64,000 bases of DNA, from NCBI GenBank assembly GCA_026399025.1, contig JAPLRU010000049.1:1-64000 (forward strand), given 5' to 3'. The translations under genes and the position numbers were made by a program. Every line of letters starts with the position of its first letter. Position 1 is the stretch's first letter. This document shows positions 1 to 64,000 of the stretch, one piece after another. The stretch is from Methylobacter sp. GTDB taxonomy: Bacteria; Pseudomonadota; Gammaproteobacteria; Methylococcales; Methylomonadaceae. A model generated the notes under the pieces. The model saw only the letters and a program-made list of their open reading frames with translations, did no database searches and was not told the origin of the DNA.

Positions 1-126
1 CGTAATGGATACAGATGCACCCGTTAAGCCGGCCCCAACAGCTGCCATTAAGGCTTTGAGTCGAGTGGCATGAAAATCGGGAAGGGAGTGTTTTAACAGG
101 TTATGCAAGGTGTTAATGATCGACAT
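1..126 (-). CDS. IS4-type transposase, N-terminal part (runs off left edge)
   Basis: The minus strand has an ATG at 124-126 and stays open for 42 codons to the window edge. The translation includes the segment DFHATRLKALMAAVGAGLTG followed by ASVSIT. This pattern of a His-Ala-x-Arg start, then Leu-Lys-x-Leu, then a small-residue helix and a Ser-x-Thr turn is typical of the first residues of IS4-family transposases. The gene is cut by the window, so I cannot say whether the element is intact. The insertion sequence end should lie somewhere between 127 and about 300, but I could not fix an inverted repeat because the other end is outside the window. Confidence 0.6.
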   Translation of the reverse strand, partial: MSIINTLHNLLKHSLPDFHATRLKALMAAVGAGLTGASVSIT

Positions 127-512
127 AAGGTTATCCCGCTGCCTTATCTTTACTAGAAACACACTCCATTTTAGCGCCACCTTGGCTTTTATTGAATAAA
201 AAGACACTCATAGTATGCTGTTTCGTATAGATATTTTGTGGGGATACTTCAGAACCTGACCCCTTTTTCGTTAAAAATAGTTGCCGAAACGAACTGAATG
301 ACTTCAAGGCATGTGATTTTATGGGTATGAAAGCGGCCGGGGAATGTCCATACGCGCCAACTTAAGGAAAAACGGCGGCTGGACGGGTTGTTTAATCCGT
401 CCACACGTTTAAGTGTTTAATGCAACCTATTGATAGAAAACGTTAAACGTCACGATCAGGGCGAGTGTCTCGACCGGCACTTGTTAACTTCCAATAGCAT
501 AGTTCTTAAACG
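127..512. other. Intergenic, probable IS end and unassigned sequence
   Basis: No coding region of convincing length. The part next to the transposase start (about 127-300) probably contains the outer end of that insertion sequence. The segment around 240-275 reads like an IS border with a CTGACCCC motif, but this is a guess. The remaining 300-512 shows nothing I can name. Confidence 0.3.
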
Positions 513-551
513 CGAGCTGTGCGGTTCGTTCCTCACCACACCTTACGGCCC
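513..551. repeat. REP-like hairpin, copy 1
   Basis: A short imperfect palindrome with the core GTGCGGTTC, then CCTCACCACAC, then TACG. The same core recurs at 20363-20410 with different outer stem arms. It lies directly against the IS110 transposase remnant. Such hairpins are dispersed in many proteobacterial genomes. A function is not visible. Confidence 0.5.
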
Positions 552-710
552 TATTATGCGCATCTGATTAACGACAATGGGTTGAAGAAGATCCAGGCGG
601 TCTGTACCGTCATGCGTAAACTTTTACACGCCATCCATGGCATGTTAAAAACTAAAAAAGAATTTGACGGGACTCGTTTTTATACACTTCCTGTGAAAGC
701 AAATTCATAA
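549..710 (+). pseudogene. IS110-family transposase, C-terminal remnant
   Basis: The open frame encodes a tail with the segments KKIQAVCTVMRKLLHAIHGM and LKTKKEFDGTRFY, ending in a stop at 708-710. The pattern of Gln-Ala then Met-Arg-Lys-Leu-Leu, a hydrophobic helix and a final Phe-Asp is the signature end of IS110/IS116/IS902 transposases. The DEDD catalytic N-terminal half is absent and the frame is joined upstream to a REP-like hairpin, so this is a dead fragment about 50 codons long. It marks the region as an insertion hot spot next to the secreted protease genes. Confidence 0.6.
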
Positions 711-781
711 TAATTGTCATGAATTTTGCAAATTTGGGCTTGTGTTTTAAGAGAGTATCTACGGCCCTTTGCCTTTTTAAT

Positions 782-1288
782 TCACGGGTTGGTTGCTGGG
801 ATAGAAATGATCGGAATCTCAATTGGTGGGGTATTATCAACACAGGACGATTTTTTACGGCTCAATGTCATAGTCATATTCTGAATATCTCCCTTGCTCG
901 TTATAGCTGAATAATAACCTGTTAAAAGATTACTGTTAATACGCGATACATTGAATGATATAGCTGTATTGCTTTCAATGGATGATTGAAAATGGGCGTC
1001 ATTACCCTTATTAAGCCATTTACCACCCCATGCCACTTCAGCAGCACCTCCTGTATCTACAGGATTAGCAGCATCACCATTGATAATAAGCCAAGTAGCA
1101 CTAGGATGCATAATATTCCACTTCCCGTTAGAATAAATACACACATCCCAAGTTTGCGCAAGCGTGTTGTTTGTAGCATCGTTATAAAGCTGCGCTGTGT
1201 ATAAACCCGTATTTAATGGGGCGGCATGAGACAATGCAGATGCGCTGGATAAAACGGCTACAGCAAATATTTTTAAATGTTTTTTCAT
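782..1288 (-). CDS. Small secreted protein of unknown function downstream of the metalloprotease
   Basis: A 168-residue protein with a clear Sec signal peptide: two lysines, a hydrophobic stretch and a cleavage-like SHAA-P near residue 23. The ATG at 1288 is chosen over the ATG at 1303 because an AAGAGG ribosome binding site lies about 7 bases before 1288 and inside the longer version. The mature part is rich in Asn, Thr and Trp, contains two cysteines (one in TWDVC, one near the C-terminus in SSC) and ends in a Pro/Ile-rich tail. I do not recognise a family. It starts 32 bases after the stop of the RTX metalloprotease on the same strand, so the two are probably cotranscribed. Serralysin operons elsewhere carry a small periplasmic inhibitor in this position. 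That is a positional analogy only; I see no inhibitor motif. Confidence 0.7.
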   Translation of the reverse strand: MKKHLKIFAVAVLSSASALSHAAPLNTGLYTAQLYNDATNNTLAQTWDVCIYSNGKWNIMHPSATWLIINGDAANPVDTGGAAEVAWGGKWLNKGNDAHFQSSIESNTAISFNVSRINSNLLTGYYSAITSKGDIQNMTMTLSRKKSSCVDNTPPIEIPIISIPATNP

Positions 1289-1320
1289 ATTAAACCTCTT
1301 CATTTAATGTGCTTTAAAAC

Positions 1321-2958
1321 TTAAATCACAAAAAAATCTGCATTAGTTAAAGCAGGGTGTGTAGCCAATAGTGCAATTTGTACTGCGGCTGCACTGCCTG
1401 CGGTATTACCTCCCGCATCATAATACAAGCCACCTGTGCTGGTATTGTAAATGAGAAAATCATCCACTCCTGTAGCGCCGGAAGCAGCGGAAGTAATACC
1501 TGCACCCTGTATAAATGAATTTATTGATACCGTGCCAGTATTAGCGAGAGAGGTGAAAATCGTATTTTCAAGTTGAATTGTGTCATCAGCACTGGAAAAG
1601 TCTTGAATAGTGTCTATCAGAGCATTACCGTTTAGTCTAAAAGTATCATTACCTAAGCCTCCGTTGTAGGTATCCTTGCCAGACGAACCAACTAGTAGGT
1701 CATTACCATCACCACCTTGTAAGGTATCGTAACCAGTTCCACCTTGTAAGGTATCGTTACCAGCTCCGCCTTGTAAGATGTCGTTACTAGCCCCGCCGTT
1801 TAGTAAGTTATTGACTGAATTACCAATTAAAGTATCTGCATACGCTGAACCAGTAGCATTCTCAATAGTTGCCCCGTAAGCAATTGTTAAACCGTCATTC
1901 ACAAGATGCAGCGAATTATCAGGATTCAGCGAACCATTACTGAAGGGTACACCAATGTTTGACCATTGCCCTGAATTAAGATTAATTGTAACTGACTGGG
2001 TTTGAGTCGCCGCACTAACCGTATCAGTTCCACCTGCATCCCAAAGGGTTTCATAAACGTGTGCATTAGCCGCCCATGAGTAAGTATCGTTACCTGTGTG
2101 ATAAGTGTTATTTGCACCATAAAGAAACTGTATGGCAGCAACGTCATTTAACATCGGCGTAGTTGGAAAAAAAGTATCAGGAGCAATGGTATAACCATTT
2201 TGAATAGGACTATTTAGATAATCGTGGTAACTCATCATACTGTACTTAAGCTGATCTTCACCTACTACAGCAGGAGTAGGTGATTGATGCGGATGCCCTA
2301 ACCCTAAAACATGACCTAACTCGTGAATTAGGGTCTGATTGCCATATTGGCCGGGTTGAAGCGTTAGCATCTGTGGTGCGTTAGGATTTACCCAAATATC
2401 ACCGCTGAACGCAGGTTTAAGAGCCGAAACACCAGGAATCGATGTTGGAAATGAGACAAGATCATATATAGCGGGGCTACCATGTGCAGTGCTTGAATTT
2501 GAAGTGTTACTCCAGCGAATATCACCCGCACTAGTTTGTGATTCAGTTTGTTCTGTAAAAGTTAGATTAGCAACGGCTGACCATGTGCTCATTGCAGTAC
2601 GCGCGGTAGACATTTGCGTAGTGCTAAAGACACTCTTGCTACTCGTATCCCCATCTGAATAGCCATAAACTGAAGCCACTGTAGCAAAACTATAAGTTAA
2701 GGTAGCATTTTGCCCAATCGCCCCTCCCCACTTAGCATCAAGATGACTATTATTTTGCGTGTTGGTGACAGAGAAAAGCAAGTTTTTAATACTAGTATTA
2801 GTGCTACCTTCGGTATCAATATTAAACATAGTAATGGGCGAAACACGCCCTGTAATACCATTGCCACCACCATTAATCGGGGTAGCATCGGTTGGGCTTA
2901 TTAACACAGTCGCAGAAGGTAAAATATCGTCATTAGGTAATATGTATTCAATAGTCAT
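1321..2958 (-). CDS. Serralysin-type M10 metalloprotease with RTX repeats
   Basis: A 545-residue zinc metalloprotease. The zinc site HELGHVLGLGH is at residues 212-222 and the Met-turn SMMSYHDY at about 240-247, as in serralysin/AprA-type M10 peptidases. Residues about 375-440 contain GGxGxDxLx nonapeptide repeats (Gly-Gly-Ala-Gly-Asn-Asp and variants) that form a calcium-binding beta-roll, followed by a C-terminal region ending in DFFVI. There is no N-terminal signal peptide. Proteins of this type leave by a type I (ABC/MFP/TolC) exporter that reads the C-terminus. No exporter genes are in the window. The N-terminal 80 residues are longer and less conserved than in serralysin. TGAGGATAA upstream of 2958 provides a ribosome binding site. 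It acts extracellularly, probably on proteins. Confidence 0.9.
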   Translation of the reverse strand: MTIEYILPNDDILPSATVLISPTDATPINGGGNGITGRVSPITMFNIDTEGSTNTSIKNLLFSVTNTQNNSHLDAKWGGAIGQNATLTYSFATVASVYGYSDGDTSSKSVFSTTQMSTARTAMSTWSAVANLTFTEQTESQTSAGDIRWSNTSNSSTAHGSPAIYDLVSFPTSIPGVSALKPAFSGDIWVNPNAPQMLTLQPGQYGNQTLIHELGHVLGLGHPHQSPTPAVVGEDQLKYSMMSYHDYLNSPIQNGYTIAPDTFFPTTPMLNDVAAIQFLYGANNTYHTGNDTYSWAANAHVYETLWDAGGTDTVSAATQTQSVTINLNSGQWSNIGVPFSNGSLNPDNSLHLVNDGLTIAYGATIENATGSAYADTLIGNSVNNLLNGGASNDILQGGAGNDTLQGGTGYDTLQGGDGNDLLVGSSGKDTYNGGLGNDTFRLNGNALIDTIQDFSSADDTIQLENTIFTSLANTGTVSINSFIQGAGITSAASGATGVDDFLIYNTSTGGLYYDAGGNTAGSAAAVQIALLATHPALTNADFFVI

Positions 2959-3190
2959 TACTTATCCTCAAAGTATATAGATTAATTTAAAAAATATGTT
3001 TAACAGATGTTTATCTGCCAGGCGAATTATTATAAACGATAATCTAACATTAAAAACATGTTATTTTATTTTGGCGTGACTAAAAAAACTATTAACAAAA
3101 CAAAAATACAGGGGCACCTTACATCTGACCTTCCTAAAATGTAAAGCTTACCCCTATATGCCCTCAATTTTTAGACTGCCAACCCCATTC

Positions 3191-4504
3191 CTAACCCGAA
3201 CACACCCTGGCAATCTCCGAGTTCAACGGAATATTGCTCGAATTAAGCCCCGGCGTTTGCCCGTGAAGATCAAATGCCAACCTCACTTGCGGCCCGAAGA
3301 TCAAGCAATGTGTAGAGCCGCCAAAATGGAAGGTGCCCAATTGATCGCCTTTCTTAACCTGCTGCCCTACTTCCACGGTCACGTCGCAGCTTGAAACTTC
3401 GGCCATGCCGACCGGCATCACGCACATCAGGCCGATAGCCGGGTTATCGGCTTGAATGAAGATCAGCGCCCGTGTCGCCACTTCGGTAATGTAGCCTTGC
3501 GATTCGTTCGGACCGGCGGGATCGAAACCTTCAGCCAAGGTTTCGGAATAATAAGTGCCGTCCACTACGCTGATTTTCGCAATGGTGCCGTTGACCGGGC
3601 AATGCCAGCGGTGATAGCTTTTCGCGCTCAAGAAAGCTTGGTAGATGGTGCCGCCGACGAATTGTTCGACCCAAGGATCATTATTGAGCATGAATTCAAG
3701 CGAATATGGCTGGGCTTTGATCCAGAAGGTATCAAGTTTTTGTACGCCATACGCGACCCGGTAAGGCGCCGATTCGCAGGCATTGACGATCACGTTGTCG
3801 TCATCGGGCGAGGCGACCGGGCGTATGCCGGGATTAAACTCGCGGGTGAAAAAATCGTCCCATGAGGTAAAGCCCCAATGGTCTTCGTCCTGGTTGCATT
3901 TAAAGTTATAGTTAAAATTCTCTTTGGGATCGGTCGGATCGTTCCCTTGCCCATAAAACGGGTCCGCTTCGGCGATGACTTTCAACGCATCCGGACAAAA
4001 CCAGCCCTTATTCGGCGTGTCATCTAAAACATAACAAGAGTCCGGCGAGCTTAAGAAGGTGCTCCAGACAGCCAGGATTTTCTTTAACTGCGCATTGACT
4101 TTATCGTTGGTAAAGGCTCTAAAGCCGCCGGGCGTTCCCATCGACCAATCGAGGATGGCGTTTAACGGAAAGCCGATCAAGCCGACTTTATTGGCGTACC
4201 AATTAAACTCCGGCGTTCTGTAAATGATGATATTCATCATGTGCAGCATTTGATGGTAGTTTTGTACTTGGGGTTTCTTCAAGGGGCTTAATTTGAACGG
4301 CACTTGCGTAAACATCTGATTAAAATCCATAAATATCTCAGGATCGCTTTCGATCAGCGCCTGAAATTCCACTAACACCGGATGCAACGGTTTTTTATAC
4401 TGCTCAACCTCGTTAATCAGCGTCTCCATCCAATGTTCTAAAATCGTTTGGTCCGACGGCAGCCAGTGGCCCACGCGAAACGGGGCTAGTTCTACATTGC
4501 TCAT
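3191..4504 (-). CDS. Phosphatidylserine decarboxylase-like protein (PsiD-like amino acid decarboxylase family)
   Basis: A 437-residue soluble protein. The C-terminal half matches the pyruvoyl-dependent phosphatidylserine decarboxylase fold: SYHRWHCPVNG at 296-306 carries the conserved histidines, and FGGST at 394-398 carries the serine (about S397) at which these proenzymes cleave themselves to make the pyruvoyl group. The N-terminal half contains TSWDDFFTREF at about 213-223, a typical family motif, plus an extra N-terminal domain of about 150 residues. There are no membrane segments. The overall layout (long N-terminal domain, GGST in place of the bacterial LGST) resembles the soluble PSD-like proteins that include fungal tryptophan decarboxylase PsiD. 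The substrate could therefore be an amino acid rather than phosphatidylserine. It stands alone; AGGA precedes the start. Confidence 0.8.
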   Translation of the reverse strand: MSNVELAPFRVGHWLPSDQTILEHWMETLINEVEQYKKPLHPVLVEFQALIESDPEIFMDFNQMFTQVPFKLSPLKKPQVQNYHQMLHMMNIIIYRTPEFNWYANKVGLIGFPLNAILDWSMGTPGGFRAFTNDKVNAQLKKILAVWSTFLSSPDSCYVLDDTPNKGWFCPDALKVIAEADPFYGQGNDPTDPKENFNYNFKCNQDEDHWGFTSWDDFFTREFNPGIRPVASPDDDNVIVNACESAPYRVAYGVQKLDTFWIKAQPYSLEFMLNNDPWVEQFVGGTIYQAFLSAKSYHRWHCPVNGTIAKISVVDGTYYSETLAEGFDPAGPNESQGYITEVATRALIFIQADNPAIGLMCVMPVGMAEVSSCDVTVEVGQQVKKGDQLGTFHFGGSTHCLIFGPQVRLAFDLHGQTPGLNSSNIPLNSEIARVCSG

Positions 4505-5179
4505 GGTTATGTCCTGTTTTGGTTTAAATAATTAAGGCCTTATGCCGGCCGGTTAGGTTACAGCCCTGCAAAGGGTTAGCTGCATCAACGGCCTAAGCTG
4601 ACCGTAAGATTAATTTCTATCTTCAGCTTTCTATACCGGGAGGTTATAACCGTCATGATCCTAAAGCGACATACAAGGCTTAGCTGTGGCATCGATTGAC
4701 GGTGCCGGTACTGTAAAGTAAAAAATTTTAGATTAATATCAGCCAAAGCTTACGTGCCTGTAGGCCCAGGCGCACAACAACATAAGCTTATGTTTTAAAT
4801 GTGAAATATAGTAATTAGTGACATTCTTAAATTAAAAAATGTTTCATAGTTGTAAACATAAGCTCAAATTAGTAGCTTGTGCCGGGGCAAAACTTTTAAA
4901 ACCTGCTCTACGGATAATCTTCAAACTTCTATTTTGGGTTGCTTGCGAGCTGCCTTAAGCCGCTTAATCCATGAGCAGTAAAAAACAAAATTAAAGTTTG
5001 GTCGCCGTGCTATCTCAATAATTTTAAAGAAACACGATTAACATTGATGGATAGCTCTCCTCTTTAGTTACATTTTCATTACATTCTAAAAAATAACTTT
5101 TTACTGTAAAAAGAAGGTATTTATGAGCTTGTTATGGTTAAATATAAAAAAATAATGCTATCCGGGAAGAAACAGAGAA
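4505..5179. other. Intergenic region with a 16-bp palindrome
   Basis: A 675-base gap between divergent genes at 4504 (minus) and 5180 (plus), so it should contain promoters for both. The only clear structure is a perfect palindrome AACATAAGCTTATGTT at 4779-4794. A half-like copy (AACATAAGCT) recurs about 75 bases further on at 4855-4864. This could be a dimeric regulator site. The half from 4790 onward is AT-rich. No coding potential seen. Confidence 0.35.
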
Positions 5180-7459
5180 ATGAAATTCTTATCGAAAACC
5201 CCTAAAACCGAAGCACCAAAAAAAGATAACACAGACAAAATCCTTGGCCCCAAGGATAACAATCCGATGAAGAAAATCATCCTGATGGTAGGCGTTGCTA
5301 TTTTAGTGTTCCTGGCCTTCATTTTTTACAGCTTACATACATCCGTTAGGAACAGCGAACAGCTTTCAGCCATTAAAGATTTGTACTTTCCGGTCCTTGA
5401 GCGAGTCGACGCCAATATCGTGCGGATCGATCACATCGAAGAACGCATGATGCAGGCGGTGATGACGGGGGAAAAGGATGAATTGGACAATGCCGCCGAG
5501 TTTTATAAGCAAGCCGGCGATGTTTTTGCGGAAATGACTAAGCTCTACCCTGCCCGGCAAAACGATATTAATTTGTTGATTGAGGAGTTCAAACAATATT
5601 TCGAACTTGCCCAGAAGACTTCATTGTCACTGTTGGAAAACGGGGGTGAAGACAAGTCGGGCATGTCGGCTCAAATGAATAAATCGCTGGCTGATTTGCG
5701 CAAAAACATCCTCCAGTTCCGCAAGGCCAGTTACGATAACTTCGTCAATACGCTGGTTGAATCCCAAAGAGCGGCCACGGTCAATCTTTACATGGGCATC
5801 GCAGTCGGCGTAATGAACTTGTTGTTTATGGTCGTACTGGTGTATTTCATCCGCAATAACGTCAAAATGATGAGCGTGATTGCCGAGCAAAACGCCACCC
5901 TCGAGCATCGGGTCGCCGAGCGCACCGCCGAACTGAGCCAAAAAACCAACGACATCAACGCCATGTTGCACAATATGAATTTGGGGGTTTGCACGGTCGT
6001 GCAGGGCAATCGGATTCACCACGAGTATTCGGAATATTTAAGCGTCATTTTCGACAGCCGCGATATCGCCGGCCGGGACGTGATGTCTTGTTTATTCGAT
6101 GCCGCACAGCTCGGACTCGACACCAAAGACCAGATCAACGTTGCCCTTGAGTCTATTCTTGGCGAAGACGCCATGATGTTCGATTTTAACGGCCACCTGC
6201 TGGTCCGGGAAATGCAAATTGAAGATTCCGCCGGCCGCCGCAAAACCTTGCAGTTGAGTTGGACGCCGATCATTAACGATCAGGACATCGTCGAAAAGAT
6301 GCTGTTAATCGTGCAAGACGTTACCGAATTACGGACACTTGAGCTGGCTTCGGCGCATCAAAAAGAAGAGTTGGACATCATTTCCCAGATCATCAAAATT
6401 TCGATCGGCAAATTTAACGATTTTATCGCTTCCGCACACGACTTTGTGGCGGAAAGCCGTGTATTACTTGAACAGACCGAGGTTGCCGACGCCGATGTTA
6501 TGGCGACGCTGTTTCGTAACATGCACACGATCAAAGGCAATGCCAGAACCTACGAATTTTCCTTCATCACCGATGCCGCCCACGAGGCTGAGCAAGAATA
6601 CGACCGCTTGCGCAAGGATGGCGATGCGGTGTGGGATTTTGAAAAGCTGCTGGCAGGGCTGGATGCTGTGGAAGCGGCTATCAACCGCTATGTCGAGGTT
6701 AATGAAGATAAACTCGGACGTAAAGGACGTGCTTCGGATTTGCTCACGACACGGGGAAGTTTTATTTCCAATGATGAAATTACCGAACTCAAAGCTACTG
6801 TAGCAAAGCTAGCCGCACGGGTTAACGATGCCGACAGTTTAAAGCTGCAAAAAGCCATCAACCGGCTCGGCCTCATTCCATTGGAACGCTTGGTGACCGG
6901 CACCTTGGATTCCGTGGCCTCGCTGGCAAAGGAACTGAACAAGCCGGCGCCTGACTTCAAAATTATCAACGGCGATATCGCCTTCGATCATGACTTTGCC
7001 GAAGCGCTCAAGAGTTCGTTTATGCACATCGTCAGAAACTCGCTGGATCACGGTATCGAAACGCCCGAAGACCGAAGGCGGGCGGATAAAGCCGAGCGAG
7101 GTCTGCTCAGCTTTATCTGCGCAGACAATAATGGCCGGATGGAATTACATATCTGCGATGACGGCCGCGGTTTGGCTCTGCATAAATTATACGAAAAAGG
7201 CCTGGCCGCCGGTCTGTTCAGCAGCGATGACACACCGGCGCCGGAGGCCGTTGCCGAATTAATCTTTAATTCCGGCTTATCAACGGCCGATCAGGTAACA
7301 CAAGTATCGGGTCGGGGTGTGGGTATGGATGCGGTGCGTTCCTTCCTTAACAAACATAACGCCGATATAGGTATTGTTTTGAACAACCCTGACAATGTGC
7401 TAGGATTCGCGCCGTTCAAATTCATTATCAAACTACCGGCCGAATCGCACAGTCTTTGA
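5180..7459 (+). CDS. Membrane-bound CheA-like histidine kinase with Hpt domain
   Basis: A 759-residue signalling kinase. Membrane segments at about 31-51 and 202-224 enclose a helical periplasmic sensor of about 150 residues like the four-helix MCP sensor. A coiled coil, a PAS-like region (about 255-385) and an Hpt domain with MHTIKGNAR (phospho-accepting His449) follow. The C-terminal kinase core has the CheA-type N box HIVRNSLDHGIE (His616), DDGRGL and SGRGVGMDAV. The protein ends right after the ATPase domain, so the CheW-like coupling domain of normal CheA is missing. It heads a same-strand group with an MCP-like protein, a CheX/CheC-like protein and a CheY, which are its likely partners: the Hpt histidine would feed the CheY at 9471. 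The start follows an AGAAACAGAGAA stretch. Family is certain; the signal sensed is unknown. Confidence 0.88.
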   Translation: MKFLSKTPKTEAPKKDNTDKILGPKDNNPMKKIILMVGVAILVFLAFIFYSLHTSVRNSEQLSAIKDLYFPVLERVDANIVRIDHIEERMMQAVMTGEKDELDNAAEFYKQAGDVFAEMTKLYPARQNDINLLIEEFKQYFELAQKTSLSLLENGGEDKSGMSAQMNKSLADLRKNILQFRKASYDNFVNTLVESQRAATVNLYMGIAVGVMNLLFMVVLVYFIRNNVKMMSVIAEQNATLEHRVAERTAELSQKTNDINAMLHNMNLGVCTVVQGNRIHHEYSEYLSVIFDSRDIAGRDVMSCLFDAAQLGLDTKDQINVALESILGEDAMMFDFNGHLLVREMQIEDSAGRRKTLQLSWTPIINDQDIVEKMLLIVQDVTELRTLELASAHQKEELDIISQIIKISIGKFNDFIASAHDFVAESRVLLEQTEVADADVMATLFRNMHTIKGNARTYEFSFITDAAHEAEQEYDRLRKDGDAVWDFEKLLAGLDAVEAAINRYVEVNEDKLGRKGRASDLLTTRGSFISNDEITELKATVAKLAARVNDADSLKLQKAINRLGLIPLERLVTGTLDSVASLAKELNKPAPDFKIINGDIAFDHDFAEALKSSFMHIVRNSLDHGIETPEDRRRADKAERGLLSFICADNNGRMELHICDDGRGLALHKLYEKGLAAGLFSSDDTPAPEAVAELIFNSGLSTADQVTQVSGRGVGMDAVRSFLNKHNADIGIVLNNPDNVLGFAPFKFIIKLPAESHSL

Positions 7460-7535
7460 ATCGCGTTCGAATCTAATCATCTGTTATTTAAGCTAAATAG
7501 AAATTCCAGCCCCCCGGATCAATAAGTAGATCACT

Positions 7536-8492
7536 ATGGAAATTACAATTCTGACATGGGTATTCGGCTGTTTGTTTGCATCCGGATTAAGCGCCGCTCT
7601 GGCGATGCGTAGATATAAAAAAATATTGACGGAAACGACCGTTACACACCGGACAGCAGCGGCGAATTTGACCGAGCAACTCATTGCGGCCGAACAAAAA
7701 GTCAATCGATACGAACAAGAGCTGCCCTTAAAAACAGCCGACATCAATCGCCAACGAGAACAATCAGAACATCTCGAACAAGAAAAAACCGCACTACAGC
7801 TTCAAGTTAGCCAACTTCAGCAAGAGCATGAACGAGCACAGCGTCTTTTGGAAGAAGAACGCGCAAAAGTCGCCAAGCTTTATGAGCAGAACTCGGCATT
7901 AAAGACCGAGGAAGCCAATCGGCAACAAGAATCGAATAAGCAATTTGAGCAAAGCCGATTGCTGGCGCAAGAAAAAGTCGAGCTGCTTAATCGAATTGAC
8001 CAACTCCAGCATCAACATGACCGGGAGCTTAAGCTGTTGGAAGAGAAAGGACGGAACGAGAAGCTGGATTTTCTTGCAAAAGCCAACCATCTGGATAATG
8101 AACTCCGTCAAGTTATTAATATTGCCGACGTTTTTGAACGTTGCCACTCCAATATGAATGTTGTGATGGTGCAGAATGTGGGAATGCATTTACAAAACGA
8201 CAAGCTTTCCACCATCGTTCAAGCCCTGGTTATCTTATCATTGAACGCAGCGATCGAGGCCGCCAGGGCCGGTGAAAGCGGCCGCCGGTTCTCCATTGTG
8301 GCCACTGAAGTGCGTAAATTGGCCAACGATTCGGAAATGCTCGCTAAGGATTTCGGTCAAAATCTATACAAGAATGATTTAATCGCTACCGCCACCGTAC
8401 AGGACATTCAAGCCGTAGGAAAGATGATCACCTCGGCGTTGGTAGGTATTGATGTGGTCTGCAAGAGCCTGATTAACAGTCTAAATAACTGA
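7536..8492 (+). CDS. Short MCP-like protein with coiled coil and signalling tip
   Basis: A 318-residue protein. An N-terminal membrane anchor (about 4-26) is followed by about 150 residues of Gln/Glu-rich coiled coil, then a segment with LNAAIEAARAGESGRRFSIV and ATEVRKLA (about 236-265). That is the highly conserved hairpin tip by which methyl-accepting chemotaxis proteins contact CheA and CheW. There is no periplasmic sensor domain, no HAMP and little of the methylation helices, so it is a stub receptor. It sits 76 bases after the CheA-like kinase and 11 bases before the CheX-like gene, so it most likely scaffolds that kinase, perhaps replacing CheW. Similar coiled-coil stubs elsewhere are annotated simply as methyl-accepting proteins. 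Confidence 0.78.
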   Translation: MEITILTWVFGCLFASGLSAALAMRRYKKILTETTVTHRTAAANLTEQLIAAEQKVNRYEQELPLKTADINRQREQSEHLEQEKTALQLQVSQLQQEHERAQRLLEEERAKVAKLYEQNSALKTEEANRQQESNKQFEQSRLLAQEKVELLNRIDQLQHQHDRELKLLEEKGRNEKLDFLAKANHLDNELRQVINIADVFERCHSNMNVVMVQNVGMHLQNDKLSTIVQALVILSLNAAIEAARAGESGRRFSIVATEVRKLANDSEMLAKDFGQNLYKNDLIATATVQDIQAVGKMITSALVGIDVVCKSLINSLNN

Positions 8493-8503
8493 GGCAAGCG
8501 CAT

Positions 8504-9052
8504 ATGATCAGTGAGCAAGCGCAAATCGGCATTGATGACATTTTTAAAAATGCGGTGACGGCTAATATTACCGTATCGCCTGACGATACCTGCAAGATAG
8601 AGCCTATGCACGACGCGGAAGAAATTTGTGAACATGAATTTTCTATTCTGACCATTTCGTCGACGTCTTTTCGCTTAATGACGCTTTTTTATTTCAATAG
8701 AGACGACGCCACAAAAAAACATTTCATCCGAGGTTCCGATAACGTAGACGGAGATGATCATGCGTTTAGCGATGCTTTTATGGAATATTGCAATATTTGT
8801 TGCGGGGTCATGAACCGGGTGTTAAACAAAAATTACCCGTATTTGGGAATGTCCACCCCCTATGTGTTATTAACACCTTGCCTGCATTTTATTTCCAGTC
8901 TTGAGCCGGGTTATGTTAAACATTTCAGGATCACCATTAATGACTCGTTAATCCTGCATGCGACTTTATGTGTCTGTGATTATGACAGTGTGGATTTTAC
9001 GGTCGATAGCGATGAAGCCGAAGAAAGCACCGGCGAACTGGAACTTTTTTGA
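8504..9052 (+). CDS. CheX/CheC-like protein (putative CheY-P phosphatase)
   Basis: A 182-residue soluble acidic protein. Residues about 95-110 read DAFMEYCNICCGVMNRVL. This fits the CheC/CheX/FliY active-site pattern D/S-x3-E-x2-N, with a proline about 22 residues later (STP), as the family requires for water-mediated dephosphorylation of CheY. The rest is divergent. It follows the MCP-like stub by 11 bases and precedes a CheY gene, which fits a role in turning off the response regulator. The C-terminus is a Glu/Asp-rich tail. Assignment rests on the motif and the context, not on overall similarity, so it is moderate. Confidence 0.6.
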   Translation: MISEQAQIGIDDIFKNAVTANITVSPDDTCKIEPMHDAEEICEHEFSILTISSTSFRLMTLFYFNRDDATKKHFIRGSDNVDGDDHAFSDAFMEYCNICCGVMNRVLNKNYPYLGMSTPYVLLTPCLHFISSLEPGYVKHFRITINDSLILHATLCVCDYDSVDFTVDSDEAEESTGELELF

Positions 9053-9054
9053 AC

Positions 9055-9261
9055 ATGGGGGTGAATGAAGCGCAATTGATCGGCAAAGTCTTGGTTCTTG
9101 ACGATTCGACAGAGTACTTCGAGCCCATTAAGCCCTTCTGAAACCAAAACCGAGTGCCGGGTTTAAAGGTCAACGGCAGCAATATCATGGCAGTTTTGAA
9201 TTGCCTTATCGGAAGTGCCGATTGTGATCAATCAAGTGCCGATTGTGATCAATCATCAGTA
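9055..9261 (+). pseudogene. Possible decayed small gene with an in-frame stop
   Basis: Directly after the CheX-like stop an ATG at 9055 opens a frame reading MGVNEAQLIGKVLVLDDSTE, with a receiver-like hydrophobic strand and Asp pair. It meets TGA at 9139-9141. The same frame then stays open again (including VNGSNIMAVLN) to a stop at 9259-9261. A perfect 21-bp tandem duplication lies at 9213-9233 and 9234-9254. This may be a worn-out gene or simply noise; a second frame (9215-9418) is also open across the repeat. Nothing here is firmly coding. Confidence 0.25.
9213..9254. repeat. 21-bp perfect tandem duplication
   Basis: Two head-to-tail identical copies (9213-9233 and 9234-9254) of a 21-base unit that itself contains TGATCA. 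The unit is a multiple of three, so it would keep a reading frame. It lies in the non-coding gap between the CheX-like gene and CheY. Confidence 0.85.
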
Positions 9262-9470
9262 TAAATACATTTCGTTTGGCTGTGAAAATCCTCAGCTTTG
9301 TTTCAAATATACCTTGACCGATGAAGCTAACGGTCATTGCATTTCGATTTATCAGTGGCTTGTGTTGAATTTATATAGGCCGTCTGAGAAGTTCAAGCCT
9401 CGGTTGACAATCTTGTAAGCTCAGCTGAACTGGAATTATTTTAACAACTTTAAATGTGGAGAATGAGTGT

Positions 9471-9836
9471 ATGGCAAAGATCTTAATTGTTGACGATTCA
9501 AGTACAGTCAGAGATGAAGTGGGCGGCTTCTTGAAAAAAAACGGCTTGGATGTGATTACGGCCGTTGACGGCAAAGACGGGCTTAACAAACTGAAAGCCG
9601 ATCCCGGCATCAAGCTGGTAGTTAGCGATGTCAACATGCCCAATATGGACGGACTGACCATGGTTGAGAAAATTCGCAGCGAACTGGGAAACAGCACAGT
9701 CAGTGTAATCATGCTAACCACAGAGAGCAATCCGAGCATGAAAGAGCGAGGCAAAGCCGCCGGCGTCAAAGGTTGGATCGTCAAGCCCTTTAAAGGCGAG
9801 AGCGTCCTTGAAACTTTTAAAAAACTGTCAGCGTAA
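9471..9836 (+). CDS. Single-domain CheY-like response regulator
   Basis: A 121-residue receiver domain with nothing attached. It has the acidic pair at D8-D9 (ILIVDDSS), the phospho-accepting Asp53 (VVSDVNMPNMDGL), the switch Thr83 (MLTTES) and Lys105 (WIVKPFKGE). The ATG at 9471 is preferred over the upstream GTG at 9456 because a GGAG site lies about 9 bases before it and the longer start would place that site inside the gene. As the only free receiver in the group, it is the natural phosphate acceptor of the CheA-like kinase at 5180-7459 and the likely substrate of the CheX-like protein at 8504-9052. No flagellar genes are nearby, so its output is unknown. Confidence 0.92.
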   Translation: MAKILIVDDSSTVRDEVGGFLKKNGLDVITAVDGKDGLNKLKADPGIKLVVSDVNMPNMDGLTMVEKIRSELGNSTVSVIMLTTESNPSMKERGKAAGVKGWIVKPFKGESVLETFKKLSA

Positions 9837-9991
9837 AGCTTGAGCGTCTGCGTTAAATTCATGTTGCAGCGCACTAAATCCACATTAAATGGTTACGGAT
9901 GGCTGGATAAGGATGCCTTATTTTTATATAAGCAGGCATTCTCCATGCTCTGGTGTTGCTTTCGCTTCCATTTTTCAAGGGTAATAACCCA

Positions 9992-10414
9992 ATGACAACA
10001 ATAAAGCCCCTACTCATCACAACTGCGTTAATCCTGCTTGCCTCTTCCGCACAAGCCGACGTCGTCGTGATTGCAAACAGTAAATCTCCCCTTTCCAACT
10101 TGGACAAGGATCAGGTAGCCGATATCTACCTCGGCAAATCAACCACTTATCCGGACGGCAGTGCGGCTGTGCCGATAGCGCAGGTTGAAGGAGAAGCGGC
10201 ACATCAAGAATTTCGCGATGTGGTTATCGATAAGTCCGAATCTCAACTTAAATCCTATTGGTCGAAAATGGTGTTTTCAGGAAAAGGAACCCCGCCCGAT
10301 GAGTTACCCAACAATGCCGAAGTACTCAAACGTATTGGTTCCAACCCGAGTTCTATCGGCTATGTAGACAAAGCCGCCGTTGACGGCTCGGTGAAAATCA
10401 TTTTTGCGCCATGA
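9992..10414 (+). CDS. PstS-like periplasmic binding domain protein
   Basis: A 140-residue exported protein. The signal peptide is at 1-22 (hydrophobic core LLITTALILLASSAQA, cleaved before DVVV). The mature part has the short PBP-like pattern of PstS relatives: IANSKSPLSNLDKDQVADIY, then LGK, a Ser-rich turn, YWSKMVFSGKGTPP and a C-terminal SSIGYVDKAAV. It is only about half the size of a transport PstS, so it is a single-lobe protein of the kind that often sits beside sensor kinases. The ATG at 9992 is used because AAGGG precedes it and the signal peptide begins there. It is between the chemosensory genes and an outer-membrane barrel gene, so it may be a ligand-binding accessory of that system. 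Confidence 0.78.
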   Translation: MTTIKPLLITTALILLASSAQADVVVIANSKSPLSNLDKDQVADIYLGKSTTYPDGSAAVPIAQVEGEAAHQEFRDVVIDKSESQLKSYWSKMVFSGKGTPPDELPNNAEVLKRIGSNPSSIGYVDKAAVDGSVKIIFAP

Positions 10415-10537
10415 AAATGAGCAATAGACACCCTGAATTCGAACTTGAAACACAAAGCGAAACTAAGCAAATTAGCTTGGAGAGCGTTACCCATCCTCAT
10501 TTTACTTACAGCTTGAAACCAGTAACCGGAGCTTTCT

Positions 10538-11815
10538 ATGTACATTTATAATCGATTATATTCCCGGCAAAATCCGTTTCTGGAAATCGATGTCAAGTTT
10601 TCACCCAACCGTCGTCTGTTGGTGCCGGCAGTTATACTGTTTTTATTGCTTGTAAGTAACACTGCTTTTTGTGGCGAGAACCTACCGAAGACTGGCGATA
10701 CTAAAAAAGACGCAGGCAGCGAATGGAATTTCGATAGCTTGAAAACGGCCATAGCGGAGCGAGTCAAGGTTTCCGGCTTTCTTTCCGTCGTCGGCGGCGC
10801 GGTGGTGGATGGAGACCGGCACACTCCGATAACCCTGGCGGTGCCGAATTCAGATTGTCCCTGCTATGTCTCTAACTGGTCATATGGCGGACGCTATAAT
10901 GAAAACTTCTCCATCATGCCCGACAGCCGCGCCGGTCTACAGGCTAATGTCAAACTGACCGACGATTTGAATTTTGTCGGACAGGTTACCACTCGCACCC
11001 GAGATCTGGTGCCGGACGTCCAATGGGCTTATCTTTCCTACAAAGCCACCAAGAATATAGAGATTCAAGCCGGACGCAAACGTATTCCGCTGTACTATTT
11101 TTCGCAGTTTCAAGATGTCGGTTTCGCCTATCCCTGGGTTAGCGCCCCAACAGAACTCTACGGTTGGGAAATCAACAATTACAACGGTGTGACTGCACGC
11201 TACCAGACTCGGCTCCCCAGTTTTTTATTCAATACCAATCTAACCGCCACGGTTTTTTACGGTGAAGACACCGTCAAAAACAGCAAATACAATCAACTGG
11301 TGTCACCGGAAAGTGCCGATACCAGTTGGAAGGACCTGATCGGCGGCGATCTTGAATTAACCAAAAGTTGGTGGACATTGCGGCTCATTTATTTGCAATC
11401 GCGTAACAATACTGTGTACAAGGAGTCTGATGTTCGCCTCTTTCAGAACATGAGAGTCTATGGGGTTGCGTTCAACGGCGATTTCGATGACTGGTTCTTT
11501 TTCTCTGAAGCCACACTAAACCACCGCAGATTTACCGACGAACCCCAATACACTGTAAATGCGCCGGCTTATCTTGGCGGTGTCGGCTACCGAGTTGGAA
11601 AATGGACGCCTTTTGTTAGCGTGGGCATGTACAAAGAGAACTCTACCGATCCGGCCTATAACCTCTATGCCTGGCTTACCTATTCCGCCGTGTTGCGCTA
11701 CGATCTCACCTCGAATAGCGCGGTTAAAGCCCAGTTTAGCTATAACGACGATATGTCAACCGACTTTACCGGAGATGCCAACATCATGCGGGTTTCTTAT
11801 GATGTAGTTTTTTGA
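10538..11815 (+). CDS. Outer-membrane beta-barrel protein (porin-like)
   Basis: A 425-residue exported protein. A hydrophobic export signal lies at about 29-45 (VPAVILFLLLVSNTAFC), unusually far in because of a 28-residue charged leader. GGAG sits 7 bases before the first ATG and supports it, though a later start would give a more normal signal peptide. The mature protein has alternating aromatic/polar strands, a Tyr/Trp-rich composition and ends in VVF with a C-terminal Phe, the usual BamA recognition feature of outer-membrane barrels. It resembles the generic porin-like proteins paired with short PstS-like proteins. Together with the preceding gene it could form a solute uptake or sensing pair. 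Substrate unknown. Confidence 0.72.
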   Translation: MYIYNRLYSRQNPFLEIDVKFSPNRRLLVPAVILFLLLVSNTAFCGENLPKTGDTKKDAGSEWNFDSLKTAIAERVKVSGFLSVVGGAVVDGDRHTPITLAVPNSDCPCYVSNWSYGGRYNENFSIMPDSRAGLQANVKLTDDLNFVGQVTTRTRDLVPDVQWAYLSYKATKNIEIQAGRKRIPLYYFSQFQDVGFAYPWVSAPTELYGWEINNYNGVTARYQTRLPSFLFNTNLTATVFYGEDTVKNSKYNQLVSPESADTSWKDLIGGDLELTKSWWTLRLIYLQSRNNTVYKESDVRLFQNMRVYGVAFNGDFDDWFFFSEATLNHRRFTDEPQYTVNAPAYLGGVGYRVGKWTPFVSVGMYKENSTDPAYNLYAWLTYSAVLRYDLTSNSAVKAQFSYNDDMSTDFTGDANIMRVSYDVVF

Positions 11816-11821
11816 TTAAAG

Positions 11822-11862
11822 AATTCACCACGAAAACACGAAGAAATAAAAAGCTTCGTGTC
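11822..11862. repeat. Partial copy of the CACCACGAAG repeat family
   Basis: TTCACCACGAAAACACGAAG followed by a short spacer and CTTCGTGTC. It is the inner part of the dispersed palindromic family seen in full at 27012-27176 and 57318-57545, without its terminal inverted repeats. It lies just after the barrel gene stop. Confidence 0.6.
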
Positions 11863-11920
11863 CGCCTCGGTCATAGCTAAGTTATATCATTAATAACTTA
11901 GCTATGACCGAGGCGCTTTT
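11863..11920 (+). terminator. Long perfect inverted repeat ending in T-run
   Basis: A 23-bp perfect stem (11863-11885 with 11893-11915) around a 7-base loop, followed by CTTTTTC. The stem begins CGCCTCGGTCATAGC. It is longer than a usual Rho-independent terminator and is inserted into, or fused with, a CACCACGAAG repeat. It probably ends transcription of the barrel gene. Confidence 0.65.
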
Positions 11921-12068
11921 TCTGTCCTGCATCGCCCCTTTTCCATGTCTTTCTAAGCCATTTCTTTAAAAGGCTTCAACACTACTGCGCCCCCGGCAAT
12001 AGGCACGGATACGGGAATTAAAAGTATAATACCGGCCAATATCCATAACTTAATATAAAGGCACCGCT

Positions 12069-12365
12069 ATGCACGTTACCCTAGTCCATGTTCACGTAGA
12101 CCCTAGTCATATCGGCGATTTTATTGCCGCGACCCAGCTCAATCACCACGCTTCCATACAAGAAGCCGGCAACCGGCGCTTCGACATACTGCAATCGCCG
12201 GACAATCCCAGCCAGTTCATTTTGTACGAGGCCTACGCTTCCGCCGAAGCGGCCGCAGCTCATAAAGAAACCGGCCATTATTTAACTTGGCGCGATACCG
12301 TCGCTTCTTGGATGGCCGAGCCGCGCCAAGGCGTCCGTTACAACGGCCTGTTCCCGCAAGGATAA
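12069..12365 (+). CDS. ABM-domain monooxygenase-like protein
   Basis: A 98-residue protein of the antibiotic biosynthesis monooxygenase (ABM) ferredoxin-like fold, similar to LsrG/YgiN. It shows the N-terminal strand VTLVHVHVDPSHIGDFIAAT, the central RRFDILQSPDNPSQFILYEAY and the His-containing helix AAHKETGHYLTWRDTV. Members of this family act as small cofactor-free monooxygenases or isomerases on quinone-like or aldehyde-like compounds, usually as dimers. It ends 5 bases before an Fe-type alcohol dehydrogenase and is surely cotranscribed with it. The pair suggests detoxification or interconversion of small carbonyl compounds. The exact substrate cannot be told. Confidence 0.82.
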   Translation: MHVTLVHVHVDPSHIGDFIAATQLNHHASIQEAGNRRFDILQSPDNPSQFILYEAYASAEAAAAHKETGHYLTWRDTVASWMAEPRQGVRYNGLFPQG

Positions 12366-12370
12366 ACGCT

Positions 12371-13564
12371 ATGCAATTTTCACCCTTCTCGATCTCACGT
12401 TTACCGCGCATCAGCTACGGTAGCGGCCGCGCCGCCGAAGTTCCGGCACTAGCCGCGGGCTACGGCCGCACCGCCTTGCTGGTCACCGGCAAACAATCTT
12501 TCTGCGCGACGGCAGGTTGGCAAACTTTTACCCAAGCATTGGAAAAAAATGGCGTCAGTTGGCTGCATTTCACCGTTTCCGGCGAACCGTCACCTATGCT
12601 GGTCGATCAAGCCGTCAGCCGCTTCCGTAACAAAGCGATTGACGTTGTCATCGGCATCGGCGGAGGCAGCGTGCTTGATGCCGCGAAAGCGATAGCAGGC
12701 CTTTTGCCGCACGGCAATTCGGTCATGGACCATCTCGAAGGCGTCGGCAACAACATTCCGTATCGCGGCCCCAGCACGCCGTTCATCGCGGTCCCAACCA
12801 CCGCCGGAACCGGTAGCGAAGCGACCAAAAACGCAGTGCTCAGCGTGCAAGGCCCGAACGGCTTCAAAAAATCGTTCCGCGACGAATGCCTGATCCCCGA
12901 ATACGCGATCATCGATCCTGACTTATTGACAACATGCCCGCCCGAACTGGTCGCGGCCGACGGCATGGACGCGTTTACCCAGTTGCTGGAATCCTACGTC
13001 TCGCTAAAAGCCAACCCGTTCATCGACGCCTTGGCTTGGAGCGGCATGACCGCAGTTAAGGAAGGTTTTTTCGCCGCCTGGCAAGGTAACGAGCCCGAAG
13101 CAGGCCTCGGCCGCGCGGCAATGGCTTACGCGGCCTTGTTGTCCGGCATCACGTTAGCCCAAGTCGGCTTGGGTTCCGTACACGGTCTGGCTTCGCCATT
13201 GGGCGCGTTTTTTCCGATTCCGCACGGCGTTGTTTGCGGCACGCTGGTATCCGTTGCAACTGAAATTAATATCACCGCAATGCAGCAGCGTGAACCGCAG
13301 AATCCGGCGTTGGCGAAATACGCTCAAGTCGGCCGCCTGCTGACCGGCCGGGACGATCTGGACGATACCGGCGCGCATTCGGCGTTAATCGCACTGCTGG
13401 CCGACTGGAGCGAACAGCTGCAACTGCCAAGACTGAATGGTTATGGCATTAGCGCGGACGATTTCCCGATGATTATTGCCAACAGCCGAGGCAGCAGTAT
13501 GTTGACTAATCCGATTGTGCTGACGGATCGGGAGATTAGGGAGATTTTGCAGCGGAGGATTTGA
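12371..13564 (+). CDS. Iron-containing alcohol dehydrogenase
   Basis: A 397-residue group III (Fe-type) alcohol dehydrogenase. The nucleotide site GIGGGSVLDAAKAIA is at about 94-108, followed by the family motif TAGTGSEATKNAVLS. The metal ligands are expected as Asp in DGMDAFTQLLESY, and His in GLGSVHGLASPLGAFF and PIPHGVVCGTL. The ATG at 12371 follows the stop of the ABM gene by 5 bases; a longer frame opens upstream but would overlap that gene. These enzymes oxidise or reduce short alcohols, lactaldehyde or similar with NAD(P). Coupling to an ABM protein suggests a dedicated small pathway, but its substrate is not evident. Confidence 0.9.
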   Translation: MQFSPFSISRLPRISYGSGRAAEVPALAAGYGRTALLVTGKQSFCATAGWQTFTQALEKNGVSWLHFTVSGEPSPMLVDQAVSRFRNKAIDVVIGIGGGSVLDAAKAIAGLLPHGNSVMDHLEGVGNNIPYRGPSTPFIAVPTTAGTGSEATKNAVLSVQGPNGFKKSFRDECLIPEYAIIDPDLLTTCPPELVAADGMDAFTQLLESYVSLKANPFIDALAWSGMTAVKEGFFAAWQGNEPEAGLGRAAMAYAALLSGITLAQVGLGSVHGLASPLGAFFPIPHGVVCGTLVSVATEINITAMQQREPQNPALAKYAQVGRLLTGRDDLDDTGAHSALIALLADWSEQLQLPRLNGYGISADDFPMIIANSRGSSMLTNPIVLTDREIREILQRRI

Positions 13565-13584
13565 AGTGTGTAAATGTGCTGAAG

Positions 13585-13729
13585 TAATAGAGTATCTACG
13601 GACTGCCCTTTCGCTTCCAATTGCTCTCCACCCCATTTCACAATGGGGGCAGTTATTTTCAGCTACGACGTTATGGCATACGCCGACAGGGACTTTCACC
13701 CTGTTGATAAATTGCCCTTGTGGGCGCAC
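13585..13729 (-). mobile_element. Probable 5' remnant of a group II intron
   Basis: Read on the minus strand, position 13729 begins GTGCGCCCACAAGGGC, the GUGYG 5' consensus of bacterial group II introns. It is followed by a domain I-like hairpin (ACAGGG TGAAAG TCCCTGT) and by GAAAGGGCAGTCCGTAGA-type sequence. It starts immediately after a strong hairpin (13730-13771), and group IIC introns typically insert behind terminator hairpins. There is no reverse transcriptase frame and no domain V, so only the first 145 or so bases remain. Confidence 0.45.
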
Positions 13730-13771
13730 GAGTGCAGGCTTTGCCTGCCGGAGCAGGCGAAGCCTGCACTC
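13730..13771. repeat. 19-bp stem hairpin (REP/terminator-like)
   Basis: GAGTGCAGGCTTTGCCTGC, a CGGA loop and its complement, with one mismatch. A related GGAGTGCAGGCT/TGCACTCC hairpin occurs at 39432-39475, so it is a dispersed repeat. Here it abuts the intron remnant and lies about 90 bases upstream of the SMC operon. Confidence 0.7.
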
Positions 13772-13862
13772 CAACCACTCCATCGTTTCGCTGTTTTAAT
13801 CATTAACTGAATTTGAAAACGCTGTAAGTGATTGTCTATTCGAATAACAAACATTCGCTTTT

Positions 13863-14657
13863 ATGCATATTGCAAACTATCTCGACAGGATTAAACAAGG
13901 CAAAGCCATTAATTTCGATAATTTTTTGAAGAAATTACAGGCGGAAGGCTTTGATGACCGAACAATTTTAAATACCTTCTTAACCCACAAACTTTCTAAA
14001 TCACGTTATCAAGTTGAGATTATTGACGAAGAACAGTTTGTCAAGCTTCAATGCAATTTTCCCGATTACACGATAACCGATAGAGTCTCGGCTGCGCAGG
14101 CTGGCGATAGCCATAAACATCCGGTCAGCCAATCGATGATTATTCTTTGGTCGTACCTTCAAAGCCATCCGGTAATCGTTTTAATTGATGCCAAGGACAT
14201 AACAGCTCCAGTTACTTTAGGCCAACGTTTACTGATTATTGAAAATCAGGAAAACTTTGTGCAAAAAGACCAAACCTTAACTTTTTTACAGCGCCAGTTT
14301 GTTGATTTTAATGAGAGAGCATTGGATATTGCGCACGGCTCAGGCAATGCCATCAGCAATCGTTTGAATAAAGCCTTTTTTAACCGCTACCAGCAAATCG
14401 ATTGCTTACTGGACTTAGATATTGGCGGACTGACAACCTTTGCCAATTTAGCTGAATTAACCGCCCATCCCCGGCTTCATTTTTTATTGCCGCCTTGTGC
14501 CGACCAACTATTGGCGAACTCTAAGCTGGCTTTACAAAATAAACATCGGGCTGCATTATGCAAATTTAAACAAAACTATCCCGCCTTACGACCGGCTATC
14601 GACTTGATGATTCATCACAAAAAAATGCTGGAACAGGAAATGTATCTACAGGAATAA
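13863..14657 (+). CDS. JetD/MksG-like TOPRIM protein of an SMC operon (short form)
   Basis: A 264-residue protein. The region 121-190 has the order expected of the DUF2220 TOPRIM domain in the Wadjet nuclease subunit JetD: LLIIENQENF (Glu127 as the metal-binding acid), GSGNAI (159-164), then CLLDLDIGGL (Asp184, Asp186, the DxD pair). The C-terminus contains KMLEQEM, matching the conserved Glu-Gln-Glu end of JetD proteins. Full JetD proteins are about 380-400 residues with an N-terminal arm; here that arm is much shorter. The gene is two bases from the SMC gene and leads the four-gene operon. By analogy it would cut plasmid DNA captured by the SMC complex. No good ribosome binding site is visible. 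The family assignment is from motifs; the shortened form is unusual. Confidence 0.62.
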   Translation: MHIANYLDRIKQGKAINFDNFLKKLQAEGFDDRTILNTFLTHKLSKSRYQVEIIDEEQFVKLQCNFPDYTITDRVSAAQAGDSHKHPVSQSMIILWSYLQSHPVIVLIDAKDITAPVTLGQRLLIIENQENFVQKDQTLTFLQRQFVDFNERALDIAHGSGNAISNRLNKAFFNRYQQIDCLLDLDIGGLTTFANLAELTAHPRLHFLLPPCADQLLANSKLALQNKHRAALCKFKQNYPALRPAIDLMIHHKKMLEQEMYLQE

Positions 14658-14659
14658 TC

Positions 14660-17566
14660 ATGGAAAATATGGACTTACTGAATACCAAACTTGCTTATTC
14701 AGTAAAAAAACTGATTGCGGTCAATTCCATCAGTTATTGCTATACCGAGTTGCCGATTGACCAACATTGCGCATTGTTCGGTCGCAATAATCTAGGTAAA
14801 ACCTCGTTGTTAAATGCTTTAAAACTGCATTTCTTTCCGGAAATCAGCTTTAACGACTGCAAAGCAAAATTTGCTTTTAAATCCTCCAAAGGCGAGCTGT
14901 ACTCCACCGAAGACAGCTACAGCTATTATTTTCCGTCAGACAGCAGTTTTTTAATTTTAGAGGCGGAAAATATACATGGTGCGTTTTGCTTGATTTTATT
15001 CAAATCCAATAGCAGCTTCGGTTATCAGCGTTTAGCGTTGCCGTGTGAATATGAAGCGATTCGTGACCGGTTTTGGGATATTCAAAACACAGATGTTAAT
15101 AACGGCTTGGGCAGCCCGGTTTCGGACTTAGGCATCCCGAAAATACATGCGTTGTATAACCAGTATAAAGCAGCGGGTGCGGTGTTGCTGACCACCAAGA
15201 AAGACATCAAGGAAAGATTGTTCAGCCATAACCCGATGCAGCGAACAAAAGGTCGTTATTGCCTGGTGCCGTTAAAAGAAGGCGGTTTGGAGCGGGAGCT
15301 GAGTGCGTTTCGCCAACTGATGAACTTTACCTTTGAGATTGCCAAAACCGACACCAAAGGCTTAACCGAAACCTTTGCCACCATCATCGAAAGCAACAAA
15401 ATCAACACTCAAGATAAATTGCACCAAGATTTGCAAGTCATTTTGGATGAATACAACGAGCTAAAGCAAACCCAGGACAAATTAAGAGCTATCGCGAATT
15501 ATCAAGACGATTTTAAACAGCTAAACAATATGTTTCAGAGTTTGCAAGCTTATAAATTGCAATTTGGCACTAGCTTTGTGGCTTATAACCTTTGTTTGCA
15601 CAAAACAACCACCGCGCTACAACAACAAATCGCTAAACTTGAGCCCAAGATTAAAAAGCTGTTATCCGAACAAGACAAGCTTAAAACTACCGAGGCCGCG
15701 CAAAGAGAAAGCATTGCCGACTTAACCGGGCAACTGACGGCTTTAAATAAAGACATTAAACAAGCCAATCAAAAAATAGCCCGTTTTCAGAAAATTCAAA
15801 CGGAATATCCGAATCTTAAGATTGCCGAGATCCGAACCGCGTTAAGCGCTTATCGCGAAGAGCTGGAAGAAGATATTGTGCATTTTAACGATAGACAGTC
15901 GGCGATTGATAAGCTCACCGTTACCGTGCAACAACATAAATCCAAAATCGCAGACCGGGACAAGAAACAACAAGCGATTGAACACCAAGATAAATTGTTA
16001 ACCAGCCAAATTGATCCACACAGCGCCGCCGTGCTGAGTAATATCAATAAGCGCTTTTCGGAATTTATCGCTAAACCCGATGCAGGGCAAGCCAAGACTA
16101 TCGAGCAGTTTGGTCAATTGTTCAAGCTTAGCGAATCTCGCATCGATTTTTTGGGTGAAACTTTTAGTACCGGACTTTTAAAATCGCCCCAACAAATCAG
16201 AGAGCAATTAATACGTGATCTTGATGATTTAAACGCGGAAATTCAACGTCTGGATTCCGATATTCAAAATTTGAATAAAAAAGCCAAAGCAACCGGTGAA
16301 TTTCAAAAAGCACAGTTGCAAGAAGTGGAAAAAAAATTACACGCCACTAAAAATGATTTGACCATCGTCAACGCCATCGAAGACATTCAACAGCAATGGC
16401 AAATTAAAACCGACGAAATAGAAGAAGCGGAAAACCTACAAAAACAACTGCAAAAACAAAAAGACGAAACCCAAAGCTTATTGGAGCAAAACCAAAGCGA
16501 TTACAGAGCCGCCAAACAAAACCTGGAGTCGCTGAATAAACAAGCACAGGAAGCGTCTTCACTATTACAACGCCTGCAAACGATCAAGCCCGATGACTTA
16601 CCGGAAACCGAATCAGCCGGCACTGTGTCGTTAAACGACCTGATCGAACTGGAAAGCGAGCAAGCCAAAATCAAGCATTTACAAGAAAACCTTGATCAAA
16701 AAATCAACGAATTTGTCCGATGCGGTCATTTTCCAGTACCGGTTGCAATACCCTACAGCAGTTACAACACCGAACAACAAAGCGACATTCTGCAAGCCTT
16801 AACCAATACCTTTGCCGCATTGCCCGATCAGTTGGAAACCTTGCAAAGCCGTATCATCGAACATAACAAAATGACCGGCACCAAGATTAGCGAACTTACC
16901 GGCAACCGCAGCCATATTCGAAGCTTTGTCAACAAAGTCAATAAACAATTCGAAAATTACAGCATCTCCAATCTGAAAGACATCAGAGTGGAAATCGAGC
17001 TGGATCATCGTTTTGAAGAACTGGTAAACGAATTGGATCGCACTAATTTACATACCACCGAAATTTATGATGCCAGTTTATATGACCGAATGAATCAATT
17101 CTGTGATTCTTTTTTCATCGGAGGCCGCGGTAACCGTATTCTGGAAATGAACAAAATCATTACCAACGTCAAATACAGTTACAAAAAAGAACATCAAGAC
17201 AAACGAGAAGAAAAAGACCAAAGTACCGGCACCAATGCGCTGATTAACTGCACCTTGCTGACCATATTATTGAGCGATTTGTTGGCGCAAGACAGCGAAC
17301 TGACCTTGCCGATCATCTTTGACGAGTTTAGTAGTCTGGATGAATACAATCAACGCACTGCGATACAAGCCGCCACCAAACACGGTTTTGCGTTATTTTG
17401 CGCCTCACCGACCCAATCGGCGGAAGTGGTTGCGGTGGTGGATCTTTATATTACGCTTGATGATTTTCATGCCACTACCATCTACGACCCAAGCCGCGAA
17501 CGGGATGTCGTGTTCCATCATTTTTGGGAGCGCCTGTACCAAGTGACGGAGCCGGAAGCCTTATGA
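14660..17566 (+). CDS. SMC/MukB-like ATPase (JetC/MksB-like)
   Basis: A 968-residue SMC-type ATPase. Walker A is GRNNLGKTS (41-49). Long Gln/Glu/Lys-rich coiled coils run from about 240 to 800, interrupted by a probable hinge. The C-terminal head has a signature-like DQSTGTNA (Ser855, a MukB-style STG in place of LSGGQ) and Walker B LPIIFDEFSSLD (Asp888-Glu889). Length matches MksB/JetC more than MukB (about 1480). It follows the TOPRIM gene by 2 bases and overlaps the next gene by 4 (ATGA), so the four genes are translationally coupled. Complexes of this kind translocate on and compact DNA; Wadjet versions recognise circular plasmids for cleavage. It could instead be a chromosome-organising condensin, but the TOPRIM neighbour favours defence. 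Confidence 0.88.
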   Translation: MENMDLLNTKLAYSVKKLIAVNSISYCYTELPIDQHCALFGRNNLGKTSLLNALKLHFFPEISFNDCKAKFAFKSSKGELYSTEDSYSYYFPSDSSFLILEAENIHGAFCLILFKSNSSFGYQRLALPCEYEAIRDRFWDIQNTDVNNGLGSPVSDLGIPKIHALYNQYKAAGAVLLTTKKDIKERLFSHNPMQRTKGRYCLVPLKEGGLERELSAFRQLMNFTFEIAKTDTKGLTETFATIIESNKINTQDKLHQDLQVILDEYNELKQTQDKLRAIANYQDDFKQLNNMFQSLQAYKLQFGTSFVAYNLCLHKTTTALQQQIAKLEPKIKKLLSEQDKLKTTEAAQRESIADLTGQLTALNKDIKQANQKIARFQKIQTEYPNLKIAEIRTALSAYREELEEDIVHFNDRQSAIDKLTVTVQQHKSKIADRDKKQQAIEHQDKLLTSQIDPHSAAVLSNINKRFSEFIAKPDAGQAKTIEQFGQLFKLSESRIDFLGETFSTGLLKSPQQIREQLIRDLDDLNAEIQRLDSDIQNLNKKAKATGEFQKAQLQEVEKKLHATKNDLTIVNAIEDIQQQWQIKTDEIEEAENLQKQLQKQKDETQSLLEQNQSDYRAAKQNLESLNKQAQEASSLLQRLQTIKPDDLPETESAGTVSLNDLIELESEQAKIKHLQENLDQKINEFVRCGHFPVPVAIPYSSYNTEQQSDILQALTNTFAALPDQLETLQSRIIEHNKMTGTKISELTGNRSHIRSFVNKVNKQFENYSISNLKDIRVEIELDHRFEELVNELDRTNLHTTEIYDASLYDRMNQFCDSFFIGGRGNRILEMNKIITNVKYSYKKEHQDKREEKDQSTGTNALINCTLLTILLSDLLAQDSELTLPIIFDEFSSLDEYNQRTAIQAATKHGFALFCASPTQSAEVVAVVDLYITLDDFHATTIYDPSRERDVVFHHFWERLYQVTEPEAL

Positions 17567-18945
17567 ATATCGCTTTAGACCGTACCTTAATATTACTGAT
17601 CGAACATAAAGACATGATGTTTCAGCTAATTGATTATATGGATCAGCATCAGCGTAAAGATTTACCCACCGAAGTGTTTTACAACGCCATTCGGGCAAAG
17701 TTCGACAGCATGGGCATTAAACGGGAAAAAGATCGGCTTAACGATGCGTTCGATCTGGATAATCTGCTCAAAACCGGCATTATTGCCGAAGCCAACAAAT
17801 CCCGCGGTACGCTGGCCTTTCAACCCGCGGTGTTGGAAATTTTCCGTTTATTCGATAAAGAGCGGGTGCGAGGATTGCGCAGTGTAGAGCTGGAGAACAT
17901 CCGCATTCAGTTGGAAAATGCCTATCAACTGCTCGAAGCCTTAAATTTTGCCGATGACAATATCGCTTTTTTGGAGCAACACGATCATCTGTTTGATTTA
18001 CTGCGCCGAATTAGCAGCCAAATCCAAAATAACACCGATCATTTGCAATATGAAGCCGACCGTTTATCAAAGCGCTTAGATCACGATCAGGCCTTATTGT
18101 CATTGCATGAAGCCCGTCAACATCGGGAAATATTAACTGAAGTAAAAAGAATTTATGACCGGGAAATCATTCCCACCTTAGAATTTCTTAACACCCGAGA
18201 ATATAGCAAAACCAAGGCGCCTCTAACCGTCATTGACGATATTAGCCGACTTTATAATATTCGGGGTTATGAAAACGACAGCTATTACATCGACCAATAT
18301 AAACTGTCGATACTCAGCCATTACAAAGCGGTAGAAAAAGTGAAACAAGCCTTGCAACGCTACTTGCATCAAGAGCGTCAACATAGGCTAACCTATAACG
18401 CCATTGAACAAGCATATTTACATTTACAAGCCTTGGCGCACAGCACCTTTACCGAAAGCTTAAACGAAAAATACATCTTTAAATTACTGGATGCGGACAG
18501 CATTTATTTTTCCGGCCTTAAAACCCACGCCGCCGGTCAAGAAGCTTGCATCGCATGGCATGACCGCGATCATGCGATTTATTTTAATGAATACCTGATC
18601 AATCAAAACGCCAAAAAACGTAGCAATAACCCGGCGGAAATCAAAACCTTTGATAGCCAACAGCCCAATGACCGGCACAATGCCATCAAGCGGCGCATCG
18701 AACAATTAATCAAGCGCTTTGATATTAAACCGCCGGTCGATGATTTATATGTGGCCATGCATCATTTTCTACTTGAGCAATTGCAACAGGATTATCAACT
18801 GAACTATTTACTGTACGGCATCAGCAGTTTTAAACAACGGCATGGCAAAAAATTCAAAGTACAAGTGAGTTTTAACCGCCCGCAGCAAAGCATCCGCTAT
18901 CAAAATCAAGTTCTGGAATATAACAAACGCGAATTTATCTTATGA
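17563..18945 (+). CDS. MukF/MksF-like kleisin subunit (JetA-like)
   Basis: A 460-residue, largely helical protein. The ATG at 17563 is chosen because it overlaps the SMC stop codon as ATGA; the frame is open further upstream, but only inside the SMC gene. The N-terminal 100 residues look like a winged-helix domain (LPTEVFYNAIRAKFDSMGIK, then a hydrophobic LAFQPAVLEIFRLF). The middle is coiled coil (about 150-230) and the C-terminal 100 residues form a second helical/strand domain (FKVQVSFNRPQQSIRYQNQV). This matches the N-terminal dimer, four-helix linker and C-terminal SMC-binding layout of MukF/MksF kleisins. The position, between the SMC and the MukE-like gene, supports it. Sequence identity to named JetA families cannot be judged here. 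Confidence 0.7.
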   Translation: MNIALDRTLILLIEHKDMMFQLIDYMDQHQRKDLPTEVFYNAIRAKFDSMGIKREKDRLNDAFDLDNLLKTGIIAEANKSRGTLAFQPAVLEIFRLFDKERVRGLRSVELENIRIQLENAYQLLEALNFADDNIAFLEQHDHLFDLLRRISSQIQNNTDHLQYEADRLSKRLDHDQALLSLHEARQHREILTEVKRIYDREIIPTLEFLNTREYSKTKAPLTVIDDISRLYNIRGYENDSYYIDQYKLSILSHYKAVEKVKQALQRYLHQERQHRLTYNAIEQAYLHLQALAHSTFTESLNEKYIFKLLDADSIYFSGLKTHAAGQEACIAWHDRDHAIYFNEYLINQNAKKRSNNPAEIKTFDSQQPNDRHNAIKRRIEQLIKRFDIKPPVDDLYVAMHHFLLEQLQQDYQLNYLLYGISSFKQRHGKKFKVQVSFNRPQQSIRYQNQVLEYNKREFIL

Positions 18946-19481
18946 TTAGTAACGAGCGCAGCCAAATCATCTACAACGACCTGATTAAAGGTAAAACCAT
19001 TAACAAACACAGCTACGTTCTTAAAACCAACGAGCTGGAAGAAAACCCGTTGTATAACGAGATTTTCATTAACTTTGATGATTATCGGCAACTTTACTTA
19101 CGCATCAATTATGAGTTGGTCCATAAAAACAGCAGCTTTTTCTTCATTCGCGAACTGAACGGTCAAGAGGCCAATGAAGCAACCATTAAGATTCAAGCTT
19201 TATTGATTATTATCGGGCGTATTGTTACCGAAAAAGGTTATCTTTTTGACGTGCTGACCGATTATCGGGCCGGTATCGGTTTGGCGGATTTAGCTAGCGC
19301 CGCATCGGAAGAGCGCTACAGCGATATTTTGCATACTTGTAAATTATGCTTGTCACGAGGGATTGAGGAAGAAATCAACAACCATTTAATTACCCGGAGC
19401 ATTATGTTTAAAAATAGCCGGGGATATTATGTGTTGACTGATGCAGGGCGGGCGTTTTTTGCTGAGTTGACTCGGGAGTAG
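18942..19481 (+). CDS. MukE/MksE-like winged-helix subunit (JetB-like)
   Basis: A 179-residue protein starting on an ATGA overlap with the kleisin gene. It has the features of MukE/MksE (KITE) proteins: an N-terminal region with FDDYRQLYLRINYELVH, a central winged helix (NEATIKIQALLIIIGRIVTEKG) and a second one ending in MFKNSRGYYVLTDAGRAFF. Such proteins bind kleisin and DNA as dimers. As the last gene of the operon it completes a TOPRIM-SMC-kleisin-KITE set. The gene order D-C-A-B differs from the orders I know for Wadjet systems. A downstream terminator lies at 19793-19821. Confidence 0.7.
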   Translation: MISNERSQIIYNDLIKGKTINKHSYVLKTNELEENPLYNEIFINFDDYRQLYLRINYELVHKNSSFFFIRELNGQEANEATIKIQALLIIIGRIVTEKGYLFDVLTDYRAGIGLADLASAASEERYSDILHTCKLCLSRGIEEEINNHLITRSIMFKNSRGYYVLTDAGRAFFAELTRE

Positions 19482-19963
19482 GTTTTTTCTTGCTTTCATC
19501 TTATTCTGGGAGAAGATTGGGATGAGGGGATTAAATAAAGTTTACCCCCTGTATTTACGAGTTATCGCAATTTTGCGTGTTGTGGTTGCTACACTCCGCC
19601 ATTCAGGGAAACACCGATGGCGATTTACTATTGCGAAACCGCCTTACGGACTTCTTTATCTAAAGCAAAGCTTGGTTATGCACAATGGGTGAGCAGTTCA
19701 ATAGATCGGGCAGATACTTTTTCTGTCCGACATTACCGCGCTATAAATGTCAGACAACACTTAATTTTCAACATTTTCCGATTTAACACACCAAAAAACG
19801 CCGTGGTCGGGCGGCGTTTTTCTACCTGAAATTACCGTGCAGTAAATGGCGGGCAACGAAAAGATGTCGCCCGCCCGCCACTGAAGTAAGAAGCGTATCC
19901 TCATCCTTAGAATACAAACGTCGTGCTCTTCACGGCGCTGTTCCGCGCTTAATCAACGGACGG
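19482..19963. other. Intergenic region with imperfect direct repeats
   Basis: Nearly 500 bases after the SMC operon without a supportable gene. The segment 19505-19545 resembles the GGGATGAGGGG repeat also found at 55450. Two imperfect direct repeats of about 29 bases, with the shape ATTACCG-GC-TAAATG-C-G-CAAC, start near 19730 and 19829. They flank the terminator at 19793-19821. A 70-codon frame at 19617-19829 runs through that terminator and is not credible. Confidence 0.35.
19793..19821 (+). terminator. Rho-independent terminator
   Basis: AAAAACGCCG, a short loop and CGGCGTTTTT form a 10-bp stem with a T-run. It is about 310 bases after the SMC operon and is the first strong terminator on the plus strand. 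The A/T tails make it potentially bidirectional. Confidence 0.7.
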
Positions 19964-20352
19964 TTAACTTTCATTCCTTATCGTATTTCCGGCCAAATTG
20001 GCAACCGCCCTGTTTGCCACGCCGAATAGCTTGATATTGTTTTTAATCGTACCGGCATAATTTTCAGCAATTCTCATTATGAAAAATATATTTAAATCAA
20101 AGTGTTATGAATTTAATTTCCAAGATTGTTTTTTATCCTACGGAATCTTATTTTTAACAGGTTTCGCAAAGCCTTATAAAACAAGGGGGAGCGATATTGT
20201 TACCAATTAGGCTTGTCGGTTACTTTGCAAGTATTGCAGTAGATCGCACTCGAATTTTAAAAACTAAAGCTTTATCCATTTGATTTTGTTTACGTTTCCA
20301 TAATGAGAATTGCTGCATAATTTTCATGCAAATGGCCACGAAAGATATTTTG
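19964..20352 (-). pseudogene. 3' fragment of a metallophosphoesterase gene, split by a MITE
   Basis: The segments 19964-20064 and 20316-20352 match, with scattered differences, the last 130 or so bases of the metallophosphoesterase gene at 36302-36973, including its stop and some of the sequence after it (19915-19963 resembles 36250-36301). Shared blocks include TTGATATTGTTTTTAATCGT at 20031-20050. The rest of the gene is missing and a 251-bp element sits in the middle, so this is a dead paralogous copy. It ends against a REP-like hairpin at 20363. Confidence 0.7.
20065..20315. mobile_element. 251-bp MITE with 17-bp inverted repeats and 9-bp target duplication
   Basis: The perfect 17-bp terminal inverted repeats are CAGCAATTCTCATTATG at 20065-20081 and its reverse complement at 20299-20315. 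They are flanked by the direct repeat CATAATTTT (20056-20064 and 20316-20324). The intact homologue at 36302-36973 has a single CATAATTTT at this place, so the empty site is visible in the same window. The interior is AT-rich and has no reading frame, so a transposase must act in trans. I do not recognise the family. Confidence 0.82.
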
Positions 20353-20362
20353 TAACTACTCA

Positions 20363-20410
20363 GCGCTCTATCGTGCGGTTCATACCTCACCACACGCTAC
20401 GTTAGAGCGC
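20363..20410. repeat. REP-like hairpin, copy 2
   Basis: Outer arms GCGCTCTA and TAGAGCGC pair perfectly. The inner core CGTGCGGTTC, then CCTCACCACACG, is shared with the hairpin at 513-551. It lies immediately after the decayed metallophosphoesterase fragment, just as copy 1 abuts a transposase remnant. Confidence 0.6.
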
Positions 20411-20531
20411 ATGGTACGCGGTACAGGGTGGATAACGTCGATGATCTCGTGATCGTAAAAACAAAAGGGTCACAAAAACAAGCGGTAGAGAGCAGGCTTA
20501 CGCCTACCCTCCCCATTTTTTATTTTCAAAT

Positions 20532-21086
20532 TTACATTTTTTTCTTAGCTGTCCCTAGCAAGATTCGCTCGATCTTATCTCCCGGCTGCACCTGTAAACC
20601 CGCCGCTTCACAGTTCCAGGAGCTGGAAGAATTCTTAATGATTTTTTTCTCGCCAGTCGTCAGGTTCTTACATGTAACCTGTTGTATTTTAATCGATGTG
20701 GACGTACTCGGTGGGTTTTTAACACTGAAAGAGTGTCGCCCAAGTTCAACTTCTCCTCGGGTTACGATGACATCATAAGCACCCTCAGGCAGTTCGTGAT
20801 CGAGCCACACCAATTCCCCCCATGTCGTCAAGGAGTCAAAACATATTGTCCCGTCAGGAATGGGTGGGAAATCGATATGGATAACATTCTCCGAAATTGA
20901 GGCCTCGGCATTTTTGGGAACGCAACTGTCGCCCGCCACACCATAGACAGCCACCAATATAGCTTGGTGGTCAGTAGGATTGGGGGGAATAATTGCTACA
21001 GACGCTTGAGAGGAAATAGAAATTCCATAGATAAGCATCATGCCAATGATGCTAAAGCCGCGCCGTAAGATATTCTTAATATTCAT
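20532..21086 (-). CDS. Secreted protein of unknown function
   Basis: A 184-residue protein with an N-terminal signal peptide (basic MNIKNILRR, a hydrophobic core and a cleavage-like ISSQASVA near residue 29). AAGG precedes the start. The mature part has four to five cysteines (DSCVP, ICFD, TCKN, WNCEA) and alternating hydrophobic strands, suggesting a small disulfide-stabilised beta protein. I do not recognise a family. It lies 177 bases after the subtilase gene on the same strand, separated by a hairpin with a T-run, so it may have its own promoter or be only partly cotranscribed. A role connected to the protease cannot be excluded. Confidence 0.68.
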   Translation of the reverse strand: MNIKNILRRGFSIIGMMLIYGISISSQASVAIIPPNPTDHQAILVAVYGVAGDSCVPKNAEASISENVIHIDFPPIPDGTICFDSLTTWGELVWLDHELPEGAYDVIVTRGEVELGRHSFSVKNPPSTSTSIKIQQVTCKNLTTGEKKIIKNSSSSWNCEAAGLQVQPGDKIERILLGTAKKKM

Positions 21087-21132
21087 TTGAGTGACCTTGA
21101 GTTAATAAATTTAGAAGAGAATAGAAAAATAG

Positions 21133-21203
21133 CGGGGGCAAGTCTTGTATCGCGCACAACCGCGCTTAAGTTTTAGATAAATACAAGATCTGTCCCCGTT
21201 TTT
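21133..21203. terminator. Long imperfect inverted repeat with T-run
   Basis: CGGGGGCAAGTCTTGTAT at 21133-21150 pairs with ATACAAGATCTGTCCCCG at 21181-21198, followed by TTTTTCC. A second small hairpin, GCCCCG/CGGGGC, lies at 21220-21240. The T-run is on the plus strand, but both flanking genes are on minus, so its orientation for them is uncertain. Confidence 0.45.
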
Positions 21204-21263
21204 CCTTGTTGCTAAGGAAGCCCCGGCGGTTAAGCGGGGCAGTAAAAACTTCAAAAACGGCAA

Positions 21264-23012
21264 TTAATCATTTGACGGCGGCACTCGTATAAATCGCCTG
21301 GTAGTATTGTCACCTGCGCCATTCACCACCAAGGGGGTGGTATAAATATTTAAAGAAGGGCATAAGGCATTCGGAAGTGTCGCTGGAGGAATCCCACCAG
21401 TACACACTTCAAGACCCTTTAAATAGTTATACAAATTATCCATCCCGGTATGGTCAGCGTCAGTTAAGTTAGTGTCTATCGTGTTACACTGCGTAGTAAT
21501 CTGACAAATAACCGCTATCAATCCAGACACATAAGGTGCTGAGAACGATGTACCGTTCACACCATACATACTCTGTAAATTATTAGCGTCAATGTTTACC
21601 CATGAATAAGCAGGAGTGCCATTACCAGACATCGCAGCGACACCAATGCCGGGTGCAAACATATCCACTTGGCTACCATAATTAGAAAGAATAGCCTTTT
21701 TATCTCCAGCGCCATCGGGGCAGAGTTGATATAAAGGCGAAGGAGTCGATAACATACACGACGCTGCAACATCCAACACTTCTGTCATAGTTTGAGGAGT
21801 AGTATTAGCCGCTGTTATGCTGACAGCCTCTTGTCTAAATGTATTTGGATTCCAAACACCATTGCCGGCAGCAACCACAGTAATGACACCAGAGTTATAA
21901 GCTGCTTTTACCACGGCTTGCAAAGATGCATTAATCCCATCATGCCAACTACCATTAACAACAGAACCGCGTGAGGCATATTTAGCAAGCCAGTCAAAGG
22001 CAGCTACAACATAAGAAAAATTTACATTTTCTGCATTAGCAGCACAAGTGCTCGGAATAGCCGGATCTCCAGTGGTGATATTAACAATTCTGGCATATTG
22101 CCTTTTACCGATGCCGTATGTTTTACCAATAGCAACCGAAGCCACTTTTGTACCATGGTCGTTATAAACCGTATTACTTCCTGCTTTCTTACACCCTTGA
22201 GCCGTATTAGCTGAATTATTACCCGCGAAACTTATAGCGCGAATATTACTAGGATCTCCGGGGGATTGATCACGGAATTCATCCAGTACCGCCGGGTAAA
22301 CACCCGTAAAATCCAGGCCAGTGTCCAAAATGTAAAGCCAATGCTCTTCATTTTGGTTACCAGTGTCATTCCAAAAAGTATTGTTTACCGGATTAGTAGT
22401 GCAATTAGAAACCGGATTGGTGGTGGTATAGTAGGCGGGATTACAATAGGGAAATGGTCTAATTGGGTTATCGATAATCTCATTGTGCCACCAATGATAT
22501 GTATTATCTAAAGCCCAGTCACTTCCTCCCTGCACTGCCGGTTTGTCCATCCTATCCAACGCCCATCCGGGATTTGGGGTCGGTCCCTGTACATGATCAA
22601 TTGTGCCAACAACATTCTGTTCAACCAGCTTAACTAACGGATTGTGGCTTAATCGCTCGGCTTCTACTGCGTCCATATGAACAAATACAGAATTAATAGT
22701 CTCGTAAACGTACTCAACTTCGCCTCTTAGTTGTAACACACTTTCAATATAACGCATTTGCATGGTGTTCCCTTTGTACCCCATTTTATGGGGAGGTACA
22801 AATCCGGGCCGATCTTTCAGCGTTAAATCAGGAGCTGGAATTAACGCGACCTCTCCGGGCAGCGTATCACGAAACATTATAAAATATTCACCATCAATAA
22901 ACTTAGGAGCTGCAACCGCAGGCGTCGCATCGACGGGCTCCGAGGGAGGCTCAACCGCAAACACCGCAAAATTACACATCAACAACGCCAGCCATAATAA
23001 TCGTATTTTCAT
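21264..23012 (-). CDS. Secreted S8 subtilisin-like serine protease
   Basis: A 582-residue exported protease. The signal peptide is at 1-20 (LLWLALLMCNFAVFA). An I9-like inhibitory propeptide at about 40-140 follows, with EYFIMFRDTLPG and a VYETINSVFVHMD strand. The S8 catalytic triad is Asp230 in YILDTGLD, His286 in NDHGTKVAS and Ser489 in NGTSFSAPYVSG; the oxyanion Asn is in AAGNG (about 381-385). The domain has about ten cysteines and long Asn/Thr-rich insertions. The last 60 residues are a short C-terminal extension without a recognisable sorting signal. It should mature in the periplasm or outside the cell. It stands near other secreted-protein genes, and with the RTX protease it makes two extracellular proteases in the window. 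Confidence 0.9.
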   Translation of the reverse strand: MKIRLLWLALLMCNFAVFAVEPPSEPVDATPAVAAPKFIDGEYFIMFRDTLPGEVALIPAPDLTLKDRPGFVPPHKMGYKGNTMQMRYIESVLQLRGEVEYVYETINSVFVHMDAVEAERLSHNPLVKLVEQNVVGTIDHVQGPTPNPGWALDRMDKPAVQGGSDWALDNTYHWWHNEIIDNPIRPFPYCNPAYYTTTNPVSNCTTNPVNNTFWNDTGNQNEEHWLYILDTGLDFTGVYPAVLDEFRDQSPGDPSNIRAISFAGNNSANTAQGCKKAGSNTVYNDHGTKVASVAIGKTYGIGKRQYARIVNITTGDPAIPSTCAANAENVNFSYVVAAFDWLAKYASRGSVVNGSWHDGINASLQAVVKAAYNSGVITVVAAGNGVWNPNTFRQEAVSITAANTTPQTMTEVLDVAASCMLSTPSPLYQLCPDGAGDKKAILSNYGSQVDMFAPGIGVAAMSGNGTPAYSWVNIDANNLQSMYGVNGTSFSAPYVSGLIAVICQITTQCNTIDTNLTDADHTGMDNLYNYLKGLEVCTGGIPPATLPNALCPSLNIYTTPLVVNGAGDNTTRRFIRVPPSND

Positions 23013-23038
23013 ATTTTTTATCCTAGAAACATAACAAA

Positions 23039-23057
23039 ATGCCCGTTATACGGGCAT
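23039..23057. promoter_or_regulatory. Perfect hairpin in the subtilase leader
   Basis: ATGCCCGT TAT ACGGGCAT, an 8-bp perfect stem, sits 27 bases upstream of the subtilase start. There is no T-run in the direction of the gene, so it may be an operator or leader structure rather than a terminator. Confidence 0.4.
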
Positions 23058-23075
23058 GTGGCGAGTGCCACGGAA

Positions 23076-23183
23076 TTATCCCAGTGTGTGGAAAGTAAAC
23101 CTTTCATTGTGTGTACCATTGAAAAATAACACAGTATTAGGGTCAAATTTGCCAGATTCTTCCATTCCTACATATTTCATCAT
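23076..23183 (-). CDS. Possible 35-residue small protein upstream of the subtilase
   Basis: A short frame starting with two ATGs, preceded by GAGGAGCGG about 12 bases upstream, and ending 64 bases before the subtilase start. The product contains KYVGMEESGKFD and ends in FHTLG. It has no signal peptide or known motif. It could be a real small gene, the eroded end of another gene, or chance. Confidence 0.25.
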   Translation of the reverse strand: MMKYVGMEESGKFDPNTVLFFNGTHNERFTFHTLG

Positions 23184-23443
23184 TGGTAATTCCGCTCCTC
23201 AATGTGCCACTCAATGCGTCATTGCCTGCATCACTAGTGCGACGTTAAGCGACGGCGCATTGTGATTCAAAAATCGGCTCATGTATTGACAGCCAAAGCT
23301 GATCCCTTGTAGGCATATACTCACATGCACTCAAAATATAAGTATAAGCACATGAATTTAAAAGATAATAATGATTAAAAATATTCCCCATGGCTCGCAA
23401 AATACACTTCTTGATTAGCAATAGTCTTCAATTAACCAATTCT

Positions 23444-23467
23444 ACCGGCAATGATTGCCGGTTTTTA
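23444..23467 (+). terminator. Rho-independent terminator overlapping the truncated adhesin
   Basis: ACCGGCAA TGA TTGCCGGT followed by TTTTT: an 8-bp perfect stem with a T-run. It overlaps the first open codons of the adhesin fragment, which shows that the 5' end of that gene has been replaced by unrelated sequence. Confidence 0.72.
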
Positions 23468-25984
23468 AACTACAAGAAGAAGATCCCGATAGCCGCAACA
23501 CCTTGAGTATTATTAACTCCGGTTTAACTGCCGGTCTCTACGGTAGTTGGACATTAGCAAACATGAGCGATTCTACTTATACGTTGAATAACGCTATGAC
23601 CGCGATTCAGTCTCTGGGCGAAGGTCAGCAACCAAGCGAAACCTTAGCTTATGACATTCAGGATAACGATCCGGCCAAACCGTTAACCAGCAGTGCGACC
23701 ATCACCGTAAACATAGAAGGCAGCAACGACGCGCCAATGTTGGCGCTTCCCGTTATCGATCAAACCGGACAAGCCGGTAAGCCGATCTCGTATAAAATTG
23801 CGGACAATACCTTTACCGATATTGACCAAAGCGATGTGCTGACATTGTCCGCGCAATTAGTGAACGGTAATCCTTTGCCGACTTGGCTGAACTTCGATCC
23901 AATTAGCGGCACATTGTCGGGTACACCGAGCCTAGCAGGCGATTTGCAAATCCAGGTAACGGCAACGGATACCGGCGGACTTTCCGCATCCGACGTGTTT
24001 ACATTGGCCATTGCCGAACAAAAAAACGCGAGCGTGTCTGGATTTGTTTATCTGGATGCCGATAACAACGGCCTTAAAAACGCTCTGGAAACGGGATTAG
24101 CCGGTGTTACGATCAACTTAACCGGCACCGATAACTTAGGCAATTCCATCGCGCTTTCCACTCTCACCGATGCCGATGGCAGTTATCTTTTCGACCGCCT
24201 GAATTCCGGCACTTATCAACTCAACGAAACACAGCCAAATTATATAGATGGCAAAGACAGCGCCGGCAGTCTGGGCGGCATCGTCAGCAACGACCAGATC
24301 AGCGCCATCACACTGAAAGCGGGCGAAAACAGCAGCAATAACAATTTCGGTGAACAACGGGCGGCGAGTTTAGGCGATAAAGTCTGGAACGACAGCAACG
24401 CCAACGGCATTCAAGACGCAAGTGAATCGGGGATAGCGGGGGTTAGCGTAAAACTGCTCAATACGGCGGGGGTCTGTGCAGTCGATAACCACGACCGACA
24501 ACCAAGGCAATTATCTGTTCAATCAATTGGCGCCCGGTACTTATACCGTACAAGTTACAGCGCCGAATAACTATGCTTTTACCGGTAGCAATCAAGGCAA
24601 CAACGACACGCTGGATTCCGATGTCGATCCACTGACCGGTAAAACCCAAGCTATCACCTTAATTACCGGTGAAAACAACCTTAGCTACGATGCAGGTTTA
24701 TCGATAAAGCCCGCTTCATCGACTTGTTTGACTTTCAACTTTAAAGGCAATTCGGCTACCGACGGCACGGACGGCAATATTCGCAGTTATACCGAAGACA
24801 ACGTATCGGTCAATGCCAGCGCGTTTAGCCGGGATAAATCGACCGGCGATTGGAACAAAGCTTGGCTGGGGAGCTATTCAGGCGGTTTGGGCGTGACCGA
24901 TAGCAGCGAAAAATCAGGCAGCGGCAATACCCACACCGTTGATAATACAGGGCGTGACAATTATGTTTTATTCGAATTTTCTACAGCGGTCGTCGTTGAC
25001 AAAGCTTATCTGGGCTACGTGCTGAACGACAGCGATGCCAAGGTGTGGGTCGGCACCTTCAACAGTCCTTTTAACCATCATTTGAAGTTGAGCGATAGCG
25101 TTCTTAGTCATTTCGGTTTCACCGAACTGAATCAAACCACATTAAGCTCTGCCCGTTGGGCCGACCTGAATGCACAAGAGATCTCGGGCAACACCTTGAT
25201 AATTGCGGCGGATACCACGGATAAGTCGCCCGAAGACAATTTTAAAATTCAACAGCTTAAAGTTTGCGTACCGGGAATTCCGGATTCGCATTCTTGCGCA
25301 TTCGATTCCGAAGACGCTCCCGGCGTCGGGACGATCGGCTTCTGGAAACAGTGGACGGCGGTTTGGGATGACGATAACAGCAACGACTGTCTATTTAATA
25401 ACAAAGCCAATTTTGCCGACGCGGACATTCTGTATACAGTGACTGACCCGGTAACCGGGACCTGCTCCGGCAAAGGTCTCTTGGTGGGCGACTGGAATGG
25501 TAACGGCGCCACCGATCCTTCGGAGAGAACGCTTTTTTATTCGCTGACTGAAGCCAAGGCTATTTTATCCGCATCGGATAGCAGCCAAGATTGCCGCTAC
25601 CTGATTGGTAAACAACTGCTTGCTACTTGGTTAAACGTCATCGCCGGGAACAACGCCGATAACATCGAAACCGATATTAACAACGGCATCGAATGGTTGC
25701 AAAATCATACGCCTAACGAAGGCGGCTCCAGTTATGGCGACGGCAATCTGACGCTCAATGCATCGGCCTTTAAAGTATCGTCTTCAAACCAGGGCTGGCA
25801 GGTCGTGGCTAACCCTGATCCGGCGCATAGCGGGAACTTTTGCGGCGCGGCTATTAAAAATGTATTGGATTATTACAACAACACCGGAGCGGGCTTCGCT
25901 ATCGATCGCGACAGTGATGATATTGACGGGGACTTAGTCAGCTTGCTGGGTTTACAAACGTATCGGCAGGAGTTTCATGCTTAA
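23455..25984 (+). pseudogene. 5'-truncated, frameshifted large adhesin (VCBS, Ig-like, SdrD B-type repeats)
   Basis: The frame begins abruptly inside a VCBS-type repeat (GLYGSWTLANMSDSTYTLNN then a PSETLAYDIQDND strand). A putative Ig/cadherin-like domain follows (PLPTWLNFDPISGTLSGTP), then two SdrD B-like carboxypeptidase-regulatory repeats (VSGFVYLDADNNGLKN and LGDKVWNDSNANGIQD). At the run of five G's at 24468-24472 the frame shifts; removing one G would continue LLNTAG into SVQSITTTDNQGNYLFNQL. The second part carries the end of the repeat and a C-terminal region with GTIGFWKQW, found in similar surface proteins. There is no start codon with a signal peptide, and a terminator overlaps the 5' edge. 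Originally it was probably a secreted or surface protein. The frameshift could also be a sequencing error. Confidence 0.75.
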
Positions 25985-26062
25985 ACCGTCGTTATTTAAA
26001 TAAACGGCCGTACTACCCGGTCATAAAGTATGAACGCCACACCGCTAATGCAATATCAACCT

Positions 26063-26101
26063 CAGTCTTGTAGGGCGCGCCCAGCCTTCCCTACAAGACT
26101 G
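26063..26101. repeat. 13-bp stem hairpin after the adhesin remnant
   Basis: CAGTCTTGTAGGG at 26063-26075 pairs perfectly with CCCTACAAGACTG at 26089-26101. There is no T-run. The rest of the gap 25985-26298 holds nothing recognisable. Confidence 0.6.
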
Positions 26102-26298
26102 CAAGTATTTCGCCGGTCATGATTTTATGCCTTATCCGCCACCCGGTAGGTAATGGCGCTTATTGCTTGAGAAAAGTTAACGCCCTATCCTTACAAACAC
26201 CTGTATCTCACTAAGCGATGGTTAGCTTTATGATGGCTAAGAGCTGTGTGATTTAATCAACCGTCGATGTCTCTATTGGGCGTTAGCCATGTGCGGCT

Positions 26299-26970
26299 AT
26301 GCACAACGTTAATTTTCTGAAAACTCATATGCAGAATTATCATCCCCCGGAATATAAAAAGTCTCAGTTTCACTGCATTCATTGCGGCGTCTATTCCTTT
26401 CATTCTTGGCAAAACTTTTACTGCTGGAATAAATTACATGCCGGCTACGCTATCCATAAACCGCTGGAGTTTTGTGTGTGTGAACATTGCCAAAAAAGCT
26501 CGTACTGGTACGAAGAACGCATGGTCGTTCCCGCGGTAGCGCTCGTCCCGCCCGCTCATGTAGACATGCCGCAACAGTGTATCGCGGACTATGATGAGGC
26601 CAGAGGCATTGTTGCGATTTCTGCCAGAGCGGCGACGGCTTTACTAAAGCTCGCGCTTCAGAAATTGATGGTTGCGCTGGGGGAAAAGGGTAAAAACATC
26701 CACGAAGATATTGACAGTCTGGTTGAGCAAGGCTTGCCTGTTGAGGTGCGGCAAGTTCTTGATGCTTGTGGTATTGCAGGCAATAACTCGGCTCGTCTTG
26801 GAGAAATCGAAGTCAGCGATACAGCGGAAATCGCCTATCACTTATTCAGCGTTATTAACTTCGTTGTTGAAGACAGAATTTCGAGACCGATGAGTCTTCA
26901 GTCCCTGTTCGCGCAGCTTCCCACAGCGCTTATAAAGTCTGAGGAAAAACACGATGGACCGGATCATTAA
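26299..26970 (+). CDS. DUF4145 domain protein with N-terminal zinc ribbon
   Basis: A 223-residue protein. The N-terminus has two Cys pairs, CIHC (about 30) and CEHC (about 69), forming a treble-clef or ribbon-like zinc site with several Trp/Tyr residues. Residues about 90-210 match DUF4145: EARGIVAISARAATALLKLALQKL, then a hydrophobic helix, a VRQVLDACGIAGNNSARLGEIE segment where the family has an Arg-x-x-Gly-Asn turn, and a closing helix. DUF4145 is HEPN-like and is often found with restriction or defence genes or as a stand-alone. An alternative ATG at 26329 is possible; neither start has a good ribosome site. There is no operon partner. The function is unknown. Confidence 0.72.
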   Translation: MHNVNFLKTHMQNYHPPEYKKSQFHCIHCGVYSFHSWQNFYCWNKLHAGYAIHKPLEFCVCEHCQKSSYWYEERMVVPAVALVPPAHVDMPQQCIADYDEARGIVAISARAATALLKLALQKLMVALGEKGKNIHEDIDSLVEQGLPVEVRQVLDACGIAGNNSARLGEIEVSDTAEIAYHLFSVINFVVEDRISRPMSLQSLFAQLPTALIKSEEKHDGPDH

Positions 26971-27011
26971 TTAATGGCCGGAACGGATAAAACGACATCG
27001 TTCCCACGCTT

Positions 27012-27176
27012 CGGAGACTGTGAAAGTATTATCAAAATCAGTTTAAAAACCTATTCACCACGAAGATACGAAAATTTCAATGCATTGAGTTTAAACAATT
27101 ATTTCCCCTTCGTGAACTTCGTGTCTTCGTGGTGAATGCTTTTGTTCTAAAACGGATACTTTCACACTCTCTCCGG
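27012..27176. mobile_element. MITE-like palindromic repeat (CACCACGAAG family), complete copy
   Basis: A 165-bp element bounded by CGGAGACTGTGAAAGTAT and the inverse of CGGAGAGAGTGTGAAAGTAT, with an inner inverted repeat TTCACCACGAAG ... CTTCGTGGTGAA. The same order of blocks is seen at 57318-57545 (inverted, with an insertion) and, with decayed ends, at 35967-36090 and 61152-61300. It has no reading frame. Confidence 0.75.
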
Positions 27177-27197
27177 ACGATACCACTCCAGCAGTAC

Positions 27198-27245
27198 GGG
27201 ACGCAGGAGCGTCCCTCGCTGCATTCCCACGCCGGAGCGTGGGAA
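27198..27245. repeat. Tandem hairpin repeat
   Basis: Two perfect hairpins in a row: GGGACGC AGGA GCGTCCC (27198-27215) and TTCCCACGC CGGA GCGTGGGAA (27224-27245). This is a repeat type common between genes of many proteobacteria. A related TCGTTCCCACGC arm lies on the other side of the MITE-like element, near 26998. Confidence 0.65.
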
Positions 27246-27350
27246 CGATAAAACTCATTGAAATTGAAAACGCTGTAATTCATATTTTATGTTTATTAAG
27301 GGGCAAGGCGCCCGATTAAACTCATATCAGTTTATTCTTGAAGGTCGACA

Positions 27351-30300
27351 ATGATGGACGCCGAGACGCAACACCACTCAGCGCAAAATTATCTGCTGAT
27401 TATTCATAATCGGGTTGCGGGACGAATCCGCCTTAAAGTGCCCGGCTTGTACCGGAGTGAGCGTCTGCGCACGAAGTTGGAATCGACATTAAGCGCTGTC
27501 AATGAAATCCGCTTCGTGAGCGCAAGCACCTTAACGGGTAATCTGTTGATTGAATATACAACGTCTGAAGATAGCAGCGAACTGCCGGTTGATATTGCCC
27601 GCTTGCTCGAAACCGTGCTGGGTCATCCTCTTATTCGTCATATCGAAACTATCGATCGCCCGGCGAGAAAGGTGCTTCGAAAACCAAAAAAAGCTGAAGC
27701 CGCACACTATCAAACCCAGCCGATGCAATTGTGGCATACGCTTTCCGGAACCCAAGTTATCGACTTCCTGCACAGTAGCGAACAAGGTCTGAGTCAGGAC
27801 ATGGCCGCGCAAAGGCTGGCGCAGTACGGCCCCAACCTGTTATCCGAACAGAGCCCGCGCTCTTCGTTACACCTGTTTGCCAAGCAATTTATGTCGGCGC
27901 CGGTCGCGATGCTGGGCGTATCGGCGGCGGTGTCATTGGCGACCGGAGGCGTTGCCGATACCGTCGTTATCGTCGCCGTGGTCATGGTTAATTCGGTGAT
28001 CGGTTATCTGACCGAAAAAGCCGCGGAAAAAACCATTAATGCGCTGGGACAATTAACGCCGCAAAGCGCAGTCGCACTCCGAGACGGAAAAAAACAGGCT
28101 ATTGCCATGCCCGAAGTCGCGCTAGGCGATGTGCTTGTTTTGGCTCCCGGTTCTTATATTCCGGCTGACGCCCGCTTATTAGCCGGCCACCGTTTAAGCG
28201 TCGACGAATCGCCGTTAACCGGAGAAAGTCTGCCGATCGGTAAAAACAATGACTATGTGGGTGAACAAGATACGCCGCTGGGCGACCGGCAAAATATGGT
28301 TTATAGAGGAACTACGGTGACCGGAGGAGACGGCCAAGCCATCGTCGTCGCTACCGGGCGGCATAGCGAAATCGGTAAAATTCAGGACTTGGTGGGCCTG
28401 ACCAAAACGCCGATAACACCGCTGCAAAAACAAATCGACGACATGGGCATGCAGCTGGTTTTACTCAGTTCGGGAATTTGCGTACTGGTGTTCGCGGTCG
28501 GCCTGTTACGCGGCCGTCCGTTGCCGCACATGGTGATGTCGGCTATTTCCCTGGCGGTCGCTGCGGTTCCTGAAGGCTTGCCGGCCGTGGCTACGACCAC
28601 GCTGGCGCTGGGCATCAAGAACATGAAAAGACAAAAAGTGCTGATTCGGCAATTGCCGGCAGTTGAAAATCTGGGCTCGGTGCAGGTTATTTGTCTGGAT
28701 AAAACCGGAACGCTGACCTTAAATCAAATGCGTGTGGTAACGCTGCAAACCTTGCATATCGGCATTAAAGTCAAACAAGACGGCTTTTATCGGGAAAACG
28801 CTAAAGTCGATCTTTACCGGAGCGATCAAACCTTGCGCGACCTGATGCAAGTCTTGGTGCTTTGCAATGAATCGATACCGGTCAACGGCAAAGACTTGCA
28901 AGGTTCGCCTACCGAAAACGCACTGCTCCAGGTCGCCATGGATGCGGGCGAGGAGGTTCAGGCTTTAAGAGCGCAGCGCCCGCTAATCCACGTGGATTAC
29001 CGCACCGAGGATCGGCCTTATATGATCAGCGTTCATGCGTTGGCGGACGGGCAATTCTTTGCGGCGGTTAAAGGCAACCCCGCCGAAGTTTTAGAGCTTT
29101 GCCGACAATGCAGCATTGATGGACGCATGGAAACTTTATCCGAGGATCAACGCAAGGCCATTTTAACCTGGAACCAAAAACTGGGCGCCGATGCGTTACG
29201 GGTGCTGGGCGTCGCTTATTGCATTACAGTGGAAGCCGACGCTTATAAACGGCGGCAATTCATTTGGCTGGGGCTGGTCGGCATGGAAGATGTAATTCGC
29301 CCCGGCATGGCAGAGCTGATGGCCGAGTTTCATGCTGCCGGTATCGAAACGGTGATGATTACCGGCGATCAAAGTTCGACCGCTTATTCCGTCGGTAAAA
29401 GATTGGGTTTAAGCGGCGCTCAGAATAAAACCCTGGAAATTGTCGATTCCGGGAATCTGGAAAAATTGGACCCGTCCGTTCTGGCCGGTTTGGTGAATCG
29501 CACCACGATTTTTTCCCGCGTCAGTCCGGCGCACAAATTGCGTATTGTCGAAGCCTTGCAGCGCAACGGCAAAGTGGTCGCGATGACCGGCGACGGCATT
29601 AACGACGGCCCGGCGCTTAAAGCCGCCAATATCGGCGTTACGCTGGGTGAAAAAGGCAGCGATGTCGCGCGTTCGGTCGCCGACGTCATTTTGGCGGACG
29701 ACGATTTGACAACCATGGTGACGGCGATCCGCGAAGGCAGGGCAATCTATGACAATATCAGTAAAAGCCTGCACTTTTTGCTGGCGACCAATCTCAGCGA
29801 AATCGAAGTGATGTTGGTCAGCGCCGCTTTGGGCGGGGCCGACATTCTTAATCCGAGACAGTTATTGTGGATTAATTTAATCACCGACATTTTTCCGGCG
29901 TTGGCGTTGGCGCTGGACCCGGCTGAAGTCGATGTGCTCAAGCGGCCGCCGCGCGATCCGAATGCGGCTATTGTCAGCCGAGGCGATTACGCCAAATTGT
30001 TGCGTGAATCAAGCGTCATTAGCGCCGGAGCTTTAGGTGTTTACGGTTTTAGCCGTTTTCGCTACGGTCCCGGTCAACAGGCCGGTACTCATGCGTTTAT
30101 GGCCTTGACCTTGGCCCAGCTACTCCATGCCTATCGCTGCCGCTCCGAGCGGACTTCCATTTTCGCTGCAAAGAACCGCCCTTCCAACCGCTATCTGGAT
30201 ACCGCAGTCGGCTTGTCGGCCGTGCTGCAAATGCTGGCCGCGACCTTGCCGCCGCTACGCGGACTGTTAAAGCTGAGTCCGGTAGGCGTTACCGATATGC

Positions 30301-30395
30301 TTACGATTCTGGCCGGCGCCGGGTTGCCGCTGCTGGCCAATGAAGCGATGAAAGGGATCGACTTTACTACCTTTAATCGGGGCACTCAAAAATGA
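27351..30395 (+). CDS. P2-type cation-transporting ATPase with N-terminal HMA-like domain
   Basis: A 1014-residue P-type ATPase. Residues about 15-90 form a ferredoxin-like HMA_2-type domain (HNRVAGRIRLKVPGL) without the CxxC metal motif. The cation ATPase N-terminal region, TGES actuator loop (DESPLTGESLP), PEGLP in M4 (VAAVPEGLPAVATTT), phosphorylation motif DKTGTLT (Asp450), TGDQ and the hinge TGDGINDGPALK follow. M6 contains LLWINLITDIFPALALALDP, with the Asn and Asp used by Ca2+/Mg2+-type P2 pumps. The last 160 residues hold further membrane segments. No cysteine-rich metal-binding site argues against Cu/Zn transport; Ca2+ or another divalent ion is more likely. Its stop overlaps the start of a MetK-like gene by 4 bases, so the two are coupled, an unusual pairing. 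Confidence 0.88.
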   Translation: MMDAETQHHSAQNYLLIIHNRVAGRIRLKVPGLYRSERLRTKLESTLSAVNEIRFVSASTLTGNLLIEYTTSEDSSELPVDIARLLETVLGHPLIRHIETIDRPARKVLRKPKKAEAAHYQTQPMQLWHTLSGTQVIDFLHSSEQGLSQDMAAQRLAQYGPNLLSEQSPRSSLHLFAKQFMSAPVAMLGVSAAVSLATGGVADTVVIVAVVMVNSVIGYLTEKAAEKTINALGQLTPQSAVALRDGKKQAIAMPEVALGDVLVLAPGSYIPADARLLAGHRLSVDESPLTGESLPIGKNNDYVGEQDTPLGDRQNMVYRGTTVTGGDGQAIVVATGRHSEIGKIQDLVGLTKTPITPLQKQIDDMGMQLVLLSSGICVLVFAVGLLRGRPLPHMVMSAISLAVAAVPEGLPAVATTTLALGIKNMKRQKVLIRQLPAVENLGSVQVICLDKTGTLTLNQMRVVTLQTLHIGIKVKQDGFYRENAKVDLYRSDQTLRDLMQVLVLCNESIPVNGKDLQGSPTENALLQVAMDAGEEVQALRAQRPLIHVDYRTEDRPYMISVHALADGQFFAAVKGNPAEVLELCRQCSIDGRMETLSEDQRKAILTWNQKLGADALRVLGVAYCITVEADAYKRRQFIWLGLVGMEDVIRPGMAELMAEFHAAGIETVMITGDQSSTAYSVGKRLGLSGAQNKTLEIVDSGNLEKLDPSVLAGLVNRTTIFSRVSPAHKLRIVEALQRNGKVVAMTGDGINDGPALKAANIGVTLGEKGSDVARSVADVILADDDLTTMVTAIREGRAIYDNISKSLHFLLATNLSEIEVMLVSAALGGADILNPRQLLWINLITDIFPALALALDPAEVDVLKRPPRDPNAAIVSRGDYAKLLRESSVISAGALGVYGFSRFRYGPGQQAGTHAFMALTLAQLLHAYRCRSERTSIFAAKNRPSNRYLDTAVGLSAVLQMLAATLPPLRGLLKLSPVGVTDMLTILAGAGLPLLANEAMKGIDFTTFNRGTQK

Positions 30396-31579
30396 TTACC
30401 GACTTTGTGTTTACCTCTCAATCGGTCACCGAAGGCCATCCCGACCGTCTTTGCGATACCGTCAGCGACGCTATCGTCGACGCCTTTCTCCGGCAAGACC
30501 CCACCTCCGCCATTACCGCGGAGTGCGCGCTATCGAAGAACGTGTTGTTTCTTGCCGCGCGTTTCGCCAGCGAGGCGGTAGTCGATATGCCCGAACTGGC
30601 ACGCACGGTGATCAAGGGCGTCGGTTATCGACCCGATGATTTTAATGCCGATGACTGTACGGTGGTGACCAGTTATATCGAACAAGCGAAAACCGCCAGG
30701 GAAATTGATTTTTCAGGCCTTGAAGATGAACACATCAACCGGATCAGTGTTTCCCATCAAACCACGGTGTTCGGTTACGCGTGTCGGCACAGCCCGGATT
30801 TAATGCCGCTGCCGATCAGCTTGGCTAACCGATTGGCGCGGCAATTATCCGAAACCAAGCGGCGCGCCGGTATCGCTTATTTATCGCCGGATTGCACCAC
30901 TCAAGTCGGCGTTGAATTCGTGCATGACGCGCCGAGCCGGATCGACAGCATTACGCTGACTATCGGTTGCGACGCTCCCGAGTTGCCTGCTTTTACGCAG
31001 ATTGAAGAAGACCTGCGCCATCATGTCATCAATCCGGTATTTGAACATGCGCCGATCAAACCGGACAATTTGACCCGTATGACCATTAACCCGAACGGAC
31101 CCTATCTGCGCAGCGGGCCGTCCACCCACTCCGGCATGACCGGCCGAAAAACCGACAGCGATACTTACGGCAGTTTTGCCCGGCATTGCGGATCGGCTTT
31201 AAGCGGTAAGGGGCCGTCGCGTATCGATAGAGTCGGCGCTTATGCGGCCCGCTATGCGGCCAAAAACATCGTCGCGGCCGGGCTTGCGGAACAATGCGAA
31301 GTTCAACTGAGTTACAGCATCGGCTTTTCCGGCCCGGTCAGCGTGTATTTGACGACGAAGGGCAGCGGAATTATCGACGACAGGGAGATTCGAAAGCGCT
31401 TGCTCAGGCATTTCGATTTTCGCTTGGGCGCAATTATCAGAGATTTGCACTTACAACAGCTGACGCAACAACAGGGCGGCGTTTTTTATCAAAAATTGCC
31501 GGCTGACGGCCATTTTGGCGCTAATAGCTTGCCTCTGCCTTGGGAGAACACCGACAAGGCGGAATTGCTGGCAAAATAA
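30392..31579 (+). CDS. Divergent S-adenosylmethionine synthetase-like protein
   Basis: A 395-residue protein with the full length and fold pattern of methionine adenosyltransferase: SVTEGHPDRLCDTVSDAIVD at the N-terminus, MTGRKTDSDTYGSFARHCGS in the middle and IDRVGAYAARYAAKNIVAAG later. Several catalytic positions differ from MetK: HPDK is HPDR, the GDQG loop is SHQT, GGPxGD is GPSTHSG, and FSGKD is LSGKG. It could be an active variant with altered substrate use or a paralogue with a new role. It starts on an ATGA overlap with the P-type ATPase stop, so the two are cotranscribed and coupled. MetK normally stands alone or near ahcY or methionine genes. I give no symbol because it may not be the housekeeping enzyme. 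Confidence 0.8.
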   Translation: MITDFVFTSQSVTEGHPDRLCDTVSDAIVDAFLRQDPTSAITAECALSKNVLFLAARFASEAVVDMPELARTVIKGVGYRPDDFNADDCTVVTSYIEQAKTAREIDFSGLEDEHINRISVSHQTTVFGYACRHSPDLMPLPISLANRLARQLSETKRRAGIAYLSPDCTTQVGVEFVHDAPSRIDSITLTIGCDAPELPAFTQIEEDLRHHVINPVFEHAPIKPDNLTRMTINPNGPYLRSGPSTHSGMTGRKTDSDTYGSFARHCGSALSGKGPSRIDRVGAYAARYAAKNIVAAGLAEQCEVQLSYSIGFSGPVSVYLTTKGSGIIDDREIRKRLLRHFDFRLGAIIRDLHLQQLTQQQGGVFYQKLPADGHFGANSLPLPWENTDKAELLAK

Positions 31580-31656
31580 GTTCGGCATCTGACTAAACCA
31601 AGACTATCTGGTATCATGGCGGCCCTCAATTTATCCATTTTTATAAAGGACTACCC

Positions 31657-31968
31657 ATGTCGGAATTCAACAATGTAACCGTCGTCAAAAAAGCCAACGT
31701 TTATTTCGGCGGCAATGTCAGCAGCCGGACTATCCAATTTGCCGACGGCTCGTCTAAAACTTTGGGCTTCATGTTGCCCGGCGAATACACTTTTAACACC
31801 GCTGACCCGGAGTTAATGGAAATTATCGACGGCGAGCTTGATGTTTTATTGCCCGGCGCTGACTGGCAAAGCGTAAAAGGCGGAGAATCTTTCAATGTAC
31901 CTGCCAACGCGGCATTCACCATGAAAGTTAAAAGCCCTAGCGATTATTGCTGCTCGTTCCTTAAATAG
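31657..31968 (+). CDS. ppnP: Pyrimidine/purine nucleoside phosphorylase
   Basis: A 103-residue cupin-fold protein matching PpnP (YaiE/DUF1255): [20 protein letters not shown] at the start, the central [12 protein letters not shown] and [15 protein letters not shown], and [14 protein letters not shown]. PpnP cleaves a broad range of nucleosides with phosphate. The length and the whole pattern match, so confidence is high. AAAGGA lies 7 bases before the ATG. It starts 77 bases after the MetK-like gene and ends 4 bases before the NYN gene, with which it is likely cotranscribed. Confidence 0.93.
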
Positions 31969-31972
31969 CCTC

Positions 31973-32446
31973 ATGGAAAAAGTCGCCATTTTTGTCGATG
32001 TCCAAAATATCTATTACACCACCAAGCAAAGTTACCAACGGCATTTCAACTACTCGGCATTCTGGGCGCAGGCGACCGCAGGCCGGGAAGTGGCTGCGGC
32101 GATTGCTTATGCGATAGACAAGGGCGACAGCAAACAGCAGGGCTTTCAGCAGATTCTTAGAAATATCGGTTTTGAAGTCAAATTAAAACCTTATATTCAG
32201 CGTAGCGACGGTTCCGCGAAAGGCGATTGGGATGTAGGTATCACGCTGGATGTGATCGAGTATGCCGCCAAGGTCGATGTGATTATTTTATTATCCGGCG
32301 ACGGCGATTTCGGCCTATTATTGGATAAGGCCCGAAGCAGTTACGGCGTCAGCACCGAAGTGTACGGCGTACCGGCGCTGACCGCACCTTCTTTGATTAA
32401 TTTGACCGATCGTTTTATAGCCATTGACGATAAGCTGTTACTGTAA
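31973..32446 (+). CDS. NYN domain (LabA/DUF88-like) putative ribonuclease
   Basis: A 157-residue PIN-like NYN protein: VAIFVDVQNIYYTTKQSYQ (first acidic residue and Asn) at the N-terminus, KGDWDVGITLDVIEYA in the middle, and ILLSGDGDFGLLLDKAR, which carries the further acidic metal ligands. LabA/DUF88 relatives have this order of acidic residues and are thought to be RNases. It lies 4 bases after ppnP, so a link to nucleoside salvage (RNA breakdown, then phosphorolysis) is a reasonable inference from context only. Confidence 0.87.
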   Translation: MEKVAIFVDVQNIYYTTKQSYQRHFNYSAFWAQATAGREVAAAIAYAIDKGDSKQQGFQQILRNIGFEVKLKPYIQRSDGSAKGDWDVGITLDVIEYAAKVDVIILLSGDGDFGLLLDKARSSYGVSTEVYGVPALTAPSLINLTDRFIAIDDKLLL

Positions 32447-32714
32447 AATACTCAACAGCTAAAATCTGTTAAAATATCAATAGTATTCGGCAGTTAGAAT
32501 TATAGAGCACGGATGACGCGGATTCGGACGATCAACACTGATAACGTTCCGCCGCACAAAGCAAAGTCATCTGCGTTTTATCATTAAGAAATATGCGCGA
32601 AATAACTTAAGCATTCTACCCCTGCCCTCCTCCCCAATCTTCTCGCGGAGGGAAAGGGGGTAAGCCGCTAACGTTATTTTCCAAGTCACCACATAAAACG
32701 CTAAACAACGCGCC

Positions 32715-33260
32715 ATGGCCCTTAAATCAACCATCTATAAAGCAGACTGTCAGATTTCGGACATGGACCGAGGCTATTATCAAGCGCATCAATTAACCAT
32801 CGCTTTGCATCCTTCGGAAACCGAAGAACGCATGATGGCGCGCTTGCTGGCTTTTGTCATCAATGCCGATGAACGCCTGCAATTCACTAAAGGCCTGAGC
32901 ACCGACGATGAACCCGAACTCTGGCAAAAAAGCCTGACCGACGATATTGAATTGTGGATCGATATGGGCATGCCCGATGAAAAACGCATCCGCAAAGCGT
33001 CCAACCGCGCCGATAAGGTCATCGTTTACACTTACGGCGGCCGCAATACTGTCTGGTGGAGCCAGATTGAAGCTAAGCTGGAGCGTTTTAAAAACCTCAC
33101 GGTCGTTAATCTGCCCAAGGAATCCACCGACCAACTCGCAGCCATGGTAAAGCGTACCATGCAATTGCAAATCAGCATTCAGGACGGGCAGATTTGGCTC
33201 AGCGACGATCAAAGCACCGTCAATATAGTGCCGAAAGTTTGGCTTAATTTCGACAACTAA
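32715..33260 (+). CDS. yaeQ: YaeQ family protein
   Basis: A 181-residue protein that matches YaeQ over its full length: MALKSTIYKADCQISDMDRG at the start, HPSETEERMMARLLAFVINA, TDDEPELWQKSLTDDIELWI, and a strand VIVYTYGG. YaeQ has a PD-(D/E)XK nuclease-like fold and has been described in relation to RfaH-deficient haemolysin expression, but its biochemical function is not established. It stands alone on the plus strand, 268 bases after the NYN gene. The gap before it has only a C-rich/G-rich inverted segment (about 32618-32660) related to other intergenic repeats here. Confidence 0.92.
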   Translation: MALKSTIYKADCQISDMDRGYYQAHQLTIALHPSETEERMMARLLAFVINADERLQFTKGLSTDDEPELWQKSLTDDIELWIDMGMPDEKRIRKASNRADKVIVYTYGGRNTVWWSQIEAKLERFKNLTVVNLPKESTDQLAAMVKRTMQLQISIQDGQIWLSDDQSTVNIVPKVWLNFDN

Positions 33261-33395
33261 GCGCATAGAAATATATTTCGATGACAAAATATTGGCCACT
33301 ATTAATACACCTCTTTCAAAGTAAGTTTTGGCCAAGTTCAACCCAAAACTCAGCTGGATCTCTGAGTTAAACTTTATTACAAAGGCAGGTTTTAT

Positions 33396-33731
33396 ATGTA
33401 TTTAGGTATGACGGAAAGTGATTTTCAAAGCGTATACAAAACCACTCCATCGATTGTAGGCAAGAGGGTGGGTCTTTCGGTCGACAATTTATCGGAAGAG
33501 GAGTTATTACGTTCTATTGAACAAAAAGACGCCGACGCATTCAAATTTATGCAGAGTTTTAGAACCACATACCAAGAATGGTGGGAGCTCAGCAAAAAAA
33601 TCGCTGAAGAAAAGCAGGAAAATTTATCCGCACTTAAGGCCGAACTTGAAAAACAAATATTCAAAAGAGACGAAATAAGAAAAGCGCTTGTGAGCTATTT
33701 AAACTTCAAATATGGCAAAGCAAATGGGTAA
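33396..33731 (+). CDS. Small protein, partner of the ADP-ribosyltransferase-like gene
   Basis: A 111-residue acidic/basic helical protein. Residues about 25-60 contain LSVDNLSEEELLRSIEQKDA, and the C-terminal half is strongly coiled-coil (ELSKKIAEEKQENLSALKAE). It has no membrane segment or signal peptide. I do not recognise a family. AGG precedes the ATG. It overlaps the next gene by 20 bases, so the two are translated together. A small helical protein upstream of a putative toxin would fit an antitoxin, but it has no visible DNA-binding domain; it could equally be a regulatory or chaperone subunit. Confidence 0.62.
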   Translation: MYLGMTESDFQSVYKTTPSIVGKRVGLSVDNLSEEELLRSIEQKDADAFKFMQSFRTTYQEWWELSKKIAEEKQENLSALKAELEKQIFKRDEIRKALVSYLNFKYGKANG

Positions 33732-34251
33732 AATTAAAGCTTACCATGCTGGAGATGTTGAAAAAATAGAACATTTCCTCGCTTGCCGGCAGTACATGGC
33801 ATCTTCGTACAGCAGTAACAATTGGCTCGGCGATGGTCTGTATTTTTGGGAAAATAATCCCATTAAGGCTGAAAAATGGCTTATCCAGAAAAATAAAGGA
33901 GCGATAATGGAATGCGATATCGACACGGAAAATCTCTTGAATTTACTCGAAGACAACGATGACTCCGAGTCATTTTTCGAACAGGCAAAAGCACTGTCGC
34001 AAAAGCACGGCACTACCCTTTTAAACAACAGATCATCACAAAATTTCCAACTGGACTGCAAAATATTTAATGAGTACAAAAAGGGATGTTTCAATCAATT
34101 TTCAGGGATTCGAATGGCATTCTATTTAGGTGACTCCATCACTAAAGACGGAAACATCTATACAGGGCAGCATATTCAAATATGCCTTTGGGATGTTTCC
34201 GCCATAAAGAATCCTGCTAAATACATACCGTGTCGCGGACTACTTAGTTAG
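33712..34251 (+). CDS. ADP-ribosyltransferase-like protein
   Basis: A 179-residue protein with the outline of the H-Y-[E] PARP/DUF3990-like ADP-ribosyltransferases: KAYHAGDVEKIEHFL (His near the N-terminus), then a loop, SSNNWLGDGLYFWENNPIKA (the Gly-x-Gly-x-Tyr-Phe of the second motif with the following Ala-x-x-Trp helix), and a late HIQICLWDVSAIKNP strand like the closing segment of that group. Such proteins transfer ADP-ribose from NAD+ to protein or nucleic acid and are often toxins in toxin-antitoxin pairs. The third catalytic residue is not clear. It overlaps the 111-residue gene by 20 bases; ATG 33724 is an alternative start. This is a remote, motif-based call. Confidence 0.5.
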   Translation: MAKQMGKIKAYHAGDVEKIEHFLACRQYMASSYSSNNWLGDGLYFWENNPIKAEKWLIQKNKGAIMECDIDTENLLNLLEDNDDSESFFEQAKALSQKHGTTLLNNRSSQNFQLDCKIFNEYKKGCFNQFSGIRMAFYLGDSITKDGNIYTGQHIQICLWDVSAIKNPAKYIPCRGLLS

Positions 34252-34329
34252 TTTCCCTATAGGCAGACAATGCAGTAACACGGTCTATTTATTTTATTTT
34301 TCACCTTTACCCTTCATCGGAACACAAAC

Positions 34330-35916
34330 TTGATCTCTACAGCTAATATCACCATGCAGTTCGGGGCTAAACCCCTGTTTGAAAACGTCTCGGTCAAATT
34401 CGGCGACGGCAACCGTTACGGCCTAATCGGCGCCAACGGCTGCGGCAAATCGACCTTCATGAAAATTTTGAGCGGCGACTTGGAGCCGTCGGCGGGCAAC
34501 GTCAGCATCAGCCCCAATGAACGCCTGGGTAACTTGCGCCAGGACCAATTCGCTTACGAGGACCAACGCGTGCTCGACGTGGTGCTGATGGGACACGCTG
34601 AAATGTGGGCGGCCATGTCCGAACGCGATGCGATCTACGCCAACATGGAAGCGACCGAAGACGATTATATGCATGCCGCCGAGCTTGAATCGGTGTTTGC
34701 CGAATACAACGGCTATACCGCCGAAGCCAGGGCCGGTGAATTATTGCTGGGCCTTGATATTCCGCTGGAACAGCATAACGGTCCGATGAGCGCGGTAGCG
34801 CCGGGCTGGAAGCTGCGGGTCTTGCTGGCGCAAGCGTTGTTTTCCAATCCCGACATCATGCTGCTGGATGAGCCGACCAACAACCTGGACATCAACACCA
34901 TCCGCTGGCTGGAAGACATCCTGAATCAACGCGACTGCACGATGATCATCATCTCGCATGACCGGCATTTTTTAAACAGCGTCTGCACCCACATGGCCGA
35001 TATGGACTACGGCGAGTTGCGCGTTTATCCGGGCAATTATGACGATTACATGATCGCGGTGACCGAAGTTCGCGAACGCCTGCTGGCCGGAAACGCCAAG
35101 AAAAAAGCCCAGATTGCCGAATTGCAAACCTTCGTCAGCCGCTTCTCGGCGAATGCATCCAAAGCCAAGCAAGCCACCTCGCGCGCCAAGCAACTGGATA
35201 AAATCAAGCTGGACGAAGTCAAGCCGTCAAGCCGGGTTAATCCGTTTATCCGCTTCGATCAAACTAAAAAACTGCACCGTTTAGCCTTGGAAGTCGAAGG
35301 ACTGAGCAAAGGTTACGGCGAACAACCGTTATTCAAAAACCTGAACCTGATGGTCGCGGTCGGCGAACGGGTGGCGGTCATCGGCCCTAACGGTATCGGT
35401 AAATCCACTTTGCTGCGCACGCTGGTCGGCGATTTAACGCCGGATACCGGCATGGTTAAATGGTCGGAAAATTCGGAAGTGGGTTACTTTGCCCAAGATC
35501 ACGCCGAAGATTTCGCAGAAAATATGACGCTGATCGAGTGGATGGGGCAATGGCGCAAGGAATCCGACGACGACCAAACCATACGCGGCACTTTGGGACG
35601 ATTATTGTTCAGTGCGGACGACATCAACAAATCGGTTAAAGTCATTTCCGGCGGGGAACAAGGCCGTATGTTGTTCGGTAAGCTGATCCTGCAAAAAAAC
35701 AACATCATGGTGCTGGACGAACCGACCAACCATTTGGACATGGAATCGATTGAATCACTGAATACCGCGTTGGAAAATTACCCCGGCACCTTGATATTCG
35801 TCAGTCATGACCGGGAGTTCGTGTCGTCGTTGGCAACGCGGATTATCGAATTAACCCCGACCGGGATTGTCGATTTCAATGGCAATTATGAAGATTATTT
35901 AAGCAGTCAGGCTTAA
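34330..35916 (+). CDS. ybiT: ABC-F family ATPase YbiT
   Basis: A 528-residue ABC-F protein with two ATPase domains. Walker A motifs are GANGCGKST and GPNGIGKST; Walker B motifs are [12 protein letters not shown] and [12 protein letters not shown]. The first signature is [13 protein letters not shown], an alteration also present in E. coli YbiT. The linker [20 protein letters not shown] matches YbiT closely. ABC-F proteins bind the ribosomal E site and rescue or tune translation. The start is TTG at 34330, supported by the conserved N-terminal [19 protein letters not shown]; there is no ATG in a suitable place. It follows the ADP-ribosyltransferase-like gene by 78 bases. Confidence 0.95.
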
Positions 35917-35966
35917 ACCACTTAAGCAGACAACCAAAAGTTTTTTAACAAAATGCAAAAAAGCAA

Positions 35967-36090
35967 TTCACCACGAAGACACGAAGAGCACGAAGGAAAA
36001 ATAATAACTCAGTGTATTGAAAACTTCGTGTCCTTCGTGTCTTCGTGGTGAATGCTTTTGTTCTAAAACGAATACTTTCACAATCTCCGA
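35967..36090. repeat. CACCACGAAG family repeat, partly decayed copy
   Basis: TTCACCACGAAGACACGAAG and its inverse flank a short spacer. The right terminal block (AATACTTTCACAATCTCCG) is present; the left one is lost. It sits behind ybiT. Confidence 0.7.
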
Positions 36091-36301
36091 GTAGGCGCTT
36101 TAGGCGATGCAGGAGCAATTACCGAGGAGCAATTGCCGAGATCACGAAGGAAAACATAAAACGTCATATCTTCGTGGTGAGTGAAAAATGTTAAAAGAAT
36201 TTTGAACCACTACTTATTCACCACGAAGAGCACGAAGTTTTTATTTGTTCGTGCTCTTTGTAACGAATAAAAAATATGTTCCGCGCTTAATCAATGCATG
36301 A
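36091..36301. repeat. Nested partial copies of the CACCACGAAG repeat
   Basis: Contains two direct GCAGGAGCAAT/GAGGAGCAAT blocks like the insertion inside the 57318-57545 copy, then half elements at about 36139-36182 (ending CTTCGTGGTGAG) and 36215-36262 (starting TTCACCACGAAGAGCACGAA). No genes. Confidence 0.55.
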
Positions 36302-36973
36302 TTAACTTTCATGCCGTAACGTATTTCCGCTCAAATTGGCAACGTTTCTGTTGGCCACCCCGAACACCTTGATATTGTTTTTAATCGTACCGGCATAATT
36401 TTCATGCAAGTGGCCGTGAAAGATATTTTTTACGCCCATCGCGACGGCCAGCTCGCTAATCACATCAAAACCGTGCCGATGAGCTCCCGGCGCTTCATGT
36501 GTTACTAAAATATCCGCTTTTAAGGTTTTTAATGCCTCAAACTCATCATGCCAAATGGCGCCTTTGTATTTCAAGGACAAGGTATTGGTATGCTGACTGT
36601 GCAGATAATGCTGCTTGTTCAGCCACTTGGGCTGTTGCGGCGGATACCAGACCCGGCCCAGAAAAATACCGCCTAAACCGGCAATTCTGACGCCCGCTAT
36701 TTCAGTGACTTTTAAGTGCAGGCCTTTATCGGCCAAAGCGGAATGAAACAGGTGTTTATGCTTGCAGGGCGTTTCAAAATCATGATTGCCCGCAATCCAC
36801 CAAATTTGGGTTAAGCCGATAATATCGTGCAAATACGTTTCCAACGGCATTTCCAGGTCGTAATCGCCTAGCAACACAACGGCTTCGGGTTTGTATCGAT
36901 GTACTGCCGCAATCAGTGGATTGAAATCTCCATGCGGATCGCCTGCGAATAAAATCTTGTTCTTGGGGTTCAA
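36302..36973 (-). CDS. Calcineurin-like metallophosphoesterase
   Basis: A 223-residue metallophosphoesterase with all family motifs: FAGDPHGD (near residue 10), LLGDYD, AGNHDFE, VTHEAPG and FHGHLHE. No signal peptide or membrane segment, so cytoplasmic; the substrate is unknown. It differs from ordinary 5'-nucleotidases by size and by being a single domain. It stands alone, with repeats after its end. A degraded copy of its 3' end lies at 19964-20352, interrupted by a MITE, which indicates an earlier duplication or exchange. Confidence 0.9.
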   Translation of the reverse strand: MNPKNKILFAGDPHGDFNPLIAAVHRYKPEAVVLLGDYDLEMPLETYLHDIIGLTQIWWIAGNHDFETPCKHKHLFHSALADKGLHLKVTEIAGVRIAGLGGIFLGRVWYPPQQPKWLNKQHYLHSQHTNTLSLKYKGAIWHDEFEALKTLKADILVTHEAPGAHRHGFDVISELAVAMGVKNIFHGHLHENYAGTIKNNIKVFGVANRNVANLSGNTLRHES

Positions 36974-37184
36974 ATTGCTACTCCTGCTAACGGGGAACCT
37001 GAACCTAATGTTGAAAATAGCAACGCTTTATTTTCGTTGCTCGGCGCGGGTTTAAAATGTCTCCAGATTATAGACAAAAGTCGGCTTGATTAATATCGGA
37101 CTGATAGGGCAACTTGCAATAAATAAAGAACGCGGATGCAAAAACTTGCAGCATGACATGGCCCGCTCCTGCAACGATTGTCAA

Positions 37185-39332
37185 TTACCTTCTGCGCCAA
37201 TCGTGATAACGGGCGACACACCACAACAAGCCTTTCGGCAGATGGTTGCGCTTCCAGACGCCGGCCGCATATTTATTGGCTTCGGCTAAGGTTGGATAAA
37301 TATGAATGGTGCCCAGTAATTTGTTCAAGCCGATGTTGTGTTTCATCGCCAGCACAAACTCGGCTATCAGTTCTCCGGCCTGCTCGCCAACGATAGTCAC
37401 GCCCAAAATGCGGTCCGAACCCGGTACGGTTAAGACTTTAACGAAACCGTGCGCTACGCCGTCAGCAATCGCACGATCCAGGTCGTCAATGGGGTAAGTG
37501 CTGATTTCATAAGCAATGCCTTTGGCTTTGGCGTCCTGCTCATTAAGCCCGACCCGTGCAACTTCGGGATCGGTAAAGGTCGCCCAAGGAATCGCCGAAT
37601 AATCGGTGCGAAATTTTATCCATCCGCCAAATAGCGCATTGACCGCCGCATACCAGGCCTGATGGGCGGCGGTATGGGTAAACTGAAACGGGCCGGAAAC
37701 ATCGCCGCAGGCAAATATGTTCGGGTAATTGGTTTGCTGGAACTCATTGATTTCAATGGTGCGACTGTTTGAAATTTCAATGCCCAACGAGTCAAGACCG
37801 TAACCCTGAATAGCGGCAACCCGGCCGATCGCCAACAACACCTGATCGAAGACAATGCGCTGTTGATTGCCGTCATGCTCGACCAGCAGCATTTTTTCGC
37901 CGTTTTCGTTGATAAATTCTTTGGCGGTATGGCCGAGCAGTACGTTAATGCCTTCCTGACTAAATTTCGCCATCACGGCGGCCGAAACGTCGGCGTCTTC
38001 CCGAATTAACAAACGCGGCAGCATTTCGACTTGAGTCACTTGGCTGCCTAAACGGGCAAAACTTTGCGCCAATTCGCAACCGATAGGCCCGCCGCCAAGC
38101 ACGATCAGCCGTTTAGGCAGTTCCCGCAGTTCCCAAACGGTATCGGAAGTCAGATAAGCAAGGTCATTAATGCCGGTAATCGGCGGGACTAAAGGCCGTG
38201 AACCGGCGGCGATAACGATGGCACGGGTCGTGATAATACGGGACTCGCCGGCTGTGTTTACCTGAACTTCCCACGGAGAAATAATCTTCGCTTCGCCTTC
38301 AATCACTTCGACGCCCAAGCCGGTGTAACGTTGCACCGAATCATGCGGCGCCACGGCTTTAATAATCGCCTGCACTCGGTTCATCACCTCGGCAAAATCC
38401 ACTTCGACATCGGCTTTTTTAATGCCGAAATCGGCGCATCGGCGCATCTGCGCCAGCAAGCGGGCGGAACGGATTAAGGCCTTGGACGGTACGCAGCCGG
38501 TATTCAGGCAATCGCCGCCCATTTTATGCTTTTCAATCAAGGTCACTTTGGCTTTGACCGCGGCGGCGATGTAAGCGGTGACCAAGCCGCCCGAACCTGC
38601 GCCGATCACCACGATATTAGTGTCGAAGCGCGGCGGTTTTATCCAGTGTTTATAGACCTTATTGGCTTTGATGACTTCGACGATTTTATGAGCCAGCAAC
38701 GGAAAAATGCCTAGTAAAATAAATGAACCGATCAGTCCCGGAGATAAAATACCCGATAACGACTCCAGTTTAGCCAACTGAGTTCCGGCATTCACATAAA
38801 CCACCGTACCGGCCAACATGCCGAGCTGGCTGACCCAATAGAACGTTTGTACGCCAAGACTGGTTAAACCCATAACCAGATTGATCACAAAAAAGGGAAA
38901 AATCGGCACCAATCTCAGGGTAAAAAGGTACAACGCGCCGTCCTTGTCGATGCCTTTATTAATCGCGTTCAGACGCTCGCCAAACCGGGCTTTAACCGCA
39001 TCGCGAAATAAAAAACGCGCCGCCAGAAAGGCCAGTGTCGCGCCGATGGTGGAGGCAAACGAGACGATCAGCGTGCCCCACAACAAACCGAACACCGCAC
39101 CGCCGGCCAACGTCAGAATGGTTGCTCCGGGCAGAGATAAACCGGTCACGGCGATATAAAGCAACAGATAAATAGCCATTGCCGAACCGGGATGGCTGCT
39201 GCGGTAAGCTTCGATAGACGCTTGTCGGGCTTTGAGCGCGTCCAGGGTTAAATAGTCTTGCAGATCGAAAATAAAAAATGCTGCGATCAGGGCGATGATG
39301 GCAGCCAACAGTGCCCAACGTGAACTATTCAT
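37185..39332 (-). CDS. Fusion of TVP38/TMEM64 membrane domain and mercuric reductase-like FAD oxidoreductase
   Basis: A 715-residue protein. Residues 1 to about 225 have five to six membrane segments with the TVP38/DedA pattern (LPGATILTLAGGAVFGLLWG; then GATLAFLAARFLFRD). From about 240 a class I pyridine nucleotide-disulfide oxidoreductase begins: FAD site VVIGAGSGGLVTAYIAA, redox disulfide GGDCLNTGCVPSKAL, NAD site VLGGGPIGCELAQ, and FACGDV for FAD. The C-terminal dimerisation domain contains HIYPTLAEA. Similar fusions exist in other proteobacteria, where they are named mercuric reductase-like. There is no HMA domain or terminal Cys pair, so mercury reduction is not likely. The enzyme domain would sit on the cytoplasmic face of the inner membrane. 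Confidence 0.9.
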   Translation of the reverse strand: MNSSRWALLAAIIALIAAFFIFDLQDYLTLDALKARQASIEAYRSSHPGSAMAIYLLLYIAVTGLSLPGATILTLAGGAVFGLLWGTLIVSFASTIGATLAFLAARFLFRDAVKARFGERLNAINKGIDKDGALYLFTLRLVPIFPFFVINLVMGLTSLGVQTFYWVSQLGMLAGTVVYVNAGTQLAKLESLSGILSPGLIGSFILLGIFPLLAHKIVEVIKANKVYKHWIKPPRFDTNIVVIGAGSGGLVTAYIAAAVKAKVTLIEKHKMGGDCLNTGCVPSKALIRSARLLAQMRRCADFGIKKADVEVDFAEVMNRVQAIIKAVAPHDSVQRYTGLGVEVIEGEAKIISPWEVQVNTAGESRIITTRAIVIAAGSRPLVPPITGINDLAYLTSDTVWELRELPKRLIVLGGGPIGCELAQSFARLGSQVTQVEMLPRLLIREDADVSAAVMAKFSQEGINVLLGHTAKEFINENGEKMLLVEHDGNQQRIVFDQVLLAIGRVAAIQGYGLDSLGIEISNSRTIEINEFQQTNYPNIFACGDVSGPFQFTHTAAHQAWYAAVNALFGGWIKFRTDYSAIPWATFTDPEVARVGLNEQDAKAKGIAYEISTYPIDDLDRAIADGVAHGFVKVLTVPGSDRILGVTIVGEQAGELIAEFVLAMKHNIGLNKLLGTIHIYPTLAEANKYAAGVWKRNHLPKGLLWCVARYHDWRRR

Positions 39333-39794
39333 AATATTCTCCTTTTCCTAGAGCATGTTAGCAGGAATTAGCCGGCGTTATTGAATGGTAAGGAATGAGC
39401 ATGGAATAACTTAGGCAAATTGCCAGTAGTCGGAGTGCAGGCTCCGCCTGCATGCGCAAGCAAAGCTTGCACTCCTGCTGCACACAGTTATCCACTTTAT
39501 TTCATGCTCGTTCCTAAGTTAACCAAAGCCGTTGTTGGCTGAGCGGAGCCAAGAGCAGACTTCACTGCCATTATGTAAGAGTTGACCGTGCCCGCGACAT
39601 TTACACAACGATTGCAGACTTGTAGCGCCCCCGTCGCGGGCACGGCCCGCTGCTGCAAGGCATAACTTAACGGCAGTAGCACCTGAGGTAGAATTGCATC
39701 CGGATAAGGGCAGTGGCCGAGAGAACTGGGCAGAGGAGAATAAAACGCTCAGGCTATTTCATGCACGTTCCTAAGCTTATAACTCGCATCGAGG
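39333..39794. other. Intergenic region with several inverted and direct repeats
   Basis: Contains a GGAGTGCA/TGCACTCC hairpin (39432-39475, related to 13730-13771) and an 11-bp perfect stem GTGCCCGCGAC/GTCGCGGGCAC (39588-39598 with 39633-39643). A repeated TATTTCATGC then CGTTCCTAAG block occurs near 39498 and 39757, with an inverted relative near 39391. No gene seen; the area looks like a repeat accumulation site. Confidence 0.5.
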
Positions 39795-40061
39795 CTAATC
39801 CGCCAAGCGCTTGCCAATACGGTTATAGGCCTCTTTAAGTTCTTCGCCGACTATCTTGGCCTTGGCTATAAACTCTTCGGAAGTATCCACCGACTCATCC
39901 GCTATGGCGGAGGCTTTAGACTTTAAACGATCCCAGTCTTTTTCGGCTTCTTCAAATTCTTGCCGGGCTTCCATCGAAGCCAAATGCAGCTTTAAATTGA
40001 TTTCATCGCGCTCTGTCTGCAATGCTTGTAATAAGTGTTCAAACTCTTGTTTTATTGTCAT
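39795..40061 (-). CDS. Small coiled-coil protein of unknown function
   Basis: An 88-residue protein, almost entirely predicted helix: EFEHLLQALQTERDEINLKL, then EFEEAEKDWDRLKSKA and a GEELKEAYNRIGKRLAD tail. It is charged, with no signal peptide or membrane segment. Small proteins of this shape (long helix, Trp in the middle, C-terminal EAYxRIxK) occur widely in gammaproteobacteria without a known role. GAGGTGGGGC lies upstream of the ATG. It is followed by the repeat region 39333-39794 and stands apart from neighbours. Confidence 0.68.
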   Translation of the reverse strand: MTIKQEFEHLLQALQTERDEINLKLHLASMEARQEFEEAEKDWDRLKSKASAIADESVDTSEEFIAKAKIVGEELKEAYNRIGKRLAD

Positions 40062-40309
40062 GCCCCACCTCGTTTTTATTATTAAAAAACCGGTCGATAT
40101 TGCTTAATCGTTGGTAGCATAGGGAAATCAATCTCTTCAAGCAATAAGTAGTAGCACCGGCTCGTCTTGCCAACAAACCGGATGCCTTGTATTAACTGCG
40201 TTTCGGAGGCTTTTTTAAAGGGATTTAATAAAAATGTAAATAGTAAACTGGTATAGTATTGCAAGCGCATAAGCGCACGTAACATCACCTTTTACAGACA
40301 AAAATATTT

Positions 40310-40819
40310 ATGACTCACGAGCTATTATTATTGCGACATGCCAAATCGGATTGGTCGGTTGATATGGACGATTTTTCCCGTCCGTTAAAAAAGCGCGGTC
40401 GGCGCGCTGCCAGACAGCTTGGGCGCTGGTTGCATCATCACCATTTGATACCCGACATGATACTCAGCTCTCCTGCAACGCGCGCGATAACGACAGCGGA
40501 GCGGGTGTGTCGGCAATTAGGCATAGACGAGTCGGCTATTGTTTGCGATTTGCGCATTTACGAAGCCGATGCGCCGACCTTGCTTGACGTATTGAAAACC
40601 AATGCTCATGGACAGCGGGTGCTGTTGGTAGGACATAATCCCGGCTTGGAAAACTTGCTGTTAAAATTAACTCCCCATTCGATTCCGTTATCGGCTAACG
40701 GAAAGCTTCTACCTACGGCCGCTTTAGCCCAACTCGCTTTTGACGGCGCCTGGACGGAATTGAGCGAAGGCTGCGCAAAATTAGTCACCTTGGTTCGCCC
40801 TGATAGCCTGCCCGAATAA
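40310..40819 (+). CDS. sixA: Phosphohistidine phosphatase SixA
   Basis: A 169-residue histidine phosphatase with the RHAKSDW motif near the N-terminus (LLLLRHAKSDWS), SSPATRAITTAE in the middle, and VGHNPGLENLL, which carries the second catalytic His. The length matches SixA, which removes phosphate from Hpt domains such as ArcB or acts on PTSntr. Two Hpt-containing proteins are in this window (5180-7459 and 45500-48397), so there are possible substrates. It is a single gene, followed 139 bases later by corA. Confidence 0.92.
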   Translation: MTHELLLLRHAKSDWSVDMDDFSRPLKKRGRRAARQLGRWLHHHHLIPDMILSSPATRAITTAERVCRQLGIDESAIVCDLRIYEADAPTLLDVLKTNAHGQRVLLVGHNPGLENLLLKLTPHSIPLSANGKLLPTAALAQLAFDGAWTELSEGCAKLVTLVRPDSLPE

Positions 40820-40958
40820 ATCTACAACCGACGTTCCGCGCCTTCCTTAGCACCCTATTGCTGGTTTTTGCTAAATAACAACATTATTCTCAAGCAATTG
40901 AATTTAACCAATTGTTTTTTTAGGATGCGGAATGTCGGTTACAAAATGGGAGTAAATA

Positions 40959-41912
40959 ATGTTAAGACTATTTAATATCGACAAGGGACGGCTCAAAGAA
41001 CAAACGCCGCCTGATGATCAGCTCAAACAAGCCATCGCCAAAGCCTCCTGGATCGATGCCCACGATGCCAGTGACGACGAACGCACGCAACTGCAAGCGT
41101 TTTTGCACACGGAACTCCCCGAGTCGGAGGATGTCGAAGAAATCGAATCCTCAGCCCGTTACTTTACCGATAACACCGGTATTCATGTGCGCTCTCTGTT
41201 TCTTGCCCAAAGCGAAGGACGGCACGGCACCGCGACCGTCGCTTTCATTCTGCAAAACGACCGGCTGATTACTTTGCGTGAAGGCGCATTAGCGGACTTT
41301 CGTTTGCTCCGTATGCGCGCCCGGCATGGACAAGTTGCGGCGCATTCGCCGCAGGAATTGTTGGTGCTGATATTCGATCAAAAAGTCGAAAATCTTGCCG
41401 ATGCGCTGGAGGATATTCATCGCAAACTGGAAGATGTCAGTTATTTGGTGTTGGAAGAAATAGATTCCGATCTTGAAAATGCGATTGACCAACTGGCCAA
41501 ACTGGAAGACAGCAACGGTAAGATTCGGCTCTGCCTGATGGATACGCAACGCTCCATCTCTTTTTTGCAACGGCATTTGCGCAACCATCCCGAGTTGCAG
41601 GAAACCGCGCGCGAGATCATGCGCGACGTCGATACCTTGATGACGCATACCACCTTCCTGTTCGATAAAATCAATTTCTTGATGGACTCGACCCAAGGTT
41701 TTATCAACATCACCCAAAACAAGATTATTAAAATCTTTTCCATTGCGGCGGTGGTATTTCTGCCGCCAACCTTAGTAGCCAGCATTTACGGCATGAATTT
41801 CCAAAACATGCCGGAACTCAATTTACAGCTGGGTTATCCCGGCGCTTTGTGTTTAATGCTATTGTCGGGGATTGCGCCTTATTGGTTTTTTAAACGAAAA
41901 GGCTGGTTATGA
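40959..41912 (+). CDS. corA: CorA-type magnesium/cobalt transporter
   Basis: A 317-residue CorA protein. A large acidic cytoplasmic N-terminal domain is followed by a long stalk helix (NITQNKIIKIFSIAAVVFLP) and two C-terminal membrane segments joined by the YGMNFQNMPEL loop, which carries the GMN selectivity motif. The last residues KRKGWL are the basic CorA tail. It forms a pentameric channel for Mg2+ (also Co2+, Ni2+) in the inner membrane. No nearby M-box type leader could be recognised. Confidence 0.93.
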   Translation: MLRLFNIDKGRLKEQTPPDDQLKQAIAKASWIDAHDASDDERTQLQAFLHTELPESEDVEEIESSARYFTDNTGIHVRSLFLAQSEGRHGTATVAFILQNDRLITLREGALADFRLLRMRARHGQVAAHSPQELLVLIFDQKVENLADALEDIHRKLEDVSYLVLEEIDSDLENAIDQLAKLEDSNGKIRLCLMDTQRSISFLQRHLRNHPELQETAREIMRDVDTLMTHTTFLFDKINFLMDSTQGFINITQNKIIKIFSIAAVVFLPPTLVASIYGMNFQNMPELNLQLGYPGALCLMLLSGIAPYWFFKRKGWL

Positions 41913-41941
41913 TTTGCACTGAAGGTCATCTTTGAACGTTA

Positions 41942-41976
41942 TTCACCACGAAGAAAGCTTGGTGTCTTCGTGGTGA
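41942..41976. repeat. CACCACGAAG family repeat, short form
   Basis: TTCACCACGAAG and CTTCGTGGTGA separated by a dozen bases, directly after corA. It is a minimal form of the family with only the inner palindrome; it may also act as a terminator-like hairpin. Confidence 0.65.
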
Positions 41977-42162
41977 TCGTGTTTTTGACGAGTAACTACT
42001 CAGCTATCAACAGCAGTGGAACCCAGACTACACTGATAATGAGGAGTCAATAAGGTTGTGAAACAATGCGCAATTATTTGACGCTTCATGATGCCGTGCG
42101 TTGCGGTTTGCAACAACGGCTAAGCGAAATGGCCAAAACCGGCCATGCTCTAATATTTGCAC

Positions 42163-42465
42163 TCACCACTCGAGTGAAGTGAATTTAAGCCCCACTTCCC
42201 AGCCATCGCCGTTTTCGGATTTATCCGAACGTACCACTCGGCCTTCGCAACGAAGCCGCGTCATGTTTCTTCCGGTTTCTTTTTTCAAGGGGATAAAGCA
42301 ACGTAACATTAAATCCGGCTCCAAAGCCTTATCGGTGGTAAAGCAAACGCCCGTAGTGCTCAGGTTACGGGTTATGCCGGTACCTGAATCAAGTTCAACG
42401 GTGCAAAAGGTGGGAAACCGTCCTGCTAAGCGTTTTTCTCTGGAGTCGTTCATATCTTGTTCCAT
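42163..42465 (-). CDS. PilZ domain protein (c-di-GMP receptor)
   Basis: A 100-residue single PilZ domain. The N-terminal RLAGR gives the Arg-x3-Arg part of the c-di-GMP binding site, followed by NLSTTGVCF (N-x-S-x-x-G). Both halves of the site are intact, so it should bind the dinucleotide. The rest, RCFIPLKKETGRNMTRLRCE and GWEVGLKFTSL, fits PilZ beta strands. It is located next to a GGDEF/EAL gene on the same strand (395 bases away), a suggestive but not proven link. Confidence 0.85.
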   Translation of the reverse strand: MEQDMNDSREKRLAGRFPTFCTVELDSGTGITRNLSTTGVCFTTDKALEPDLMLRCFIPLKKETGRNMTRLRCEGRVVRSDKSENGDGWEVGLKFTSLEW

Positions 42466-42860
42466 GTTGATTATTATGTGAATTGTTCCGGTGGCGACGT
42501 GTTAATCGCAAAAATTTTCGACCTATGGGATTAGATCATGCGGCTGGAAGCCGACCAGCGCAACAGACAATCAGGCGCAATTTTTTTTGCGGATAATAGA
42601 CTTTTTTTATTCGCAATACAATTGTATTGTTGAGTTATATAAGGCTTTGTTTACAGGCGGTTAAGCCTATATGTAAGGTGGCGTTGCTATGCTGGGAGAC
42701 GAGCGTCTTCGCAATCACCGCCAAAACCGCGCGCCTTTTTTTGTAAGGCAACCCGCAATAACAGAACTCAGATGACACTGATGAACATAAAAAATCTGCG
42801 TTGATCATCATTATCAGCGCCATCTGCGTAAAAAATTACCGAAAATTTACCTGCGGCGTG
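42466..42860. other. Intergenic region without a gene
   Basis: A 395-base gap upstream of the PilZ gene and downstream of the GGDEF/EAL gene. It contains a fragment (about 42775-42835) of a dispersed sequence with AAATCTGCGTTGATCATCA and CGCCATCTGCGT, related to sequence at 32505-32580. Nothing else stands out. Confidence 0.4.
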
Positions 42861-45323
42861 TTAAGCCGGCTCCCTTTCCGATGACGGCTTGCTGAAGGCC
42901 TGAGTCTTCGCTTCAAACTCGGTGCCGGGAAGAGGCCCCCCCAGATAATACCCTTGCACATTTTGACATCCAAACTGCATCAGTTGATCAAGTTGGTCCG
43001 CAGTTTCAACACCTTCGGCCAGCACTTGCACGTTCAAAGTCCGCCCCATCAGGATAATCGCCTGGACAATCGCCTTATCTTCCGGACCGCCTTGAGAGAG
43101 GGCGTTGACAAATGACGGATCGATCTTGACCTTATCTACCGCACAGCGTTTGATGTAGCTAAGCAAGGAATAGCCGTTGCCAACGTCTTTGACGGCAAGC
43201 CTCACTCCTAGCTTGCCAAGCTTAGCCATCACTGCCGTAACCGTTTCAATATCCATCGCCAAAGCCGTTTCGGTCAATTCCAGTTCCAGGTAATGAGGAT
43301 CAAGACCTGATGATGACAGCGCCGCGCGTACCGACTCCACAACATTGCCCTGTATGAACTGAACGGGAGACACGTTAACATTAACCGTTAATGTCAAGCC
43401 GGCGTCATGCCATTTGCGGTTTTGACGGCAAGCCTCAAGCAATACCCAATCGCCTATCGGAACAATTAAACCGATCTCCTCCGCCACAGGAATAAATTCA
43501 CTAGGCAGCATACTTTTACCGGTAGATCCTGTCCATCGCAGCAAGGCTTCAGCGCCTACCAACTTGCGATTTTCAATGCAATATTGCGGCTGATAATGCA
43601 GGCTTAGCTCGCCTTTTTCAAGCGCATGCGGCAAGCCCTTCTCTATATCCATACGCTCGGTCGAAACAGTGCCCATGCTATTGGAAAAGAAATGGAAGGT
43701 ATTGCGGCCGTGTTTTTTGGCCGCATACATAGCGGTATCCGCTTTATTGAACAAGCCATCGAAATTCGCGCTGTCATTGGGATAAAGACTGATACCGATG
43801 CTGAATGAAGTAGTCATTTGCACGCCGCCAATATCGAAGGGTTCATTGAGTTGCAGAAGAATTTTCTGCGTGGTTTGCTCCACCGTATCGCTATCCTTCA
43901 AATCGGTCAGCACGATGATAAACTCGTCCCCGCCTTGTCGACAGATAATGTCAACTTCGCGCAAGCACTTAAGCAATCGGTCTGCAATTCCCTGCAATAA
44001 GCGGTCGCCCATATCGTGCCCCATGGTATCGTTGATTTGCTTAAAATGGTCGAGATCGAGAAAAAGCAATGCCAACATTGAGTTGTTACGAGCCGCATAC
44101 GCAACAGCTTGCTCAAAGCGATCCCGCAACAGGACGCGATTGGGCAGATGGGTTAACGGGTCATGATGCGCCAAATATTCAATCTTGGCTTCCGTCGCCT
44201 TGCGCTCGCTAATGTCGGAAAAGACCCCGATATAATGGGTTAACCTGCCCTGAGCATCGCAGGCCGTCGAGATGCCGAGCAGTTCCGGAAATAATTCGCC
44301 GTTTTTACGCCGGTTCCATATTTCGCCTTGCCAATAGCCTTTCTCGTTGAGCGTTTGTCGCATTTGTCGGTAAAACGCGTCATCATGCCGACCTGAACTA
44401 AGTAACCGCGGATTCTTACCGATCACTTCCTCGGCACTGTACCCGGTAACCTTAGTAAAAGACCGATTAACATCAACAATATTACCGGAAACATCGCACA
44501 CCATGATGCTTTCTCCACTGCTTTCAAACACCGTCGCCAGCAGTCTTAAACACTCTTCAGTCTGTTTTAAATAATCGATGTCAGTATGCATGCCCAGCAT
44601 GCGCACGGGCATACCCCGAGCATCGCGCTCGACGATATTACCCACCGACAAAATCCATTTCCAGGAACCGTCCGCACAGGCCTGCCGATACTCTCCCCGA
44701 TATTCCGACGATTCTCCGGCAATATAGGCTCGAAAAATCTTTTCCGTCGCTTCCCGATCATCCGGATGCAAGCGTTCCAGCCAAGTGTTATTGGTTTCTT
44801 TAAATGTCGCCGGATCATAGCCCAGCATGTTGGCGTATTCGTCATTAACGATCGTTCGCCCGGATTTGATGTCGAGGTCGAAGAACCCTTGATGAGCGGC
44901 AAGCATCGATAAACGCTGGCGTTCCTCTCTAATCAGCAATTCGTGGGTGAGCTTATGGGAGCGCATCACAAAGCGCAGACGATGCGCCAGCAAAGGCCAG
45001 ACAATAGGCTTATGGATAAAATCCGACGCGCCCATCGCAAAAACACGTTCGATTGAGTCAATATCCTCCACTCCGGTCAACATGACCACCGGTATCGTCG
45101 AACCGCAACCCGGCAGTTGCTCGCGCAGGGCCTCAAGACAGGCGAAACCGTCCATACCCGGCATCAGAATATCGAGCAACACCAAATCAGGAGAATGCTC
45201 AAGCGCCAGCACAATACCTGTTGCGCCACTGGTTGCCTCAATAACATCGAAGCCTTGAGCGGACAGCGTTTCCTTAATCAGGAGTTGCGTCATCGCGTCA
45301 TCGTCAATTACTAGTACCTTCAT
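42861..45323 (-). CDS. Response regulator with PAS, GGDEF and EAL domains
   Basis: An 820-residue protein. Receiver domain (acidic pair at 7-9, Asp51 in LVLLDILMPGMDG), two PAS/PAC modules (about 140-390), a GGDEF domain with intact RQGGDEF and an upstream RxxD inhibitory site (LREVD), and a C-terminal EAL domain. The EAL has EALLRW and LAEGVET, but the loop normally reading DDFGTGYSSL is KDVGNGYSLL, so one metal-binding Asp is lost. Cyclase activity is expected; phosphodiesterase activity is doubtful. It lies 176 bases downstream of the hybrid kinase gene on the same strand, the likely source of its phosphate. It would convert the TonB/YfiR/kinase signal into c-di-GMP. Confidence 0.92.
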   Translation of the reverse strand: MKVLVIDDDAMTQLLIKETLSAQGFDVIEATSGATGIVLALEHSPDLVLLDILMPGMDGFACLEALREQLPGCGSTIPVVMLTGVEDIDSIERVFAMGASDFIHKPIVWPLLAHRLRFVMRSHKLTHELLIREERQRLSMLAAHQGFFDLDIKSGRTIVNDEYANMLGYDPATFKETNNTWLERLHPDDREATEKIFRAYIAGESSEYRGEYRQACADGSWKWILSVGNIVERDARGMPVRMLGMHTDIDYLKQTEECLRLLATVFESSGESIMVCDVSGNIVDVNRSFTKVTGYSAEEVIGKNPRLLSSGRHDDAFYRQMRQTLNEKGYWQGEIWNRRKNGELFPELLGISTACDAQGRLTHYIGVFSDISERKATEAKIEYLAHHDPLTHLPNRVLLRDRFEQAVAYAARNNSMLALLFLDLDHFKQINDTMGHDMGDRLLQGIADRLLKCLREVDIICRQGGDEFIIVLTDLKDSDTVEQTTQKILLQLNEPFDIGGVQMTTSFSIGISLYPNDSANFDGLFNKADTAMYAAKKHGRNTFHFFSNSMGTVSTERMDIEKGLPHALEKGELSLHYQPQYCIENRKLVGAEALLRWTGSTGKSMLPSEFIPVAEEIGLIVPIGDWVLLEACRQNRKWHDAGLTLTVNVNVSPVQFIQGNVVESVRAALSSSGLDPHYLELELTETALAMDIETVTAVMAKLGKLGVRLAVKDVGNGYSLLSYIKRCAVDKVKIDPSFVNALSQGGPEDKAIVQAIILMGRTLNVQVLAEGVETADQLDQLMQFGCQNVQGYYLGGPLPGTEFEAKTQAFSKPSSEREPA

Positions 45324-45499
45324 GGTACACCTCTTGGTTATTTATATTTTCGGATAAATTGAACCGATGTAGATATTTAGCTTTCCTTAGTAAGGCCCAC
45401 AGCACCTCCTACAGCCGTCCTGCCGCTCATATCTCTTTGAATTCAGCTGTTCATGGACTTGATACACTAAGCACACCGGCCCCATTCATTTTTCGTGGT

Positions 45500-48397
45500 T
45501 CATGTCGATTCCATTTCTTGTTGCAAGATTGTTACAGCATCGTAGTAAGCCTGTTCCAGTTCGCTAACAGCGACTGCGTCAGTTACAGCCAAGCCATCCC
45601 GAGCCGCGTGTTCCATGGCGCGGGCGAGTTCGGAAAAGCGTATCGCTCCAACATTGGCGGCGCCGGACTTGAGGCTGTGAGCGGCGTGACGCATGGCCTC
45701 TAAATCGCCGGTCCGCATCGCGGCTTTTATTTGTTCGAGCTGTAGCGGCGCATTTACGAAAAACAGCTGTAATATTTTCTTCACCAGGGTGGCGCCTCCC
45801 ATACTGCGCAACATCGTTAAAGGCTCTTTATTAATGCAATCGATATCGACTTTAAGCGGCAACTTCGAAGACAAAGACGGCGACTGACTCATAGTCGATG
45901 TTTCGGCAAAGCGTTTGAGCACGGCTTGCAGATCCTCTATTCTGAACGGTTTGGCCAGATAGTCATTCATGCCCGTAGCCAAACACCGCTCTCGATCCCC
46001 ATCAAGCGCATTAGCGGTCAAAGCGATGATCGGCGTGGGCTTTCGGTTCAATCGTTGCTCTTCCTCACGGATACGTCCGGCGCTCTCGTAACCGTCCATA
46101 TTCGGCATCATGCAGTCCATCAAAATCAGGTCTATGCCGCCTTCCCGCCAAAGTTCCAAGGCTTCCAATCCGTCATTGGCCGCAACCACGGTACAGCCCA
46201 GTCTTTCCAATACGGCCCGCCCGACTTCCTGATTCACCGGGTTATCTTCAGCCATCAGAATATGCAGATCCAGTAATGTCCTTTCCGAGGTAGTGCGGGA
46301 CGGCACTGCAAACAGGTTCAGTAAGGCATCGTGCAGCACCCTTTTGCGCAGAGGCTTAGACAAATACAAATCGCAACCGCTGTCGCGCATAATGGCCTGT
46401 TCGCCTTCAAAGGCGCGGGACGTCAAAATAATCACCCGCATCCCATCAAAACGCGAATCCGAACGGATAATAGCCGTCAATTCGGCGCCGGACATGCCGA
46501 ACATTTTCATATCGACCAGCGCCAATTCGAATAATTGGCCTTGTTGCAGGCTCTGCTCCAAAATCTCCAAGGCACGGGCACCATTGTCAGCCACGCTCGG
46601 TATCATGCCGAATTCGAGTGAATGTCCTTTAAGAATATGGGTGTTGGTCGGGTTGTCATCGACGATCAGCACCCGCTTGCCGCGCAGATCGGAATGCATC
46701 AGAGGAAACGGCACAGCCTTCAACGCCGGTTGTAAACAGATTTTAAGACAAAACTCCGAACCTTCGCCCGGTGTACTGCTGACTTCGATATTGCCTCCCA
46801 TCAATACCGCCAGATCTCTGCTGATAATAAGCCCCAAGCCGGTTCCGCCGTATTTACGCGTGGTCGAGCCATCCGCTTGACTGAACGGTTTAAACAATTG
46901 CCGCATGGTCGCCGCCGAGATGCCAATGCCGGTATCGTGTATGCAAAAGCATAAAGCAATGCCCTGTTGACAGGCCTTGCTTTCGGGGTTGAGATGAATC
47001 AAAAGCTGAACGCTGCCTTCATTGGTAAATTTAATCGCATTGGACAGCAGATTGACCAGAATCTGACGCAAGCGATACGGATCGCCCCTTATTTGCAGAG
47101 GAACATCGTTGGCTATTTCGTATTTCAGCGCAATGCCTTTAGCGCGAGTCCGCTCCTGAAATAAGGAGGTAGTTTGCTCGACCAGATTTTCCAGATGGAA
47201 ATCGAGCATTTCCAGTTCCATCTTACCGGCTTCGATTTTGGAAAAATCAAGAATGTCGTTGATGATGGAAAGCAGGGAATCGGCCGAGCGATAGACGATT
47301 TCGGTATATTTTTGCTGCAAAGAGTTGAGTTCCGTTCCCAACAGCAATTCGGTCATGCCCAGCACGCCGTTCATCGGTGTGCGGATTTCATGGCTCATAT
47401 TGGCCAAAAATTGCGATTTGGCTTTATTGGCGGCTTCGGCCTGTTCTTTAGCGTTCAAGGCATCCTGGATGGCGGCTTCAAGTCTGTAGTTTTTCTCCGA
47501 TAATTCCTGAGTGCGCGCAATCACTTGGTGTTCCAGATGCGCCCGATGCTGCTCCAATTGCCGGTCGCGCTGCAAAATCTCGGTCAGCATGGTGTTGTAA
47601 ACCGTCGCCATTTCGCCGAACTCATCATTGCCGATGCGGGTGATCCGGTGCGTAAAGTTTTTCTTATCGGTGACGGTGCGCATGGCTTGCATCAGCTCTA
47701 ACAGTGGAGCCAAAAAAACCTGCTGTAATTTGGTGGAGACAATGAAAATGGAGAAGCCGGTAAAAACCACAATCAGGCTAATAATTAAATAAAACCTGGT
47801 GAGTAAGGCTTGCAACTCGCTTTGGTCGTCGGCTAAATGCAAAATGCCTTCCAACTCGCCATCCAGCAGAATGGGTTTGAATAAATGCAGAACATTATTT
47901 TCATCATAAATAAGCACTTGTTTATACAGTGATAACGGCTCATTTACAGTGTCCGGTTTGAGTAAGCGATGATGCCAAACCTCGCCCAAGGATTGAATCA
48001 GGCTTTGCGGCTGAGTGCTGTTTTTTGAAACGGTGATCAAGGTTTTGACGGTTTCCCCGGTCCAGGGCGATGGCGGCTTCTTGGGCGATTGGTAAGCCGC
48101 AAAAACAGCGCCGGTATTGTCGTGTAAATGAGCGGAAAGCAAACTGGGCTGACTGCTCAAGCCATTCAGCATTTCCCGGCAGGTTTTCTCATCTTTAAAA
48201 GCCAACGCAGCGGAACTGTTCCAGGAAATAATATCGGCGATTAATACCAGCTGTTTTTCGGTGTCGCTCTTTTGGGTGAAGTATTCGTTGATCACTACCG
48301 CAGTGGTCGCCAAAAGCAGGGCCAGCATCGCGGTTAAAGTCATGATCGAGATTAATTTGATCCTTATCGGGGCATTATTAAACCATTTTTTTGTCAT
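45500..48397 (-). CDS. Hybrid sensor histidine kinase with two receivers and Hpt (BarA-like layout)
   Basis: A 965-residue kinase. Membrane segments at about 15-37 and 190-210 enclose a periplasmic sensor; a HAMP domain and coiled coil follow. The kinase core has [18 protein letters not shown] (phospho-His), [19 protein letters not shown] and [10 protein letters not shown]. Two receivers come next, with [18 protein letters not shown] and [18 protein letters not shown], then a C-terminal Hpt with [15 protein letters not shown]. The ATG at 48397 is chosen over a TTG at 48424 because it lies after the yfiR-like stop, though its ribosome site is weak. It is the third gene of the TonB receptor - YfiR - kinase row. 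Confidence 0.92.
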
Positions 48398-48401
48398 ATC
48401 T

Positions 48402-48938
48402 TTAGTTACCGATAATTTTGGCAAGTTTTAATAACCTGGCGCTGATATTCAAATTCGATTCGTGCGCCGCGGTGAGGTTGACATGCAAAGTGATTTTACC
48501 GTCCACATTTTCCAATCCGACCATGCCGCCTTGCGCGGCAAAGTCATAGCTTTCGCCGACAGTCAGTAGCGGACGCTTTTTTATCTCGGCAAAGACTTGC
48601 AGCAAAATATTTTGCTTTAATTCGCTGACGTAAAGCACATGACAGTCCTCAAAATTGCGTAAGCGCGACAGGTTAATAATATGTAAAGTCTTAGTGCCTA
48701 CCGGTTTATGGTCAATGCCGGCAAAAGATTGCTGTATCACGTTATCGCCTATCACACAGAAATCGATGGTATCTTTCATCGGCGCATCGCTCGGCCAAGT
48801 GGTGAAACGGACAATATTCAGCGCCAAGGCCGCCAATACGGTTTGTTCTTCCAGCGACTGGGCCAGGGTGGGCAAGCCGGTATTGAATAATAAGCCCAGA
48901 CCCAACAACGGCAGATATTTTCCGACTCGTTTGCTCAT
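48402..48938 (-). CDS. YfiR family periplasmic protein
   Basis: A 178-residue exported protein with a signal peptide (1-27, [18 protein letters not shown]) and the YfiR/DUF4154 pattern: [35 protein letters not shown] and [19 protein letters not shown]. In Pseudomonas YfiR is a periplasmic inhibitor of the cyclase YfiN. Here no YfiN gene follows; instead a hybrid kinase does, and similar TonB-YfiR-kinase rows exist in many aquatic bacteria. It starts 3 bases after the receptor stop and ends 4 bases before the kinase ATG, so the operon is tight. Confidence 0.9.
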
Positions 48939-48941
48939 ACG

Positions 48942-50981
48942 TTAGAAACTCCAACTAATTTTTCCGTACATGCCCCTATCGATAGCAGTGGGTAAAGTTT
49001 GGTTTTCCTGTATGTATTCCAGATGTTTTTGCGCCGCCAGGTTTTGTCCCACCAGTGCTAATTCGATACCTGCGTAAGGCCGCCAAGCTACGCGCAAATC
49101 AAAGGTAACGTAGCCTTTGACAGAGGCATTGCCGAACGTGCCTACGGTAAAATTGGTGTCGACATAACGCAGCCAGAAATCCAAGTCAACATCCCGCCGT
49201 GGCGACAGTGCGCCCCGCAATGAAACCCGCTGCTTGGGACTGACGCCGGTCTGCGGGTTGCCAATGCTGTTATCGAATTGCGTATGCAGCCAACTGTAAT
49301 TGGCATCCCAGCGCCACCAGTCCAGCATTTGCCAAATAGTGGCGATTTCGACGCCATAGGTTTTGCCCTGCAATTGGTTGGTGAAAATTAAGGGCTGTAT
49401 TACCGAGCTACCGTTGAAAGACGGAGCGCCGGGAAGCGGGTAACGCAGATCGCTGTAGTCGTTATAAAACCCGGTCACGTCTAAAGATACCGTTTTGGTA
49501 AGGGTCGTTCTGTACCCCGTTTCATAAGTAATGACTTGTTCAGAGCGATAGTCGGGATTGCCTTGAACCGTTACAGCAACCGGCGGAGTGCCAAAAGGTG
49601 GAGAAGACAGGGCTTGCGGCGGGGTAACAAAGCTCAGCAAATTAAAATCCTGTTCTACCCGAGACGGCGTCCGCACCGCTCTGGAAATGCCGGCCCACAG
49701 CCGGTGTTGATTGTGCGGCGCCCACATGACTCTGGCCGAAGGCTGCCCTTCGAAGCCGCTGTAATCGTTATGCTCGAATTTGGAGCCGAGCGTCAGCCAG
49801 AGCTTGTTGTCTATCAGCGTCAACTCATCCTGAATAAAACCGCCATAGAGTTGGTCATTCACGCTGACCGGGTTGATCGTGAAGATCGATGAACCGTTTG
49901 GAAACACGTTACCGACAATCTGATCATGACCAAAACGGTAACCGAGTCCCCATATTATTTCGTGCCTATCCAGTAACGCAAAGCGGTGCTGAAAATCCAG
50001 GTCCAGGGTGTCGCGACTGTCATGGTACGGGCCTTCATCACGGCTATAAGTATCGTAATAAAATTGCAGTGAATAATCCGAAGTCGGCGAAAAAGTGTGT
50101 TGTAAGCGACTGAGCACATTGCCGCCGGAAGCGCTATTGGTATCTTTTCCGGTGAACTGAAAAGGCGGCGTAAGTTGCGGGTAATAAGAAGATTGATTGA
50201 CATGGGTCTGATAAATATCGCCCTGCGTTGTCAGCGCATCCCGAGCACTGATTTGCGCATCCATGCGAAAACCGCCCTGCACCTTATCCCAGTCATCGCC
50301 CGCTTTATCGCCGCTCAAGTGGGTGTTATCGCTGCGGTTAAAGCCTTTGACATAAGCTCTTGCCGTAGTGTTTTCGCTTAGTTTGGCGCCGTAGCGGAAT
50401 GAGCCGAAGTCCTGCTCTTTAGTACCGCCGCCGACATTTAATGACCCGCCCTGAGTCTCGGCCGAATGTTTGGTGATAATGTTGATAACGCCATTAACGG
50501 CGTTAGCGCCCCATAACGCAGCCCCTGGGCCACGGATGACTTCAATGCGGTCGATATCCTCCATCATCACATCCTGATTTTCCCAATACACGCCGGAAAA
50601 AGACCGGGTATAAGCGTTACGTCCGTCGATTAAAACCAATAACTTATTGGCAAAACGGCCGTTAAAACCGCGGGAACTGACCGCCCATTTATTAGAGTCT
50701 ATTTTAGCGACATCCAGACCGGGCGCCAGACGCAAGGCATCGGGAATGCTGGTCGCGCCGGAGCGTTTGATGTCTTCATTACTGATCACAAACGCCGCTG
50801 CCGGCGCATCGTTCAGGGATTGCGCCTTTTTGGCGACGGAGGTGACTTCGACATTGAGCAGGTCTTCCACGCTCAGATTAAGCGCTTCGTTTTGTTCTTC
50901 GCAACTGACCCAAGGACTGAACAACAAAATAACGACGAATAGATAACAGCTAATGGCTGTCTTTTTATTATTATTTTTCAT
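48942..50981 (-). CDS. TonB-dependent outer-membrane receptor
   Basis: A 679-residue receptor. Signal peptide at about 10-27, then a short region LSVEDLLNVEVTSVAKKAQS like a TonB box/secretin-like leader found in receptors of YfiR operons, a plug domain (IDRIEVIRGPGAALWGANAV) and a 22-strand barrel ending in KISWSF with C-terminal Phe. No secretin-type signalling extension is present. The ligand is not evident: no cobalamin box or siderophore genes are nearby. As first gene of the row it may report ligand passage to YfiR and the kinase. Confidence 0.92.
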   Translation of the reverse strand: MKNNNKKTAISCYLFVVILLFSPWVSCEEQNEALNLSVEDLLNVEVTSVAKKAQSLNDAPAAAFVISNEDIKRSGATSIPDALRLAPGLDVAKIDSNKWAVSSRGFNGRFANKLLVLIDGRNAYTRSFSGVYWENQDVMMEDIDRIEVIRGPGAALWGANAVNGVINIITKHSAETQGGSLNVGGGTKEQDFGSFRYGAKLSENTTARAYVKGFNRSDNTHLSGDKAGDDWDKVQGGFRMDAQISARDALTTQGDIYQTHVNQSSYYPQLTPPFQFTGKDTNSASGGNVLSRLQHTFSPTSDYSLQFYYDTYSRDEGPYHDSRDTLDLDFQHRFALLDRHEIIWGLGYRFGHDQIVGNVFPNGSSIFTINPVSVNDQLYGGFIQDELTLIDNKLWLTLGSKFEHNDYSGFEGQPSARVMWAPHNQHRLWAGISRAVRTPSRVEQDFNLLSFVTPPQALSSPPFGTPPVAVTVQGNPDYRSEQVITYETGYRTTLTKTVSLDVTGFYNDYSDLRYPLPGAPSFNGSSVIQPLIFTNQLQGKTYGVEIATIWQMLDWWRWDANYSWLHTQFDNSIGNPQTGVSPKQRVSLRGALSPRRDVDLDFWLRYVDTNFTVGTFGNASVKGYVTFDLRVAWRPYAGIELALVGQNLAAQKHLEYIQENQTLPTAIDRGMYGKISWSF

Positions 50982-51841
50982 ATGAACTACGCTGTGCCGA
51001 CTTGATGAGACTTTAAATTGTGCGCGTTATGCTCGAAAAACGGTAGAAAAATTTATTAACGCTACGGCACTGAATTTTGGCAACAGGACACAGCCGAAAA
51101 TCCACAAAAAAGAGGACTCTTTAGCGGAATACTTGCTGCAAATGTGAAGATATTGGAGGTTAGAATAGACTTAAATGCACGCTGAAATTGTCGATACCGG
51201 CAATCTCGATCGGTAAGGATTTTACGATTTAATGTTCTTAGCAAGGCTTGGCCTTCCATTAGCTACAGGTAGTTTAATTTTATCGAAGTATGGGTAATAG
51301 AGTTAAACCTGCAATGCATAGCCCCCTCACCTTTAATAGAAACATAATGTCTTAGGATAAGGCATCTGTAGGATAAAGAGTACAAGTAATTCAATCAATA
51401 CGTACAATTACGTATCGAATACCGGAAATCAGTCGCGTGAGCGGTGGTTTTTACAGTAGCGAGGGTTCAACGCAGGGATTTATCGCCACTTTATAGAGTC
51501 CGGAGTGAACAAAGCGACATCGTTCCTCTCCAGACTTTGTGTCGCTCTATTAATTCCGGGCTCTATATGCCGATTCCCGTTTGCGACGTTGCACCTCTCA
51601 ACGAAATGCCGAAGACTGGAAAATGACTGAATTTCCACAGCAATGCATTTTTTATACACGTTCGGACTAAGCCACGCTCGCCAAGCGTCCGCTAATTGCA
51701 CGCGGCTCAAGTAGCCTATTGTATAAACACACTTTATAATAGGCGGCTGGCAGCATTGGGCAGCGGATATTTTTTATCCGCAAGCGCAATGGCTTTCGGT
51801 TTAATCGCCCTCAACGTAACATATTGAAACAGGAACTCTTC
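50982..51841. other. 860-base divergent intergenic region
   Basis: Lies between the TonB receptor operon (minus) and the aldolase gene (plus). It contains a TATAGAG-family repeat (51492-51567). An imperfect palindrome CCTATTG...AATAGG with a TATAAT hexamer at 51735-51740 could be part of the aldolase promoter. The rest shows no coding potential that I trust. Confidence 0.4.
51492..51567. repeat. TATAGAG-family repeat, short copy
   Basis: A 76-bp element with imperfect inverted ends TATAGAGTCCGGAGT and the inverse of TATAGAGCCCGGAAT, enclosing GCGACA blocks. Its relative at 55332-55560 has the same ends and an extra middle. No reading frame. Confidence 0.6.
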
Positions 51842-52921
51842 ATGTCACAGAAAATTCTAGATGTAGTAAAACCCGGCGTTGTAACGGGTGATGATGTACA
51901 AAAAATCTTTGCGATCTGCAAAGAAAACAGCTTCGCCTTGCCGGCGGTGAATGTCATTAACACCGATTCAATCAATGCAGCGTTAGAAGCGGCCGCAAAA
52001 GTAAAATCGGCTATCGTTATCCAATTCTCTAACGGCGGCGCGGCATTCGTTGCCGGTAAAGGTCTTAAAGCGGAAGGCCAAACGCCGGCTATTTTAGGCG
52101 CTATCTCCGGCGCTCAGCATGTACATGCAATGGCTGAAGCTTACGGCGTACCGGTTATTTTGCATACCGACCACGCGGCTAAAAAATTACTGCCTTGGAT
52201 CGACGGTTTGTTAGATGCAGGTGAAAAACATTTTGCGGCAACCGGCAAGCCTTTATTCAGCTCGCACATGCTGGATTTATCCGAAGAAAGTTTGAAAGAA
52301 AATATTGAAATCTGCGGTCAATATTTGGCGCGCATGTCCAAAATGGGCATGACCCTGGAAATCGAATTAGGTTGCACCGGCGGTGAAGAAGACGGCGTCG
52401 ACAACAGCGATATGGACCATTCCATGCTGTACACCCAACCTGAAGATGTGGCTTATGCTTATGAAGAATTAAGCAAAATCAGCCCGCGCTTTACCATTGC
52501 CGCTTCATTCGGCAACGTTCACGGCGTTTATAAACCGGGCAACGTTAAATTAACGCCAAGCATTTTGGCTAACTCGCAAAAACACGTTTCCGAAAAATTC
52601 GGCGTTCCAACCAACACGCTGAATTTTGTGTTCCACGGCGGCTCGGGTTCCAGCGCCGAAGAAATCAAAGAATCGATCAGCTACGGCGTGATCAAAATGA
52701 ACATCGATACCGACACCCAATGGGCAACCTGGGAAGGCATCATGAACTACTACAAGAAAAACGAAGGTTATTTGCAAGGCCAAATCGGCAACCCTGAAGG
52801 CGACGACAAGCCCAACAAAAAATACTACGATCCACGCGTTTGGCAACGTGCCGGTGAAGTCGGCATGGTGACTCGTTTGGAGCAAGCTTTCGAAGAACTG
52901 AATGCGGTTAACAGCTTGTAA
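51842..52921 (+). CDS. fba: Class II fructose-bisphosphate aldolase
   Basis: A 359-residue FbaA-type (class IIA) zinc aldolase. It matches over its full length: QKILDVVKPGVVTGDDVQKI at the start, VILHTDHAAKKLLPWIDG (zinc His and catalytic Asp), LEIELGCTGGEEDGVDN, FGNVHGVYKPGNVKL, NFVFHGGSGSS, and MNIDTDTQWATW. AGGAAC lies 7 bases before the ATG at 51842; a TTG further up is less likely. It cleaves or forms fructose 1,6-bisphosphate in glycolysis/gluconeogenesis or the RuMP pathway. A strong terminator follows at 52936. Codon use is very regular, as expected for a highly expressed gene. Confidence 0.96.
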   Translation: MSQKILDVVKPGVVTGDDVQKIFAICKENSFALPAVNVINTDSINAALEAAAKVKSAIVIQFSNGGAAFVAGKGLKAEGQTPAILGAISGAQHVHAMAEAYGVPVILHTDHAAKKLLPWIDGLLDAGEKHFAATGKPLFSSHMLDLSEESLKENIEICGQYLARMSKMGMTLEIELGCTGGEEDGVDNSDMDHSMLYTQPEDVAYAYEELSKISPRFTIAASFGNVHGVYKPGNVKLTPSILANSQKHVSEKFGVPTNTLNFVFHGGSGSSAEEIKESISYGVIKMNIDTDTQWATWEGIMNYYKKNEGYLQGQIGNPEGDDKPNKKYYDPRVWQRAGEVGMVTRLEQAFEELNAVNSL

Positions 52922-52935
52922 TCCGATAAGCTGAG

Positions 52936-52969
52936 AAAAGGCCGATGCCTGTGCATCGGCCTTTTTTTT
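52936..52969 (+). terminator. Rho-independent terminator of fba
   Basis: AAAAGGCCGATGC, a CTGT loop, then GCATCGGCC and a run of eight T's. It starts 15 bases after the aldolase stop and lies 13 bases before the end of the convergent GNAT/C39 gene. Confidence 0.92.
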
Positions 52970-52981
52970 GCCTAAAAAAGC

Positions 52982-54088
52982 TCAACTCCCCGGCCAAATA
53001 ATCACCGCGGTTCTAAGCCGGTTCTTGCCGAAACTGGACATCCGGTCGAAATCCTCGCAAGCGATCGGTATAAATTGGCAATCGAGTTCGCTTTGCCGTC
53101 CTTCTTCGGGGTCCGGGTCATGCATGTACAGGCAATCGTCATCGAAGCCGCTCATCACCACCCAGTGCGGGGCTTTTTTTCTATCCATTTGAAAAGTGCT
53201 GATCAGGATCAAGGGTATGGCCCCGGCTTTGAACGCGCTGACCAAATCATTCTGGGTAATATTGGCGTAATGTATGTTGATGCCCTGCTCTTGCGCTTCG
53301 CGCTTAAAGCAGCTATCGACCAATTCCACCACCTGCTTTTTTCCCTCATTGCGCACGCCGTCTATAAACAGCACGCCGGTCTGGTTAACCCAAACTTCAA
53401 CCGTAAACTGCCGCCGCTTTGCCGCCAGCGCCAGACCTACCGGATGACACCCGCCGTGCCCCGAGGTCATAAAGATGGTGGTCGCTTCGCGCCACAGGTT
53501 AATCTCTTCTTCCTTGGAAGGTTGATAAGCCCGGTTTAAGCCATGCATAGCCATCATCAACGATGCCGGGCCGCAGGTAAACGGCGTGTTTTGCCTTAGC
53601 CAATGCACCGAGCGATGTTGCAAACTATCGCTGAGTCGGCGAATACGTTTTTGGTAACGCAAGGCGTCTTTATGGTCTTCGTAATAATCGCGGTATATGC
53701 CGAATTTCTGGTAGCCCAGCGCTTCGTAAAGTTGAATCGCCGCAGTGTTGTCGACGCTGACTTCAAGGCGCAAATGCAACCTGCCCGCATCGCTGGCCGC
53801 CTGCTCACCCGCCGCCATCAGTAATTTGGCGATGCCCATGCCCCGGTGCCCGGCCGCAACGGCCAGTGAATAAACGCGGGCCAGACGCGTGCCGGGATGA
53901 TAAATAATCAGCACATAGCCGACAATCGCTTGTTCCAGTTCGGCAACCAACAACGCGCGATGTTCCGTGCTGATCCAATGTTTTAAACTGCGCCGACTTA
54001 ATTGGTCGGTATCGAAACTGGCTTTTTCAAGCAACACCAATTGATCGAGATCGGTTGCCAGCGCCGGGCGAATAATAACGGTCAACAC
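52982..54088 (-). CDS. GNAT acetyltransferase fused to a C39-like peptidase domain
   Basis: A 368-residue two-domain protein. Residues 1 to about 150 are a RimI-type GNAT domain (IRPALATDLDQLVLLEKASF; acetyl-CoA loop AAGHRGMGIAKLL). Residues about 170-360 are papain-like C39 type: WLRQNTPFTCGPASLMMAMH (catalytic Cys), later HWVVMSGFDDDCLYMHDPDP (His and Asp). The GTG at 54088 is taken as start: GGGGAGGG precedes it, it overlaps the stop of the DUF2817 gene, and the GNAT domain begins there; the longer frame to 54151 lies within that gene. This fusion is known in databases next to RimK-type ligases. It probably modifies or processes a peptide whose ligase is the RimK homologue nearby. Confidence 0.88.
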   Translation of the reverse strand: MLTVIIRPALATDLDQLVLLEKASFDTDQLSRRSLKHWISTEHRALLVAELEQAIVGYVLIIYHPGTRLARVYSLAVAAGHRGMGIAKLLMAAGEQAASDAGRLHLRLEVSVDNTAAIQLYEALGYQKFGIYRDYYEDHKDALRYQKRIRRLSDSLQHRSVHWLRQNTPFTCGPASLMMAMHGLNRAYQPSKEEEINLWREATTIFMTSGHGGCHPVGLALAAKRRQFTVEVWVNQTGVLFIDGVRNEGKKQVVELVDSCFKREAQEQGINIHYANITQNDLVSAFKAGAIPLILISTFQMDRKKAPHWVVMSGFDDDCLYMHDPDPEEGRQSELDCQFIPIACEDFDRMSSFGKNRLRTAVIIWPGS

Positions 54089-55179
54089 GCCCTCCCCTGC
54101 AAGCCTTGCGCAATCACTTGTCTGGCGCGAAACAACAGCATTTCCCGCCATGCCCGGTCATCGGGGTAAAAATGATGACGCATTACTTGGCGGTGCTCCA
54201 AACGCGCTTGCTCGTTGTCGGATTGCGCCCACAGCTGATGGTCGCGTAGCAGTATTTCGAACAGTTGATCGGTGCTGAACGTGCCGAATTCCAGAGTAAT
54301 GTAACAACTGCGTTGGTTCATAATCGCATGCCAAGCGTAATCCAGCAGCCCGGTTTTCGGCACCGAACTGGACGTCCCCAGCAACGGTAAGGCCACCGAA
54401 TCGCCGTACCACTGCTTGGCGATGCGCGCTCCCTTGCTGTCGGGCCGATGATCGCAAATGATTTCGCCATAACCGTAAGAACCCAGTCCGGTGTGCAGGT
54501 CGATGACGGCCAAATCCCGCTCTTGCAAAGTATATTGGCGCATCAAATCTTCGCTAACCAGCCAGCCGTGCGCGGGCGCTGTGCCGCCGTAAAACGGCCC
54601 GGTCGGATCGTGGTATTGCCCAGCGCTGACCGCTTTTTCCAGCGCTACGCGGCCATGCTGTTGTTCGAACTCGGCGAGAACCCTTTTCCGCTTTGCGGCA
54701 TCTTCCAGATAAAACACATTTTTGAGCCGATCGTAATCTTTGTTTTCAGGCAAAGACCGGGAAAAATCGATCGCATTACGGTTAAGATCGACGCCGTCGG
54801 CATCGCAACGCCGTTGCCAGGTATAACCCCACGGCGTCAAGGCATGAATCATCAGCATCGCGGTATTATCCGGAATAAGCACATGACCTTCGCTAATCAA
54901 ACCCAACTGATCGATTTGCACCGCGCTACCGGCGAAGCCTTCAATACCGTGGGTGCCGCCGATTAAAACCAGTACTCTTGAAGCGTCTTCCGGGCCGATC
55001 CAAAACGCGTCGGTAAACAGTTCTTCACCGTCAGGCCCGGCGCCGGCGCATCGATAACAGCGGTGTTGCGTATAAGCGGGTAGTTTTGTTGCATAGTCCA
55101 GCCAGCGTTGCCGGGCGACGGCATAATGGTCGGGAAAAACGGAAGTATCGAAAGCGGCAAGAGGAAGGCAATAAGACAT
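54082..55179 (-). CDS. DUF2817 / M14-like zinc carboxypeptidase
   Basis: A 365-residue protein. It has the M14-type order of zinc and substrate residues: GGTHGIEGFAG (His-x-x-Glu), DADGVDLNRNAIDF (Asn-Arg), VIDLHTGLG (third zinc His) and YITLEFGTF (catalytic Glu). No signal peptide. DUF2817 proteins belong to the succinylglutamate desuccinylase/carboxypeptidase clan, which removes amino acids or acyl groups from C-terminal or side-chain amides. It overlaps the GNAT/C39 gene by 7 bases (GTGTTGA), so the two are coupled. A divergent RimK-type ligase lies upstream, which suggests synthesis and trimming of a glutamyl peptide or tag. Confidence 0.85.
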   Translation of the reverse strand: MSYCLPLAAFDTSVFPDHYAVARQRWLDYATKLPAYTQHRCYRCAGAGPDGEELFTDAFWIGPEDASRVLVLIGGTHGIEGFAGSAVQIDQLGLISEGHVLIPDNTAMLMIHALTPWGYTWQRRCDADGVDLNRNAIDFSRSLPENKDYDRLKNVFYLEDAAKRKRVLAEFEQQHGRVALEKAVSAGQYHDPTGPFYGGTAPAHGWLVSEDLMRQYTLQERDLAVIDLHTGLGSYGYGEIICDHRPDSKGARIAKQWYGDSVALPLLGTSSSVPKTGLLDYAWHAIMNQRSCYITLEFGTFSTDQLFEILLRDHQLWAQSDNEQARLEHRQVMRHHFYPDDRAWREMLLFRARQVIAQGLQGRAC

Positions 55180-55709
55180 AACGGTAACCTACAAGTTTGT
55201 TTTAGTGTAATGACTCGGTAGCTAAAACAAGGGAACACGGATCAGCTTAAAAACCGCGATAAACAAATTTATTCAGGATCATCCCAAAAAATCTTATTCA
55301 ATCACAATCATCAGCGCCGTCCGCGTTCCCTTATAGAGTCCGCAGCTAATAAAGTGACATTTACTCCTTCTCCCTCAGGGACAAATCCGCCGGGAGCGGA
55401 TTTGCACTCGCCCGTAGGGTGCCGGACAGGATAGTCCGGCATGATTAGGTTGGGATGAGGGGATATAAATAAGCATTTTTTCCTTATTTTAAATCCCCCT
55501 CACCCAACCCTCTCCCTCTGGAGAGGGCTTTGCGTCGCTTTATCAACTAAGGTATCTATATCGTTGATAGCGGAGTCGTTACGATTGATTAGCATAGTCC
55601 CAGTTAAGCCAATCAGTAAATATTTTTCAATCCTTAGAGAAAGTCCTTGTGCAATCAACGGGCCGGTTACAGAATTAAGCCTTACCTAACTTTACAGGAG
55701 TTTTTTGTT
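55180..55709. other. Divergent intergenic region with repeat
   Basis: Between the DUF2817 gene (minus) and the RimK-type gene (plus). Around 55226-55320 are inverted GGGAACACGGA and TCCGCGTTCCC arms. The larger part is a TATAGAG-family element. Promoters for both genes should lie in the first and last 80 bases. Confidence 0.45.
55332..55560. mobile_element. TATAGAG-family MITE-like element, long copy
   Basis: A 229-bp element with ends TATAGAGTCCGCAGCTAATA and the inverse of TATAGATACCTTAGTTGATA, and inner GTGACA/GCGACG blocks. The middle holds nested hairpins: AAATCCGC/GCGGATTT, TGCCGGAC/GTCCGGCA, and a CCCTCTCC/GGAGAGGG pair. It is related to 51492-51567. Confidence 0.55.
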
Positions 55710-57191
55710 ATGGCGCGTACTCTTCTGGTGGTTGATGATCTTGCCGACTGGAATCCTTATTATCCCAGCGATCAAGTCATTACTTTTGAAACTTATCTTG
55801 CGACCGAGCAAGACCCTTCTCAGCAACGTGTCCGCATCATCAATCTTTGCAGCAGTTACCGTTATCTTTCCGACGGTTATTACTGCTCGCTACTGGCCGA
55901 AGCCAGAGGCCATCATGTGATTCCTTCGGTTAAAGTGCTGAACGATCTGGGCAAAAAAGCGCTGTATCGCTTGCAGTTGGACGACTTGTCGCAAACCCTG
56001 GAGCGCACTTTTAAAAGCACCGATAAAGACCGGGAAATCACTTTAATGAGCTATTTCGGCACTACGCCCGATCCGGCTTTTCAGGAACTCACCCGGCAGC
56101 TGTTCGAACGCTTCTCCTGTCCCATCCTGGAAATATCGCTGCACTGCCGCCAGCAATGGGAAATTATCGGTTTAAAAGCCGTATCGCACCGGCATTTGGA
56201 TGACGCCATGCAAACCGTTTTTGCCGAAGCGCTGGATAAATTCAGCACCAAAGTATGGCGCAAAGGCCGCGCCCGCAAAGCGGCCAGATTCGATCTGGCC
56301 ATTTTAATTAATCCGGAAGAACAATTGCCGCCCAGCAACCGGGGCGCGCTGAAAAAATTCATCAAAATAGGTCGGGAACTGGGCATTGAAATAGAACTGA
56401 TCACCCAGCAACACTTTATCCGCCTGCCCGAGTTTGACGGCTTGTTTATCCGCGAAACCACCAACATCGATCACCACACTTACCGGTTTGCCAAAAAAGC
56501 CGAAGCCGAAGGCTTGGTCGTTATCGACGATCCGACGTCGATGCTACGCTGCACCAACAAAGTCTATCTGGCCGATTTATTCCGCACTCATCGCGTGCCT
56601 ACGCCGAAAACTTGGCTGTTGCATAAAGGCAATGCCGCGCATTTGGATAGAGTGGAGGCGGAAGCCGGATTTCCGGTAGTCGTTAAAATCCCTGACGGGT
56701 CTTTTTCTCGCGGCATCGTTAAAGTGCATAATCGAAAAGAACTGGAACTTAAAGTCGAAGAATTGTTTCAAAAATCCGCGCTACTGCTGGCACAGGAATT
56801 TTTATATACCGATTTCGACTGGCGTATCGGGATTTTCAATAACAAGGCCTTATATGCCTGCCGTTATTACATGGTTAAAAATCACTGGCAGATTTACCGG
56901 CACGGCGAGAGCAAAATCGATACCGGCAATTTTGCAACCTTGCCGACGTTCGAAGTGCCTAAAGCCGTGCTTGATGCCGCGTTAAAAGCCACGCAGCCGA
57001 TAGGCAACGGTTTATACGGCGTCGATGTTAAAGAAAAAGACGGCAAAGGCTATGTTATTGAAGTCAATGACAATCCCAACATCGACAGCGGCATCGAAGA
57101 CAAGTATCTGGGCGATGAGCTGTATCGCTTGATTATGACGGAATTACTGCGGCGCATGGAAAATCGAAGTAAAGGCGTAGCAACGTTGTAA
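55710..57191 (+). CDS. RimK family ATP-grasp ligase with N-terminal extension
   Basis: A 493-residue protein. An N-terminal domain of about 190 residues (LLVVDDLADWNPYYPSDQVI) typical of the long RimK-like group is followed by the ATP-grasp core: TSMLRCTNKVYLADLFRTH, PVVVKIPDGSFSRGIVKV, ALLLAQEFLYTDFDWRIGIF and GKGYVIEVNDNPNIDSGIED, with the acidic Mg2+ ligands at the end. The ATG at 55710 has ACAGGAG upstream. RimK relatives add glutamate or other amino acids to a carboxyl group of a protein or peptide. Its neighbours across the promoter region, GNAT/C39 and DUF2817, recur with it in other bacteria. The substrate peptide is not visible here. Confidence 0.9.
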   Translation: MARTLLVVDDLADWNPYYPSDQVITFETYLATEQDPSQQRVRIINLCSSYRYLSDGYYCSLLAEARGHHVIPSVKVLNDLGKKALYRLQLDDLSQTLERTFKSTDKDREITLMSYFGTTPDPAFQELTRQLFERFSCPILEISLHCRQQWEIIGLKAVSHRHLDDAMQTVFAEALDKFSTKVWRKGRARKAARFDLAILINPEEQLPPSNRGALKKFIKIGRELGIEIELITQQHFIRLPEFDGLFIRETTNIDHHTYRFAKKAEAEGLVVIDDPTSMLRCTNKVYLADLFRTHRVPTPKTWLLHKGNAAHLDRVEAEAGFPVVVKIPDGSFSRGIVKVHNRKELELKVEELFQKSALLLAQEFLYTDFDWRIGIFNNKALYACRYYMVKNHWQIYRHGESKIDTGNFATLPTFEVPKAVLDAALKATQPIGNGLYGVDVKEKDGKGYVIEVNDNPNIDSGIEDKYLGDELYRLIMTELLRRMENRSKGVATL

Positions 57192-57317
57192 GCGGGTCGT
57201 GATGAAGCTGTTTATTGAAAACGGACGACAGTAAGCTCCACGCTCTGGAGACAGTGAGAGCATTATCGCTCGCCAATGTCTTATCAATGCGCCCACCCGG
57301 GGCGGTATTTCGCAACG

Positions 57318-57545
57318 CCGGAGAGACTGTGAAAGTATTCGTTTTTAAACAAAAGCAAAAGCATTCACCACGAAGGCACGAACGACTGCACGGATGCAGG
57401 AGGTAGAGCAACGCAGGAGCAGTTGCCGAGGACACGAAGTTTTCAATACATTGAGTTTAATCAATTATTTTTCCTTCGTGATCTTCGTGCCTTCGTGGTG
57501 AATAGGTTTTTAAACTCATTTTGATAATACTTTCACAGTCTCCGG
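57318..57545. mobile_element. MITE-like palindromic repeat (CACCACGAAG family), long copy
   Basis: A 228-bp element in inverted orientation to the one at 27012-27176. Ends: CCGGAGAGACTGTGAAAGTA and the inverse of CCGGAGACTGTGAAAGTATT; inner arms CACCACGAAGGCACGAA and CTTCGTGCCTTCGTGGTG. It carries an extra segment of about 50 bases (57380-57430) rich in GCAGGAG motifs, also seen near 36100. Confidence 0.8.
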
Positions 57546-57609
57546 ACCATGGGAACTATATGAGTATAATCATTCAACCTCTATCACTTTTTAACACTAA
57601 ACAACACTA

Positions 57610-58854
57610 ATGAACCCGCCCACAACTCATTGCCCTGCCCTCTTCATTACCGCGCCCGGCTCCAATCACGGCAAGACCACCATTACCGCCGCACTGGCCC
57701 GCTATCATGTCGGGCAAGGCCGCAAAGTCAGGGTGTTTAAAAGCGGCCCCGATTTTCTCGACCCGATGATACTCGAACGCGCCTGCGGACAGCCCGTGTA
57801 CCAGCTCGATCTTTGGATGACCGGCGAAAGCGAATGCAGACGCTTATTATACGAAGCGGCGCTGGAAGCCGATTTGATTTTGATTGAAGGCGTTATGGGC
57901 TTGTTCGACGGCAATCCTTGCAGTGCCGATATTGCCGAAATATTCTCCGTGCCGGTGCTGGCGGTGATTGATGCCTCAGCTACCGCCCAAACCTTGGGCG
58001 CCATTGCTTACGGCCTTGCCAACTATCGAGCCACGCTGACATTCGCCGGTGTTTTAGCCAATAACATCGCCAGTCCTCATCACAACGAAATGATCCGGCA
58101 AGGTATGCCGTCCGATCTACGCTACTTCGGCGGAATCCCGCGCGATAGCCGCTTTGCATTCCCGGACCGGCACTTGGGCTTAGTTGCTTTCACTTTAGCC
58201 GAGCAGGAAGAAACGCCGCCCCGGCTGTTATCGGGTCTTCGTATCGGCATTGCCCGAGACCGCGCATTTTCATTTATTTACGCCGCCAATCTGGAGCTGC
58301 TGCGGGCGATGGGCGCTACATTGATATTTTTTTCGCCGCTTGCCGATAGCGCATTGCCCGATGTTGACAGCATTTATCTGCCGGGCGGTTATCCCGAACT
58401 GCATTTATCAAGCCTACAGAACAATGTTTCGCTAAAAGCCGCGCTGCAAGCTCACTTTCAGCAAGCTAAGCCGATCTACGCCGAATGCGGGGGATTCTTG
58501 TATTTATTGGAATCGATTACCGATAAAGCCGGCAATCGCGGCGATATGGCGGGCCTGTTGCCGGGCCATGCGGTCATGGAAAATAAGCTCAAAGGCCTGG
58601 GTTGCCAATCCGCGCCGATGCCCGGCGGAGTGTTGCGCAGCCATACCTTTCATTACTCCCGGATCGAAACGCCGCTTGTCCCTGTCGCTTTTGGTCAATG
58701 CCAACACAGCAACGCAACAGGAGAAGCGATTTATCAGTTAAATCGCTTAACAGCCAGTTATTTGCATTGTTATTTTGCTTCGAATCCGGTTGCTGCGGCG
58801 CGATTGTTTTTTGCCGTAAAGGAAAAAAGCCAAGCTTCAAATTTCAAGAAATGA
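57610..58854 (+). CDS. cbiA: Cobyrinate a,c-diamide synthase
   Basis: A 414-residue CbiA/CobB-type amidase. N-terminal dethiobiotin-synthetase-like domain with P-loop APGSNHGKTTITAAL, KSGPDFLDPMIL and EGVMGLFDG; C-terminal class I glutamine amidotransferase-like domain with YLPGGYPELH and YAECGGFLYL (nucleophilic Cys). It amidates the a and c side chains of cobyrinate in B12 synthesis. No other cobalamin genes are in the window, and no cobalamin riboswitch is visible; the upstream DNA is a repeat element. The last dozen residues look like an extension into unrelated downstream sequence. Confidence 0.92.
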   Translation: MNPPTTHCPALFITAPGSNHGKTTITAALARYHVGQGRKVRVFKSGPDFLDPMILERACGQPVYQLDLWMTGESECRRLLYEAALEADLILIEGVMGLFDGNPCSADIAEIFSVPVLAVIDASATAQTLGAIAYGLANYRATLTFAGVLANNIASPHHNEMIRQGMPSDLRYFGGIPRDSRFAFPDRHLGLVAFTLAEQEETPPRLLSGLRIGIARDRAFSFIYAANLELLRAMGATLIFFSPLADSALPDVDSIYLPGGYPELHLSSLQNNVSLKAALQAHFQQAKPIYAECGGFLYLLESITDKAGNRGDMAGLLPGHAVMENKLKGLGCQSAPMPGGVLRSHTFHYSRIETPLVPVAFGQCQHSNATGEAIYQLNRLTASYLHCYFASNPVAAARLFFAVKEKSQASNFKK

Positions 58855-58981
58855 CTCAAACTCCGTCAAGGGCAACGGTTTGCCGAACAAATAGCTCGGA
58901 ATCGGAGGGCAGTACAACCCGTCGCTCGTCTGTTTTCAAGGCCATTAGCAGTCACTTCTATACTTAATTTATTGATCAGAA

Positions 58982-59659
58982 CTATTTTATAATTCGCAAC
59001 GGCGTTTCCACGCCAATATCTTTGAATTCGAAATCATCCCAATTCTGTGGAGGAAATTCATGCTCCTTTTCAAAATATAGCGCAGCTTTTAATGACAAAA
59101 AAATATTTTGAGGTAATGCTTCCAATGAACCAAAGGAAGGTTCAACTAAAGATGTTCCATATAAATCATTATGGGTTAATTTAAGAATTTCCCAAAGCTC
59201 TTGAAATAAATCTCTTATTAAGCTTATTTTTACGTCATCCAACAAAGGTAAGTTCCGCATTAAGTCATCTAGCTTTAATGCAAGATCATTGTGAGCAAGA
59301 ACCTTATGCCGGTAATCTTTAAGCGGGGTATAACTTCCGTTTTTCCAATTCCTTGCAACCTCTTGGAATCTCCTATATGCAGGTTTTCTATAGGTATTAT
59401 TTGGCGGAAAAAGCTGTGTAAACGATAAATTAGATTTTCCATAGCTTTCTTGTGGATCTAAGAGCCGTGCAATTCTAAGCAGAATATTTTCACTAAGCGA
59501 GGCTTGTACAATAACAAAAAACGCAGGAGCAGTGGTTTGAATAGCTTTAGCTCTATTCGGATCGGGATGATCATATAATTCAATATAAGCGGACAAGTAA
59601 TACCAGATGAATGTCATTTCATCCTTAATTTTTTCATAGACTTCAACATCATCTTTCAT
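58982..59659 (-). CDS. AbiU2-like HEPN domain protein
   Basis: A 225-residue helical protein. Residues 1-70 have FIWYYLSAYIELYDHP and APAFFVIVQASLSENILLRI, a helical bundle start often seen in AbiU2-like proteins. At about 118-126 DYRHKVLAHNDL contains Arg-x5-His, the HEPN RNase-type motif in the form used by the AbiU2 group. The C-terminal 60 residues are variable. HEPN proteins of this group are linked to phage abortive infection and toxin systems but also occur as solitary genes. AT-rich relative to its neighbours, which suggests recent acquisition. No partner gene is adjacent. Confidence 0.62.
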   Translation of the reverse strand: MKDDVEVYEKIKDEMTFIWYYLSAYIELYDHPDPNRAKAIQTTAPAFFVIVQASLSENILLRIARLLDPQESYGKSNLSFTQLFPPNNTYRKPAYRRFQEVARNWKNGSYTPLKDYRHKVLAHNDLALKLDDLMRNLPLLDDVKISLIRDLFQELWEILKLTHNDLYGTSLVEPSFGSLEALPQNIFLSLKAALYFEKEHEFPPQNWDDFEFKDIGVETPLRIIK

Positions 59660-59828
59660 AACTGCTCCGAAAAATTAGCACAAGCTGTTGTTACTAGTTT
59701 AAACACTTAACATATTCTTACCACATGAAAAGCGTAAGACTAAAAACTAGATTAAGTACGAAATCCAAAATTTGACGCCTCCGACTTGGATTCGCGAATA
59801 TCTGCCGAACTTGTTTAGAAACGCCTAC

Positions 59829-61106
59829 CTATACCCAACGGTTATTACGGGTTTCGCGCAGCAGGTACACAGCGAATAAACTAATGGCCGCCGCTGATGA
59901 AACATAACCGCCAACCCAGGCCAGCCCGCCTTCCAAAACCAACCGTTGCGCAATATAAGGTGCAAACGAAGCACCCAAGATGCCGCCTAAGTTGTAAGCG
60001 GTTCCGGCACCGGTATAACGTAACTCGGACGGAAACAATTCCGGCAACAAAGCGCCCATCGGTGCGAAGGTCGCTCCCATCAGGAATAACTCCAACGATA
60101 AAAAAGCGGTCACGATCAATGGCGAGCCGCTTTCCAGCATCGGTTTTAACAGGAAACCGGACAGCAACGCGGCACTGCCTGCAATCAGTAACACCAAGCG
60201 CCGCCCGAAGCGGTCACCGGCCCACGCCGATAGCGGCGTGGCCGCGGCCATAAATAATACGGCTACGCATAACATGCCGAGAAATTGCCGGCGCGGGATT
60301 TGTAACGCGGTGGTGCCGTAACTTAGGGAAAATACGGTTGAAATATAGAACAAGGCATAGCACACCACCATCGCCAACGCACCCAGCGCCAACGGGGCCT
60401 TATGAAATTTAAACAGTTCTTTAAGCGGCACAGCCACTTGTTGATGCTGCTGTAATACTCTGGCGAATACCGGAGTTTCGGCCAAGGCCAAACGCACATA
60501 TAAACCGATCATGACCAGCACCGAGCTGGCCAGAAACGGAAGCCGCCAGCCCCAGTCTTTAAAAGCTTGATCGCTTAGAAACTGAGCTAACAGCAAAAAA
60601 CTGCCGGTCGCCAACAGAAAACCCACCGGAGGCCCCAACTGCGGAAACATGCCGTACCAACCGCGCTGACCGGCCGGAGCGTTTTCGGTCGCGAGCAGCG
60701 CCGCGCCGCCCCATTCTCCGCCCAAACCGATACCTTGCCCGAAGCGCAGCAGGCACAACAAAACCGGAGCCCACGCACCGATAGCCGCATAGCCCGGCAA
60801 TACGCCGATTAAGGTGGTGGAAACGCCCATGACCAGCAGCGATGCAACCAAGGTTGTTTTACGCCCGATACGGTCGCCGAAATGCCCGAACAGCATCGCC
60901 CCCAAAGGCCGCGTCAAAAATGCGACGGCAAAGGTGAGAAAGGAACTGAGGGCTTGGGTGGTGGGGTTGCCGCCGGGGAAAAATACCGGGCCGATCACCA
61001 AGGCCGCCGCCATGCCGTAGATGTAAAAATCGTAGAATTCGATAGCGGTGCCGATGAAGCTGGCTAAGGCGATACGGGTAACGGAAGAAGCGGCGGTTGG
61101 GGTCAT
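59829..61106 (-). CDS. MFS transporter, metabolite:H+ symporter (MHS) family
   Basis: A 425-residue protein with 12 membrane segments. MHS signatures: ASFIGTAIEFYDFYIYGMAA in the first helix, RPLGAMLFGHFGDRIGRKTT in loop 2-3, and LLRFGQGIGLGGEWGGAALL in helix 4. Loop 8-9 has GDRFGRR. The family includes ProP, KgtP, ShiA and citrate carriers, which import organic acids, betaines or amino acids with protons. No adjacent metabolic gene indicates the substrate. It stands alone between repeats and the HEPN gene. Confidence 0.92.
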   Translation of the reverse strand: MTPTAASSVTRIALASFIGTAIEFYDFYIYGMAAALVIGPVFFPGGNPTTQALSSFLTFAVAFLTRPLGAMLFGHFGDRIGRKTTLVASLLVMGVSTTLIGVLPGYAAIGAWAPVLLCLLRFGQGIGLGGEWGGAALLATENAPAGQRGWYGMFPQLGPPVGFLLATGSFLLLAQFLSDQAFKDWGWRLPFLASSVLVMIGLYVRLALAETPVFARVLQQHQQVAVPLKELFKFHKAPLALGALAMVVCYALFYISTVFSLSYGTTALQIPRRQFLGMLCVAVLFMAAATPLSAWAGDRFGRRLVLLIAGSAALLSGFLLKPMLESGSPLIVTAFLSLELFLMGATFAPMGALLPELFPSELRYTGAGTAYNLGGILGASFAPYIAQRLVLEGGLAWVGGYVSSAAAISLFAVYLLRETRNNRWV

Positions 61107-61151
61107 GGAATGCCTTGAAGGTATGAGGCCTGATCCGGCTCATTCCCAAAT

Positions 61152-61300
61152 CGGAGAGACGGTGAAAATATTATCAACATCAGTTTAAAAACCTATTCAC
61201 CACGAAGGCACGAAGAGCACGAAGTTTTTAATAGCTTGAGTTAAAACAATTATTTTCTTCGTGTCCTTCGTGCCTTCGTGGTAAACGCTTTTGCTTTTAT
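61152..61300. repeat. CACCACGAAG family repeat, right end decayed
   Basis: Left end CGGAGAGACGGTGAAAATAT, then ATCAGTTTAAAAACCTATTC as in the 27012 copy, inner arms CACCACGAAGGCACGAAG and CTTCGTGCCTTCGTGGT. The right terminal repeat is not recognisable. It lies between the MHS gene start and the small gene at 61352. Confidence 0.7.
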
Positions 61301-61351
61301 TCTAAAATACAAGTGGAGGTAGGCATTGCGCGCCTACACCGCAACCTGTAA

Positions 61352-61639
61352 TCAATCCAATTCAATCCAGTCCGCCAAGGTAGCGATAATAGACTTCGCC
61401 TGATCTTTACTGGAAATATTAAATTTCGATTTTTGCTTGTATTCGCCGTTTTTCTTTTGGTAGCGGCGAATCGTGTATTTATCCGGGCCGTATTCTTCTT
61501 TGGCCCGGTTCCAATCTTGATAGCGGTACATAACCGTAGCCCATGCGCCTTTAGTCAGTACTTTTTTATTCAGTTCCTTGACTGTTTCAATACCGCCATC
61601 TTCGTATGTTACAGTCAATTCATCTACAGTTTCAGCCAT
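61352..61639 (-). CDS. Conserved small protein of unknown function downstream of purA
   Basis: A 95-residue protein. The ATG at 61639 has GGAG 8 bases upstream; a longer frame overlaps purA and is not needed. Sequence: DELTVTYEDGGIETVKELNK, then KGAWATVMYRYQDWNRAKEE and YTIRRYQKKNGEYKQKSKFN, a compact alpha/beta pattern rich in Lys/Tyr. I know similar uncharacterised proteins in gammaproteobacteria only as hypothetical. It is probably cotranscribed with hisZ-purA, 43 bases after the purA stop. Confidence 0.75.
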   Translation of the reverse strand: MAETVDELTVTYEDGGIETVKELNKKVLTKGAWATVMYRYQDWNRAKEEYGPDKYTIRRYQKKNGEYKQKSKFNISSKDQAKSIIATLADWIELD

Positions 61640-61682
61640 GTTATCTCCAAATAATGAGCACTTACTACGCTGTAACAGCCAT

Positions 61683-64000
<2,318 letters not shown>

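What the first reader, a model, noticed from the sequence alone, without database searches (positions are those of the whole stretch)
13863..19481. Four-gene SMC operon with short TOPRIM protein in the order D-C-A-B
Seen: four coupled genes (gaps of 2, -4 and -4 bases) encoding a 264-aa protein with IIEN, LDLD and LEQE motifs, a 968-aa SMC ATPase with an STG signature, a 460-aa kleisin-like protein and a 179-aa KITE-like protein. Known: Wadjet/MksBEFG systems combine MukF-, MukE- and MukB-like subunits with a JetD TOPRIM nuclease that cuts circular plasmids. Inference: this is a Wadjet relative with a truncated nuclease (no long N-terminal arm) and a gene order that I do not associate with the described types, so it may be a distinct subtype.
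Basis: partly seen in the sequence, partly recalled or inferred. Interest (0 to 1): 0.75.

Follow-up and report, generated by a model that had tools for sequence, protein, structure and literature searches.

The report
Compact plasmid-cutting SMC defence operon
Four coupled genes in a methane-oxidising bacterium encode a DNA-pulling SMC motor with an unusually small DNA-cutting partner; the same unusual gene order recurs in related aquatic bacteria, and the set is probably an unnamed cousin of the Wadjet/MksBEFG anti-plasmid systems.

Summary
Window 13863-19481 holds four coupled genes in the order D-C-A-B: a 264-aa TOPRIM protein, a 968-aa SMC ATPase, a 460-aa MukF-like kleisin and a 179-aa MksE-type KITE. 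It is a conserved module: of 39 loci with the D gene (window included), 32 show D-C-A-B; the other 7 are broken, cut at contig ends or, once, a lone D. The key catalytic residues are kept in 45 of 45 D rows, duplicates included, with D186 changed to E in two rows. The SMC head tree puts the module with MksB-type SMCs, away from Wadjet I and MukB. PADLOC models of Wadjet I-III do not recognise it. The short nuclease is not unique: MksB-type A-B-C-D operons also have a D of 277-296 aa. Patchy occurrence, an insertion-like position, defence genes beside some copies and occurrence on two large plasmids fit an accessory defence system. Best reading: a compact MksBEFG/Wadjet-type plasmid-restriction machine with a minimal nuclease, a new variant of a known kind. 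Function is untested, and a published survey (PMC7617805) may already list such operons unnamed.

The parts
13863..14657 (+). D: 264-aa minimal JetD/MksG-like TOPRIM nuclease (E127, N128, D184, D186, E257-Q258-E259)
   Evidence: AF2 model pLDDT 83.3, pTM 0.62; Foldseek best matches are TOPRIM proteins incl. Topo VI-A, Spo11, JetD; profile-profile match to type I JetD E 8.4e-7 and to short MksG E 5.2e-9; residues kept in 45 of 45 rows, except D186 to E in L035/L090, the same record
14660..17566 (+). C: 968-aa SMC ATPase (JetC/MksB-like), Walker A GRNNLGKT, signature STGT, Walker B IIFDEF
   Evidence: motifs; head tree; NF040859 weak hit E 9.3e-9
17563..18945 (+). A: 460-aa kleisin (JetA/MksF/MukF-like): N-terminal winged helix, helical middle, low-confidence linker, C-terminal winged helix
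   Evidence: AF2 model pLDDT 75.8, pTM 0.47; Foldseek top 10 = nine MukBEF/MukEF chains and one JetABC chain, best E 1.2e-3; profile match to NF040857-type kleisins E 9.9e-5 but probability 58%
18942..19481 (+). B: 179-aa KITE protein (JetB/MksE-like)
   Evidence: Pfam PF21980 MksE 53.2 bits, cut-off 27; family profile's weak best PDB hit is MukE, E 0.033
13565..31581 (.). segment absent at the corresponding place of one same-genus genome (G013): probable insertion that carries the system and other genes (or a deletion there)
   Evidence: blastn of the window against L120: 12022-13562 aligns, long alignment resumes at 31582 about 0.95 kb later, with only two short repeat-like matches between

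Best explanation
The operon encodes an SMC-nuclease complex that works like Wadjet/MksBEFG. C with A and B forms a MukBEF-like SMC motor that loads on DNA and extrudes loops. When it has drawn a small circular replicon tight, it presents bent DNA to a dimer of D, whose TOPRIM sites make a double-strand cut, so incoming plasmids (or other circular DNA) are lost. Shown here: the four-protein composition, conserved order, intact ATPase and TOPRIM motifs, predicted folds of D and A, and accessory distribution. Inferred: complex assembly, loop extrusion, D dimerisation and activation, and plasmid restriction. D consists of a short winged-helix-like N-terminal segment plus TOPRIM and lacks the JetD arm; it is therefore inferred to dock on and be activated by the motor differently from type I JetD.
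For: Composition and motifs. D-C-A-B in 32 of 39 loci. Catalytic residues kept in 45 of 45 D rows, duplicates included, apart from D186 to E in two rows. The own genome has a separate Smc, 1047.8 bits, so this set is not its only condensin. Patchy: 4 of 23 genomes of the genus, own included. The segment holding it is absent from the corresponding place in G013. Neighbours in some loci: Gabija beside L094 and a type III restriction enzyme beside L035; CBASS cyclase and 4TM effector (hits; placed at L093 by me from sequences); type I-F Csy1 about 6 kb after the Photobacterium copy; a divergent WYL gene before D on the Methylophaga plasmid. C occurs in 2 of 72,556 plasmid records, both large (320 and 599 kb), as expected if small circles are the target.
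Against: No functional data. At many loci, the window's included, neighbours are ordinary genes: of 105 neighbour proteins scanned, the table shows one family (WYL) in 2 members and the other shown families in 1 member each. PADLOC JetA/JetB models do not hit the window proteins. Low G+C is weak support only: 0.42 for the system, but 0.452 for window 1-12000 and 0.466 for the whole 13565-31581 segment. Some relatives are broken: C in L026, D and C in one Methylovulum MAG (L033/L034), a lone D in L092. MksB-type SMCs include operons with no D found (L105-L107), and Pseudomonas MksBEF acts in chromosome segregation (PMC7485682: title and start of abstract, passages). Matches of A and D to solved structures are weak.
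Confidence: 0.7

Rival explanations
1. Accessory chromosome condensin: C-A-B organises the chromosome like Pseudomonas MksBEF, and D is a topology-handling enzyme or is secondary.
For: The SMC groups with MksB-type SMCs. Some MksB-type operons show no D. Many loci have ordinary neighbours.
Against: Own Smc present. Patchy in the genus, 4 of 23. D stands first in the operon and its catalytic residues are kept. Copies on large plasmids and beside defence genes.
Confidence: 0.12
2. Anti-phage system: the same machine mainly targets phage genomes or replication intermediates.
For: Neighbours at some loci include Gabija, CBASS, type III restriction and type I-F Csy1.
Against: Known relatives with JetD/MksG act on plasmids (PMC10586767, PMC10123090; passages). 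No direct evidence here.
Confidence: 0.13
3. Degenerate or selfish remnant without defence function.
For: One relative has a broken C (L026), one MAG has D and C in pieces (L033/L034), one has D without C-A-B (L092).
Against: All four genes are intact and coupled in the window, and the order is kept in 32 of 39 loci. D keeps its catalytic residues, and ATPase motifs are found in most SMCs, although distinct relatives fall to 20-24% identity with the window proteins.
Confidence: 0.05

Closest known systems
MksB-type SMC operons with order A-B-C-D and a short TOPRIM protein (L064-L067, L108, L109; relatives of NCBIfam NF040857-NF040859)
   Same: SMC ORFs of 917-936 aa; MksE-family KITE (tested for L064); D of 277-296 aa (ORFs of L066 and L109 over-extended at the start), with EQE in L064-L067 and L109 but not in L108; D of L067 matches Pfam DUF7281 over its cut-off, L064 below it; joined with D-C-A-B in the SMC head tree
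   Different: Gene order A-B-C-D; SMC on a long separate branch; D only profile-level similar to the window D (E 5.2e-9)
Wadjet type I / MksBEFG (E. coli GF4-3, P. aeruginosa PA14, C. glutamicum)
   Same: kleisin + KITE + SMC + TOPRIM nuclease in one operon; same TOPRIM residues (E-N, D-x-D, Q-E) by profile alignment
   Different: Five JetD read here are 404-439 aa, ten SMC ORFs 1115-1226 aa, order A-B-C-D where read; separate clade with MukB in the tree
Pseudomonas-type MksBEF (L105, over the NF040859 cut-off) and MukBEF
   Same: SMC with KITE and kleisin core
   Different: No nuclease gene found in L105 or annotated in the E. coli mukFEB stretch; chromosome segregation role (PMC7485682, title and passages)
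Topoisomerase VI A subunit / Spo11
   Same: winged-helix-like segment followed by TOPRIM; Foldseek 1d3y E 6.2e-4 over 249 columns, 8urq E 3.7e-3
   Different: paired with an SMC motor; the catalytic tyrosine position was not tested; whole-chain TM-scores are low (0.39-0.40)

Membership tests
Wadjet types I-III as modelled in PADLOC-DB | JetA model match | tested here: not met
   no JetA hit at E<=1; only a Csm2 chance hit
Wadjet types I-III as modelled in PADLOC-DB | JetB model match | tested here: not met
   0 families for the window protein; relative L038 JetB1 1.9e-5
Wadjet types I-III as modelled in PADLOC-DB | JetC model match over the ATPase heads | tested here: not met
   best stretches of the seven best JetC hits lie in the coiled coil (E 1.8e-5 and weaker); one short N-terminal stretch, residues 26-56, E 0.012
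Wadjet types I-III as modelled in PADLOC-DB | JetD model match over full length | tested here: not met
   18.9 bits, E 1.5e-4, residues 183-262 against 325-406 of 409
Pfam JetD_C (PF09983) | score over the curated cut-off | tested here: not met
   window D: no Pfam hit. The Marinobacter relative L038 reaches 22.2 against 22
MukBEF-like SMC (Mks/Wadjet group) with nuclease | SMC over 890 aa with Walker motifs, kleisin 400-1200 aa, KITE 150-800 aa, co-directional and consecutive (criteria in PMC7617805, passage) | tested here: met
   968/460/179 aa, coupled, motifs present. The authors' own profiles were not available
MukBEF-like SMC (Mks/Wadjet group) with nuclease | MksE-type KITE | tested here: met
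   PF21980 53.2 bits, cut-off 27
MukBEF-like SMC (Mks/Wadjet group) with nuclease | MukF-type kleisin fold | tested here: met
   Foldseek top 10 are nine MukBEF/MukEF chains and one JetABC chain, though best E only 1.2e-3 and TM-scores 0.2-0.4
MukBEF-like SMC (Mks/Wadjet group) with nuclease | TOPRIM nuclease flanking the operon | tested here: met
   (fold and residues; activity not tested)
MukBEF-like SMC (Mks/Wadjet group) with nuclease | JetD-like N-terminal CAP (winged helix) before TOPRIM | tested here: inconclusive
   residues 1-65 predicted as helices plus two strands; whole-chain match to Topo VI-A only
MukBEF-like SMC (Mks/Wadjet group) with nuclease | restricts plasmid transformation | not testable with these tools
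   needs an experiment
NCBIfam Mks equivalogs NF040857-NF040859 | score over cut-off | tested here: not met
   SMC 33.7 of 1900 bits, KITE 18.2 of 400, no Mks hit for the kleisin

The most novel reading that the evidence does not exclude
D-C-A-B is a separate, unnamed lineage of SMC-nuclease immunity. A minimal Spo11/Topo VI-A-like nuclease without the JetD arm is switched on by a compact SMC motor through a different contact, so autoinhibition and sensing of DNA size or topology would differ from Wadjet I. It would be among the smallest natural SMC-plus-nuclease machines.
Probability: 0.35. Interest if true: 0.68.

Novelty: new variant of a known kind. Interest (0 to 1): 0.52.

Why it matters
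Most work so far is on Wadjet type I (stated in PMC10586767, passage). A compact set with a 264-aa nuclease tests which parts of JetD are needed to sense small circles. It lies on the MksB side of the tree, where operons with and without a nuclease coexist, so it bears on whether chromosome condensins arose from defence systems. In the two annotated plasmid records found, the four proteins are called 'hypothetical protein', and the PADLOC models do not recognise the window's set, so its frequency is probably underestimated.

Tried and rejected
Relation to Lamassu, DndD or Rad50 through the SMC hits in PADLOC/NCBIfam: rejected, because those hits lie mostly in the coiled coil. PDB sequence search with the D profile gave only chance hits (three guanylate kinases, one pyridoxine phosphate oxidase); the fold search settled it. 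PDB sequence searches with C and A gave only chance coiled-coil or short hits. Search for type II and III JetC in 120 genomes each found nothing, nor in the control genomes, so these types are missing from the tree. MukB was not found in 56 genomes of the class, so E. coli MukB was taken. Viral contigs: no relative of D confirmed; phages: no match of C. Profile comparison of A with type I JetA gave nothing useful (E 0.042, probability 1.2%). Promoter-like and terminator-like sites are fewer than in shuffles (11 against 15.9; 5 against 8.1); one terminator-like site overlaps the end of B at 19474-19497. No clear flanking repeat that would mark an integration site (one 20-base match, 95%). L097 was caught by the D profile (E 5.6e-5), but its SMC (1255 aa) and order (C first, D last) differ; it was kept out of the counts and in the first tree only. 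Low G+C as a sign of transfer: weak, see evidence against.

Rows dropped before counts: HMM seeds were limited by length, so broken and partial genes were left out. The tree used 30 distinct SMCs of 38 rows, after near-identical copies were removed. One search left out L013-L018, L020, L022, L023 and L090, judged to be the same records as loci (contig lengths or sequences agree). L033 and L034 are two contigs of one MAG. For some searches, 105 of the 172 neighbour proteins were given; the tables show only the 25 commonest families, so other defence genes may be missed.
Full report
What is there. The window (genome G000, 5.23 Mb) is in the same genus group as G006. The G006 contig has the same length (54,062 bases) as the contig titled Methylobacter sp. 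DP16D_bin.19, so the host is probably a Methylobacter-like methanotroph (inference). Four genes run on the + strand with gaps of 2, -4 and -4 bases.

The D protein. No Pfam or NCBIfam family matches. An AlphaFold2 model from 12 aligned relatives has mean pLDDT 83.3, pTM 0.62; the other four models have 64-76. Foldseek's six matches at E<=0.001 are five T7 primase/replisome chains and the Topo VI A subunit; Spo11 follows at 3.7e-3 and JetD 7til at 1.2e-2. Profile comparison aligns E127-N128, D184-x-D186 and E257-Q258-E259 with the E-N, D-x-D and Q-E positions of type I JetD (E 8.4e-7, TOPRIM part only), and with the short D of MksB-type operons (E 5.2e-9). At 13 chosen sites, 45 of 45 rows (duplicates included) keep E127, N128, D184 and EQE; D186 is E in two rows of the same Thalassotalea record. 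Upstream of TOPRIM, R74, S83 and H84 are kept in 44 of 45 rows; L096 has K, S, K. This may correspond to the R..VDTKF stretch of the type I alignment; that correspondence is my reading of the two alignments.

Short, but not uniquely so. D ORFs in complete loci are 259-329 aa, median 268. The five type I JetD used are 404-439 aa. The longest matches of short D proteins to JetD1 begin at profile position 227 or 229 of 409 (L096; L067), one weak hit at 179 of 391 (L038), so much of the N-terminal part of JetD is missing. MksB-type A-B-C-D operons also carry a short D: 290, 291 and 296 aa (L064, L065, L067), 277 aa (L108), 296 aa for L066 when trimmed to its homologous start.

The other subunits. 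C has intact ATPase motifs. Among 30 distinct SMCs, window included, Walker A is found by a simple pattern in 27 and Walker B in 29. A has no informative sequence family, but its model (pLDDT 75.8; residues 296-336 and 356-362 below 50) shows N- and C-terminal winged-helix-like ends around a helical middle. The best ten PDB matches are nine chains of MukBEF or MukEF entries and 8as8_E of E. coli JetABC, with E 1.2e-3 to 1e-2 and low whole-chain TM-scores. Its profile matches the kleisin of the MksB-type operons at E 9.9e-5, but hhalign probability is only 58%. B is MksE-type.

Conservation of the module. 12 of 200 relatives' genomes hold D (own included), and 9 of 398 genomes of the phylum sample (own included; one of the nine, G553, is not of this module). 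The scan of genome contigs gave 26 loci, with titles in Gammaproteobacteria or, once, an unclassified proteobacterium. The order in 39 loci is: DCAB 32 (B only 101 aa in L095; two small genes between C and A in L125), DCCAB 1 (C broken, L026), DC 4, D alone 2. Of the four DC, three end at the contig end (L030, L031, L041). L033 holds the end of D and only the first 201 profile positions of C, and L034, of the same MAG, another piece of D. L092 is an intact lone D. No other order was seen for this family. Loci were found through D, so sets without D would be missed. G439 and G640 each hold two copies (L089/L094; L093/L096).

Place in the SMC tree. On 370 head columns, IQ-TREE puts D-C-A-B, MksB-type SMCs and L097 together (UFboot 98), and Wadjet I with MukB (98), with the own Smc as outgroup. 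D-C-A-B was not monophyletic there, since L096 sat with the MksB branch at 33. Without L097 and Smc, FastTree gives D-C-A-B as one clade (0.83), next to the MksB branch (0.91) and apart from Wadjet I (0.915). Branches are long and types II/III are absent, so this is a moderate result.

Accessory behaviour. 4 of 23 genomes of the genus hold D (own included). The upstream alcohol dehydrogenase is found in 7 of 23. In G006 and G012, which have both, the two lie on different contigs. In G013 (80% complete, no D found) the dehydrogenase is followed after about 0.95 kb by the genes that lie at 31.6-37 kb in the window, so 13.56-31.58 kb is probably an insertion here or a deletion there. The system's G+C is 0.42 against 0.478 for the window, but 0.452 for window 1-12000 and 0.466 for the whole segment, so composition says little. 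The host has its own Smc. Neighbours include Gabija (L094) and a type III restriction enzyme (L035), and a CBASS cyclase with 4TM effector (hits; assigned to L093 from its sequences, an inference). At the window and many other loci the neighbours are ordinary. Only 2 of 72,556 plasmid records match C at E<=1e-10: Methylophaga thalassica, 320 kb, and Photobacterium damselae, 599 kb. Both have D-C-A-B, and the four proteins are annotated 'hypothetical protein'. Large carriers are what a system that spares large replicons would allow, but two records prove nothing.

Literature. Seen as passages found by term, not read whole: PMC10586767, PMC10123090, PMC7617805, PMC10512200, PMC12287153, PMC12153180, PMC8649781, PMC7485682, PMC13040014, PMC8565338, PMC8954581. 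Wadjet is classed in three types by sequence and operon organisation (PMC10586767); mksFEBG is the order in C. glutamicum and Pseudomonas (PMC10123090). PMC7617805 made a broad survey of Wadjet-group operons whose size criteria these operons meet; its Data S1 was not open to me, so they may be listed there without a name. I saw no named D-C-A-B type in the listings of searches or in those passages. Doron 2018, Petrushenko 2011 and Deep 2022 are not held, so gene orders of types II and III were not checked. That MksB has shorter coiled coils is recalled from the Petrushenko abstract.

Mechanism. From relatives (PMC10586767, PMC13040014 passages): JetABC is proposed to extrude a circle until DNA at JetD is sharply bent and cut. 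The same parts are here, with an arm-less nuclease. I hold plasmid restriction most likely (0.7), with phage or chromosome roles as rivals.

Noticed in passing
L092:7615-8502 (G427:C6): A lone D gene with all catalytic residues and no C, A or B in the 19 kb read, after a glycerol-kinase-like gene (name by eye from the sequence).
   Followed up: partly
L097:5989-12508 (G553:C1): Another set on the minus strand: 1255-aa SMC-like, 213-aa, 412-aa and 291-aa D-like protein, in transcription order C first and D last; no Jet model of PADLOC matches any of the four at E<=0.01.
   Followed up: partly
NCBIfam NF040857 and NF040859: Names look exchanged: the 926-position SMC-like model is called MksF and the 412-position kleisin-like model MksB, while PMC10123090 uses MksB for the SMC.
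   Followed up: partly
L034:8001-8518 and L033:121-1082: In a Methylovulum MAG the D gene is split over two contigs with residues about 149-174 in both, and C stops after about 200 residues, as if an insertion or rearrangement broke the system.
   Followed up: partly
L125:11938-12712: Photobacterium plasmid copy has two small genes (DUF5406 family and a hypothetical) between C and A.
   Followed up: no
L124:7230-8057, L093:3172-3993, L096:5298-6155: WYL-domain gene divergent to, and directly upstream of, D on the Methylophaga plasmid (annotated); the two similar genes upstream of D in L093 and L096 are probably the two WYL members. Possible regulator.
   Followed up: partly
Pfam PF23947 (DUF7281): This domain of unknown function matches the TOPRIM part of a short MksG protein (39.4 bits, cut-off 27, L067; L064 22.3 bits, below it), so it is probably a TOPRIM nuclease domain. 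No held paper names it.
   Followed up: partly
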